Source of the DNA: Theobroma cacao
Taxonomy: Eukaryota; Streptophyta; Magnoliopsida; Malvales; Malvaceae
DNA: 64,000 bases
Direction of reading: 5' to 3'
NCBI RefSeq assembly: GCF_000208745.1
Contig: NC_030858.1
Coordinates: 21,198,661-21,262,660 of the forward strand
In this document: positions 1-64,000 of the stretch, in pieces
Layout of the letters: each line of letters opens with the position of its first letter
Numbering within the stretch: the stretch's first letter is position 1
The notes under the pieces: generated by a model
The model's database searches: none
What the model saw: the letters and a program-made list of their open reading frames with translations, nothing else
Told to the model about the DNA's origin: nothing
Translations under genes and position numbers: made by a program

Positions 1-1366
1 TCCTTTATAAGCCTATTGAGTCTATTTTGATTTATATGACCTAAACGTAGATGCCAAAGATAATTTTGATTTATACTAGATTCATTAACTCTTTCAATTT
101 CAAATCATATTGCTTCTATAGCATTTGTAGAATAAGTCGTAGGCTCAAGGAAATAAAGATTATATCTTACAATTCCAGAACAAATAAAATCTTTATTCAA
201 ATAAATAGTGAGTGTCTCACTAAAATAAACTGAATATCTAGACTTTATTAGACAAAAGACAGAAATCAAATTTCTATAAGTCTTTGGAATGTAATAAACA
301 TTTTCCAAAACTAAGCTACGACCATAAGGAAATTGAAGAATAATGGCTCCCACTATTAATGCTGAAACGAAGGTGCCATTTGCCATACTCATCCGAAACT
401 GCCTTTTACTCAGTTTTTTCCTTTGTTGAAACCCCTGTAAAGAATTGCAAACATGGTTAGCGGCTCCAGAATCTACTATCCAAGTATCTGTAGAATCAAC
501 CACTAAACAAGCTTCTAACATATTTAAAAAACCCATACCCTGTTTATTCTTCTGGATTTCTTCAAGGTAGACCTTGCAATTTTGCTTCCAATGTCCTTTC
601 ACACAACAATGGAAACATTTTCCTTTGGTGTTGTCTTTTGAAGTAATCTTTTTCTTCATGGGCTTTTTTTTTGCTTTCACTAAGCCCTTGGAAATTTTTT
701 TAACTCCAACTATCTTCTTTTTACCTATGGGTTTGGGCTTAGAAGTGGAAATTGCATGTTCTTCAACTTTCTTTTTCAAATCAAGAACCTTTTCCACATT
801 TTGAAGATCATTCATTAGCCCACTTAGGGTGTAATCCCTAGTGTGCAGTTCATAATTCAATTTGAACTGTGAAAATGATGAATTCAAGTTATGAACGATC
901 ATTGATATTTGCGTTTTCGCATCTATCTCAACACCATTTAGTTTTGCCGCATTGAGACAAGAGATCACTTCAGCATGTAATCTCTAACTAGCTCCCCAAG
1001 TTTCTGTTTAAGGTCCTTAAAAGCATTGATTGCTTTCACCTTAGCAGATCTAGTTTTCGTACCAAACATCTCATGTAGGTGCAACATTATGTCAATAACA
1101 TTGCCCATGCCTTCATGCTACTTTTGCAATATACTATTCATTAAGGCTAGTATATAGCATTTAGCTAGCTCGTTTGCATCGTGTCACTTCTTATGATATT
1201 TAATATCTTGTGGAGTTGACTTGGGAGTCAGTGCTTCAAGCTCATGGTCAGAAAGAACCCATGTGATCTTGTCATAATTAAGGACAATATTAAGGTTTCT
1301 TTTCCATTCGTAGTGGTTATCACCATTCAGAGTGCATTTATTCAGCAAAATTGAAAGTGGATTCAT
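1..1366 (-). pseudogene. Copia-A gag and protease remnant
   Basis: The reading begins at the ATG ending at 1366 (MNPLSILLNKCTLNGDNHYE...), a usual Copia gag N-terminus with a Trp-Lys motif. It hits TGA at about 1184 and further stops, then resumes in another frame from 968. That second part shows a CCHC zinc knuckle (CFHCCVKGHWKQNC, residues about 119-132) and the aspartic protease motif WIVDSGAANHVCNS (about 164-177), and it stops at 105. Gag packages the RNA and the protease would mature the polyprotein. One frameshift and several stops make it non-functional. Sequence left of 105 should enter integrase, which is not visible here. Confidence 0.8.
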
Positions 1367-3211
1367 ATTTGTGATGCATATATGTTTCTAAAAGTACATT
1401 TGAAATTATGCAAGCATACTAGTTATTCATAGACTTTGAACATTTCATGATGCATGTATGCATGATGATAATATATAAAACCCTATAAATTATATTATTA
1501 GTTCGACAGTCATCTACCTTTCTATAATAAATTAACCGACTATGGGCTGTGAGAATTTACTACCAAGCAAACTAAGACCTTCCCACTTAACTATGTTTCC
1601 TAGTATCCTCATACTTAACATGGTTAAGAAGTGCCTTCATTTGGTCCACACAGTTTACTAACAGAGCTATTGTAGGCAGGTTAATAGTAAATTCATGTTA
1701 AGTGTAACAGTCATTGTTTCATTCTTTTAAGCTCCTTACTTAGTGAGCCTCTATGGGAGGTCTCACTTCATAATCCACCTAAAAGGATTTATCCTTTCAG
1801 AGACCTAGTCCGTCATGATCTAGATTCATGTATGCTTATAGGGAGTGACATGTTTCACATGCCAATGGGCCAACAATGGAGACCGTGGACTTTAGGATTA
1901 CTAGCATCCTCTCCCACTCAATATTTTTATACTTGGGGTTTTGATTGACTTTCTACCGGATTTTCTAGATGCATATTTAGAATATCCTAAGTCAAATTAT
2001 GGACTTGGTTATGTTTCCAACTAAACGCGTTTAGTATATAACTAAGTCCATATTACCATCTTGTCTAGATGCGATTTATTTTCGTATATTCATTATGTAT
2101 CTCATAGTATAAAATTCCTTTTAAACTAAAATAAATAATGTATGCATGGCATTCCTTAAGAGATGTTGGCACTTTAATTCTAGATGGCATGTTTTCAAGC
2201 ATACAAATAATACCTAATATCATTCATACAGATACATATAAATATATATATATATATATATAATAAGCCACATTAATGTCCATCCTAGGAAAAATAAAAT
2301 AAAATTACAACTTGTAATTCTCTTCAATCTTGCTTGCTTCCGCTGCTTGTTAGGATCACATCCATTTGACACTCTTTTGAATTTTATGACTATTTAAAAT
2401 TCCTCAATTTTAATTTTAGTTTTAACCCAATTTGAGAAAATAATTTTATTTTATCCAATTAATTAATACCAAAATAAATATATATACTTTTTTATCCAGG
2501 GCTAAAATTAATTTTCCAAAAATAAAAAGAATTTTGGAAAATTTTTAAGAATATATATAATAATATTAAAAAATATATTTTTAAATAATTTTATTAAAAA
2601 AATTTGGGCTGGGCCCACTCTAATGGGTTGTTGCCCAAGAGCCCAACGCTGGGCTGCTGCACTTGGCAACAACACACCCCACCCCTCTTTTCCCCCTCTC
2701 CCCTTTTTTTTTAATAAAAAAAATATTTTAATAGAAGAAAATATATATTTTTATAATAACAAAATGTTAACATAAGAAAATTCTTTTTCTTTAAAAAAGA
2801 TAAATACAACAAAAACTCCTTTTACAAAAAAAATTAATAGTCATAAAAAAATAGAGAGACCAAATATTACCTAATTACTTTTTTCCTTTTGGCTTTGAAC
2901 TTCTTTCTCCATGGATGCACTAAATACATCAAGAAATATTAAAATTCCATACGTTTTCCTAGTTACATAAATTTAAGGAAAAATAATAAAAAAATGAAGA
3001 AGGAAACATGGCGATGATAAGCCACCCTTCTTGTTACATAACCAAAAGAAAAATGTTACATGTAAAATTTTTTAGGACAATTAATGCAGCAAAAACCTTG
3101 AATCATGCATTATAACATACAACCATATATTGATCACATCAAGATAGTTAAATATGTGCAAAGCTGCTAACCATGCAAAATAAATATAGGAAACAAACTT
3201 GCGATAATCCC
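1367..3211 (-). other. Copia-A untranslated leader, no gene seen
   Basis: AT-rich stretch between gag and the primer binding site with no convincing coding sequence on either strand. It contains a short (AT)n microsatellite at about 2243-2262 and homopolymer runs near 2700-2730. A long leader is common in plant Copia elements. Confidence 0.6.
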
Positions 3212-3224
3212 TGCTCTAATACCA
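3212..3224 (-). other. Copia-A primer binding site
   Basis: The minus strand reads TGGTATTAGAGCA, one base off the usual plant initiator-tRNA-Met complement TGGTATCAGAGC. It lies 5 bp from the inferred LTR edge, which fixes the element's orientation and its 5' LTR. Confidence 0.75.
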
Positions 3225-3229
3225 ATTAT

Positions 3230-5315
3230 TGGAGTAGGATCTTAGTAAATTAATGTGACTATGTAAAGCATGGATTTCAAAAATTTATTTTATAAAGGAA
3301 GCAAGATATCCAATTACACAATTGGAAACACACATTATTATTATTACAAGTAACATTTTCACTCAAAAAAAAATAAAAATCTATTAAGTAAAAAAAACCA
3401 TACCTTTTATTTTAAGATTCTTAATTTCGGATTCCACCACACCAATGAACGATTGCTCGACCAAATAAGTTTACCACTTATTTCTCAAGAATACTTCCAA
3501 CTTGAACCTTCAGTGGACAAGGTGTGGAATGCAAGACTACAAGATGGTAACCGATTTTCGTTTTCTCTTTTTTTTGGAAAAGTTTGGAGGAGGAAAAGAA
3601 AGGTGACGGCTGAAACTTTTTTTTAAGAAAAAGTATGTTTTCATATTTTCTTCCATTCTCTTCTCTTTTTATTAAAACTCTTGCTTCAAAAGTTTAATCA
3701 AAATAAAACACCTTTGAATCAATCTTGACCATCCATTTAGAGTTATGGAAGCATCAAACATGCTCCATAATTATCAAAATAAAAATTAAAGAATAAATAA
3801 TTTAATTCTTTAATTATCATTTAGAGTTCTTGATTAAATAAAACTCCTTATTGAATAATAACTCTTATTTTATTATTATCTATCTTTATTTAAAAAGAAT
3901 TAATAATAAATAAAAGAGTAATAGTCAAACGTGGAGTCTCCTTTTATCAACATGGATGTTTAGATTCATTTTACAAGAATCCTCCTAAAATTCTCTTAAT
4001 TTAAGACAACTCTTGTCTGTAATTAAGACAAAAAAATTTGATCTTGTCTAAATTTGAGACAAATATCTATTCTTGTCTAGATTAAGACAAAAAATATTTT
4101 TCTTGTCTTAAATTAAGACAAACATATTTTCTTGTCTAAATTAAGACCAAACATGTTTTCTTATCCAAATTAAGACAAACATTTTAGAGCTGCCAATTTT
4201 TGTGCACAATTTAATTAATCAAATTAAAGCATGCATTCTAACTTAAACAAGTTGAACTCTACGAAGCTAAGTGGGGAATCTATTTGGACATAGATATTCC
4301 AAGCTCCAATAAACCTAGAATTATTCTTAATCTCTTTAAAAATAATTCAAGCTTATTAACCATGAAATCACTCCACCATAGATTCATGGTTGCACTCTTG
4401 GATTAATTATAATTACAAGAAACAATTCAATATTTGACGTTGATTATTAGTTGTCCAATTGCAAATCTTATATTGTAAATCCTTATAACCATCCAATGAT
4501 AAAAGGTGAAATTACCGTTTTATCTTTTATGTCATTTTTGTCCCCTAGTATCAAATTTCATCCAATTAGTGATTCAATACTGTAGATCTAATCTTTTTAG
4601 TATCCAGATGTGATGAATAGCTAATTCATCAATCCACTAGGCCTAGATTAATCACCAATCTTCTTGAAATCACTATAAGTGATGTTAATGCTATGAACTC
4701 CATTATCTAGATATATGTTCCCAGATGCACATCTCGATTATAATCCCAAAATACGGAGTCTAGATCAACACTTTATGATGATCATGCTCATGGTAAATCA
4801 AAGATTATAAGGAGATTAAACACAAGTCCACTATCTATCAGGATTTCGGTTCTACTATAAGCAAATGCATAAGTGTGAGATCAAGATTTAGGTAACGGTA
4901 AAACTTAAATTTGATTCTCACATGATTCCAGTTTATGTTATAGTGTCATTACTCAAAGTCAACTATTTCGATGATTTGAGACTCATAATTCCCTTGAAAT
5001 GAATCACATTCGTTTCGTTGGAAGTAATCTGGACACTACACACCTAACACAATAAAGTGACCAACTTTATTATATGGCTGTGAACAATTTTTAGATTTAA
5101 TTAAAAGACATGTCTCGTATGTATGACTCTTCATACAAATGTATTTTAATATCTCAACAGAATCTTAGTACCTTAATAACTAGATAATGAATGCTTACTA
5201 AAACAAACTCTTCGTCTTATTATCAAAATGTACTTTCATTACAAATAAATTTAATGAATGTAAGCATGAGAATATACTTGCTTTCCAAGGCATCATATTC
5301 TTAAAATTCCTAACA
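3230..5315 (-). repeat. Copia-A 5' LTR (about 2.1 kb)
   Basis: The inner edge is set by the primer binding site (TGGAGTAGG on the plus strand). The outer edge is placed at CCTAACA (5309-5315), rc TGTTAGG, a common Copia LTR start. A shorter alternative ends at 4308, where CTCCAA (4304-4309) mirrors TTGGAG at 3229-3234. I prefer the longer version because 4310-5315 reads like continuous LTR sequence and has no other explanation. The second LTR outside the window would settle it. Confidence 0.55.
4001..4190. repeat. Six tandem dyads of about 30 bp in the Copia-A LTR
   Basis: TCTTGTCT or a close variant starts at 4011, 4042, 4071, 4101, 4130 and 4159, spacing 29-31 bp. Each is followed by the near-complement TTAAGACAA, so each unit is a small inverted repeat (TTGTCTAAATTAAGACAA in the best copy). 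Likely LTR cis-regulatory subrepeats. Confidence 0.8.
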
Positions 5316-6326
5316 TTCATAACCTCATAAATCACTTACATGCTTAGCCTATAGTGTACATGATATACTTAACACATACATCTCATGACATAGATGTTAC
5401 AATCTCATAAAATGAACTCATGCATCCAACATTCCTATCATGCTACATTGTATCTAACATGTGCATAATAATTGTCATACATTAACCATAGAAATATCTC
5501 ATACCCACACTAGCCCAAAGGTTAGAGTAATCTAGTGGACTACAAACATAAAAGGGCTTATCCCCCCTTGTTGAAAACTAGTACATAGTAGCATATTTAC
5601 ATACATAGTAAATTTGTAAACAATTTGAAAATCATTGTGTAACACGTATCACAATCATGATCAAATCAAGTCATTTGAACATTTCCTTGAAAACTTCATG
5701 AAACCTTGTAGTTCAAATCCTTGAATAAACCATTTATGGAAATAGGTTTTCAACATGCCTAAACAACCATTTTCATAAAAATCATGCTAACTTTACATAT
5801 TATAATACTTGAAAAGGTGTAGCCACTCACCTAATTGGAGAGTAGATTCCTAGCTCCAATCACAACTCCGTTTCGACGTTATCCATGGAGTTTTCAACTA
5901 TTCCTATCATACAACAATCATCACAATCATTTCCTAGAATAAAATCTCGTGATAATCATTATAGGGACTTTTGAAACTACTCACTTTTAGCTAAACTAAT
6001 TTTCTAATTAAAACCTGTGCTTAGAAACCCATAAATCTTTCATCCTTACCTTTTGTGAGCTTAGATGCTTAAGAAAATCACAAAGTCTTTATGATTTAAA
6101 CGCCAACAGAAAATCTGGGCAATAAAATCAAATTTTCAAAAACTAGAAATCAAGATTTAAAGTTTTCAAAAATTAAAAATGTCATCTTTTTCATAACAAC
6201 TCAAAACCACATCATTTAATCATCAAAAATGAAGATTTGAGCTAAAAATGAGTTGAAAGAGTATAAGAGTTGGGGTTTTACCTTACAAATGTAGTTGAGG
6301 GTTGCCAACCCTAAAAAAATGTGGTA

Positions 6327-6334
6327 TATTTATA
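6327..6334 (-). promoter_or_regulatory. Probable TATA box of Gypsy LTR1
   Basis: The minus strand reads TATAAATA. The same word is conserved at 36872-36879 in LTR2. It lies downstream, in element orientation, of the palindrome cluster. Confidence 0.55.
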
Positions 6335-6379
6335 AGATAGGGTGTGAAAATATGTTTTTACCCTTTTAATTTTTTGAAA

Positions 6380-6545
6380 TCGATGAAATGTATCGATGCA
6401 TTGACCCAATGTATCAATACATTTCGTTTTGAAAAAATGTATCAATACATTATGAACATGTATCGATACATGTTCATCAGAAATCCTTTTTGGGCTCAAT
6501 GTATCAAGACATCATGAACATGTATCGATAAATATGAGACAGAAT
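6380..6545. repeat. ATGTATCGATACAT palindrome cluster in Gypsy LTR1
   Basis: At least five perfect or near copies of the self-complementary word ATGTATCGATACAT lie just upstream of the TATA box. One copy is extended to a perfect 26-bp palindrome at 6452-6477, with half-site ATGAACATGTATC. Similar clusters lie at 36935-37000, 39580-39770 and 40390-40430. Confidence 0.85.
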
Positions 6546-6648
6546 GCTATTTCTGAGGTAGATTACTTATAAAATTTGCCTAACTTATTTACATTAAATA
6601 CCATTTAAGTAAATGTCCTCTCCATTTACTTAAGATATTTCATTTACT

Positions 6649-6657
6649 TAAATGGTA
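6649..6657. repeat. MULE1 left target-site duplication
   Basis: TAAATGGTA, repeated exactly at 33554-33562. Nine bases is the usual Mutator-superfamily duplication. Confidence 0.85.
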
Positions 6658-6790
6658 GGGGAAATTTGTTTTTTGGCCTTTGAAAACAAAATGTTTTTGA
6701 AAATAACCTTCAAGATAAATTTAACTACTTTTAGCCACTAGAAGAGATTTTGAGACAAAATGCCCTTGATGAGACATCTTCGGTGATGTG
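6658..6790. repeat. MULE1 left terminal inverted repeat (degenerate)
   Basis: Compared with the reverse complement of 33420-33553, the outer 12 bp and the inner block around ACAAAATGCCCTT match, and the rest is diverged. The reverse complement of 6758-6805 also matches 59585-59634 at the right end of MULE2. Confidence 0.65.
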
Positions 6791-7094
6791 CACTCTCAAA
6801 CAAGCGAAAAATTAGAAAATAAATATGCGAAGAATTTTTGAACATCTACTTTTATGCAAACATCCAATTTTTTCCCCAGAAGCTTCTGCAAAACAAAATA
6901 ATGGTTTTTCAGATATTTTCGACATGGCATTTAGCTAATACGAAGCGTGATATTAAATCGAATAAGGAACCGGTCGTGATGAATTGAAAGCTTCGTGATT
7001 GATGTGAAAGCAAAAATCCCTAATATGGTGGTGAATCAAAAGGAGAAGGATGTGAATCTGAAGCAGGAAATGGTCATGCTACAACAGGCCATAT

Positions 7095-7890
7095 GGTTTG
7101 TGTGATGGCAGGGTTTTAGAGTTTGTGAAACGAAATGGTGGGAATGTGTGACACGACATGGTGGGAATGTGTGACACATCATGGTGAGAATATGTGAGAC
7201 GGGTGTGACACGACAGGGTTTAAAGTGTGTGACAAGTCAGAGTGCTAATGTGTGAGATGGCACGGTGATAATGTGACAGTGGTGTGACACGGTAGGGTTT
7301 AGAGTGTGTGACATGCCATGGAAGGAATCTGTGACACGACAACGTTTAGAGTGTGGGACACACCAGGGTCAGAATGTGTGACACGGCAGGGTCATAATGT
7401 GTGAAACGGCATAATGATAATGTTTGACACAAGTGTGACACGACAAGGTTTAGAATGTGTGACACGCCATGGAGGGAATCCGTGACACGGCATGGTGAGA
7501 ATATGTGGGACTGGTGTAACACGGTAGCGTTTAGAGTGTGCGACATGCTATGGTCAGAACGTGTGACACGCCAGGGTCATACTGTGTGAAACGGCACAGT
7601 GATAATGTTGGACAGGGGTGTGACACGGTAGGCTTTAGAGTGTGTGACATGCCATGGAGTGAATCTGTGACATGGCACGATGAGAATATGTTGGACGAGT
7701 ATGACACGGTAGCATTTAAAGTGTGGGACACGCCATGGTCAAAACATGTGACACACCATGGAGGGAATCTGTGACACGACACAATGAGAATATGTGGGAC
7801 GGGTGTGACACGGCAGCGTTTAGAGTGTGGGACATGCCATGGTCAGAACGTGTGACACGCCATGGGTTTAATATGTGACACGCCATGGTG
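7095..7890. repeat. Subterminal tandem repeats with TGACACGCCATGG core (about 22-25 bp units)
   Basis: Units of the type GTGTGACACGNCANGGT plus a short variable tail follow one another about thirty times, interspersed with shorter GTGACA units. The mirror-image block at the other MULE's protease-gene end is 58805-59285. Long open frames here with repeated peptides are by-products of the repeat, not genes. Confidence 0.8.
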
Positions 7891-8103
7891 TGAAAAAAGG
7901 CGAGAAAATGACGAGGAAGGCGTTTAGACTTTCACTGAACGAATGAAATGAATATAAAAGGCCATTTCGTTTTAATTAAATATTTTTCTGAAATCGCAAA
8001 CGTTTGTGTGAAGGAAGTAAGAGAGTTTCATTCATTCCTGATTCCGAAAGGTAGTAGAGAGTTTGACTTTGTTCTTTGCAAGCTTAACTACATCACAGTA
8101 ACA

Positions 8104-8124
8104 ATGTCTGTTATCAGTGAAGAG
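8104..8124 (+). CDS. MULE1 DUF1985-gene exon 1
   Basis: A 21-bp first exon, ATG to GAG, coding MSVISEE and followed by a GTTAGT donor. It matches MULE2 exon 1 at 58549-58569 (MSTMNEE, donor GTCAGT) in length and splice phase. An in-frame ATG at 7948 exists, but comparison of the two MULEs supports 8104. The next exon is at 17830, because the SIRE Copia landed in the intron. Confidence 0.6.
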
Positions 8125-8284
8125 GTTAGTCACTCTAAAATTAATCTTTCTTCTGTTCGTTGATTTTTTGCTAGGTTAGTTTCCTTGAACTGTTCAATTT
8201 TTATTGGTTTGCTGGGTTGTTTGGTGTTTTTTTTGCAATTGTTATGCTTTGCTTAAACTATTTTCTTCCTAGTTTTATGGTCAT

Positions 8285-8676
8285 ACCAAAGTGTTAAAGG
8301 GGTTCCGCGTTTGCGTATGGCGCGTTGTGGCTTAATTGGTTTTTTTGGTTTTTAGCGTGTCACAGCTATTCCTGACATGTTGTGGGTTAACTAGTTTTTT
8401 GGGTTTTTAACGTGTCACGGCTGTTCCTGGAGTGTCATGGGTTAACTAGATTTATGGGTTTTTGACGTATCACGGCTGTTCTGGCGTGTTGTGGGTAAAC
8501 TGGTTTTTTGGGTTTTTAGCGTGTCACGACTGTTGGTGTAACGAGCCAGTAATTACGGTGATTGGTGTGTCACGACAATGATGCATGGCGTGTCACGACA
8601 CTGATGCATGGGGTGTCACGACATTTGAGTTGATATGCATGGTGTTTTACAAAATTTTACTTGATATGCATGGCAT
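8285..8676. repeat. Intron-1 repeats of the MULE1 DUF1985 gene
   Basis: About 60-bp units combining GCGTGTCACGGCTGTTCCTGG with a GGGTTAACTGG-TTTTTTGGGTTTTTA segment are followed by ATGCATGG-CGTGTCACGACA units. Almost the same sequence occupies intron 1 of mudrA in MULE2 (48060-48430), so the same repeat sits in first introns of two different genes. Confidence 0.75.
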
Positions 8677-8681
8677 GTAAC
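8677..8681. repeat. SIRE Copia target-site duplication, left copy
   Basis: GTAAC here and ATAAC at 17745-17749, a 5-bp duplication with one change. The related uninterrupted MULE2 site near 48412 reads GTAAC. Confidence 0.6.
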
Positions 8682-9207
8682 TATTGGTCCTTATAATATG
8701 TGCTAGAGGGGGGGTGAATAGCACAATTTGGCTCTTAACAATATTGGAAACTAATTTTCAGAACTTAGGAAAATAAAAATAGAGTATAAGATGCACAACA
8801 ATTTGGAGTGGTTCGGTCCAAGACCTACATCCACTACCTTGATTATCCAACCAAGGATTTTCCAACAAATCCACTATGGACCGGTGAAATTCACAAGCTT
8901 TCACCAAGCTTTACAATGGATTTTTGCAGGCTCAGCCAAAACCTTTTACACTAGTTTTTCACGAGATCATCTAAAACCCAAAGTCATTTTCCAAGGCTCA
9001 ACCACAACCTACAACAATCAAGCTATCCCAAGCTTGAATAACCCCTTAGAGTGACTCCCTCACTCTAAGAATACAAGAGAAGTAGTAAAAGAAGGTACCT
9101 ATGATCACTGGTTGATCTGAGTGGTACAAGATTGAGTGCTAAATACAAATGCAAAAAGTAGGCGTTTAAGTGCAGACAAGTGCAGTGAAGCTTTTCTGGT
9201 TTTTCTA

Positions 9208-9216
9208 CTTTTTATA
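9208..9216 (-). promoter_or_regulatory. Probable TATA box of the SIRE Copia 3' LTR
   Basis: The minus strand reads TATAAAAAG. The same word is at 17196-17204 in the 5' LTR, which would drive the element. Both lie downstream of the dyad block. Confidence 0.6.
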
Positions 9217-9398
9217 GCTCAAATCTCATTCAAGGCTTCTAAAAAACTTGTTTTTCACTGTTGGAAGACTCTTTTATACTTGGAAATGCAACACTGATGG
9301 CAATTTGACAGTTTCTGGTCATTGAAAACAGTTGAGGATGAGTTCTAGCCGTTAATTTGTCTTGTAGTGCTCTGGTTCAAATTGTAGACAGAGAGCTC

Positions 9399-9489
9399 TT
9401 AATCGACTGACTTGGTAAACTAAGTTGATTCTGTTACTGGTTTGTAGATCTTGGCAGAGAATACTTAGTCGACTGACTTGGTCGACTAA
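9399..9489. repeat. Paired TTAGTCGACTGA/TTGGTCGACTAA dyads in the 3' LTR
   Basis: Two copies of a 25-bp imperfect palindrome lie at about 9399-9424 and 9464-9489, the second better preserved. The same pair sits at 17387-17412 and 17452-17477. They lie about 180-280 bp upstream of the TATA box in element orientation. Confidence 0.8.
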
Positions 9490-9756
9490 ATTGGTTCTCT
9501 TTCTCAAACTCTTCAGCCTGCCATTTCTCCAATTTGAAATTTGGTCAACCAATGTTCTTCCTTGTTTCACCAATAAGCTTCCTCCTTGTTATTCAGTTAC
9601 ATCTTGTTGATTTTATCCCTCTTTTTCTTTCAAAAATACTTTTTGAAGAGCTAATAAACTAATTTCATATACTAATTTCTTGCACACTTAAGTAAAGGTA
9701 TTAGACACAAATAAATGGGAATGTTTTATTATCATCAAAAACTAATGGAGCCAATA

Positions 9757-9770
9757 GTCTCCCCCTTTTT
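9757..9770 (-). other. SIRE Copia polypurine tract
   Basis: The minus strand reads AAAAAGGGGGAGAC directly against the 3' LTR, the expected plus-strand priming site. Confidence 0.8.
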
Positions 9771-10669
9771 GATGATGACAAAACATTCCTTGATTAACAG
9801 CATAGTGTCATTTTAATTCTTTTTAGTTTTCTGCAGAAAATGAGGATTATTTCCCTTAAGTATAAGCTCCCCCTTAGTGTGTGCATATTTTCTTATTTTA
9901 TTCCAACAAATTTTATTTTCGTCATATAGAAAATGATATTGTGCATTTGGAGTATACATATGTGCAGTAATATAGAGTTATTTGCATCCATAAATTTTCA
10001 GCTGAAAGTTTTGACAGATTTTCATCAATGTTCCAGCAACTGTCAATAGTTATTGATTTTAGATTTAGTCTACATCATTCATGTTTCCAATGATATACTA
10101 TACACACTATCTATATCTATTTTCAAACAGGAATTATCCACAATGCCATAACAAAAATCATTTATCCGCATGTAAATCAATATCAGCATAGCACCAGCAG
10201 ATTTTGTTCATGATAGTCAAAATACCAAAACAGTAAAATATCAGCAGACTTCAATTTTTAGCAATTAAGCAACATAGTCATATCAGCATTCATTTTTCAC
10301 ATACAACCTCATAAATAACAAAATTAAAACTGAGTGTTTAAGTGCCACCATGGCACAAATAACAGTTAATCAACAAGTGTTCTGAAACTACCCCTGGACT
10401 ACTTTTGCTTCCTACCTCTTATTTTTCTAAGTTCATTCGCCCCTGATTTTGCCTTTGTTCCATTCCTAGGTTCCTTCCTAGTTCCTCTACCCTAACATTT
10501 TTTTGTTTAAGTTTATTCTCTAGCTCCTGCACTTTTATTCTCTGGTTCCTACACCCATTTTACTCCCCTTTTTTGTCAGCATCAAAGGGAGGGGCCTCTA
10601 TTCATCTGATGTGTTAGAAGGTAAGGACTTAGTGCTGTTGAAAGAGTTGAAAGGAAAATGAGAGGGCTC
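9771..10669 (-). other. SIRE Copia 3' untranslated region
   Basis: AT-rich sequence between the extra open frame and the polypurine tract. I see no coding sequence or structured element in it. Confidence 0.6.
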
Positions 10670-12238
10670 TTACAGAGGTGATGATTGTCTTAGGGAAGGT
10701 TCTGGTGAGGACTTGTCTGAGACAGGGATTGGAGAGGAGGTTGAAACTAGTCTAGATTTCTTTGCCAACTTGGAAGACTTTCTTCTCTTAAGAAAAGCTG
10801 TCTTGGTTGCCATAGTCTTCCTGCCTTTGGTTGGTAGTTTTGCCTCAGTTGGTGGTGTTGCAGTGGCTTTGGCTTTCCTTGCTTTTGTCTTTACTCTAGT
10901 AGTTGATGCAGATTTCTTTCCTTTTCTTACACCTTCACCATCCTTTTGAGTTTCTATCCTGGTAGTGTCTTTTTTAGCTTGTCCCTCCTTAACCATTTGG
11001 TGGAAGATATCTATGATGAAAACTTCCTCTGAATTTGGAGGAAAGGCCTGGTGTTTCTCTATCTCTGAATCATTTTTGCTTTGAGGTTCAGGGTAGGGTG
11101 TCTTGGCTGGTTGATCAACCCCTTGGGGAGAGTCCTCAATCTGCAGAGTAGGGCTGGCAGTCTTATAGGTGGAACCTTTAGCCTGAATGCCAGAACTTCC
11201 AACATGAGGAACAGATTTTTCTGCTGACTTAGTTGAACTTTTAACAGCTTGTTGTGTAGGTGCGGTGCTGGATGTGGCAGAACTGTCTACAGCCACAGGT
11301 TCAGATGGCATGTTTTCCAACTTAGTGATTTTATCTTCCATTTTCTATAGCTTCACTCCTTGGTCAGTCAGCTTACCATCAATCCTCATGAGGAAATTAA
11401 AAATCACTTCATTTGAAAATCTGGAGGGAGCTTCTTTAGGTTGAGCAGGCAGACTGTGTTCTTTTCTTGGACCAGTTTTAGAGGTTTTAATGAACTTTTC
11501 TCCATCGAGCACATACCCTATTTTAACCAAACTGCCACAATAAATGGCTTGATCTCTGGTTTTTACCTAGTCCATATCATACCTCTTTGCCCATATTCCC
11601 TTCTTGTGCACAAGGGATGTAATCACATTCCCATATGGCAAATTGACTGTATCAAGTCTGCAGGAAATTCTCATTTTCTCAATCATAAATCTTTCCAAAA
11701 TCAAAGATACTCCATTAAAGGCATGCTCTATCAGCCAAAGGTCTTGGAGGTTGATGTAGCTAAGGCTTCCACTTCTACCTTGTATATTGGCTGCTATAAA
11801 ATAATGTAAAATCCTAATCTGAGGATTGATTATCAAACCAGAATTCCTTTTTGAAGAATATTTTTCTTTCTTTCCAGTGATGATCTCCCACAATGAGGAC
11901 GGATCATATTTTTCAAGCAGTTCAAATTCACCTTCTTTACATTCTATTTTCAGCAGGTTCCTTAAATCCTCAGTATTCATAACAAACTCTTTTCCATTCA
12001 GATAAACATTCAAACCATCTTCTACATAATCATCAAAATCTATTAATTCCTTTCATTTCAAAGCAATTCCAAAATAAAACTCTTTGACCAGACTTGAACT
12101 ATAAGACCTATTCTTAAAGGTGCTATAACCTTTTAGTTTCAGTTCATCAAAGTACTCAGATAGACTGCTTTGGATTTCTACATTCTCCTCAAAACTTTTG
12201 CTGGACCAAGAAACAATCATCCTTTCTAAAATTGGCAT
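10670..12238 (-). pseudogene. SIRE Copia accessory open frame after pol
   Basis: One reading frame runs from 12238 to 10670 with only three in-frame stops (12053, 11567, 11345). Its first residues, with SWSSK, look like leftover RNase H sequence brought in by a deletion. The middle (about 12050-11350) resembles the region often annotated as 'putative plant transposon protein'. The C-terminal 220 residues are low-complexity, rich in Ser, Thr, Lys and Pro, with basic runs (KGRKTMATKTAFLKRRKSSK). SIRE-lineage elements often carry an extra open frame here, sometimes described as env-like. I see no signal peptide or membrane helix, so I do not call it an envelope. Function unknown. Confidence 0.65.
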
Positions 12239-13600
12239 GTTCCACTAGTGCTTTTCCTATCAGTTATGCTGCCAGCAAAGTCAGCATCTGAATATCCAAC
12301 TAAGCGAAAAGTTGAGTTTCTAGAGTACCATATTCCTAGTTCTTGAGTGTCTATGAGGTATCTAAAAATTCTCTTAACAACTGTTAGGTGTGATTCTTTA
12401 GGCTCTGATTGAAATCTAGCACACAAGCGCACACTAAACTAAATATCTGCTCTATTTGTTGTTAAGTAGAGAAGAAAGCCGATCATTCCTCTATAGAGCT
12501 TTTGATATACATCCTTACCTTTTTCATCTAAGTCAAGTTTGGTGGATGGACTCATTGGTGTGGAAATTGATTTCAGCTTTAGCATATCATAAGTATATCT
12601 TTTTTGGTTGATGAAGATTCCTTCCTCACTTTGTTTGATTTGAAGAACAAGGAAGTACTTCAACTCTCCCATCATGCTCATCTCAAATTCACCCTGCATT
12701 TCCTTTGCAAAGTTCTTGCATAAAGCTTCATTAGTTGCACCAAATACAATATCATCCACATATATTTTCTCAACAATTAAATCATTTAGATATCTTTTAA
12801 TGAACAATGTAGTATCGATGCTGCCTCTATCATACCCTTTCTCAACTAGAAATTTTGAAAGCCTTTCATACCAAGCTCTAGAAGCTTATTTCAATCCATA
12901 CAAGGCTTTATGAAGTTTGAAAACATGATCAGATTTTTCAAAGTCTTCCAAAGCAGGTGGTTGTTCTACATATACTTCCTCTTGAATTAATCCATTTAAG
13001 AATTCACTTTTTACATCCATTTGGAACAATTTAAAATTCATGAAACATGCAAAAGCTAGCAACAACCTTATGGCTTCAATTCTAGCAACTGGAGCAAAAG
13101 TTTCATCATAATCTATTCTTTCTTCTTGGTTGTATCCTTTTGTTACCAGCCTAGCTTTATTTCTAACTACATTTCCTTGCTCATCTACCTTATTTCTAAA
13201 TACCAATTTTGTACCAACAATAGGGTGATTTGAAAGTCTAGGTACTAATGACCATACATGATTCCTTGTGAATTGATCAAGTTCTTCTTACATGGACATT
13301 ATCTAACTTTCCTCTTTTTCAGCTTCTTCAAAGTTTGTACGTTCAATTTGAGATATAAAAGCTGAAAACTCACAAGTTTCTCTAGTTGTTTTCTTAGTTT
13401 TAACTTCTTGTGAAATGTCACCTATTATTTGGTCTTGTGGGTGATCTCTTACAAATCTCCAACTCCTTGGTAGATCATCATGCTGATTTTCTGCTCTTTG
13501 CAGATTTTTTAGAGGTGGAGTTTCATTTTCTCTTCTAGATGATCTTTTTTCATTATTTTTGTTGTTTTCTAAGCTCATTTCCTCCATTTGTTTTTTGGGA
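12226..13600 (-). pseudogene. SIRE Copia reverse transcriptase and truncated RNase H
   Basis: The frame shows the Copia RT start (ARLVTKGYNQEE..DYDETFAPV), the QMDVKSEFLNG motif and the catalytic YVDDIVFG, then RNase H with YSDADFAGSITDRKSTSGTCQF. RNase H breaks off there and its second half, including the AEAEY segment, is gone. Stops interrupt the frame at about 12883 (after ALYGLK, CAA to TAA), 12436 and 13303. The enzyme would copy element RNA into DNA. The reading frame differs from that of integrase because of small frameshifts at about 13590 and 13690. Confidence 0.85.
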
Positions 13601-13689
13601 CTTCTACATCATCATCATCATCATGAACTTCTTTTTGTAATGCATTTGATTCATCAAAAACTACTTGAATTGATTCTTCAACGGTTAAG

Positions 13690-14985
13690 GTCCTTTTGTT
13701 AAAACTCTATAGGTCTTTGAGTTTAAAGCATATCCTAAAAATATCGCTTCATCACTCTTTGCATCAAACTTCCGTAGGGGTTATTTTCCATTATTCAATA
13801 CAAAGTATTTACAGCCAAAACTTCTAAGGTGAGAAATATTTGGATTCCTACCTTTATAAAGTTCATATGGAGTCTTTGAAATCAAGGGCCTTATTGAAAC
13901 TCTATTAAGAATATAAGCTACTGTATTTACTGCCTCAGCCCAAAGATATTTAGGTAGGTTGTTCTCACATAGCATGGTCCTAGCCATTTCTTTCAAGGTT
14001 CGATTTTTCTTCTCTATAACTCCATTTCGCTGGGGTATTCTAGGTGCAGAAAAATTGTGATCCAACCCGTTTTCATTGCAAAATTTTTCAAACTCATCAT
14101 TTTCAAATTCTCCTCCATGATCACTTTTTATGCTAACTATGGCTTGTCCTTTTTCATTTTCTACTTTCTTACAATGACTTAAGAATGCTTGAAGAGCATC
14201 ATTCTTATGAGTAAGAAAATACACCCAAGTATATCTAGAATAGTCATCAACTATTAAACAGCCATAAGATTTTTCTCCTAAGCTAATTGTGCTTATTGGA
14301 CCAAATAGATCAATATGAAGCATTTCAAGAGGTCCAGATGTTGACACAATCTTCTTAGACTTGAAGGATGTCCTAACTTGTTTTCCTAGTTGGCAAGCAT
14401 CACGTATCCTATTATTTTCAAATTTTAACTCAAGCAATCCAGCAACAAGATTTTTCTTAATTAATTTTGACATAGTATGCATGCTTACATGTCCTAATCT
14501 CCTATGCCATAGCCAACTATCATTTTCAGCATTTGCAACAAGACATACTTCACTATTTACTTCAAGATCTTCGAGAAAAGTTACATACATATTCTTTAAT
14601 CTATTTCCTATAAATGAGATTTTATTTGTACTCATATCTATCACTTCACACTTAGTTGAATCGAAGCACACTTTAAATCCTTTATCACATAATTGACTAA
14701 TACTTAGTAAGTTATGCTTTAAACCTTTAACCAACAACACATGACTAATTTGAGTTTGGGAATTCTTACCAACCGTACCTATACCATGGATTCTTTCTTT
14801 TGAATCATCTCCAAAGGATATGGTTCCTCCCTTTCTCTTATCCAGCTCAGCAAATAGTATTTCATGTCCTGTCATGTGCCGTGAATAGCCACTGTCTAAG
14901 TACCAAGGCTGTTTCTTCTTAAGTTGAGCTCTTGAACATGTCTCCTTTAATTCCAGCTCAACCTACAAAATAGAATTTTAATTTT
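13690..14985 (-). pseudogene. SIRE Copia protease and integrase
   Basis: In the gag frame, a degraded protease site (WYLDSGYSRHMTG, near 14890) precedes an integrase. The zinc-binding part has HRRLGHVSMHTM, but the first Cys of the usual C-x2-C is Arg (IRDACQLGK). The catalytic Asp, Asp and Glu are visible in HIDLFGP, KSDHGGEFEN and NGVIEKKNRT. The core is open over 364 residues from 14875. A TAA at 13781 and a frameshift near 13690 end it. Integrase would insert the cDNA into the genome. Confidence 0.85.
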
Positions 14986-15049
14986 TCTTTACAAGTACCC
15001 ATACTTTGATGGGTCCTTGAGTGTTAGTTGCAACAAAAGATCCCTTAAG

Positions 15050-16612
15050 AACCTAGATTTTCTTAACTTTTGGTACTTTTCTTTTCTTAAAACAGTCATA
15101 TGATAAATGACCATGTTTACCACAATTATAACATTTAGGTAATGCTTTAGCTGAATTTTTGTTGTGGTATGCATCTCTTTTTGAAGATTCATTTTTCAAA
15201 CATTTAAGAGCTGCATTTTCATCAAGAGTTATTTGCAAAGCTTCAAACTTGTTTTTCAGCTCTTGTTTTAAAACCTCAAAGTCTGTTTTTGAGTGTTCTA
15301 ACTCAACTTGCAAAATATTTCTTTGCTCAAAAATAGAAGTAAATTCTTGTTTGATTTATTCCAAATCATTTTCAAGTAATGCAGCCTTTTTCTTCAATGA
15401 TTTGTATTTTAAAAAAAGTTTTTCAAATTCATCATAAAGGCACTCATACTCATCTTGTAAATCATCATAAGAATTAATGTAGGGGGATGAGGATACCTCT
15501 GTTTCATCCTCTTGTGCCATTAAACAGATGTTTGCTTTTTCCTCAGATTTTTCATCATCAGTTTCAGAGCTTGATGTGTCACTGTCCGACCATGCAGCTG
15601 CCACCATTGCTTTCTTGGATTTCTTACTTTTCTTGGGAGTTTCCTCTTTCAGCAATGGACACTCGGACTTGAAGTGACCAGGTTTCTTGAGTTCATAGCA
15701 ATTCATCTCCTACTTTTTGTTGGAGTCATTTTTGTTCCTTATTTTCCATGAAGCACCTTGGTCTTTCTTGAAACATCTTCTAGCTAGCCTTCGGTTTCTT
15801 CTGCTCATTAACTTTCTGAATTTTCTTGCAACCAAAGCCAATTCTTCATCATTATCATAGGAAAGCTCTTCCAACTCTTCTTCAAGGATGCTAGCTTTAA
15901 ATGCAATACTCTTTTTCTCTTCCTTTGCTTCCCTTCAGTTTTCTTCTTCTTCTTTCTTAAGCTCCAGCTCATGAGTAAGAAGAGAACCACAAATCTCATC
16001 AAGTGTGATGATGTTCAGATCTTTAGCCTCTTTAATGGTAGTCACTTTAGGCTTCCAGTTTTTTGGTAGACTCCTAAGTAGTCTCTTAACTAATTCATGT
16101 TCATGGATAGGCTTGCCTAGCTGACTCAATTTATTTGTGACGTTTGTAAACCTATCAAACATGCTGGTGATGTCTTCACCAGGCTCCATTTTGAACATTT
16201 CATAACTATGTGTTAAGAGAGCAATTTTGGACTCCTTTACTTGAGAAGTCCCTTTATGGATTATTCTAAGTTTTTCCCACACTTGTTTAGCTGTTGTACA
16301 GCTTGAGACTTTGTTAAATTCAATGGGGGTTAATGCACAATGCAATGTGTTGATAGCCTTAAAGTTTATTTGAACTATCTTAGTTTTAGCCTCAGTCCAT
16401 TCAGACTTTGGTTTGGGCATCAACTCATTTGTCACCACATTCACGGTTGAGGGTATAAAGGGTCCATCAGTTATGACGTCCCACATTTCATAGTCTATAG
16501 CTCTAATGTAAATTGACATTTTAGTGCTCCAATAAGGGTAATTAGAGCCATCAAACAGAGGTGGTTTGTTTGTTGATTGTCCCTCAGCCACTACTGATTT
16601 TTGGAGAGCCAT
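15050..16612 (-). pseudogene. SIRE Copia gag
   Basis: Start taken at the ATG ending at 16612 (MALQKSVVAEGQSTNKPPLF), the standard SIRE gag N-terminus, about 45 bp inside the primer binding site. The open frame extends further up only by running into the LTR. A UBN2-type gag domain spans residues about 18-220. After an in-frame TGA (15935) and a TAG (about 15710) come a CCHC-like knuckle whose second Cys is lost (MNCYELKKPGHFKSEC), an acidic stretch, a coiled coil and a second intact CCHC (CYNCGKHGHLSYDC). All segments are in one frame, so only point stops have broken it. Confidence 0.85.
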
Positions 16613-16654
16613 ATGGATCCTCCCTAACGATGTTAACCTTAATAACAAGGAACC

Positions 16655-16667
16655 TGGCTCTGATACC
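16655..16667 (-). other. SIRE Copia primer binding site
   Basis: The minus strand reads TGGTATCAGAGCC, the exact initiator-tRNA-Met type site, next to the 5' LTR. Confidence 0.85.
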
Positions 16668-16670
16668 AAT

Positions 16671-17744
16671 TGTTGGTCCCTATAATATGTGCTAGAGGGG
16701 GGTGAATAGCACAATTTGGCTATTAAGAATATTGGAAACTAATTTCCAAAACTTAGGAAAATAAAAATAGAGTATAAGATGCACAACAATTTAAAGTGGT
16801 TTGGTCCAAAACCTACATCCACTACCTTGATTATCCAACCAAGGATTTTCCCACAAATCCACTATGGACAGGTGAAATTCACAAGTTTTCACCAAGCTTT
16901 ACAATGGCTTTTCGCAGGCTCAGCCAAAACCTTTTACACTAGTTTTTCACAAGATTAACTAAAACCCAAAGTGGTTTTCCAAGGCTCAACCACAACCTAC
17001 AATAACCAAGCTATCCCAAGCTTGAACAACCCCTTAGAGTGACTCCCTCACTCTAAGAATACAAGAGAAGTAGTAAAAGAAGGTACCTATTATCACTGGT
17101 TGATCTAAGTGATACAAGATTGAGTGCTAAATACAAATGCAAAGAGTAGGTGTTTAAGTGCAGATAAGTGCAGTGAAGCTTTTCTAGTTTTTCTACTTTT
17201 TATAGCTCAAATCTCATTCAAGGCTTCTAAAAAACTTGTTTCTCATTGTTGGAAGACCTTTTTATACTTGGAGATATAACTTTGATGGCAATTTGACAGT
17301 TTATGGCCATTGGAAATAGTTGAGGATGAGTTCTAGCCATTAATCTGTCTTGTAGTGCTCTGGTTTAAATTGCAAACAGAGAGCTCTTAGTCGACTGACT
17401 TGGTCGACTAAGTTGATTCTGTTTCTGGTTTGTAGATCTTGCCAGAGAGCACTTAGTCAATTGACTTTGTCGACTAAATTGATTTTGTTTCTCAAACTCT
17501 TCAGCCTGGCATTTCTCCAATTTCAAATTTGGTCAACCAATGTTGTTCTTTGTTTCACCAATAAGCTTCTTCCTTGTTATTCAGTTACATCTTGTTGATT
17601 TTATCCCTCTTTTTCTTTCAAAAATACTTTTTGAAAAGTTAATAAATTAATTTCATATATTAATTTCCTGCACACTCAAGTAAAGGTATTAGACACAAAT
17701 AAATGGGGATGTTTTGTTATCATCAAAAACTAATGGAGCCAACA
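16671..17744 (-). repeat. SIRE Copia 5' LTR
   Basis: TGTTGGTCC...GGAGCCAACA with intact TG/CA ends, adjoining the primer binding site. Carries the TATA box at 17196-17204 and the two dyads at 17387-17477. Confidence 0.9.
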
Positions 17745-17829
17745 ATAACAACATTTATTTTTTTTTCAGTATACCTTGTTTCCACGTTATGGGTTAACTG
17801 ACTCGTGCATGTGTGCCATGTTTTGTAGG

Positions 17830-18173
17830 TGTAGTCTAGTCAGTATGAAGATCTTGATGGTTTGCTTCTTGTCTCGAGGGAGAAGTGGGCATTCAATGTC
17901 AAAATCAACACCCACTGTAAGTGGTCGCAGCTGCATTACATCAACAAGACTCTCCAAGAGAAAGGGGAGTACGATGTAGTGAAGCGTACATGTTTCAGAA
18001 TGCTGCTGGACGTATATCCACAAGGCTACTTCAACACTGGTCTCCTGCATAACATCATGATTCATCGAATCAATGAGAGAGAGGTAATGGGGCACAAGCT
18101 ATGGTTTGCCATTGGCAAGACCAATGGGAGAATATCAAAGCAGGAGTTCTGCCTTATCATCGGACTGAAGTTT
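17830..18173 (+). pseudogene. MULE1 DUF1985-gene exon 2, left part
   Basis: Begins after an acceptor (CATGTTTTGTAG) that aligns with MULE2 exon 2. It encodes the N-terminal part of a DUF1985 domain: REKWAFNVKINTHCKWSQL, then LDVYPQG and HKLWFAIGKTNGRISKQEF, ending at IIGLKF. The TG of LARD1 follows. The rest of the exon continues at 30909. DUF1985 with a C-terminal Ulp1 (C48) protease is typical of the KAONASHI-type MULE accessory gene. What DUF1985 does is not established. Confidence 0.75.
18169..18173. repeat. LARD1 target-site duplication, left copy
   Basis: AGTTT, identical to 30909-30913. Confidence 0.9.
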
Positions 18174-18429
18174 TGTCAACCCCAGCTCTACAACATGTTT
18201 ATTATGTCATTCCTACATAAGAATGCATATTTTCTTACTTGGGTACCTTGGAAATCGTTAAAGAATGACAATGTACCAAATAGTACAACTAAGTTGATTT
18301 AACCCTCGAACTAGTCCAAATAGAGATTTTAAGATGAAATTGAGAATTTTAAAACCCCAAAATGACTTAAAATGGTGATTCGGAGTTGGAGGACCGATTT
18401 GGAGTCAAATTGAAATTTTCATGACCTAG

Positions 18430-18600
18430 GGGCAAAATGATCATTTTGCCACTCGAGGTTAAAATTGGAATGTTGGAAGAAGTTTTTGACCAATATTGAC
18501 TATTTTGAACATAATTTGAGTTTGAGAAGTGAAAAATTTTAATTCCGGCATTTTTCTGAGCATAAAGGCAAAATAGTCATTTTGACACCTCAACGGCAAA
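18430..18600. repeat. GGCAAAAT...ATTTTGCC dyads in the LARD LTR
   Basis: Three or four repeats of an inverted pair (GGCAAAATGATCATTTTGCC in the best copy) lie upstream of the TATA box. Equivalents are at 28190-28375 in the 3' LTR, at 25310-25490 in the reversed solo LTR and, more diverged, at 59890-60210 in LARD3. Confidence 0.75.
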
Positions 18601-18773
18601 ATTGTAATTTTACACCACCCAACACTTGTCCAACACATGGATTTTAAGCAATATTATCATGGATAATTGAGGAAATTTAAGTGGTGGAGAGAGATTGCTT
18701 AATGGGTAAGTATGACACTTGGATTAATGGAATGGTGACATGTGTCAAATTTTCATCCATTTATTATTTTCCT

Positions 18774-18780
18774 TATAAAT
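18774..18780 (+). promoter_or_regulatory. Probable TATA box of the LARD1 5' LTR
   Basis: TATAAAT, conserved at 28535-28541 in the 3' LTR, followed about 30 bp on by the conserved palindrome TATGGCCGGCCATA. Confidence 0.55.
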
Positions 18781-18977
18781 CAGCACAAAATCAGCCCATT
18801 TCTCATTCTTATGGCCGGCCATAGCAACAACAAAGGAAGAAAAGAAGAACAAAAACCCTAGAGTGAAAATTCAAGAGAAAATTGGTGGATTTCAAGTAAT
18901 CAAGCCATCAAAGGTGAAATTTCTTAACTCTAGCTTGTGATCTATCTTTCCTACGCATTATTTTGCATTTTCCATTG

Positions 18978-19270
18978 TTGAATCACAAGATATCATGAAG
19001 GATAGTGTGCTGATCAAACCCTAAGAGAGAGAAATTGATGATGATTTAGATAGATTTTTAAGATATATGGATGTTTTTAGTTGTTTATGGTGTTAAGTGT
19101 AAGAATTAAGCTTGAAATTCACANTTGAATCACAAGATATCATGAAGGATAGTGTGCTGATCAAACCCTAGGAGAGAGAATTTGATGATGATTTAGATAG
19201 ATTTTTAAGATATATGGATGTTTTTAGTTGTTTATGGTGTTAAGTGTAAGAATTAAGCTTGAAATTCACA
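18978..19270. other. Probable assembly artefact: 146-bp direct repeat around a single N
   Basis: 18978-19123 and 19125-19270 are nearly identical (two differences seen) and are separated by one N at 19124. The 3' LTR has the segment once. This is the pattern left when overlapping contig ends are joined through a gap without merging. Confidence 0.85.
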
Positions 19271-21324
19271 TATTCCTCATGAGTTCATCATTGGCTGAAT
19301 CTTCCTTGTAGAGTGTTGATGGTGGATTTGATTTTATTTCAAGTGAATTGGTTAGGAAATGATGAATTATGATGAGAAAATCAAGTAGGAAAAATGATAG
19401 CGTTGATGCACTCACCATGGCCGAATTTTCCAAGAGAAAATGTTAGGATGATTTTTCCATATTTCAAGTTATTTAACTTGTGTTTGATGGTTTGGAGAAT
19501 TGGAAGAAAAATGGAATTATTGGAGTTGAATTGGACATATTGACCAATTAATTGAGTGATAGATAGAATTAGGCCAATACCTTTTTATTTAGGTACACAA
19601 TTGAATTTGTGTAGAACACCGTGTTTAGACGATAATCCGAACATTTTACATCCCATTTCATGCATTAGTATAAAGCCTGAATTGGTTTTATAACAATTTA
19701 GCACAAATGTAGTAAATGGCTTATTGTGCATTATGTCTAGGTGGTGAGTATTTTGGCAAAAGTAAAGAGATAGTAACCAAGGATCGAGAATCGGAGTACT
19801 CGTAACTCGATTTTCATTACAATGAGTAACCTTATCATCATCTTGATTATCTAAAGTGAGTTTTAATTCGTTTTTGTGATTTTATGAAAAATGAGTTTAA
19901 ATGGTAAATCTTTATGTTTTATAAGCAAAATGTGATTAAATGAAATGATTTTGTAAAATTGTCTTGAAATTGAAAGATGGTTTTGAAAATGGAGTAATTG
20001 GAGACTAATTGCTGTGTTATAAATCATGGTTTGAATTGAATGGCTTATGATAATATTGGCATGAATGGTTGGATTTGGTAAATGTGCTGAAAAGGTATGA
20101 ACTGTTGATTTGCCTTGAGAGGCTATAAAATGAAATAATTGTCATGTCATGCTGTTGAATTTCATTGAATGTGTGGGTTATAATTGGTCGTTGCAGTGGA
20201 CTGGGTTTCATGGACCAGCTTATTAGAAGGGCACGATAACCCTATTATATTCTTAACTCAATATAAGAGGCACAGATGGATAACTCCTAAGGTTAACACT
20301 TTAGAGTTCACTTCACACTAAACCACCACGTGAGGGTGAACTCAGCCAACGCCAAGGAACGGCTATGTTTTCAAAATAAAAAACATGATTTATGCGTACA
20401 TCACTTTTTAACAACCTTGGCGGACTCAGTGGGGATAGCCCTTGGCCAAGGTATCCCTAATAATTGAGTATGAGAATGATTTTGGCATGAGCCAAACTTT
20501 TCAAGAAATCATAAGCCTCGTTGTTTATTTTAGTGAAATGAATCTATTTTACCTTGTTAAAATGAGTTCGAAATGCTGTGAATCATTTTTATGCTAATCT
20601 ATTTTATATGTCTCCATTTACTCAGCTTTAGATATTTTAGATGGTATTTGTTTACTCATTGGGATTATATAATCTCACCACCCTCCTTTCCACCCATTTC
20701 AGGCTCAGGATAGTCGGTAGATAGCTCACTTTGTTGAGGGCTACAGTTGGACTTGCATTCTCAAAATCTGTAGGTTTACCGCTTTTGATTCTTTTAGTCG
20801 TTCGTGGGCCCACGTGTCACTGTAAATTAAATCTTATGCTTTGGTTATCTGTATTACAGTATGTATGAATTTATTTAGCTTTTGCGCTATAAAAATTATT
20901 TACCGGTAACTCTATAAATATTGTTTTGTAAGAAAATAGAATATTTTATTAAATATTTTTATTGTATTCAAATAGTTATAATTTCACTTTAAATGAATGT
21001 TTTAGATATCTAAACTTATTTTTTATTATGAAATATGTGTTTTCCACTTGCATACTACATTTTTAGTTGGTTTCGAGATTTTTGAGGAAAAATGACCAAA
21101 ATGCCCATGTGAGAAAAAAATTATTTTTCTATTGTTTTGATTTGGAAATAGTTTATAATCTCTCAAAACATGATATTAAACAACTGTTGCTCACAGGGGA
21201 GGTGCAAAAACTGATATTAAAGCCTTGCAAGGTTTCGATTGGCATTCTAGGTTATGAATGTCTATCGGAACATCGCGACTGTTATCACAAGCTCAAGGAG
21301 AGTACCGGGTTGTGACAATTAGAG

Positions 21325-21336
21325 TGGTATCAGAGC
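21325..21336 (+). other. LARD1 primer binding site
   Basis: TGGTATCAGAGC, 7 bp after the 5' LTR. Exact match to the initiator-tRNA-Met type site. Confidence 0.85.
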
Positions 21337-23082
21337 TTTTGATTTAAAGTTAGAGCTTTTGGGTTTAAAGTTGTTTTAAAGTTGTTTTAAAAACTACAGT
21401 GTAAGTGTGGCCCAAGTTAAGTTAAGTGAAGTTAGGTTTGATAGAATAGAATACGTGCATCTGCATATAGAATTTGGAGTTGTTTAAACTCATTCTGTTT
21501 CTTCTTATAGATCTTATGGGAGCATAAGTCATAGACAGGGAGCTATATAAACTCCTGTTCCTAGTAATCCACTTCTTGTTAATGTTATGCAAAGGTCATA
21601 AGTAGGGCCATTGTTCGAGTTTAAGATGCCACCTGTGGCACGAGCCAGTGTTAGAGAGATCTTAAAACAAATGCTCCTAGAGAGATCTTAAAACGAATGC
21701 TCCTAATGAAAGATTAATGAAATGATTTATCCCACCGATTAAGGATGGAGAAATTTGGAGTTGGACTAATGGGCCGTGATAATTTATTCATTTGGTGGAG
21801 TTATAATTGAACTCATGGTTGTCAATTGGAAAACAATTTGGGGACTATGGATTATATTGGGGTTAATATAAAGGAGCACATGTGATAATGGTAACAAGGG
21901 GCGCACTTTGATTAGAATGAATAGTGATGGTTGTAATTCACTTGGAGTGTATAAATTAAGCATTGAGGTAAGAGTAAACCCATACTTATGCGCATGAAGA
22001 TAAGAACACTATGTTAATTGAGCTTGTTATGCCCATATAAAAGTGGTGTTGGGATTTTGAAATATTTTATATGTGAATATGTGTTGAATAGGTACAGCAG
22101 CTTAGAGGGAACTGATGTTGATTTCAATTAAGCGATTCTGAGATTTCAAGAATTGATTGGACCTATTATAGTTCATGGATATAAGCATGTGAATTAACTC
22201 GAGAGTGAGTATCAATGATTACTATAATTGATGTGTGGTCATGAAGTAAGAAGTTAGTAAACAAATCTACTCTAAGGATGAGCTTGAACTTTGCTATACA
22301 TAGCAGGGGGAGCCAAGGGATTAAAGGACTAGATGTGGAATTGGCAGCTTGAGGTTAAATGACTTGGAAATGTCAAATCTAGTCTAAGTGCCATATGAAG
22401 TTCTATAATTGAGACTGATATACGAATTACTTGAACGATCAATTTAAAAGTTTATTCGGTTCAAAGTGTAGCCTATGATACGAATGATCAGTCTTAAAGG
22501 TGATCTCCCCAGAGTAAGGAATTTAGAAAATGTTGATGCTTGGATATACTTTAAGAGAGAGAACTTCTGCATCCTAAGTTAGGACAACTTTGATTTTATG
22601 ATCGCAAAGGCAAGGTGTAATAACTAAGTAAATTATTCACTTAATAAATGTGATTGGTTATTAATGAATAAAGTCAAGATCTTAACATTTAGTGGTATAG
22701 AATTTGATAATTATGTATTTAAGAGTTATTTGGAGTCAATTCCTTAATCAAATTTGCACTAAATGCTATGGTAAAGGCATATCAATGAATGATCTTAACA
22801 TACAACCGAAGGAGAATTAAACATGTTGAAATTAATGCTCTAATAGTGTGCATATGATAGAAAGTTAGTTTGTAAGTTGTAGTTTTTATGATCATGAAAT
22901 ATATAAAGATTATCAATCTATGGACATACACTTGGAGTTGTAATTTACAAGTTTGGAGTATTTAAGATATGATTAAATAGAATTAGCATTAGTTAAGGTA
23001 CGTAAATCTTTTAATTAATTTATGTGGTGTATGCATGATAGTAGAATGGAGGAACATAGTGCCGTGATACTATATGGTGAAG
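21337..23082 (+). other. LARD1 interior, left part, no gene seen
   Basis: Starts with a leader shared with LARD3 (compare 62740-62910). Where LARD3 has its gag ATG, this copy has ATCTTATGGGAGCATAAGTC and no open frame. 22805-23082 aligns with 63690-63950 of LARD3. No coding potential seen. Confidence 0.7.
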
Positions 23083-23087
23083 TTACT
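23083..23087. repeat. Target-site duplication of the solo LTR, left copy
   Basis: TTACT, repeated at 25744-25748. The uninterrupted version in LARD3 (around 63968) reads TCACT in the same context. Confidence 0.85.
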
Positions 23088-25743
23088 TGTCACGACCCGG
23101 TACTCCCCTCGAGCCCGTGACAACTGCCGCAGTGTCCTGATAGACACTCATTACCCGGAATGCCAACCTGAACCCCGCAAGGCTTTAATATCAGTTTCTC
23201 ATTTTCCTTATAAAACAAAATTTTTAGAACACTACGTAAATAATTTTTACAGTGTAAAAGCAAAATAAATTCCTACATACAGTAGTACAGATAACTAGAG
23301 TATGAAATTTAATTTATAGTGACATGTGGACCCCCAAATGACAAAAATGAACGGAGGCTAAACTTACAGTTTTTGAGGAAGTAAAGCCAACTGTAGTCTT
23401 CGACTATATCAGCTATCGACAGCCTATACTGAGCCTGAAATGGGTGGAAATGAGGGTGGTGAGATTATAAAATCCCAGTGAGTAAATAGACATCATCATA
23501 AACATCTAGAGTTGAGTACATGGAGACGATAAAGTAAATCATCGTAAACTAGGTCACATCATTAGAACATATTTCATTCAAAATACGTAACGAGGCTTAT
23601 GAATCTCATAAAAACTAGGCTTGTGCCATAAATCCATCCTCGGGGACACCTTGGTCGAGGCATCTTACCGAGATCGCTAAGGCTGTTAAAAATTCACATT
23701 TTGCATAAAACACATTTTTCGTTGGACATCACAGCCGTTCCTTGGCGTTGGCTAAGTTCACCATGAAGTGGTGGTTTGGCATAAAGTGAACTCAAATATC
23801 ACCTCAAGAGCTACCCTATGCGCTTCTACAAGAGAAGTGAGCACATATAAACGGGGTTACCGTGCCCCTTTCATAGGCTGGTCCACGGAACCCGCCTACT
23901 GTAGTAAGCTAATAATTATCCCACCAATCAGTAAAATCAATAACATGATATGGCAATTATTGTAATTCACAACCTTTCAAGGCAAACAAACAATCCGTGT
24001 TTCAATACAATTGCTAACCAGCCAATCATGCCTGATTTATCATAAGCCAATCAATTTAAACAATCAAATTGCAACAAATAGTAGTCTCCGTGTACTCTAT
24101 TTTTCAAAATCATTATTAATTTCAAAACAATTTATAAATTAATTTCATTGAAACACATTTATTCATAAAACATAAAAATTTACCTTTTTAAATCCATTTT
24201 TCCCTAGAATACATGAAATCATCTAAAAGCCACCCTAGATAATTAAAATGACAGTAAGTTTACTCACAATGTCTAGAATGCGGATTTTTGAAGTACTCTG
24301 ACTACTGGTCCTCAGATGCAATTTCCTTGCCTTTATCGGATGACTGACCACCTTGACATAGTACAAAATCGAGAAACTTACTACATTCATACTAAATTGA
24401 AATTAAACTAATATAGACTACTAATACATGATATGGAATGCAAAATGCACGGGTAACCATCTAAACCCGATATTGGCCTAATTTGTCTTATCACCCGATT
24501 TATTGGCCAACGATTCCAATTTAGCTCCGAATCGCTCCATTTCTTTTCCAATACCTTAATTCACCAAATATAAGTCAAATAACCTAAAATTTAGCAAAAC
24601 CATCTTCACTTTTCTTCTTAGAATTTTCGATCAATAATGGTGCATTAACACCGTGATTTTTTCTACTACTTTTCCACACCATAATTCATCGTTTTCTAAC
24701 CAATTCTCTTAAAATAAAAAAAATCAAATTCATCCTCACTCAATACAAGGTAAGTTCGGCCATTGATGGGTGATGGGGAAAATGAATTCTTTTCTTATTG
24801 TTTTACTTCTAGACATGGTAAACTAACTAAAAACACTAACATAACTTGAAATCAAATCAATCCAACATCATTCTCTCTCTATACCCATTCGGCTAGCCAT
24901 GAATTCACCATGAAAATATGAAATTTAACCATGGAAAATAAGGAGAAATGCTTAAGGAAAATAGATTTCAAGTTTAAATTAAGAAATCCTACCTTTTTCA
25001 CTTGTTTTCCTTGATTTTCCACACTTTTTCTCTTGAAATTCTCCACCTAGGGTTTGTTCTTTCTTTGTTTCCCTCTTTTCCTTGCTTGGCCGAATATTTG
25101 GAGAGAAGTGAGAGGTTTATTGCTGATTTTTTTAAGGAAATAGTAAATATTTTAAGCTTGACAAGTGTCATTTTATTATTGGTCCATTTTTAAAACTTTA
25201 AAAATTTAAACTTTTTATCTCCACCACATATATTTTCTCACTTATCCATAACATAAAAAGTCAATGGATGAATTCTATGAGCATGACAAGTGTTGGGTGT
25301 GTAAAATTACCATTTTGCCCCTAGGGTAGCAAAATGACTATTTTGCCCCTATCCTCAAAAAAACACCGAAATTAAAATTCTTCACTTCTCAAACTCAAAT
25401 TATACTCCAAATGATCAATCTTAGTCAAAAATTTCATCTAACTCTCACATCTTAACCTCGGGTGGCGAAATGATCATTTTGCCCCTAAATCATGAAAATT
25501 CCAATTTGACTCCAAATCGGTCCTCGAACTCCGAATCACCATTTTAAGTTATTTTGGTAATTTAAAATATTAAATTTCACCTTAAAATCTTCATTTGATC
25601 TAGTTCAAGGCTTAATTCAACTTAGTTGTACTATTAAGTACACTATCGACTTTTTTACGATTTTTCAGGGCTTTCCTAGTATGCAAGCATATTGTTAATC
25701 ACATGAATGACATGGCAAGTATTTTATAGAGTCAGGCTTGACA
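23088..25743 (-). mobile_element. Solo LTR of the LARD family, reversed, inside LARD1
   Basis: TGTCACGACCCGG...GGCTTGACA. It is the reverse complement of a LARD-type LTR along its length: CCACCCTCATTTCC block, GCCAAGGAACGGC block, dyads and TGACA/TGTCA ends. A 5-bp duplication with no interior indicates LTR-LTR recombination after insertion. Confidence 0.85.
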
Positions 25744-25748
25744 TTACT

Positions 25749-27920
25749 ATATAATATGGAAAGAGTATTCTAAAGTGAGATTTATTGATTGTTGACAAGT
25801 GTTATAGGATGAGATGAATTTAAAAATATCGACTTTACCTATTATATGTGATAAGCACAAGAGGATATAAATAGTTATGGAAATTATGACGTAAGCTTGG
25901 AGAGAAACTAAACGGTTGAGAATGATTAGTGTAGTAACCTTAATATAGATGAATAACATTGATTAAGTAAACTCCAACAGCCATCACGTCGCAGTGCTAA
26001 GAACACTTCATGTTTAAGACGCATGAATAAAATGAGACAGATGTGAAGTTGAACTTATGAGTTGACCTAAAGTCATTGAACTTGATTCTAAGTTTTGTTA
26101 ACTGGAGTTTTAAGGTTTTGAAAGGTATCGATATGAATGAGTTAAAGCTGAAATGGTTAAAGGCGTTCCCTTCGGGTGGGAGCAAAAGGTCTGGGGTTCG
26201 AAACTTGGCGAGAAAGTCCTACAGGGCCTGTTGTGCCGCCCTTAGGTGCGGGGTTTCAAGTAAGTCAAGTGATGGGGATCCAGACATAACAATACCTTGG
26301 AGTGGGCCCTGAAAGGGATGCCACATAAATGGCTAAGTTACGGGTTAAGTGATCACATGTTGTGAGACATAAGTTTAAGATAGATATCCCCAAGGAAATA
26401 CTCAAGAGAAGTTCTACCATGGATCTCGTGAAAGCAAGCACTAAATTATGTGGTTATAAAAAGGAAGCTGTAAGTTGAGAGTGATATTAGTATTAATATT
26501 GAAAAAATACTTGAAGAGAATCTAGTTTCAAGTCTTGTAATTTCAAGTACAATTTGTAAATTGGTTAAGGAAAAATGATGTTATATTCATATGAAAGAGT
26601 GGAACAAAGGATGATAAAAGTTGACCTTGGTAATGAAGTCAGATAATGAAAATTTTCCTAATATATTATGGAAATTGGAATTCGAAAATGCTTGAGGCAT
26701 ACATGATTCAAATGAGTATGAGTTTTAAGTGACAAATCAATATCGGAATGCAAGAAGGATACAAGGTAATGTAGAGCCATGAAGGATAATCGAGGAAAAA
26801 GGATGACTCTTAGGAATTATGGTATTGCATAAGATGCAATGATCAAGTTAAGATAAATCTTTGAGGCATAAATGGGATTATAAAGCATACACACATAATA
26901 GATTATAATTCAATGGAGATGACATTGTGACGCAATGATATATAATATAAGGAAACTTAAGCATATAATTGGAAATGATAAGAAGAGAGTATAAGTATGT
27001 AAATGATGTGGAACTATGCACAAGCATGATGAGAATTTGTATGAATTATGAAGATTATTCTATTGAATTTTGGTAATGGGTGGGAATGAACAAAAAGAAA
27101 TTAGTCTGAAGGCATTTGAAAACAGAGACCCGTATACTTAATGAGGAATATGGACATTTGAATGTGCATGTGCATATGTATGTGTGGAGTTAGTGATGTA
27201 CTCAACTAAAATGAAGAATGGTTTTAGTGGTTCGAGATTTGAACTCAATATATTTGATGAGTTGTATAAATAATGTAACAATCAAGAATCTTATCAGAAG
27301 TCGATTTATGGTGACCTAAGGAATTTTGGGGAAATAGTTAAGGGAATGTAATTTATAGTGTGATTAAGCCATATGAGATGGATTAATAGGATTAAAAAGA
27401 TTGAAATTTCCTAAATGCAAGGTAAACATGAAGTATATGGAAATAATTGAAGCATCTTCCCTAACGCTAAGGATATATACAAAAATGAGTATGGCACGTT
27501 AATGATGTCGTAAACTACACAATAATGTATGAGGATAGGATGAATGAATGAAAGTCAAGAAATTTGATATGGAATGAAGTAATAAGATAGTGATTGGTAT
27601 ACCTAAATAAGTATAAAATGCGATCGAAATTGGTATGATTGAGATGGAGTTATGGTTCAAGTTTAATGATAGTAATAGAAGCATGCTTGGTTTCTCAATA
27701 TAAAAGATCATAATTGTGAAGGTTACTGTTGATCTGAGTTTAAAGGATAATAATAGACATAAGTGAAGTACTCGAGTTAAATTGGAGGTAAATGAGGTGA
27801 ACAAATTGAAATTCCCTATAAAGGGGAGGACATAAGAAGTCGAGCATTGCATGAGAAAACAATACCCTCACTTTTTCTCTGAGTTTAGTAAATGAAATTT
27901 TAAGGTCAAAATTTTATTTT
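25749..27920 (+). other. LARD1 interior, right part, no gene apart from a SINE
   Basis: Long AT-rich non-coding stretch with no readable gag or pol on either strand, and a SINE-like insert near 26144-26320. Confidence 0.65.
26144..26320 (+). mobile_element. tRNA-derived SINE
   Basis: An A-box-like TGGTTAAAGGCG (26154-26165) and a B-box GGTTCGAAAC (26195-26204) lie 41 bp apart, as in a pol III promoter. The body is GC-rich (CTACAGGGCCTGTTGTGCCG) and unlike the AT-rich surroundings. Exact ends and duplication are unclear, and I see no clean tail. A tRNA gene is unlikely because no cloverleaf follows the B-box. Confidence 0.6.
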
Positions 27921-27931
27921 AAAGGGGATAG
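27921..27931 (+). other. LARD1 polypurine tract
   Basis: AAAGGGGATAG directly before the 3' LTR. Confidence 0.75.
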
Positions 27932-30908
27932 TGCTATCAAGCCCAGCTCTACAATATGTTTATTATGTCATTCCTACATAAGAATGCATGTTTGCTTACT
28001 TGGGTACCTTGAAAATCGTTAAAGGACGACAATGTACCAAATGGTACAACTAAGTTGATTTAAGCCTCGAACTAGTCCAAATAAAGATTTTAAGATGAAA
28101 TTGAGAATTTTAAAATCCCAAAATGACTTAAAATGTTGATTCGGAGTTCGAGGACCGATTTGGAGTCAAATTGGAATTTTAATGACCTAGGGGCAAAATG
28201 GTCATTTTGCCACGCGAGGTTAAAATTGGAATGTTGGAAGAAGTTTTTGATCAAGATTGACTATTTAGAACATAATTTCAGTTTGAGAAGTGAAAAATTT
28301 TAATTTCGACATTTTTTCTAGCATAAGGGTAAAATAGTCATTTTGCCACACCAAGGGCAAAATTGTAATTTTACACCACCCAACACTTGTCCAGCACATG
28401 GATTTTACCCAATATTATCATGGATAATTGAGAAAATTTAAGTGGTGGAGAGAGATTGCTTAATGGGTAAGTATGACACATGGACCAATGGAATAGTGAC
28501 ATGTGTTAAATTTTCATCCATTTATTAGTTTCCTTATAAATCAGCACAAAATCAGCCCATTTCTCATTCTTATGGCCGGCCATAGCAAGAGCAAAGGAAG
28601 AAAAGAAGAACAAAAACCCTAGAGTGAAAATTCAAGAGAAAATTGGTGGATTTCAAGTAATCAAGCCATCAAAGGTGAAATTTCTTAACTCTAGCTTGTG
28701 ATCTATCTTTCCCATGCATTATTTTGCATTTTTCATGGTTGAATCACAAGATATCATGAAGGATAGTGTGCTGATCAAACCTTAGGAGAGAGAATTTGAT
28801 GATTTAAGATATATGGATATTTTTAGTTGTTTACGGTGTTAAGTGTAAGAATTAATTCACATATTCCTCATGAGTTCATCATTGGCCAAATCTTCCTTGT
28901 AGAGTGTTGATGGTGGATTTGATTTTATTTCAAGTGAATTGGTTAGGAAATGATGAATTATGGTGAGAAAATCAAGTAGGAAAAATCATAGTGTTGATGC
29001 ACTCACCATGGCCGAATTTTCCAAGAGAAAATGTGAGGATGATTTTGCCATATTTTAAGTTATTTAACTTGTGTTTGATGGTTTGAAGAATTGGAAGAAA
29101 AATGGAATTATTGGAGTTGAATTGGACATATTGGCCAATTAATCGAGTGATAGATCGAATAAGGCCAATACCGTTTTATTTAGGTAGACAATTGAATTTG
29201 TGTAGAACACCATGTTTAGACGATAATCCGAACAATTTACATCCCATTTCATGCATTAGTATAAAGCCTGAATTGGTTTTATAACCATTTAGCACAAATG
29301 TAGTAAATGGCTTATTGTGCATTATGTCTAGGTGGTAAGCATTCTGGCAAAAGTAAAGAGATAGTACCCGAGGATCGAGAATCAGACTACTCGAAACTCG
29401 ATTTCCATTACTGTGAGTAACCTTATCATCATCTTGATTATCTAAAGTGAATTTTAATTCGTTTTTGTGATTTTATGGAAAATGAGTTTAAATGGTAAAT
29501 CTTTATGTTTTATAAGCAAAATGTGATTAAATGAAATAATTTTGTAAAATTGTCTTGAAATTGAAAGATGGTTTTGAAAATGGAGTAATTGGAAACTAAT
29601 CGTTGTGTTATAAATCATGGTTTGAATTGAATGGCTTATGATAATATTGGCATGAATGGTTGGATTTGGTAAATGTGCTGAAAAAGTATGAACTGTTGAT
29701 TTGCCTTGAGAGGCTGTTAAATGAAATAATTGCAATGCCATGCTGGTGAATTTTATTGAATTGGTTGGTTATAATTGGTCGCTGCAGTGGACGGGTTCCG
29801 TGGACCAGCCTATTAGAGAGGCACGGTAACCCTATTATATTCTTACGTCAGTATGAGAGGTGCGGATGGATAACTCCTTAGGTTAACACTTTAGAGTTCA
29901 CTTCACGCTAAACCACCATGTGAGGGTGAACTCAGCCAACGCCAAGGAACGGCTATGTGTTCAAAGTAAAAAACATGATTTATGCGTACCTGACTTTTTA
30001 ATAGCCTTGGCAAACTCAGTTGGGATAGCCCTCGATGAAGGTATCTCTGATAATTGAGTATGAAAATGATTTTGGCACAAGCAAAACTTTTCAGGAAATA
30101 ATAAGCCTCGTTGTTTATTTTGGTGAAATGAATCTATTTTACCTTATTAAAATGAGTTCGAAATGATGTGAATCATTTTTATGCTAATCTATTTTATCAG
30201 TCTCCATTTACTCAGCTTTAGATATTTTAGATAGTATTTGTTTACTCACTGGGATTATATAATCTCACCACCCTCATTTCCACCCATTTCAGGCTCAGGA
30301 TAGTCAGTAGATAGCTCACTTAGTTGAGGGCTACAGTTGGACTTGCATCCTCAAAAACTGTAGGTTTACCGTTTTTGATACTTTTGGTCGTTCGTGGGCT
30401 CACGTGTCACTATAAATTAAATCTTATGCTTTGGTTATCTGTATTATAGTATGTATGAATTTATTTAGCTTTTATGCTACAAAAATTATTTATCGGTAAC
30501 TCTATAAATATTATTTTATAAAAAAATAGAATATTTTATTGAATATTTTTATTATATTCAAATAGTTATAGTTTCACTTTAAATGAATGTTTTAGATATC
30601 TAAACTTATTTTTTGTTATGAAATATTTGTTTTCCACTTGCATACTACATTTTTAGCTGGTTTCGAGATTTTTGAGGAAAAATGACCAAAATGCCCTTGT
30701 GAGAAAAAAAATTATTATTCTATTGTTTAGATTTGGAAATAGTTTATAATCTCTCAAAACATGATATTAAATAACTGTTGCTCACACAGGAGGTGAGAAA
30801 ACTGATATTAAAGCCTTGCGAGGTTTCGATTGACATTATGGGTAATGAATGTTTATCGGAACATCGCAACAGTTGTCACGGGCTCGATGAGAGTACAGGG
30901 TCGTGACA
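27932..30908 (+). repeat. LARD1 3' LTR
   Basis: TGCTATCAAGCCC...GTCGTGACA. Collinear with the 5' LTR with scattered substitutions and small deletions, for example at about 28800. Its 5' TGTCA has decayed to TGCTA. Confidence 0.9.
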
Positions 30909-32190
30909 AGTTTGGTCTAATGCCCGATGTGTTCATACAACCATACGAGGTTGTTGCGGATGGAATTCATGACAAATATTGGAACGGGCAGTAGAGCATT
31001 AAGCCTCAAAAGTTGCTTAATACTTTTCACGGAGGCAACCTTCAGCGACCAGGCGACACAACCAAGATGGCACTTGTCTTGATCGCGAATAACATTTTAT
31101 TTGGTCAAGACTATCGTAGACGGGTGACGCCTTGGCTATTGTTATTGGTGGAGGATATCGACGCTTGGAATGCCTTCCCATGAGGTCACTATGTTTGGAG
31201 GCGGACCGAGGACTACCTTTTGAAGGGGTTTGAAGTGCCTGACTCAAACTTGTAGAAGGCTACTTGTTTACGGTACAACATTTACGTATTCTCGTGGGTG
31301 ATACAAGTACTGTCACTAAACATTTATCCGTTTCATTTTGACATAAAAATTGATGGTTGCACTCGTTTATCATATATGGTATGATAATGTTACATTTGAC
31401 TTGCAGTTCTGGGCAATGGAGGTAATTCCAACCTTCCAAAAAATAGTTGCCTCCTCTGCTCCGAAGGATGTCTACCCACGTATATGCAGATGGCAATGCA
31501 ATCAGAAGCCGAAAGACTTTTACAAAATAGTTGAGAAGTTGAAGTCATCTGAACAAGTGAGTGAACAGCTACTAATTTCTACTGTGCATTTGTATAATAC
31601 TTTTATTTGGTCTAATTTAATCACAATCCCTATTTTGCAGTTGTGGGTAGTCGAGACCTTAGAGCCCACCCTAGATGAGGCCGACCAGGAGTATTATGTG
31701 GACATTGATGCCCTGTTATCTGAAGGCTAGCAGTACGTGCCAATAGGGCACTTGGAGGATCGACCAGACTGGGGCTTAAGTGCTCGGGAAAAGAGGAGAA
31801 AATTAAAAGAGAATAGAGCCACTGGTGGCATCAAGCGGAGGCGCACCATCACTACTTCAATGGATGAGCTGTCGACCCCTGAGTTGATGGAGGAGGGGGA
31901 CGAGCCTGGCAATGGCAATGAACAGCTGGTAAGGACGGTTGTAACAGTTTGTATTCAACAATTTCATATGTGATTATCGATTAATATATATGTGTTTGCA
32001 ATTGGACCATGCGACGACAGCTCCTCAACCATCGACAGGTCCTCCTCAGATATAGACTACTAACGAGCCTTCAGTAAGATCGGTTGTAACGTTTTGTGTT
32101 CAACATTTTTGCATATGTTTATCAAGTAACACAGTAATTTTTGTGATTGCAGTTAAGGGAGGCGACGGCAGCTCCTCAACCACTGCATTT
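30909..32190 (+). pseudogene. MULE1 DUF1985-gene: rest of exon 2 and following exons
   Basis: After the duplicated AGTTT the DUF1985 domain resumes (GLMPDVFIQPYEVVADGIHD, then KMALVLIANNILFGQDYRRR, then LVEDIDAWNAFPWGHYVW) with stops at about 30993 and 31252. By comparison with MULE2, exon 2 ends near 31293. Further exons lie at about 31407-31530 and 31641-31938 (DEADQEYYVDIDALLSEG, then a basic KRRRTITTS tract). Two mini-exons follow at 32002-32073 (72 bp; its acceptor AG has become AA) and from 32153, cut at about 32190 by the deletion. No protease region remains, so the gene is dead. Confidence 0.75.
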
Positions 32191-33203
32191 GTGACTCACC
32201 ACCCTTGTAAATGCCATCCACCCACTGACCACTGTGTCTTATCACAAGTCGCACAATTGAAACCCCACTGAAATTTTGAAAAAAAAAATTTGTCAATCAT
32301 TTTACACAATACATTCCATGATCAAAAATTTGTCAATCATGTTGTTACATGCCATGCATATAACATAAAATGTTGTAACACGCCATGCATATCAAGTAAA
32401 ATGTCGTGACACACCATACAATGGTGTCATGACACACCATGCATTAGTGTCATGACGCGCCATGCATCGGTGTCGTGACATGCCATGCATCGGTGTCATG
32501 ACACGCCATGCATCAGTGTCATATAAAAAATCATTTTTATTTATATTTTTTCATATGTGGTAACACGCCATGCATAAAACGTAAAATGCTGTAACACGCC
32601 ATGCATATAATGTAAAATATTATAACACGCCATGCATATAACGTAAAATGTTGTAACACGCCATGCATATAACGTAAAATGTGGTAACACGCCATGCATA
32701 TAACATAAAATGTTGTAACACACCATGCATATAGCGTAAAATGTGATAACACGCCATGCATATAACATACAATGTTGTAACACGCCATGCATATAGCGTA
32801 AAATGTGGTAACACGCCATGCATATAACATAAAATGTCGTAACACTCCATGCATATAACATAAAATGTAATAACACGCCATGCATATAACGAAAAATGTG
32901 GTAACATGCCATGCATATAACATAAAATGTGGTAACACGCCATGCATATAACGTTAATATTGTAACACGCCATGCATATAACCAATGTCGTGACACGCTA
33001 AAATAACGCTAACACATGTTATAGATGCATGGCGTGTAACAACTCTGGGCAATGTTTCTAATCCATCTTCTAATTTACACCAAATGTTTCAGAAATTTAA
33101 GTGTGTTGCAGTAATAAACCCAATAACAAGTACCTTGATGTCATCTCTACTATAGGGTTTGTTAATCTACGATAATATGGCCAGCTGCTAAGAGATAGAC
33201 CAC
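32188..33203 (-). pseudogene. MULE1 mudrA remnant (exon 1, intron, start of exon 2)
   Basis: Exon 1 (33134-33203) encodes VVYLLAAGHIIVD and then a stop. Its start codon is GTG where MULE2 has ATG. The intron holds the 31-bp array. Exon 2 (32188-32267) encodes GVSIVRLVIRHSGQWVDGIY and KGGESQMQW, without the TGA that MULE2 has at that point. The gene is cut off at the deletion junction near 32190, so only about 50 of the several hundred transposase residues remain. Confidence 0.7.
32385..33010. repeat. 31-bp minisatellite in MULE1 mudrA intron 1
   Basis: About fourteen units of AACACGCCATGCATATAAC + RTAAAATGTNGT (31 bp) lie from about 32560 to 32990. They are preceded by ATGCATCGGTGTCATGACACGCC units of about 23 bp. 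Each unit carries the RY-type word CATGCA. Because 31 is not a multiple of three, all three minus frames are open with the same peptide, which is not a gene. Confidence 0.9.
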
Positions 33204-33419
33204 AGCCGATGACAATGGTGCTCAACAGAGAGTTGACAGAGCTCATACAGTTCAGAGATCTGAGAAAGCTGACAATGATGGTGCTTAACAGAGACTTGCC
33301 AGAGTTGAGACAGTTCAGAAAGTTGAGAGAGAAAGATGATCGAGGTCAAATAGCTGAGCATTTATTTTTATTTTTTTTATTTTCTCTTTAACAGGAAGGA
33401 GATAGCTCAAACATCTGAG

Positions 33420-33553
33420 CATTTATTTGAAACGATGTTTTTAAGGGCATTTTGGTCTACTCATGCTTCTTTTTTGCTAGAAACAGATAACTTTATATAG
33501 GTAGTTATTTATGAAATCACCTTATCACGAGGTCCTTTTCTCACAATTTGCTC
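33420..33553. repeat. MULE1 right terminal inverted repeat
   Basis: The reverse complement matches MULE2's left end (47542-47670) closely, starting GAGCAAATTGTGAGAAAA against GAGGAAATTGTGAGAAAA. Confidence 0.8.
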
Positions 33554-33582
33554 TAAATGGTATTTAATGTAAATAAGAAACA
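33554..33582 (-). repeat. Right remainder of Gypsy LTR1, with the MULE1 duplication
   Basis: 33554-33562 is the second TAAATGGTA. LTR1 ends AAACA at 33582, and a polypurine tract follows on the minus strand (TGGGAGGT, 33583-33590). The parallel end of LTR2 is at 40547. Confidence 0.65.
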
Positions 33583-33590
33583 ACCTCCCA

Positions 33591-34020
33591 TTTAGATTCA
33601 ATAAGAATACAAAATATAAAAATAAAAATCCATTCGAATCAAAAACTAAATTTTGGTTTCAAGAACAAAATCGAAAAAGTTTGACTAAATTTAAATTTGC
33701 AACTCCCATATACCATAGCAAATGTATTCCAAAAATTATGAAAAAAATCATTTTTAACCATCTAAAATTCAAGGGAATCATTACTGTCATTTTTTATTTC
33801 TAAAAGATCATTATATAAAAATGACATATTTTGATCCTTTTCAAACTTAGAAAATTTTCTACTTCAAAAGTGACAAACCAACAAAAGTGTCAATGAATTC
33901 TTTTGAAGGTTAGAACTAAGTTTGATGTTCAAAATATGTAATCTATATGCTCACCTAAGGATTCCATTATTTATCCTCTTATTCAAGGTCGGATTTCAAA
34001 CAAGACCTCTTCCATCATTA
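33591..34020 (-). other. Gypsy complex: non-coding interior downstream of gag 1
   Basis: AT-rich, collinear with 40555-42380 once the 40665-42098 insert is removed. No pol sequence: in element orientation, gag leads almost directly to the polypurine tract and LTR. Confidence 0.65.
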
Positions 34021-34029
34021 CTCGGTTAT

Positions 34030-35377
34030 GCCAGTTTGCCTCATGATGATGTGGCTACACTTTTGCCTTTGTCACCTTTAACACTCTTCCCAATCAATGT
34101 CATTTTAGGTGAAGTATTTGAAACTTGTCTCCCATATCCATGATTAAGCTCCACTAATTGCCTCTGCATTAGGCAATCTCTCATCAAATTCCCAAATTGG
34201 CCACATCCAAAACACAACCTAGCAACTGTATGGCACAGCCCACCATGTGCCTTTCCACAGTAATTACACAAAACATCCCACTATTTAAGGCCCAAGTTAA
34301 ACACTCTGTTAGACTAATCTCACCTAGAAGGTGAGCTAAACGAATCACTATTCCTTGGTGGCTTGAGCGTAGGAGTGGTTCCCTTATGACTATGATGACG
34401 TATCAATGTTGGACTCCTAGTCACACTAAAATCTCTACGGCTCTATTAGCCTTATGTCCAAGCTTTTTGACCCCTTCCTTTTTCCAATCTAGACTCTATT
34501 CTCCTAGTCTCAATCATTCTAGTAACATCCACCACTGCCGCATAGGAGACAAACCTTTGAGTGGTAAAAACTTTAAACAGTAGCTCAATTAATCCCCTAA
34601 GAAACCTTTTAATCCTTTTTTGCTAAGTTAAGACAAAGTCAGGAGCATAATGAGACAACTAGGTGAACTAGACATCATACTCCATCACCGTTATGTCTGA
34701 GGTCTGTATCAATGTCTCAAACTCCTTTGCCTTTGCATTCCAAACGTTTTCAAGCAAAAAGCAATTCAAATAAGCTTGGACAAACTCTTCCCATGTCATT
34801 GGAGTTAACCTAATCGTTTACCTTTCTTGATTGACATGCACCATATTTTGGCCACATCCTTCAATCGGAATCCCACTAATTCAACTAACCATTGTGTGGA
34901 GCATCCTAAAGCTAAACAAATACATTCCATATCCTCTAAGAATCTTTACAGATCTTCATCTGCATCTGAACTAGCAAATGACGAGGGATTTAACTTCATG
35001 AAATCTGCCAAAGTAACATAAATAGCCCTCTCTGATGTTCACACCAAGGTACATAGTCTGGATCTTGCGAAATAGAACCAAGCCATTCCTCAGACTGTGC
35101 CTCATTTCTATTGTCGAACTTAACAAACTCGTGAACCAAAATTTGTAGCTTTACTGCCACATCCTCTAAGTGACACCACCTTATGTAGGTAGTCATCTGC
35201 ACTTCCCACATTCTCATCACTAGTGTACATGTAACTGGGTTTCACATTTTGAGCATGTCATGCTACTTTACTTCTACCATGACTCCTTGACATGGACATT
35301 CATGGTGGTTCCATAAGCTCATCCAAGGCATCTTGCTCTCTCATGGCCCTTGAGGCAGTTTTTGTCTTAGGCGGCAT
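34030..35377 (-). pseudogene. Gypsy gag 1 (gag-only element)
   Basis: Starts at the ATG ending at 35377 (MPPKTKTASRAMREQD), about 190 bp inside the primer binding site. Gypsy gag features follow in changing frames: a gag segment with FLEDMECICLALGC (near 34920) and, at 34271-34190, a double zinc motif (CNYCGKAHGGLC, then CFGCGQFGNLMRDC, where the His is replaced by Asn). Many stops and shifts. No protease, RT, RNase H or integrase follows. Gag would form particles, but this copy cannot make protein. Confidence 0.7.
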
Positions 35378-35565
35378 CTTGTAACAAAAAGAAACAATAC
35401 CATGCTCAAAATTTCAAAATTCATGGGCAAGCTTACTAACACTTGAGAATTCATCCAACCTCTGGCTCATAATCTGTGCTATAGTCACAAACTATGAACA
35501 AGACTCTACACTAGTCTGAACATTCCGTTGATAGACATAGGAGAACCTAGGACACTCTAAACTTA

Positions 35566-35580
35566 GGTGCTTTGATACCA
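35566..35580 (-). other. Primer binding site of Gypsy element 1
   Basis: The minus strand reads TGGTATCAAAGCACC, one base off the usual TGGTATCAGAGC, 4 bp from LTR2. Confidence 0.75.
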
Positions 35581-35584
35581 ACTT

Positions 35585-37029
35585 TGTCATGACCCAAACC
35601 TAAGGATTCGTGACCAGGGCAAGAGCCTAACAAGAGAAGCTCGTGAGACTCGGGCAAGCCTCAAAACTTCGAATAACATAACACATAGTCGAAGGATTTC
35701 ATAACCAAATATTTATAAATAAAATTTAAATTCAAATATAAAACATTATCCCTGACATATAATTCATTCATTATATTCATAAGGCCATACATTGGCCATC
35801 CAAGTGGGGCTCATACTTAACAACCCTTAATACAAATTCAAATGGCACAATGTGCCTATATACATAACTAGGCCAAACACAGAGCGAAAGCTCACAACAG
35901 GAGCAGCGAAGTGGATATATTAGGTGGAGACCTACTCGATGACAAAATTGGTCTGTCACTAGATAATCCTTGCCTCGCAGTTTTGTGGCCTATTATCTAC
36001 ACATGGTACAATAAATGGGTGAGTCATCTAAAACTCAGTGAAGGGTGCAGATAAATCAAAATTATATATATATATTTATATATATATACACAATTAATTA
36101 TTTAAAGCACTACTAGTGCAACCAAATAATTCTAGCCAATTTACATGCATAGTAGGTTCGTAAACAATTTTAAAATCGTTGTGTCACATATATCACAATC
36201 ATTATCAAATTAAGTCATTTGAACATATCCTTGAAAACTTCATAACACCTTGTAGTTCAAATCCTTTAATAAACAATTTATGGAAATAATTTTTCAACAT
36301 GCTTAAACAACGATTTCCATAAAAATCATGGTAACTATACATATTAAAATACTTGAGAAGATGCATCCACTCACCTAATTGGAGAGTCAATTCCTAGCTC
36401 CAATCACAACCCCATTTCAGCATTATCCGTGGAGTTTTCAAGTGTTCCTATCATACAACAATCATCACAATCACTTCCTAGAATAATAATCTCATAATAA
36501 TCATTCTAGATACTTTCGAAACTACTTGCTTTTAGCTAAACTAATTTTCTAGCTAAAACCCATGCTTAGAAACCCATAAATCTTTCATCCTTACCTTATG
36601 TGAGCTTAGATGCTTAAGAAAATCACAAAGCCTTTATGATTTAATCACCAACAGAAAATCTGGGCAACAAAATCTTATTTTCAAAAACTAGAAATCAAGA
36701 TTTAAAGTTTCCAAAGCTTAAAAATGCCACCTTTTTCATAACAACTCAAAGCCACATCATTTAATCATAAAAACTGAAGATTCAAGCCAAAAATGGGTTG
36801 GAAGAGCTTAAGAGTTAGGGTTTTACCTTGCAGATGTGGCTGAGGGTTGCCAACCCTCGAAAAATGTGGTATATTTATAAGTTTGGGTGTGAAAATACAT
36901 TTTACCCCTTTTATTTTTTTGAAATCGATAAAATGTATCGAGACATTGGCCTATGTATCGATACATTTGGTTTTGGAGAAAATGTATCGATACATGTTCA
37001 TCAGAAACCCTTTCAAGGCTAAATGTATC
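35585..37029 (-). repeat. Gypsy complex LTR2, left part (ends at 40547 after the solo LTR)
   Basis: Starts TGTCATGACCC. About 1.6 kb once the inserted 37030-40388 is removed. Collinear with LTR1 from 36130 on. Carries an AT microsatellite (36064-36092), a TATA box (36872-36879, minus) and the palindrome cluster. It serves as 5' LTR of gag 1 and also lies on the 3' side of gag 2. Confidence 0.8.
37025..37029. repeat. Target-site duplication of the 3.36-kb solo LTR, left copy
   Basis: GTATC, repeated at 40389-40393. The insertion hit a GTATCGATAC palindrome of LTR2. Confidence 0.85.
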
Positions 37030-40000
37030 TGTCACGACCCAACCCGAGGGTCCATGACAAGTGCACGAGCTTAGCAGGCAAGCCTACTAAACCAATGCAA
37101 GCCTCAGAATCGAAAATCATGCAACACAAATGCCAAAGGATTTGATAAACATATAGTCAAATATTTAAAATAAAATTCAAATATAATACATCATCCTTGT
37201 CCCATAATCCATATAAATATTGATAAGGCCATTCGTTGGCCATCAAATCGAGTTCGTACAGAGCAACCCTTGCACATGTCCAAATGGCACATCATGCCTG
37301 ACATATTTTACAAACTAATCAAAATTGGAGGCGGAAGGCCCACACAGACTTAGTAGAGTGACATGTTGGGAGGGAAACCTACCAGATGCCAATTACGTGT
37401 CCGTCTAATCGACGACACTTGCCACGTAACCCCATAACTTCTCTTTTCTGCATATGGTACAACAGAGGAGAAAGTCATCTAATACTCAATAAGGGGATAC
37501 TATCATAGCATAATATTTTACATAAATATGTTTAGGCCTATTTAGCCATAAGACTTTCATATTCAAACATCTCCAAGTCGAAGGTACGAGGATCATCCTA
37601 ATATCCTACATGCACAACTCATCATATCAAGTCCTACCAGATCATATCTCAATAGCATATCATATCTAAAATTTCGAAATTCTAGGTCCTCATATCAAAT
37701 CATATCAATTCAAGGCTTATCTTTAAAGCCACTGTCATTAAACTAGGCTTCATAGGCACACCTTAGTCGTTAAGTGCAAGCTCAAATCTAAATTACAAAT
37801 AATTGATTATTTCAAAGTTTCTCATCAAATATCATTCACAGTGGTCACCATATATTCATATTTCAAATTGGATCATGCCATACCTGATGCATGTTATCAT
37901 ATTTAAACAAAATCAAATGAAAAGTCCTACCCCTGACGTAGTCAAATCACACTTGGTGGCCATCCAGTGAAGAATCAAATCATGCTTAGGGCATAGCCAC
38001 TAGCAGAGAAATAGATCACGCGTGTGTCATAGCAATGGGAGGAGAACAAACCACGCACAACGCAAGAGCAACTGACAAAGAATCATATCATCGACTGAAG
38101 TAATCTCCTAATGGTCGGCATCACCCGGAGTAATCTCAACGAATGGCATCAAAGCACTGTAGGCGGGAATCAAAGGCGGGATTAATGCCACCATCCCTGC
38201 TTACCACCATCCCTGCAAGCACACAAAGTCATAGGGCATGGGACTTCACTCAACCTCAAGTCAAATCAATGACCAAAATTCAACCTTCGAACGAAACACA
38301 TATCCACAAATCAAGCCATCATACCGGTGACATTCCGTACATCCACATCAAATCATATTTAAATTCAACGAGCTTTAGTCATCTCTAAGCTCGATATAAT
38401 TCTAAGTGCCTTCAAATCTCTAAGGCATCATCAAACAAACATAATCAATCTATAAGCCATCATGCCCTTAACTCTAGATGGATATTCATCATATTCAATC
38501 CTATCAATCATGGCTTAACAGCCTTATGCATATCTTAAAATCGACCACAAATACGTGGGCATTCATGCATAGATCATATCCATAAGCAATCATGGCCCTT
38601 CGACCTCGCATACTTAACATCACCTCAATTGTTGTGCCACTAACCCAAATACATATGTGCCCATATTCCTAACTAGGTAGTCCATTCATCATTATTTGGC
38701 ACAATCCTTAATACATAATTCACATCGCACCATGTGTAGGCTTCTTGCTCTAGTTTCTACATACCATGGGATTCCTACACAATGCCATCAAGTGGTTCAC
38801 TATAAATCACACAAACATAAGATCCCTATTTCAAATAACTAATTAGTCTAGGCATCCTCATCTAGGCACACAATCATATTTGTTCTCTAGCCTAAGCACA
38901 TAGCTTTAGGCAAACACACACACACATATGTTTATGTGAATATCAATTCTCGAGCCTAGGCATTTTCACCTAGGCATACACACAACATTTAATTACCATG
39001 GCAGTGCATACATTATGTGGGATGCATCACATGCATTTAATTAAATCCCACTCACCTTGACAATTGAAGGCACACCACAATCAAGCTCAACTTTTAGCCT
39101 TCAACCGTCTGTCAGCTCACAAACACATCAATAGCCTCCATTTTCTATTTAAACAAATCAAAACATCACAAAAATGTTGATTTCCTAGCTTCCAAAAATA
39201 TCCTAACTTTTTAAAAATACCCAAATTCAATACACATGCTCATTCTTATAACCAATGAGTTAAATCCTTACCTTAGAAGTTGAGTTGCCCAAATCTAGCC
39301 TCCAAATCTCCAATAAACTCAAGGGGAAATAGTTTGACCAAATCTGAAAATATTTAGATCTAAGGCTATTAATCGATTAAATCAAAAATCAATAGGTAAA
39401 AACATGTAATCATACCTTCATATCAATTTTCCAAGCTTGGATCTAGTTCAAATAGGCTCTAAATGCCATTTAAGTGCTTAAGGTTTCATATGGGGTAAAA
39501 AAAGAAAGAGAAAGAATGGGTTTTCTCTTAAAAAGGGTGGAATGCTCGAAACCCCTTTTTATTTTGCCTTCATACAAGGATGTATAGATACATTTAGGAA
39601 TGTATTGATACATTCTTAACGAATTCCCCATAAATGTATCCATACATGTTATTCAGATTGTTCTCGGCTTCAAATCTATCAATACATTTGAACAATGTAT
39701 CGATAGATGCTCATCCTATCAAGAATGTATCGATACATTTGCTAATGTATCGATACATCTTGCCCAGATTACATCTTTTCTGTACTCCAACTTCCAAAAA
39801 TCTGAACTTTAACACCCCAAAAATCATTTCTTATTTAAGTCATACTTCAAAATGACTATATTAACTCATAATCCTCATTCATATATTACGCACGCAATCA
39901 AATCTCAATCCAAATTTCAAATTCAAGATTTATCACCCATTCCTCAAAATTTTGGCTAAGTCTCAAGGTTTTGTGCTCTAAGTGTCACAATTATCATTCT

Positions 40001-40388
40001 CACCTCAATTCATCAAGAATGCTCAACATCAAAGCATAAACTCATCACACAGTTTCAAATCTTCTTTATGCTCTATGTCACATAGTATACAAATCAAAAC
40101 TTAGCATAATTTTGCTTAAGCATCTTATTCATCTAAGTGCCAAACAATGCACTATACCATTCATGTGCCAAACAATGCACTATACCATTCATGTGCCAAA
40201 CAATGCATTATGCCATTCATATGCACAACATTATTTTGGGCCTTCACATGCTCTTACATCATCTTCATTAGTCTATGGACAAAGACAGACCCTTAAACTC
40301 GTAAACGTATACACCAAAAATTCAATTTAGCTCTCCAATTGGCTTGGTTCACATTACACAATTCATACCAAAAATCAGGGGTGTTACA
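37030..40388 (-). mobile_element. Solo LTR of a related Gypsy family (3.36 kb)
   Basis: TGTCACGACCC...GGTGTTACA with a 5-bp duplication and no interior, primer site or polypurine tract. Its first 300 bp are recognisably related to LTR2 (GGCCATNCNTTGGCCATC and AAATGGCACA blocks), so I assign the same minus orientation. It holds its own ATGTATCGATACAT cluster (39580-39770) and a three-unit minisatellite. Confidence 0.85.
40137..40220. repeat. Three tandem copies of a 28-bp unit
   Basis: GTGCCAAACAATGCACTATA + CCATTCAT repeated three times. The first two copies are identical and the third has changes. Confidence 0.9.
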
Positions 40389-40393
40389 GTATC

Positions 40394-40547
40394 GATACAT
40401 CATGAACATGGATTGATACATTTGAGACAAAATGCTATTTCGAAGGCAGATTGGCTATAAACACCAACCTAGCTTATTTACATTAAATGTCCTCTTTACT
40501 TTTTACTCTCCATTTACTTAAGATATTTAATGTAAACAAGCAAACAA
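40394..40547 (-). repeat. Gypsy complex LTR2, right remainder
   Basis: Continues the palindrome cluster and ends GCAAACA. The minus-strand polypurine tract GGGGGGTT lies just outside (40548-40554). Confidence 0.65.
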
Positions 40548-40664
40548 CCCCCCATTTGAATTCAAAAAAAACATCAAAAAAATCAAAATCCATAAGAATC
40601 AAAATCTAAATTTTGGTTTCAAGAACAAAATCATATAAATTTGACTAAATTTAAATTTGCGACT

Positions 40665-42098
40665 GTTAGTTAAAATTCCACTACGCAAGTATACATATCG
40701 AGTAGATACTATAATAGCAAGCAGAGTATCGATCCCACAGAGAATTGATCTAAAATTTTACTAAGTACTAAAATTATAACAATTTAATCTTATCCAAATA
40801 ATCAAAATTAATTAATTAACTAAAAATAATTAACTAAAATTAAAACCAACAAGAAAAATCAAAATAATAATAACTTAAGAAAATATTAAATCAAACAAGC
40901 CTAGGATTACAATATCCCTCACACTTCATCTAAATCTTACCTCTCTTTCTTAACTTATTTCAATTGGTTGAATTGTTAACCTAGAGTCCTCAATTATTTA
41001 TAAGGGTTTCCCGACTCATCTTATAAAAATATCTATTTTAACCAAAACACTATATCCCTATGTGAATTGAAATTAAAATAGACTCATTAAGTTCAGACTC
41101 TAATCTGGCTACATATGGCCTATAGGTATATCCCTATCCTATAAGCAAATCAATTAATATGATCATATGCTATCCCAATTTTAGTCTAATCTAAACTCCC
41201 TTTCCCAAGTTTGTTTAGGTTCCTAGATCAATTTAATTGTTGATCAGGCAATTAAAAAGCATTAAGAACAAATTGGAATAAACAATTCAATTCCCATTAA
41301 AGATAAGTAAGAAAAAGATTAAAAATTTAGACTAAATGTGAGTTCAATTGCAATCCTAAAAAAAGAAAATTAGCCACTCATGATTGCAAAAACAAATAAC
41401 ATTATAATAAGTTCAACCATTTAAAGTAACAAGCAAATTAATAGCCAAGGAAGAACACAAAACAATAATTGCCGACTTGATCTCCAAGTTTCAGCCTCAA
41501 CTTCTAGCTTCTTGAATCTCTTAAAAGTTCTTCTCAATGTTGTTAAAAATATTCTATTTATACTAATAGACTTAACCTAAAGTTCCTTAAGTTGACCTAA
41601 GGTTTAATTGGGCTTAAAAGTGTAGTAAAAGGCTCAAAAATCAATTATCAGTATTTACAAATTTCCATTCCCGGTATAGTACATCCAGCCATTTTTTAAC
41701 ACGATTTGCTCTATCTTCAAAGCAGAACTGGGCAAAGTGATCTTCATGAAAGTTGTAGCTCTATCTCTTATCTTTCCAATGGAATAAGAATCACATCATT
41801 TTGAGTTCTGTAACTCGATATGTAGATAAAATACTGAAGTATATGCAAGTAGATTCTAGGTCTTTCAACACCTTACTTTCCAAAATTAAGCCCAATCACT
41901 TTTAATCCTACAAAAATATAAAAACTAACAAATGATAACCAAAATAAAAAAATAACATAAAATTAAAATAACTAACTTAAAAGTAACCTAATTATAAAAG
42001 TAACTAAAAATAAGTAAATTATAATTGAAAATTGAGGATTTAGCTAATATTTAATAACAAAATTGGAATAAAATAATTCTATAAAATAGAATTATTAA
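40665..42098. mobile_element. Unclassified 1.43-kb insertion in the Gypsy interior
   Basis: Interrupts sequence that is continuous at 33590-33960. Flanked by CGACT (40660-40664) and CGGCT (42099-42103), a possible 5-bp duplication with one change. It begins GTTAGTTAAAATTCCACTAC and soon has CAAGTATACATATCGAGTAG and GTATCGATCCCACAGAGA. The ends may be weak inverted repeats (TTAGTTAAAATTC, TTAATAATTC). No open frame of note. AT-rich throughout, with (TAA)n-like stretches. I cannot assign a class. Confidence 0.55.
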
Positions 42099-42389
42099 CG
42101 GCTCCCGTATATGTAAACGTATTTAAAAAATTATGAAAAAATCATTTTTGATCATCTAAAATTCAAGGGAATCATTATAGCTAGTTTTTATTTCCAAAAG
42201 ATCATTTTATAAAAATGACATATTTTGACCTTTTTCGGACTTAAAAAATTTTCTGCTTTGATGTTCAAAATAAAAATGACAGACCACCAAAAGTGTCAAT
42301 GAATTTTTTTGAAGATTAAATCTAAGTTTGATGTTCAAAATATGTAATTTATATGCTCACCTAAGGATTTCTAACTTATCCTCTTACAC

Positions 42390-43879
42390 AAGGTGGGATT
42401 TCACACCACAACATTGGATATCTGAGCGCCTTAGGTGTCAAAGCAAAAACTCTGGCCTGTCTCTTACTAGCTATTCCCTAGTGTACAGACTCATATGCTT
42501 TACCCTAAGAAAAGCTACCCACACCTCTACCTCTAGTTCCAATAATTGCTCAAATAGGCTAACATGCAATAAAAGGTGGCAGTAATGCAACCTGAGATAT
42601 GGGGTGTGAGCCCTCTTGAGACCGTGGTGCCATAGGACAATCCCTCATCATGTGTCCAAGCTATCCCCACTCAAAACAAAGTCTCGCTACTTGACGACAC
42701 ACCCTTTCATAAACCTTCCACAAATGGGACAAAGTGAGGCTAACTGAGTATTAGAACTTAACGTTTGCCGCCTAAATGCACTGTTTGACCTCTTGTCTCG
42801 TCAAGACCCTAAACTAACCATGCCACTCCCTTACTAGGAACCAAGTGACCAAAAAACTCTGTGCTAGCCCTAGTGGCCTGTGGAAGTTCCATGTTCAATG
42901 CTAACACCTCATTGGCCTTGATGGCCCTCAATCTTAGCCATCCGGGCTTTGTCTCAAGCCACCTGATTCTCCTTGATCCTCCTATTAATTCTCTTCCCAT
43001 AATCAACTACGAAGGCATATGTACTAAACGTTTGTGATGCAATATCCTTAAACAGTAATTCTATCAACCCTTCCACAAATCGTCTAATCCCCATATCTTC
43101 AATAGCTACAAGGTATGGTGCATACCGAGATAATTGTGTGAACCAAATGTCATACTCAAAACTAATGCCTTAAACTCATACGTAGTGGTGGCTCACACAT
43201 TATCAAGCATAAATTGACTTAAGAAGGCCATTGTAAATTCCTCCCAAGTCAATGGGTTAGCGCTAGCTAGTCTACCTTTATGTAAGGACTAATACCACTA
43301 ATAGGCCACGTCTTTAAACTTAAAAGTAGGTAACTCCACTAATCGCAAGCTAAAACATCCCAATGCAATGCAGATTTTCTCTATCTCATCCAAGAAAATC
43401 TAAAGGTCCTCCATTTCATCAAAACTAGAAAATGAGGGTGATTTCATCTTAAGGAAATTTGTTAGTGAAACCTCAATAATCCTTCTAGCAAACCCTGACT
43501 ACTATCAGTCATCTTGATCTTGAGAGCTGTGCGTAGCATGTATTGGTTGTCAACCCTTTACTCACCTCTAAAGGTCATCCAAATGAGTAGTCGTCATCTC
43601 CATAACCCTATTAACCCTTTGTAAATTAGCTACTACATCTGCCAAGGTTGACTCCCCAACAAGCACTTCGTCTTTCCCCTCCTAAGACAGAGCATCAACA
43701 AGTTCCTCCATAGGTACCTTATCACTAGTTGCTACAGGTGGCTCTACACTAACAAATCTAGTGGTCGTAACTCGACTACCACTCCCCCTAACAATGGAAG
43801 CTTGTCATCTTGTTGATGCATCAATAGGAGCACTTTACTCTACCGTCCCCTTAGCCATAGCTCATGTCCTAGGTGGCAT
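42390..43879 (-). pseudogene. Gypsy gag 2, strongly decayed
   Basis: Start placed at the ATG ending at 43879 (MPPRT, then stop), about 195 bp from the primer site, as in gag 1. Fragments of gag can be followed through many stops, including MTDSSQG and WRTFRFSWMR segments. A zinc-motif remnant CPICGRFMKGCVVK lies near 42710. Relation to gag 1 is distant. No pol follows before the non-coding interior at 42380. Confidence 0.5.
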
Positions 43880-44072
43880 CTTGACCTAGACAAAAGTAAA
43901 CATTGAACTTAATATGGTGAACAAAAAGGGTAGAATCTAAACAAATAAAGGAATCTATGTTGTTTTTCATTCGTGGGTTATGTTGTAGTTCACAAACCGA
44001 AAATAAGACACGACACAAAAACCCAACTATGCTGACTCAAAACAAATTACCTAGGACTTAAACAAGCCTAGG

Positions 44073-44084
44073 GCTCTAATACCA
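44073..44084 (-). other. Primer binding site of Gypsy element 2
   Basis: The minus strand reads TGGTATTAGAGC, 4 bp from the start of LTR3. Confidence 0.7.
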
Positions 44085-44088
44085 ACTT

Positions 44089-47000
44089 TGTCATAGCCTA
44101 AACCCAATAGCCATGATCGATGCAAAGGTATCGATTGGAGTGATCTTAACTTATGCAAGCCTAAGATGAACGAATAAAACAATTAATTGGATTAACCTCA
44201 TGGGACTCATCACCATAGAACCATACATCAAACATGAATGAACATATTATATTACATAGGAATATATCATAGTAACCTGCACGTTCACATGCTCAAAATG
44301 CGAAAGCAACACATATCAAAATAACAAGTATGAGCCATTCTGTGGCAAATACAAATTAGCCATTTCTTGGCATTTCTCAAATACATGTAATTTAATATAA
44401 GACATAAACATAGTCATATCCATAACAGTCAAATATAAATGACCAAAACAAATAGGACCAGCAAAGTACAAGTCAAAACAAAAAGGCTAATGCCTGTTGG
44501 ATGCCTTACTGAACACATAACAATGTTGACTATGAAAGTAGCTCTTTCCAACAGACAGTAAACTTAAGCAACTACTGATCTGCAAAACCAATGCATCTTA
44601 CATGTAACAGTTATAGAAAACTCTATAAGCAGCTATGGGGAGGGGAACAAGCTAAACGGGAGAATGTTTGTCAAATAAACTTTTAAAATAAATGCAAGTA
44701 ATCCATTTCAAACAATATCAAAGTTTGCCTTTCAACCGTAACAAATATTCAAAGGATTTGGGAATTCAATTCCTAAACAATTTCAACCATCCCAAGGTGC
44801 AAGTTATGTGCCAAGTAGGATCACGTGTAAAAAAAAATTCAATACCATTGTCTTGACGAATAAAAACTCATTTAAAAAAGATTTTATAAGGTTTTATTGA
44901 AAACCCATTCTTAAGCCTTTGAAATAAGAATAATGGTTAACGTTCAAGTATTTCCAAGAAAAAAAATTTAAAATATTAGGCTCTAAAGCTTTTGTAAAAG
45001 ATGTTGAGGGAAACAAAGGTTTAGTTTTAAAGAAAATGAAATAATGTTGTTATCTTCAAAAAATCCTTGGAGAAAACAAATGGATTTCAAAAATAACATA
45101 ATTTTTATTACATTGAATAAAGATCAAGGTTGACACAAATACCAAATCGAAATGCCAAAATGAAAACAAATAGCAACTCAAGCACCATGGTAAAAATAAT
45201 TGCCAAATTCAAGGACCAAAGTCTAAACAAATACCAAAATCAAACAATATCAATTCCAAAGTCCAAAGTCAAAACAAACATTGAATCCTAATTCCATAGA
45301 GTCAAATACCATTACAAATAGATTGTGGAACACTAGATAGCATAGACAATCAAATCAAAGCGTGTCGTAGCACCAAAGTGGTCAGATACATGATAATCAT
45401 AGACCGTATATAAAATAAGGTAGGATCGTATTGACTACCAAACAAAACCAAATCAAAGGGATAAGACTCTGTCAACTAAACATTGTGCACAATGGCTAGT
45501 GGCTATTACCACTAGTTACAAGTCCATAACTCAAGTACACTCCACTAAAGCATTTTATTTATATATACAAATATTCAAATATTCATCCTCAAACGAAAAG
45601 GTGAATCCATTTACCATCCAAGATCAAAGGATTTGAAACAAAACAAAGTCATGTATCCGAGGTCCATTTCCAAGCAAAAGATTCAATCACTAATCAAAGG
45701 AGTGAGAAACAAAACTAAGTCAAGTCATCAATTATCCAAATGACCATAGACAAATGTCAATTTTGAGGCATCAAACATTTGTAAGGCTTATTCCCCATGC
45801 TCAAAATGAAATACATAATAACATATTTACATAGTATACATTGATTTCATAAAACAAACTTGAAACCATCATTCATTATCAAAATACGTTTTAATGCAAG
45901 GTTATAGAATAAGCATGCTTAATTAGATTAAAATAATAAAAATGTTGTTTCTACCCACCTTTTGAAGCATGTTTTTTCCTCTTGGCACCTTTTGTTGAAA
46001 GCTCGACTTCTTCAACAAACTCAAATTACTCCTATAACACTTAAAAATAAGGTTTAATCATCAATATTCTCAAAAATCCATAATTATTTTAGAATACTTT
46101 AAATATATGTTTCCAACTCTATTTAATCTTCACTTATTCTCAATAATTTCCATAAATCCTTCATCCAAGCCTCATACCCAATAAATAAACCACTTATCTT
46201 ACTTATTTTTCCTTCTTAGTGAGCTTCTGGTGGAGGGATCTAGCCAAATCTTGAAAACCTAAAAAAATTTAGATTTTAAAAAGAGAATAAAAATCATTAA
46301 AACCAAGTTTTGGGAGTCAAAACCCTTACCTTTAGAACTTAGAATCCAAGATTTGATGATGAAGTATGAAGGTCCTAAAAGATGTGAAATTTGAGAGAAA
46401 ATAGGTGGAAAAACAAAGAGATATGAGAAAAATGAGTGAGTCTCGAGTTTTAGGGTGTTTAAGCCTGTTTAAAGCTATCTAGGTAGTTTAGGGTTAACTA
46501 TGGCAAGTCTAGGGTTGATCTCATACTAGAATGTTTACATTTCCTTTCATTTTCCTTCATAGGATCGACTATAGAAGGTCTATAGTCAACCTTGGACCAG
46601 AATGCATGACTTACCTTGCTTTTACTTCACATGGTCGACCCTTTATGCACTAAGGTTGACTTCTTAGGTCCAAATTTGCAAAAATTGTTCTTTTTAAGGC
46701 CTAATTACATTCTAAATCCTTTCCACAACCTCCATAACCTTTTGTGAATTCTGAAGGATGAAATTAAGGTGCTTTGGCTAGTATTTGCATTTCCTAAGCT
46801 CATCAAGTTAATTGTCTAATTTATCCAAGCAATGGTGACTACAAATTTCACACAATCATATTAGGCCTAAGTCCATAATTATCCACATACATTCATCAAT
46901 ATGAATAAAAGTTAAAGACGTGTGTCATTCAAATTATTAATCATATGAGGTATTTGAGATTAGCAATTTTAAATATTTGAATTTTGCCAATTTCAAATTT

Positions 47001-47541
47001 TTAGGTAACCAATTAATTCTATAAATAAAACTTTTTCCATATATGGAAAGTATCACTAATCAAAATTTGTAACATTATCCACTCCTAATCTTATTAAGAT
47101 TAGAACTAAAATATTATAAATTAAAACTATTTTAATTTATTCTTCCCAAACATTTTGGTAACCTCTTACTAATCCATTTTAAATTAAAGATTATATGTCT
47201 TAATTACCTAATCTCATTAGGTAATTTAAATCTAACATTTAAGATGAAAGTCCTTAATTCATTTTCATGTGTCAAATTCAAATTTCACTCCTTAAATGAA
47301 GGAAATTAATTCATGATAATAGTCTTGCTCATAATTTTAAACTTCCATAATTCTTAGGAATCAAATTCCTTGATTTATGAATGTGTTCAAATAAATTTTG
47401 ACATTCTTAATTTAAGGAATCAAATTCCTTAATTTAAATATGTCAAATTTATCTTTCATGGAACCATTTCCATTAAATATTAGTTACTCAATTAGTGCTC
47501 TTGATTGCACCAATTTAGGCTTCAAATATGGACATTTAAAA
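44089..47541 (-). repeat. Gypsy complex LTR3 (interrupted by MULE2)
   Basis: Starts TGTCATAGCC right after the primer site. It is much diverged from LTR1 and LTR2. Instead of ATGTATCGATACAT it has GATCGACTATAGAAGGTCTATAGTCAACC-type inverted words (about 46500-46650). Its far end lies beyond MULE2 and the window. No coding sequence in 3.4 kb. Confidence 0.55.
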
Positions 47542-47886
47542 GAGGAAATTGTGAGAAAATGACCTCGTGATAAGGTGATTTCAGAAATAACCACCCATAT
47601 AAAGTTATCTGTTTCTAGCCAAAAATAAGCATGAGTAGTAAAAACATCGTTTCAAATAAATGCTCAGTTGTTTGGGCTATCTGCCTCCCGCTAGAGAGAA
47701 AATAGAAAAAAATAAAAATAAATGCGCGTAACTATTTGGGCTGGGTCATCTTTCTCTCTCAACTCTCTGAACTGTCTCAACTCTAGCAAGACTTTGTTGA
47801 GCACCATCGTTGTTAGCTCTTTCTCTCAGATCTCTTGACTGTATGAGCTTTGTCAACTTTCTGTTGTGCACCATCGTGATCGGGCT

Positions 47887-50800
47887 ATGGTCTATCTCTC
47901 GGCATCTGGCCACATTGTCGTAGATTCAGACCCTATAGTAGAGATCACATCAAGGTACCTATTATTGGGTTTATTTCTGCAACACACTTAAATTACTGAA
48001 ACATTTGATGTAAATTAGAAGATGGATTAGAAACATTGCCCAAAGTTGTTACACGCCATGCATCTATAACACGTGTTAGAGTTATTTTAGCGTGTCACGG
48101 CTGTTCCTGGCATGTTGTGGGTTAACTAGTTTTTTGGGTTGTTAGCGTGTCACGGCTGTTCCTGGCGTGTCGTGGGTTAACTGAATTTATGGGTTTTTGG
48201 TGTGTCACGGTTGTTCCGGCGTGTCGTGGGTTAACTGGTTTTTTGGGTTTTTAACGTGTCACAACTGTTGGTATAACGAGTCAGTAATTACAGTGATTGG
48301 CGTGACACGACAGTGATGCATGGCGTGTCACGATAGTGATGCATGGCGTGTCACGACATTTGACTTGATATGCATGGCGTGTTACAACATTTTACTTTAT
48401 ATGCATGGCGTGTAACAACACGACTGACAAATTTTTTATCACAATATGTATTGTGTAAAATGATTGACAATTTGTTTTTTTCAAAATTTCAGTGGGGTTC
48501 CAATTGTGCGACTTGTGATAAGACATGATGGTTGGTGGGTGGATGGCATTTTCAAGGGTGGTGAGTCATGAATGCGGGGGGTTAGGAGTGATTTGTCATT
48601 TGTGGGCTTGATGAAGCTGGTTGAATATGTTGTTGGGGTAAACTCAGAAATTGACGAGATTAAGTTACATGCATTGATCGGTACACCCAGAGAGCTATCA
48701 CGACTAATTATCAAGGACGATGAGGATGTTGCATTAATTTTGCTAGAACAGAGGAATGTTCCGACTGTGTATGTCAGCATTAAGGGACTTCAAACAAATG
48801 TTATGTCACATGAAAAAGTTGGACAACATGGTAATCAGCTCAATCAAAATGAGATTTACAATGCTTCACATATACCACAGCATTCAGTCTGTAACCCACA
48901 GCAATGGCAATTGAGGTATGCAAAAGAGTTTGTGCAGCCTAGTAGACAGATGACATTCACAGAACAGTTGGCTGCACAATTCTGACCAGGATGTGCATCA
49001 AACCAATTTCTTGCTTCTGTCCAACAAATGCAACGATCGGGTGACACTATAGAGTGTGTAATGCCATTGCCAAATGAGAATACGACACTTGAGGACAACA
49101 ATGTGAGGTTGGAGGGTGACATTGCGACGCTGGAGGATAATACTGCATTTGATAAGGGAAATGAGGATTTGTTTGCTACTAGTGAAGATAGATTTGATGA
49201 CACTTCAAATGATGGGCTTGAACAATCGCAAGATGACAGTTTAGACGATGACTGGCTTTATGACAGTGACATTCCAATTTACAATAATGTTGAAGGCGAA
49301 ACGGAACCTGTTGGAAGTGTTAATGTAGGAGATGTTCAGTGTGATGACCCCATATACAATAACCCCATCGCTGGTGAGAATGGGATTCGTTCCCTTGATA
49401 CATTGCTCGATGATAGTGATTAGGAAAGGGGAAATGCAGGGATATCTCATATGTGGGTAATTGCAGGTGTAGAAAGGTTCTCCTTCCAAACAATTACCAC
49501 TGAGGAGTCGACATGTGTCGAAGATCGCTTATACAAAGCAAGAATGTTTTCGTCAAAGGTCGAGTTAAAACGAGCTTTGAACATGTTGTTTATAAAAGAG
49601 AAGTTTGCGATAAGAGTAAAAAGGTCATGTAAAGCTCGTTAGAAGGTTTGTTGCAAGGACAAGGCATGCAAGTTCAGTGTTCGTGCAACGAAGTTACCTG
49701 ATAGAAGAGAATATTGGCAAGTTCGGACATTCCACAAAGTACACACCTGCACCGTTGATGGTTTGCAAGGGCGATTTCCAACTACGAGTGCGAAGATGAT
49801 TGGTGAACTTATGTCACACAAGCTTTGGGCTAATGGAGTAGCATTGAAACCTAAGGACATAATTTGTGAGATGAGGGTTCAGTGGGGATTGGAATGCTTG
49901 TATGGTAAAGCTTGGCAAGCGAAGAAGTATGCGAAGAGGCTTGTTTTCGGTCCACCAGAGGAGTCATTTCAAGTACTACCATCGTATTTTTATATGTTGG
50001 AACAAGAAAATCCTAGCATAGTGAGTGCAGTGGCTACTGATGAGGAAGAGAGATTCAAATATTAATTCTAGTCATACGGGGCTTGTATTTGGGGGTTTAG
50101 GAATGTAATGCGTCCTACGATTGCAATTGATGTGACACATCTGAAAGGCAGGTCCAAAGGTGTTCTGTTTGTCGCTGTATGCAAAGATACGAATGAGTGT
50201 GTATATCTAGTTGCGTTTCGCATCGGCCATGTTGAGGACGAAGTCTCGTGGATGTGGTTTCTTAGCACGCTGCGTGATGCGGTTGATTGTCCTAAAAACA
50301 CTATGTTCATTTCTGATCAGCATCTCGGCATTAAGAAAGCAATCCAAAATGCATACCCAGAAGCGCACCATGGTTTATGCGGTTACCACTTGAAAAAAAA
50401 CTTTAAAAACAAGTTCAAGCGCGATGATGTTTGTATGCTTGTCACCCTTGCTCGAGATTGCTATAATGTGGTTGATTTCAATAAACATATGAACCAAATA
50501 CAACAGATTCACTCAGGAGTCCACGCGGATCTTATGAGAATAGGGCCTGAGAAATAGGCACGTGCATGTTCACCGGCAAGGCGATTCCAAATGATGACAT
50601 ACAACATTGTGGAATGTGTTAACTCATGCTTGAAGCATGCAAGACAAATACTGATCACTGTTTTGATCGAGTTCTTTAGAGACATGTTCCAGCATTGGTT
50701 TCATGAACGGTACGAGGAAACTGTCAAGGTGACCATGCCCCTCAACCTTTGGGTTGCCAGGCAGTTGAGCAAAAGGTTCAATGATGCACATCACTTTCTA

Positions 50801-51486
50801 GTTAAGCCTATCAATCGAGTGGAGTTTGAAGTTAAAGACGGAAAGATGGACGGACTTGTAAACTTGTCTAGGAAGACGTGTTCCTGTTGTAAGTTCCAAA
50901 CAGATTTACTGTCATGTAGCCATGCCATTGTAGCAATAAGTTCATAATATCTTTATTTCTTATTTGAACCATAATTGACATAGCATTTACATTGTGCTTG
51001 AAGATTGAGTTTATTGTGTTTTTCAGTAAATGTAATCGTGAAGCCATTGAATTCTGCGCTAACTATTACAAGATAACTATTTTGGTGGAGGGTTATTCAG
51101 GATCCATTAGGCCGGTAGGGCATCCTAGTGAGTGGGACATCCCCCCTCATGTGAAACAAATTGTCATCTTGCCTTCACCTTGGCGAAGCCAAGCAAGAAG
51201 ACCTAGAAGGATAAGGATTCCATCAGTTGGTGAAGGCAGTCGAGCACAAAGATGTTCGCAATGCAAGAGGTATGAGCATAATAGACAGGACTGCCCATCC
51301 CCATTTGTAGTTCCATCCATAAATTCAGCACCATCTCTAAGTCAATCGGTGCCTCCATGACTGCGCCAAACCGAAGCATGTTCAAGTTGCAGACAAATCG
51401 GTCACACACGTAACAATTGTTCAATACGAAGGACGATGTCTGAAAATGTAAGGTGTGTTGTGGATGAAGATAGCTTGTCCGCCTAA
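47887..51486 (+). pseudogene. mudrA: MULE2 mudrA-type transposase gene, broken by stops
   Basis: Exon 1 (47887-47954) encodes MVYLSASGHIVVDSDPIVEI plus TS. An intron full of repeats follows, then exon 2 from 48493, which rejoins in frame (GVPIVRLVIRHDGWWVDGIF). Exon 2 runs in a single frame to about 50939, interrupted by stops at 48569, 48983, 49421, 49640, 50063, 50069 and 50555. Visible domains are an acidic N-terminal third, the MULE catalytic domain with Asp (IAIDVTHLKG), Asp (FISDQHLGIKKAI) and Glu (NIVECVNSCLKH), the CGYHLKKNF motif, and a SWIM zinc finger (CSCCKFQTDLLSCSH). Exon 3 (from about 51027) adds two CCHC knuckles (CSQCKRYEHNRQDC; CSSCRQIGHTRNNC) separated by TGA 51358. The transposase would cut and move the element. 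No frameshift is needed. Confidence 0.85.
48050..48430. repeat. Tandem repeats in mudrA intron 1
   Basis: GCGTGTCACGGCTGTTCCTGG / GTGGGTTAACTGG-TTTTTTGGG units are followed by ATGCATGGCGTGTCACGACA units. Nearly the same as 8285-8676 in MULE1's other gene, in the same direction relative to the plus strand. Confidence 0.8.
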
Positions 51487-51490
51487 CTAA

Positions 51491-51823
51491 ATGTGTTTGA
51501 AAATTGTAGTTGATTTCGTTTTGCTTTACGGATTTGTCTGCTCGATCATTCTATGAGCCACTTTTAGTTACGAACTTTGTTGCCAAACATTTCAAGCAGA
51601 TAAGCCTGTCAAGGCCTCTGTCTAATCAAGATCATGTTAAAGTACATTGTTACATTGTTTGTAAGAATGTTTCCGATTATAATCTCCATCAGACAAGAGC
51701 CTTGATAGGCTTATCTGCCTGAAATGTTTGGCAACAAAGTTCATAACTAAAAGTGGCTCATAGAATGACCGAGCAGACAAATCCGTAAAGCAAAACGAAA
51801 TCAACTACAATTTTCAGACACAT
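51491..51823. repeat. Inverted repeat with 133-bp arms and 67-bp loop
   Basis: Arms 51491-51623 and 51691-51823 pair over their full length. I count eight differences, all transitions. It starts 5 bp after the last possible mudrA stop (51486), so read-through mudrA RNA would fold into this hairpin. I do not recognise a protein in the arms. A 70-residue open frame across it is incidental. Confidence 0.9.
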
Positions 51824-52180
51824 TAAGTACAAATGGCTACATAAATCTTATAAGGGAACAACAAGCATGGAATGGCTACCAATATTAAGATATAAAGTCC
51901 CTATATTGTTACCCCATTTGTCACATTTTGTTACCACTTGTATCAAATAATTAATGATTTGATTTAATTCCTTTCTATTTCATTTGATAAACCGTTTATG
52001 TTCTTACTGCAAGTATTGTGGTGACATGTTGAGTGCATGCAGACTTTGCATCTCATGCAGACTAACCTGATATTTTAATTTGGGGGTTTCTAGCTCTCAT
52101 ATGCTTATCCATACTCAATATTAAAACCCACTGTAAGTGGTGGTAGCTGCATTACATCACAAAGACTCTCGAAAAGATAT
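51824..52180. other. Spacer between the two inverted repeats
   Basis: Mostly AT-rich with no gene. From about 52110 to 52180 it is plus-sense DUF1985 exon-2 sequence (ACTGTAAGTGG-GCTGCATTACATCA), an outward continuation of the left palindrome arm. Confidence 0.6.
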
Positions 52181-52453
52181 GGGAGTACAATGCAGTGAAG
52201 CCTAAGTGCTTCGAGATGCTCTTGGATGTCTATCCACAAGCTTTGTCTATCAAACTTTGACCTTGCTTGCACGGTTGAGTTGATTGTAGCCCGGTACAGT
52301 TTTCCTAGTACCCCAAGGGAATCATACATGGGTTTGTCAACCCTCTGCATGAAGTTTGGAAACTCCCTTGGTTTCAGGGATCGAGCCATCTCAGCTGGTG
52401 CTGCTATCTTTGCAAAATCAACAGCCATATAGTGAAGAGTTGCCAATTCTAGG
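52181..52453 (-). pseudogene. RDR gene fragment, left palindrome arm (minus), with DUF1985 piece
   Basis: The minus strand of 52453-52245 reads ELATLHYMAVDFAKIAAPAE, then LKPREFPNFMQRVDKPMY, then LGVLGKLYRATINST. This is the conserved segment just after the catalytic DLDGD region in plant RNA-dependent RNA polymerases (typically AVDF/Y-K-G..AE...KP.E.PDFM...GKLYR). It covers about 70 of more than 1,100 residues and lacks the catalytic Asp residues, so it has no enzyme activity. At 52245 it joins plus-sense DUF1985 exon-2 sequence (LLDVYPQ). The RDR subclass is undecided, with RDR2-like wording most likely. Confidence 0.7.
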
Positions 52454-52478
52454 TCCATGATTTGAGGTCTCGATCCAG

Positions 52479-52750
52479 CCTAGAATTGGCAACTCTTCAC
52501 TCTATGGCTGTTGATTTTGCAAATACAGCAACACTAGTTGAGATGTCTCTATCCCTGAAACCAAGGGAGTTTCCAGACTTCATGCAGAGGGTTGACAAAC
52601 CCATGTATGCTTCCCTTGGGGTACTAGGAAAATTGTACTGGGCTACAATCAACTCAACCATGCAAGCAAGGTCAAAGTTTGATATACCAAGCTTGTGCAT
52701 TGAACTCAAGGAGCATCCCAAAAACGTACGCTTCACTGCATGAACTCCCC
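52479..52750 (+). pseudogene. RDR gene fragment, right palindrome arm (plus), with DUF1985 piece
   Basis: Plus-strand copy of the same fragment: ELATLHSMAVDFANTATLVE, then LKPREFPDFMQRVDKPMYAS, then LGVLGKLYWATINST, ending near 52690 in antisense DUF1985 sequence. About 13 differences in 205 bp from the left arm by eye. The loop between arms is 25 bp (52454-52478). From about 52750 to 52880 it continues as a copy of the DUF1985 exon-2 start and upstream intron (compare 57960-58080), so the whole unit derives from a second, rearranged copy of the MULE's own gene that had picked up RDR sequence. Confidence 0.7.
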
Positions 52751-52884
52751 CGTCTCTTGGAGAGGCAAAATGTCAAGATCCTCATACTGTATGCGTTGGA
52801 TCTGCAAAACATGGCACAGATGCACTAGTGAGTTAAGCCATCATGTGCAACAAGGTATGCAAAAGATATAAATAAGGAACAAAT

Positions 52885-53485
52885 GTGAGACACGCCATGC
52901 AAAACAAGTAAAATGTTGTGACACGTCGTGCATATCAAGTAAAATATTCTGACATGCCATGCATAACAAGTAAATTGTTCTGACATGCCATGCATAACAA
53001 GTTAGACGTTGTGACACGCCATGTATAACAATTAAATTGTTCTGACCCGCCATGAATAACAAGTAAATTGTTCTGACACGCCATGCATAACAAGTTAAAC
53101 GTTGTAACACGCCATGCATAACAATTAAATTGTTCTGACCTGCCATGCATAACAAGTAAATTGTTCTAACACACCATGCATAACAAGTTAAACGTTGTGA
53201 CATGCCATGCATAACAATTAAATTTATAGGTCTTGGAGATTTATGGCGTGATACGGCACGGCCCAATTGTTCTGACACGCTGAGTGGAAGCAGATTTATG
53301 GGCTGACACGCTAAGTGGAAGCAAATTTATTGACTGACACGCTGAGTGATAGTGGATTTACGACGTCACACGCTGACTTCTTGCAGATTTATGGGGTCAC
53401 ACGCTAAGTGCAAACAGATGTATGTGGGGAGACGCTGAGTGGTATCATATTTATGGCATCACACGTTGACTTCTTACGACTGTGT
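52885..53485. repeat. 31-bp minisatellite and degenerate TGACACGCTAAGTGG repeats
   Basis: Ten or so units of TGACACGCCATGCATAACAA + GTAAATTGTTC (31 bp) end near 53220. They are followed to 53485 by longer units built on GATTTATGG-CTGACACGCTAAGTGGAAGC. They flank the 3' side of the Ulp1 gene. Open frames here are repeat artefacts. Confidence 0.85.
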
Positions 53486-53772
53486 ATCAAATTAAATATA
53501 TTGTATATAGAAAAGGAAAAATATTCTTGGTATCAAATTAATTGTGTATAGGCAAAAAAATTAATTGTGTATAAAATAATTGTATAAAGTATATTGTGTA
53601 TACCAAAAGAATTAATTATGTTTACAATGAATTGTATAAAATAAATTGTGTATACAAAAAATTTGTGTATAAAATTAATTGTATAAAAAAATTCTGTATA
53701 CAAAAAAATTGTACAGACAAGGGCTGATATGTTCAGGGTTCACTCTCACAACTGTTGAAAAAAATTTCTAGA
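53486..53772. other. AT-rich spacer, no gene
   Basis: Simple sequence dominated by AATTGTGTATAAAAT-like units. Nothing else is visible. Confidence 0.6.
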
Positions 53773-54284
53773 GCATATTGTCGACGCATTTTTGTAATCA
53801 TATTCTACTTAATTCCAATCTTTTCTGATTGCAAAATATGGTCCATGTACCCTATCATGAACATACCACAGTTGACACTATCATCCTGCCTATACACTTT
53901 AGCTTTTGGCAAATGAATATCCAATGGCATCGACATCAAATCCCTTCTCTTCTGATGTATGTTGTTGAAATAATCAGCTTGGTGGCAGATGAATGGCATC
54001 ATTGTCATCAAGGGTGTCATCTGACCCGCACAAACTCCGTTATCCTAAGCATCCGAAGTTCTTGCTGAGTCCACCACCTTGATCGTCTACCTCACCAAGT
54101 CGATCTTCACAACCACCCAATGCCCACCAACGTTGCAATGAGCAAGGATGAAATCCACATCTTCCCATTTTTTGGGGTATGTTGGCCTTTCACCCTCCAC
54201 ATACCCCCGCAACTCATCTGGAATCTGCATTGTGGCTTGGGCATCTTTTGTTGGAAATTCGGTGTGTAGCATACAGATGGTGTC
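53773..54284 (-). other. Ulp1 (C48) catalytic exon of the MULE2 gene
   Basis: Acceptor TTTCACAG at 54285-54292 precedes DTICMLHTEF. The order is His (about 54145), Asp (about 54085), then Cys (about 53858). A single TAG after LVR (about 54087) breaks it where family members often have Trp. The triad residues have not changed even though the gene is dead. Confidence 0.75.
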
Positions 54285-55244
54285 CTGTGAAACATGTAAA
54301 CATTAGCTTACACTTCATGCAAACAAAAACTTAGTATTTAAAATTGAACAATTTTCAAATAAACTAACGAAGAATATCGTGTCAACCACGCATGCAAGGG
54401 GTAGTGTACAACTTCTACTTTGGCCCTGTCATTCACTTGCAGAGCAGGCTAAGGCATACGTCGATATGTTCACTTGTCATTTCCTCATTGGGATCCTCTA
54501 AGGTTATGAAAAAGTCAACCCCTTGATCCCCTAAGATGTCGATGTTACGCCTTCATATGTAACATAATGAATTTCATAAGACTTGGTGGATTAATGTTTC
54601 ATTAAAAAACAATATTTGCAATGTTATTTACAAGCTTACCTTGTAGACTCGTCTTTCTTGAAAGCTTCGTAGTCTTCTACGATTTTATCCCTCACATCTC
54701 GACGGGTCACTAAGGGGTCGACGAATGGGTTTACCATGTATTTGCTCGCCATTTTTAGCCGTGCCCGCTCAATTGGGTCTGAAATTTCTACTGCACCATG
54801 ATGGACAACAGATGACTCTAGTGATGACGATCGTATCTCAACTGCATTTGGAGTGCTCCCATGATAAAGAACGATAGTTCCTACTGCTACGTCGATGAAT
54901 GCATCGATCGGAGGAAGACGCTCTCCTTCAGCCACAATTGAGTCAAACTTCCCATCCCCTCCAACAGATGCATCAATAATGGACTCAGGCAAAGAAACAT
55001 GCTCTCCTTCAACATCATCTGATTGAAAGGTGACATCCACAGCCATAGCTTCATCGACAACGTCATTGACATGAGTTACGTGCTTTCCGTCAGCACCAAG
55101 AATGTCATCGTCAATGTCAACACCAGGTTCATGATGATGTCTATCATCAGCATCATCATGCTCTAGACCAGCACTGTGAGATGGACCACCCTACAAAATT
55201 GGAAAAACCGTTAGTTAGCTCATAAAATACCACAAACCATAAAC

Positions 55245-55580
55245 AGTAAAATGTTGTGACACGCCATGCATATCAAGTAAAATGTTGTCACACGCCATGC
55301 AAAACAAGTAAAATGTTGTGACACATCATGCATAACAAGATAAACTTTGTGACATGCCATGCATAACAAGTAAAATGTTGTGACACGCCATGCATAACAA
55401 GTTAAACGTTATGACACACCATCCATAACAAGCAAATTGTTATGACACACCAAGGATAACAAGCAAAATGTTCTGACACACCATGCATATCAAATCAAAC
55501 GTTGTGACACGCCATGAATAACAAGTAAAATGTTGTGACATGCCATGCATATCAAGTCAAATGTTGTCACACGCTAAGGC
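55245..55580. repeat. 31-bp minisatellite inside an intron of the Ulp1 gene
   Basis: About ten units of TGACACGCCATGCATAACAA + GTAAAATGTTG lie within the intron between exons 55751-55930 and 54640-55190. Confidence 0.9.
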
Positions 55581-56006
55581 TGACACGACAATAACTAACT
55601 ATAATACAAATGTCTTGACCCGCTAATGACCAAAAACCAGTTCCACCACTACCACTTAACCCCAAAAACCATCAAACCAGCAAGAAAACACAGTCTAAAC
55701 AGTTGCTAAACGTAAACCATCAAAACACAAGTGAAGATAGAATAACGTACTTGTGATTTAAGGCTGTCAAGAATCCAACCATTGATACGGTCCTCAAGCA
55801 TCTGCATTGCTAGACTCAATGACTGAATTGAAGCCTTCAACTCCAACATCTCTTTTTCATGCTTGCGCATGATCCGTCAAAGTTGATGGGTAGTGACTGC
55901 TTTGTCATTGACTATTCTCTACTGGGTCAACTGCAATAACATATACAACTGTGTTATTCAATAATCATATATGAAATTGTTGAACATTAACCGTTACAAC
56001 TTTAAT

Positions 56007-56560
56007 ATCCTAACTGGTGCTCGATAATAGTCTACGGTGGAGCCGGACCGATCGATGCATGAGGACCTATCGTCGCTTTCGCAAACTGCAATTACATATA
56101 TAATTGTGTTATTTAATAATCATGTATGGAACTGTTGAACATTAACCTTTACAACTTTAATATTCTTACTGTCGACTCGTTAGCTATCTGTGGTTGAGCC
56201 GGACAGATCGATGCTTAAGGACCTATCGTCGCTTCCGCAAACTGCAATTACATATATAACTGTGTTATTCAATAATCATGTATGGAATTGTTGAACATTA
56301 ACTATTACAACTTTAATATCCTTACCGCCGGCTTGTTAGCTGTCTACGATTGAGCCGAACCGATTGGTGCTTGAGGACCTGTCGTCGCTTTCGTAAACTG
56401 CAATTATAAAAATTACTGTGTTACTCGATAAACATATATGGGAATGTAGAACACAAATCGTTAGAACTGATCTTACTGACGGGTCATTTTTACTCTGCAT
56501 CTGAGGAAGACCGATGGGTGGTTTTGGAGGTACCAGTGCATGGTCTAACTGTAAATACAA
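56007..56560 (-). repeat. Four tandem 72-bp mini-exons with their introns
   Basis: Exons 56477-56548, 56326-56397, 56170-56241 (72 bp each) and 56015-56085 (71 bp) recur every 151-156 bp, each with similar flanking introns. Peptides are variants of FTKATTGPQAPIGSAQ and FAEATIGP.ASICPAQPQIA. MULE1 has two such exons, also 151 bp apart (32002 and 32153). 72 bp equals 24 codons, so extra copies keep the frame. Confidence 0.85.
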
Positions 56561-58074
56561 AAATGTTATTCGATAATCACATATGGAATTGGAGAACACA
56601 AAATCGTTACAATTGTCCTTACCGGCTATTCACTGCCTTGACCATGGTCGTCCCCTTCGTCCATCAACTCAGGGCCCGACAGCTCATCAACTAAAGCAGC
56701 GGCGGTGCGCATCCACTTCGTGCCACCAGAGGCTATTTTCTCCTTCAAGCTTCTTCTTTTTTGCCTCGCACCTCAGCCCCAATTCGACTGATCCTCCATG
56801 TGCCCTATTGGCATGTACTCGTGGCCCTCCGATAACGGGACATCAAGGTCCACAAAATACTCCCAGAAGGCCTCATCTGCATGTGGGTTCCAACGTCTCC
56901 AGTGCGCACAACTGTAAATAAACAAATAAAATGTTGTCATTATCGAATATGGAAAATTATTATACAAATATAACGCAAAAATTAGCAACTGTTCACTCAC
57001 ATGGTCAGATGACTCTAACTTCTAAATTACCTTGTAAAAGTCTTTTGACTTCTGATTGCAATCCCATCTGCACATTCGTGGGTAGATGTTGTCCTTCGGA
57101 CCAAAGGGGGCAACTATTTTTCGAAGGGCCATAATTGCCTTCATTGCCTAGAATTGCATGTCAAATGTAACCATTTTTAGATCGTAAATCATAAACGAGT
57201 GCACCCATAAATTTTTTTTTCAAAAGGAAACTGAAAAATGTTACGTGATAATACCTGTATCACCCATGCGAATCCATAAATGTTGTAGCATAATCGAGTT
57301 TCCTTTGTCACGCTTGAGTCAAACACTTTGAACCCCTTCAAAAGGTAGTCTAAGGTTAACTTCCAAACATAGTGCCCCCATGGGAAGACATTCCAAGCGT
57401 TGATGTCTTCCACCAATGACAGCAACCAAGGCGTCACCCGTCTACGGTAGTCTTGACCAAATAAAATGTTATTCACGATCAAGACGAGTGCCATCTTAGT
57501 GACATCTCCTGGTTGCTGGAAGTTGCCCTTGCGAAACATATTAAGCAAAGCCTGCAGCTTAACACTCTCCTGTCCATTCCAGTATCTGTCATGAATTCCC
57601 TCCGCAGTAACCTCGTACGATCATTTGAACACATCGGGCATTGGACTAAACTTTAACCCGGTGATGAGGTAGAACTCCTACTTTGATAGTCGCGCCTTGC
57701 TCTTGCTAATGGCAAACCATAGCTCATGGTCCATTGACTAGTTCTCAATGATCTGGCGAATCATGATGCTATGCAAGAGATCAGCGCAAAAGTACCCCTG
57801 TGGATAGACGTCCAGGAGCATTCCGACGCAGGTACGCTTAACGGGATCGTACTCCCCCTTCTGCTGGAGAGTCTTTGTGATGTAATGCAGCTATGACCAC
57901 TTACAGTGAGTGTTAATTACGATGTTGAACGCCCACTTCTCCCTCAGCATGATCAGCAAACTATCAAGATCCTCATACTGTCTATGTTGGATCTGCAAAA
58001 CATGGCACACATGCACTAATGAGTTAAGCCGTCATGTGCAACAAGGTACACTGAGAACATAAATAAGGAATAAA

Positions 58075-58335
58075 TGTTGTGACACGCCAAGCATTACAAG
58101 TAAAATGTTGTGACACGCCAAGCATTACAAGCAAAATGTTGTGACACGCCATGCACAACAAGTAAAATGTTGTGACACGCCATGCATAACAAGTTAAACG
58201 TTGTGACATGCTATGCATATCAAGTAAAATGCTGTCACATGCCATGCATAACAAGTAAAATGCTGTCACACGCCATGCATATCAAGTAAAATGCTGTCAC
58301 ACGCCATGCATATCAAGTAAAATGCTGTCACACGT
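58075..58335. repeat. 31-bp minisatellite in intron 1 of the Ulp1 gene
   Basis: Eight or so units of GTGACACGCCATGCATAACA + AGTAAAATGTT between exon 1 (58549-58569) and exon 2 (57992). Confidence 0.9.
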
Positions 58336-58569
58336 CAATAACTAACTATAATAACAATGGCGTCACACAGTAAACACCCAAAACCCCTAAAACCACTACG
58401 GCTTAACCCGAACAACCATCAAACCAGCAAGAAAATACAATCTAAACATTTGCAAAACAAAACAAAAAACCCGAACATATCAAACAAACCCAAGAAAAAT
58501 CCAAAAGATTAACGAACACAAGAATGTTTTAATTTGAGACTCACTGACCTCTTCATTCATGGTCGACAT

Positions 58570-58804
58570 TTTTGCTGGTGCTGTGGTGTCGTTACACTTG
58601 CAAAGAGCCTTCTTGAACACTCATGTACCTGCGAGAATGAGAAATGAATCACACAGACATTACAAATTCTAAATAATCAGTATTTAAAATGAAAAATGCC
58701 CTTATAATATTCTTATTTATTCTGAAAAAAGAGAATTAATTCAGTGGAAGTCCAAACGATTACCATGTTAACTGCCCACTTTTTTTTTTCATTTCTCTAT
58801 TTAA
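58570..58804. promoter_or_regulatory. Upstream region of the Ulp1 gene
   Basis: The 235 bp before the exon-1 ATG, AT-rich, with no other gene. It must hold the promoter, but I see no certain TATA box. Confidence 0.35.
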
Positions 58805-59285
58805 AACCATGACGTGTCACCTACTCAAGCACAATCGTGTCACACACTCTAAACCATGACCATGGCGTGTCAGCTTTTCAAGCAATGTCGTGTCACACAC
58901 TCTAAATCATGACCATGGCGTGTCACTAACTCTGAACTCTGGAGTGTCACAGCTTCCCTCCATGGCATGTCACTAACTCTTCACTCTAACGTGTCACAGA
59001 TTCCTTCCATGGCGTCTCACGAACTCTAAACGTTGGCGTGTCACAGATTCCCTCCATGTCGTGTCACCAACTCTTAACTCTGGCGTGTCACAGATTCCCT
59101 CCATGGCGTCTCACCAACTCTGAACGCTACCATGTCACAGATTCCCACCATGGCTTGCCACTAATTCTTAACTCTAGCGTTTCACAAATTCCCTCCATGG
59201 TGTCTCACCAACTCTGAGCAGTGTCGTGTCACACATTCCCAACATGACGTTTCACAAACTCTAAACCCTGCCCTGCGACAACTGT
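58805..59285. repeat. Subterminal CATGGCGTGTCAC repeats of MULE2 (right side)
   Basis: Units of about 22-25 bp alternate CATGGCGTGTCACAGATTCC + CTC with GGCGTGTCACTAACTCTNAAC. Reverse complement of the 7095-7890 block of MULE1. Confidence 0.85.
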
Positions 59286-59634
59286 CTAACATATGGCCTA
59301 CTATAGCAAGACCGTTTTCTGCTTTGGATTCACATCTTTCTCCTTTCAATTCACCATCGTATCAAGGATTTCTGGTTTCACATCATTAGCCAAGCTTTCC
59401 ATTCATGATGATCGGTTCTTCATTCTATTTAATATCTCTCTTCTCCTATTATCTGAATGCCATGTCCCAAATCTCTGAAAACACATCTCATGCAACATTA
59501 TTTTGTTTTGCACAACCTTTGGAAAAAAAATGGATATTTTGCACAACCAATCCTTGCATATTTATTTTTTTTCTCCCATTTTTTGTCTGTTTGAGAGTGC
59601 ACGCTAATGAAGACGGCTCATTGAGGGCATTTTT
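59286..59634. repeat. MULE2 right end up to the LARD3 insertion
   Basis: Non-coding. The last 50 bp match the inner part of MULE1's left terminal repeat. The outermost roughly 110 bp of the MULE lie beyond LARD3, outside the window. Confidence 0.65.
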
Positions 59635-62600
59635 TGTCAAGCCTGACCTTATAAAATACTTGCCACGTCATTCATATGATTGATAATATGCTTGCATACT
59701 TGGAAAGCCCCGAAAGAAAAATCGTTAAAAGACGACAATGTACCAAATGGTACAATTAAGTTAATTTAAGCCTCGAACTAGATCAAATAGAGAATTTAAA
59801 ATGAAATTAAGAATATTAAAGTCCCAGAATGGTTTAATATGGTGATTTGGAGTTCGAGGATCAATTTGGAGTCAAACCGAAATTTTCACTATCTAGGGGC
59901 AAAATGGTCATTTGCCACCTGGGGACAAAATGAGAATTTTAGAAAAGATTTTTTTGGCCCCATTTGACTTATTGGAGTATAATTTGAGTGTTTGGCAGTG
60001 AAAAAGTTTAATTCCAGTGATTTCTAGAGTGTAGGGGCAAAATCGTAATTTTGCCACCCGCGAACAAAATTTGAGATTTTGAGAGAATTTAGATCAAATT
60101 TGACAAATTGGAGAATGGTATGAGTATAAGGGATGAAAAATATGTCTATGGGCAATTTTTCAGTTTTTGGGGTAAAAATGTAATTTTTGACTTTTACGGG
60201 GGCAAAAGTGTAAATTTCAAAAATTACTCCACCGAGACTTTGGATGAGTCTGAGAATTTTATCTAAGCTATGAATATATGAGACAAGTGTATGGTGAAAA
60301 TTTGGAAACAAATGGATGGCTAGAATTTAAGGAATTAATAAAACATTAAAAAAAGAATAAAATAATATTATATTATTTTAGCCTTTAAAAAGGTAAAAAT
60401 TCCAGAATTCTCATCTTCTTCAGCTGTCCAAACCAGGGGAGAAAAGGGGGAAAAAAACAAATAAGAACCCTACCTGAAAATTTGGGGAAAATCAAGAGAA
60501 ATCAAGAAATCAAGCATTGAAAAGGTAAATTTCATTGATTTTCCTTGTGATTTTCACTACCCATGCATTTTTTTCTCATTTCCATGCAAAATTAGAAAGT
60601 GGGTATGGACACCCATGCTGGCCAAACCTCCATGGATGAGTTTTGAGCTTGAGTTTTGGTTGATTTTAATTGAATTAAGTGATTTTAGTTAGGTTATATT
60701 GAAATATAGCAAAAATAAGCTAGAGAAATAATTTTCTCCCATTGAAACCCATTATGCCGAATTTTCTAGGGGAATATTGGTAGCTGATCTTGATGTTTAT
60801 TTGAGGAATTATGATGAATAATGATAAATTATGAGCCTAGAAAAATAATGGGAATTTTCGGAGCACAAATACGAATTTTTACCCACTAGGGGTACTTTCA
60901 TAATTTGCAGTCGGGACTAATAATTTGCACCACACTGAGAGACATTAAGTCAATTTGGGTGCAATTGAGGTATAGAAACTGAAAAAAAATAATTTGGAGT
61001 TTAAACGAACGCGTATATCGATTTATCGGGTAAAAGATCGAAATAGGCTAACATCGCGTTTACGCAAAATTTAGACATTTTTGCATTCCATATCATGCAT
61101 TAGTAGTCTAAATTAGTTTAATTTCAATTTAGTACCAATGTGGTGAATTTCTCGATTTTGTACTGTGTCAAGGTGGTGAGTCCTCCGATAAAGGTAAGGG
61201 AATTGCACCCGAGGACCAATAGTCTGAGTATTTCGAAAATCTCCACTCTAGACACTGTGAGTAACCTTACCATCATTTTAATTATCTAAAATATGTTTTT
61301 ATTCGGTTTTGGTGAATTTTATGAAAATGAATTCAAATGGTAAATTTTTTTGTTTTGTAAACAAAATGAGTTTAAATGAAAATATTTTATAAATTGTCTT
61401 GAAACGAAATAATGATTTTGAAAATAGAATAATTAGAGACCACTGATATGCTGTAAATTTAAAATTGAATTAATGGCTTATGTTATTGTATTGGCATGAC
61501 TAGTTGGGTTGTGTTTTTTATAAATTGTATGAATTGCTTTATTTTACCCTTGCAGGCTGGGTAGTAATATATTAGCCCTGTCATGCTGTCAAAATTTTGT
61601 TGTATGGTGAGTTTGACCTGCTGCAGTGGGTTGGGTTCTATGGACTAGCCTATTAGAGGGGCACGAAATCCTGTTATATTTTTACCTCGGTTGGAGAGGC
61701 GAGTAGGGTAACTCTCGAGGTATAACTTTTAGAGTTCACTTCACGCCAAACCACCACGTGAAGGGGAACTCGACCAACGCCAAGGAACAACTTCAAAATA
61801 AAAACAAGACTTTATAATAGCCTTGGCGGACTCAGTTGGGATAGCCCTCGGCCAAGGTATCCTAGTTAACTGAGTATGATAATAATTTTTGGTATGAGCC
61901 AAGCTTTTTAGGAAATTCATAAGCCATACTAATTACTTGCTTTAAATAAATTGATTTCATTTGGTTGAAGTAAGTTGAAAGATGATAAATTACAGTTTGA
62001 TGAAATGTTTTAATAGTCTCCTTTTACTCGACTTCAGATATTTTGAGTGATGTTTGTTTACTCACTGGGATTTTATAATCTCACCACCCTCATTTCCACC
62101 CATTTCAAGCTCATAATAGATTGTAGATAACTGATATTGGCGAGGATTACAGTTGAACTTGCCACATCCAAAAACTGTAGGTTCATTTCTTTTGATACTT
62201 TTAGTCATTCATGGGCCCACGTGTCATTGTAAATTAAATTCTATACTTTGGTTATCTGCATTATAGTATGTAGGAATTTATTTTTCTTTTACGCTCTAAA
62301 AATTATTTATGCAGTGTTCTTAGAATATTGTTTTATGTGAAAATTGAATATTTTATTTAATATTTTTATTTTATGCTAACAGTCATATTTCCATTTTAAA
62401 CGAATGTTTTAGACATCCAAAATTATTTTTGATTATGAAATATGCGTTTTCCACTTACATATTATATTTTTAACTGATTTGAGATTTTTGGGATAAATAA
62501 CCAAAATACCCTTATGAGACGAAAATTATTATTTTATTTGTTTAAGTTGGAAACAGTTTAAAATCTTTTAGAATGTGGTATTTGGCAACAGTTACCCACA

Positions 62601-62720
62601 GGGGAAATGAGAAGCTGATATTAAAGCCTTGCGAGGTTCCGGTTGACATCCGGGTAATGAATGTCGATCGTTTAGTCGCGACGGTTGTCACGAGCTCGAT
62701 GGGAGTTTCGAGTCGTGACA
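59635..62720 (+). repeat. LARD3 5' LTR
   Basis: Collinear with the LARD1 LTRs but clearly more diverged, with the same block order: dyads, coding-like GCCAAGGAAC block, CACCACCCTCATTTCC and the TGACA end. Confidence 0.85.
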
Positions 62721-62727
62721 ATTAAGT

Positions 62728-62739
62728 TGGTATCAGATC
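62728..62739 (+). other. LARD3 primer binding site
   Basis: TGGTATCAGATC, one base off TGGTATCAGAGC, 7 bp after the LTR, as in LARD1. Confidence 0.8.
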
Positions 62740-62913
62740 TTTTGGTTTTAAAGATTAGAGTTTTTGGGTTTAAAGTTATCTTAAAGCTATTTTAAAAATT
62801 TATAGTGTCAGTGTGGCCCCGAGTTAAGTTAGGTTAGGTTGAATAAAATACATGCATAAGCATATAGAGCCTGAGGTTACCTAAACTCACTTTGTTCCCT
62901 TTTATAGATTATT

Positions 62914-63681
62914 ATGTCTCCTCGACGCAAACACCCACCTCTCACTAGATCAGTTGGGGAGGAAAGAGGTCGTTTCCAACGTCGTCAGTTAGGTGCAATA
63001 AAGGAGGAATCGACTGCATCCACCATTCAGGCAGCACTTACTGCTGACCAGACCAAGAGTCCTCCACATCCTCCACCTCCTCCGCCACTTACTAGTATTC
63101 CCGCCATGCCTCTTGAGGTAGTTTAGGCATTGGCAGCCTTCTTTACTGCTATTGTTGGCCAGGCTCAGGCTGGTCAAGCTCTTCCTACAATTCCTCCAAC
63201 TGCTCCTTCAGTACCACCACCCCCACCTCTTGTCCCACCACCAGTGCTGGATGTTTTTAATTCTAAGAAGCTTAAAGAGGCTAGGCAACATAGTTGTGTT
63301 TCTTTTATGGGTGAGTTAGACGCAACAGTGGCTAAAGAGGTGGTGTGAATGGCTTTAAGAGTTGAAAAGCTTGTAAATGAAAATAAGAGTCTACGAGCTG
63401 AGTTAGCAAAAAGGAGAAATCTAAGTGTATCTTCTAGTCAGCCACCAAAAAAGGGCAAAGACTCCTCTGTTTCATGAAGTTCACGTAGATGCAGAAATTA
63501 TGGGAATTATCATGTTGGGCTGTGCAGAGGGCCTGCACGATGTTTTCGTTGTGATCAATCGGGTCACATTAGGAGAGATTGGCCACAGTTAGGACAGGCT
63601 ACGGTAGCTGCTCCATCTCCACCAGCTCATATGGATATACAAAGGAGAGATTCCTCTGGATTGCAATCGAGACAGGGATGA
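62914..63681 (+). pseudogene. LARD3 gag remnant
   Basis: ATG at 62914 (MSPRRKHPPLTRSVGEERGR) opens a single frame to TGA 63679, interrupted by TAG 63124, TGA 63346 and TGA 63475. It has a basic N-terminus, Pro-rich stretches (PPHPPPPPPL; PPTAPSVPPPPPL), a short coiled coil (VEKLVNENKSLRAEL) and two decayed zinc motifs: CRNYGNYHVGLC (one Cys lost) and CFRCDQSGHIRRDW (last Cys replaced by Trp). Typical of Gypsy gag but about 250 codons long, so most of the gag core (the FL.A....A..W segment) is deleted. Confidence 0.75.
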
Positions 63682-64000
63682 TTTTGACATACCACCAAGG
63701 GTAGATTAAATATGTTGAAATTAGTGCTCTAATAAAGTACATATGATAGAAAGCTAGTTTATAAGTTATAGTTTTCATGATCATGAAATATATAAAGATT
63801 ATCAATATATGGACATACATTTGGAGTTGTAATTTACAAGTTTGAAGTATTTAAGATATGATTAAATGGAATTAGCATTAGTTAAGGTACGTAAATCTTT
63901 TTAATTAATTTCTATGGAGTATGCGTGATAGTAGAATGGAGGAACATAGTGCAGTGATGCTATATGGTGAAATCACTATACAATATGGAAAGGGTATTTT
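63682..64000 (+). other. LARD3 non-coding interior with the empty insertion site
   Basis: Aligns with 22805-23087 joined to 25744-25780. Near 63968 it reads through GGTGAAATCACTATACAATA, where LARD1 is split by the solo LTR. No gene. Confidence 0.8.

What the first reader, a model, noticed from the sequence alone, without database searches (positions are those of the whole stretch)
52181..52750. A transposon-borne head-to-head duplication of an RNA-dependent RNA polymerase fragment
Seen: two arms of about 270 bp, a 25-bp loop and roughly 6% divergence. Each arm encodes the AVDF...KPREFPDFM...GVLGKLYR segment, which I recognise as the region after the catalytic site of plant RDR proteins, fused to the MULE's own DUF1985 exon. 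Known: MULEs capture host gene pieces, and inverted repeats such as Mu killer in maize give small RNAs that silence matching genes. Inference: transcripts from either side would fold into long double-stranded RNA matching a host RDR gene. A transposon could thereby lower a component of the silencing machinery, or the locus could simply be a source of siRNA against the MULE. The arms differ, so this is not a simple fold-back assembly error.
Basis: partly seen in the sequence, partly recalled or inferred. Interest (0 to 1): 0.87.

Follow-up and report, generated by a model that had tools for sequence, protein, structure and literature searches.

The report
Cacao transposon carrying RDR2 hairpins
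A family of jumping genes in the cacao tree carries a mirror-image piece of RDR2, the plant's own gene for silencing jumping genes, in at least 21 places; RNA read from it should fold into double strands that match RDR2, though whether it really turns RDR2 down is untested.

Summary
The palindrome is real and not an assembly fold-back. Window 52166-52764 has 202-nt inner arms, a 25-nt gap and outer parts of 83-85 nt. The inner arms match the last exon of the host's RDR2 gene (94% and 92%); the gap is another RDR2 piece (26 of 27 nt); the outer parts match the transposon's own DUF1985 exon. It lies in a 12.1-kb Mutator-like element (about 47541-59634) with a broken transposase, a DUF1985-Ulp1 (VANC/KIU-like) gene and 31-bp repeat arrays. 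The genome is Theobroma cacao.

Of 37 regions examined, 21 hold it complete with the same core boundaries, so one palindrome formed and was amplified. Each of 20 aligned copies holds 10-92 distinct 21-mers identical to the RDR2 locus. An annotated cacao protein (TCM_038703) reads the hairpin as the end of the DUF1985-Ulp1 gene.

Against a selected anti-silencing role: the RDR2 arms are not clearly better conserved than their flanks, copies bear methylation-type mutations, and many related elements lack the hairpin. No RNA data were available. Dedicated action against RDR2 (as miR820 acts on OsDRM2 in rice) stays open, not shown.

The parts
52166..52764 (.). the whole palindrome
   Evidence: self-match 604 columns, 86.1%; fold z -36
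52251..52452 (-). left inner arm, 202 nt of the last exon of RDR2
   Evidence: 94% (190/202) to host RDR2, L035 5963-6164 = C3:488462-488663
52453..52478 (-). loop, a second RDR2 piece from the exon before, 205 bp upstream in the gene
   Evidence: 26 of 27 nt identical to L035 5731-5757 (match runs 52452-52478)
52480..52681 (+). right inner arm, the same 202 nt of RDR2
   Evidence: 92% (186/202) to host RDR2
52115..52250 (+). left outer part and beyond: piece of the DUF1985-gene exon, sense on plus (palindrome from 52166)
   Evidence: 81% to 17899-18024 and 57917-57799
52682..52764 (-). right outer part: the same exon piece, sense on minus
   Evidence: 77% to 18024-17950 over 75 columns
52765..53222 (-). 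copy of intron 1 of the DUF1985 gene with 31-bp repeats, ending in a splice-acceptor-like sequence and the start of exon 2
   Evidence: 84% to 57956-58331 and repeat matches; splice site inferred
51486..51828 (.). second, unrelated palindrome
   Evidence: 86.3% self-match, fold z -37; 40 listed genomic loci, each matched on both strands
49643..51360 (+). MULE transposase, broken by stops and a frame change
   Evidence: PF10551 6.4e-19 and SWIM 1.4e-4
53805..58569 (-). DUF1985-Ulp1 (VANC/KIU-like) gene, extent from exon matches; exon 1 inferred at 58569
   Evidence: PF09331 1.6e-10, PF02902 1.7e-14 read through stops
47541..59634 (.). the transposon, about 12.1 kb
   Evidence: collinear copies; left end seen in L045, L052/L062 and L053/L061, right end in L058 and in the window match 59640 to 6750

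Best explanation
A VANC/KIU-type Mutator-like transposon of Theobroma cacao captured a piece of the host gene RDR2 next to a copy of its own DUF1985 exon. The fused piece was inverted and duplicated once, and the palindrome then spread with the element to at least 21 complete copies. It lies between two converging genes, beside a copied intron end, so read-through from either side would give a hairpin RNA with a stem of about 290 bp (inferred). Hairpin RNA can be diced without RDR2 (established knowledge, recalled); the siRNAs would act mainly on the element family in cis, and as a by-product could hit RDR2 mRNA, because many 21-24-nt stretches are identical. Shown: structure, donor, single origin, amplification, identity to RDR2, methylation-type decay. 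Inferred: transcription, dicing, action on the family. Not shown: any effect on RDR2.
For: 202-nt arms 94% and 92% identical to RDR2, loop 26 of 27. 21 complete palindromes of 37 regions with the same core boundaries. All 20 aligned copies fold at -420 to -500 kcal/mol. 10-92 distinct 21-mers per copy identical to the RDR2 locus. T. cacao protein P0001 carries DUF1985, Ulp1-region, repeat, antisense and sense arm in order. C-to-T type changes at CG and CHG about 12 times the A/T-site rate. CHG excess in palindromes over non-palindromic neighbours, p 0.010 on all copies.
Against: No small RNA or transcript data. The CHG excess vanishes on the 10 copies that have every segment (0.180 v 0.157, p 0.39) and CHH shows none (p 0.44 and 0.09), so action in cis by hairpin siRNA is not established.
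Confidence: 0.5

Rival explanations
1. Selected anti-silencing device: hairpin siRNAs lower RDR2 and so weaken RNA-directed DNA methylation, helping the element's VANC-like protein keep the family active, as miR820 in rice CACTA elements lowers OsDRM2.
For: The donor is a component of the pathway that re-silences VANDAL elements: rdr2 mutation compromised re-silencing (PMC10398659, passage). Amplified with perfect 21-24-nt matches. Fewer shared non-deamination changes in the core than in flanks (18/404 v 18/220, p 0.07) with equal single-copy changes, and a lower shared-to-single ratio than in the outer parts (18:69 v 26:34, p 0.006). Matched changes in both arms exceed within-subfamily shuffles (44 v 36.0, 48 of 2000; 17 v 13.5 without deamination-type, 12 of 2000).
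Against: Core no less diverse than flanks (9.3/9.4% v 8.6/9.1%); with more control sequence shared changes 8/404 v 29/821, p 0.16. Gene conversion between arms would also give matched changes. 33 of 40 listed transposase matches and 17 of 40 second-palindrome loci have no listed RDR2 palindrome within 5 kb. Copies look long methylated.
Confidence: 0.15
2. Inert passenger: the palindrome was carried along, is methylated and untranscribed, and makes no siRNA of consequence.
For: Decay at the rate of the neighbouring sequence, methylation-type mutation, broken transposase, 16 of 37 regions with partial or lost palindromes.
Against: Palindrome at 21 loci, several unlike surroundings, and gene models that run through it; gene models are not expression data.
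Confidence: 0.31
3. A Mu killer-like brake: the outer arms match the DUF1985 gene, so the hairpin silences the element's own VANC-like gene to the host's benefit.
For: Outer arms match DUF1985-gene exons elsewhere at 77-81%.
Against: The outer parts are short and diverged (14.1% and 17.1% among copies), and the hairpin spread with the element it would silence.
Confidence: 0.03
4. Assembly fold-back artefact.
For: None found.
Against: Arms differ; 21 complete copies at different places; the same chimera in T. cacao proteins from contigs of other lengths.
Confidence: 0.01

Closest known systems
miR820 of rice CACTA transposons against OsDRM2 (PMC3459959; abstract and section 9 read)
   Same: Multicopy DNA transposon carrying a hairpin whose stem is homologous to a host gene of the DNA-methylation pathway
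   Different: Here the target would be RDR2, the stem is about 290 bp and would give many siRNAs rather than one miRNA, the source is exon (miR820 stem resembles an OsDRM2 intron), and neither small RNA nor target effect nor co-evolution is shown
Mu killer of maize (PMC3440606; abstract read)
   Same: Inverted duplication in a Mutator context proposed to give hairpin RNA by read-through
   Different: Mu killer duplicates the transposase gene and terminal repeat and is one locus; this duplicates a host gene piece plus a DUF1985 exon and is multicopy
VANC/KIU anti-silencing MULEs of Arabidopsis (PMC5735166 and PMC10398659 passages; PMC13317346 section 11)
   Same: MULE transposase, DUF1985 gene with Ulp1 domain, tandem repeats in introns and non-coding parts
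   Different: No RDR2 hairpin was mentioned in what I read of them; anti-silencing activity of the cacao gene is untested
Pack-MULEs and other gene-capturing elements (PMC13317346 section 11)
   Same: Host gene fragment carried and multiplied; possible siRNAs against element and donor
   Different: Here the fragment is inverted-duplicated, the donor is a silencing enzyme, and the element still has transposase sequence

Membership tests
VANDAL/KIU-type Mutator-like element | MULE transposase | tested here: met
   PF10551 6.4e-19; broken in this copy
VANDAL/KIU-type Mutator-like element | DUF1985 gene with Ulp1 domain | tested here: met
   PF09331 1.6e-10; PF02902 1.7e-14 on a frame read through stops
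VANDAL/KIU-type Mutator-like element | tandem repeats in introns and non-coding parts | tested here: met
   31-bp arrays at 52793-53309, 55131-55678, 57985-58470, one in intron 1 (intron inferred)
VANDAL/KIU-type Mutator-like element | degenerate terminal inverted repeats, target-site duplication | tested here: inconclusive
   Ends show no obvious long inverted repeat; no direct repeat of 7 nt or more at the ends of the one copy tested
VANDAL/KIU-type Mutator-like element | anti-silencing activity of the VANC-like protein | not testable with these tools
   needs expression in plants
miR820-type transposon small RNA against a silencing gene | hairpin inside a multicopy transposon, stem homologous to a silencing gene | tested here: met
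miR820-type transposon small RNA against a silencing gene | small RNA accumulates and the target falls | not testable with these tools
   no RNA data held
miR820-type transposon small RNA against a silencing gene | sequence kept or co-evolving with the target | tested here: inconclusive
   core v flanks p 0.07 and p 0.16; no outgroup DNA for RDR2
Mu killer-type inverted duplication | inverted duplication of the transposase gene and terminal repeat | tested here: not met
   arms are RDR2 and DUF1985-exon sequence
Pack-MULE | captured fragment in an element without transposase (definition recalled) | tested here: not met
   fragment present, but transposase sequence is present too, though broken

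The most novel reading that the evidence does not exclude
A transposon family that attacks the host's silencing in two ways: a VANC/KIU-type anti-silencing protein and, at the 3' end of the same gene's transcript, a hairpin of the host's RDR2 whose RDR2-independent siRNAs lower RDR2 and weaken re-silencing. It would be a second, independent origin of the miR820 strategy, in another plant order, another transposon superfamily and against another component of the pathway.
Probability: 0.15. Interest if true: 0.92.

Novelty: new variant of a known kind. Interest (0 to 1): 0.66.

Why it matters
Among what I read, the case for transposons using small RNAs against the silencing machinery rests on miR820 and OsDRM2 (PMC3459959). 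Here another kind of element carries, in at least 21 complete copies, an inverted repeat of the polymerase that makes the siRNA precursors of that machinery. Cacao small-RNA and degradome data could test it directly. Even if inert, it is a natural series of palindromes of one origin for studying how hairpins arise, are lost and attract methylation. It also explains several short 'RNA-dependent RNA polymerase' gene models in cacao records, which look like transposon hairpins and not genes.

Tried and rejected
Assembly artefact: rejected. RDR1 or RDR6 as donor: rejected; the family search found several RdRP genes, but in the DNA search of the genome only the RDR2 gene among them matched. Protein-coding constraint on the arms: rejected; third codon positions vary least, not most. 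Known RNA family: nothing over a gathering score in 47000-60000. Origin of the second palindrome: six frames gave no Pfam match over its cut-off, and the 40 listed genomic loci each match on both strands, so no single-copy donor showed; left open. Escape of RDR2 from the hairpin: at residue 971 cacao has E where four of five other proteins compared have A and one has T, the arms' majority has A, and 5 of 7 differences between the arm majority and RDR2 are at third codon positions; this fits change in the host gene after capture, but no outgroup DNA was held to test for excess change. Higher non-CG deamination in palindromes: p 0.010 on all copies, p 0.39 on the 10 common copies; not relied on. 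Target-site duplication: not found. Small RNA data: none held.

Full report
What is there. Window 52166-52764 is an inverted repeat. On the plus strand, left to right: a piece of the DUF1985-gene exon (sense), the RDR2 fragment (antisense), a short loop, the RDR2 fragment (sense), the DUF1985-exon piece (antisense), then a copy of the 31-bp-repeat intron of the DUF1985 gene. As RNA the 631-nt stretch folds into one hairpin, z -36. A second palindrome of 343 bp lies about 340 bp to the left.

Donor. A region search of the protein collection put the T. cacao RDR2 protein second, 90% identical over 85% of the 79-residue query, after the chimera P0001. In the window's own genome (324.85 Mb, 431 contigs; the window is C9:21198661-21262660) RDR2 lies on C3; its exons were mapped with that protein, P0002, at 98.9-100% except one short exon at 88.5%. 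C3 is 36,364,294 bases long, the contig length listed for P0002, so the genome is T. cacao. Arms and gene are 94% and 92% identical over the same 202 nt of the last exon; the loop matches 26 of 27 nt of a stretch that ends 205 bp upstream. The sequence between, 44 codons and an intron, is missing. The arms cover residues 909-975, after the DLDGD motif at 830 (that this is the catalytic motif is recalled).

Element. The palindrome lies in an element of about 12.1 kb, 47541-59634. Five copies fetched at length (L045, L052-L055) match it in long pieces, four of them collinearly; the left end was seen in three copies and the right end in one, L058, besides a match inside the window. It has a MULE transposase broken by stops and a frame change and, on the other strand, a DUF1985-Ulp1 gene whose first exon I place at 58569 and whose first intron holds 31-bp repeats (exon and intron inferred from P0001 and splice-like sequence). 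VANC proteins have a DUF1985 domain (PMC5735166, passage), and Ulp1-bearing VANC genes are called KIU (PMC13317346, section 11). The T. cacao protein TCM_038703 (P0001, 805 aa) aligns in order with the window's DUF1985 exons, Ulp1 region, 31-bp repeat, antisense arm and sense arm; Pfam reports only DUF1985 and RdRP for it. It is a gene model, not proof of a transcript.

Copies. A DNA search with the palindrome gave 92 matches; the tool scored 40 of 79 first-look candidates, so counts are lower bounds. Besides the RDR2 gene I examined 37 regions: 21 hold both cores over their whole or nearly whole length (L010-L029 and L033) on C1, C3, C4, C5, C6, C7, C9, C10 and the small contigs C11 and C44; 16 are partial, rearranged or have lost the core (L050 and L051 show none). 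Core ends agree in the 21 within a few nt, and the gap between the cores is about 27 nt in nearly all and 21 in L027, so the palindrome arose once. Predicted proteins agree: of 11 hits of a 124-residue search 10 are named T. cacao and one is unnamed; 8 of the 11 read antisense arm into sense arm in one frame, 6 of them through a recognisable loop. The three protein searches (18, 11 and 16 hits, P0026 in two lists) named no such chimera in another species; many hits of the third are unnamed, and I read two of its 15 new sequences, both ordinary RDR2 pieces.

Age and state. Twenty complete copies were aligned; the 21st, L033, was left out. Mean pairwise difference: left core 9.3%, right core 9.4%, flanks 8.6% and 9.1%, outer parts 14.1% and 17.1%, loop 18.9%. 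Left-left 9.3%, right-right 9.4%, left-right between copies 9.4%, left-right within copies 8.7% (2 of 10000 permutations as low): arms and copies radiated from one sequence at about the same time. The majority of the 40 arms differs from RDR2 at 7 of 202 sites, 5 at third codon positions. Changes among copies are mostly C-to-T or G-to-A: 17.5% per site per arm at CG and at CHG, 4.7% at CHH, against 1.4% for any change at A/T sites, the mark of long cytosine methylation. With A/T-site change of about 1-2% and a recalled plant rate near 1e-8 per site per year the copies are of the order of one to two million years old; this is rough.

Could it hit RDR2? Each of the 20 copies holds 10 to 92 distinct 21-mers and 2 to 75 distinct 24-mers identical to the RDR2 locus (window copy 65 and 47). 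Over the copies 93 of the 182 possible 21-mers of the RDR2 segment are matched exactly by some arm, 164 with at most one mismatch. The sequence could target RDR2; whether small RNAs exist is unknown.

Is it selected? The core is not less diverse than the flanks. Non-deamination changes shared by two or more copies are fewer per site in the core (18 of 404) than in the flanks (18 of 220), p 0.07, while single-copy changes are alike (69 of 404 v 41 of 220, p 0.66); against the outer parts the shared-to-single ratio is lower (18:69 v 26:34, p 0.006). With more control sequence, on 10 copies, 8 of 404 v 29 of 821, p 0.16; there single-copy deamination-type changes were more frequent in the core (0.131 v 0.077 per site, p 0.003, not corrected for base composition). 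A/T-site change looked lower in the core (0.9-1.2%) than in the two flanks (2.0-2.4%), but palindromes as a whole do not differ from their neighbours (p 0.62 and 0.97). Matched changes in the two arms exceed within-subfamily shuffles slightly (44 v 36.0, 48 of 2000; 17 v 13.5 without deamination-type, 12 of 2000), which gene conversion between arms would also give. These are several looks at one alignment of related copies; none is decisive. Of 40 listed transposase matches (392 candidates, 40 scored) 33 have no listed RDR2 palindrome within 5 kb, 6 a complete and 1 a partial one; of 40 listed second-palindrome loci 17 have none, 13 a complete and 10 a partial one. Two relatives without it were read: in L065 and L066 sequence at or just after the second palindrome is followed directly by sequence from beyond the RDR2 palindrome. 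So the hairpin is dispensable and lines without it multiply.

Context in print. miR820 in rice CACTA elements lowers OsDRM2, and the two co-evolved (PMC3459959, abstract and section 9). Loss of RDR2 compromised re-silencing of a VANDAL element (PMC10398659, passage). Mu killer is a Mutator inverted duplication in maize (PMC3440606, abstract). No paper on an RDR2-derived transposon hairpin showed in searches, judged from their listings; the library holds open-licence papers only.

Verdict. The anti-silencing idea is possible and easy to test, but the evolutionary evidence does not clearly favour it. I hold it most likely that any siRNAs act chiefly on the element family, with RDR2 as a possible side target; an inert passenger is the main rival.

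Noticed in passing
window 51486-51828: Second palindrome, 343 bp, arms 86% alike, 5-nt gap, just 3' of the transposase; 40 listed loci in the genome, each matched on both strands, found with and without the RDR2 palindrome. Source unknown.
   Followed up: partly
window 52793-53309, 55131-55678, 57985-58470, 48336-48420: 31-bp repeat arrays in the element's non-coding parts, reminiscent of VANC target arrays; no motif was tested.
   Followed up: no
P0026 (T. cacao 'NB-ARC - like 10'): A cacao gene model joins the RDR2 palindrome to an NB-ARC domain, so one copy lies beside or in an NLR-like gene.
   Followed up: no
L045 (G000:C10:10226500-10236400): Two opposed partial element copies with RDR2 core pieces about 6 kb apart in opposite orientation, a larger inverted arrangement.
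   Followed up: no
window 59632-60080, also 18171-18611, 25303-25743, 27937-28372: Another repeat family begins right at the element's right end and recurs in the window.
   Followed up: no
window 12442-14962, minus strand: Frames that look by eye like a Copia-type retrotransposon polyprotein; not searched.
   Followed up: no
L066 and other loci matching only 1-296 of the second palindrome: A widespread sublineage in which the second palindrome is cut short; in L066, the one read, it is joined straight to the 31-bp repeats. Loss of the RDR2 palindrome or the state before capture cannot be told apart for certain.
   Followed up: partly
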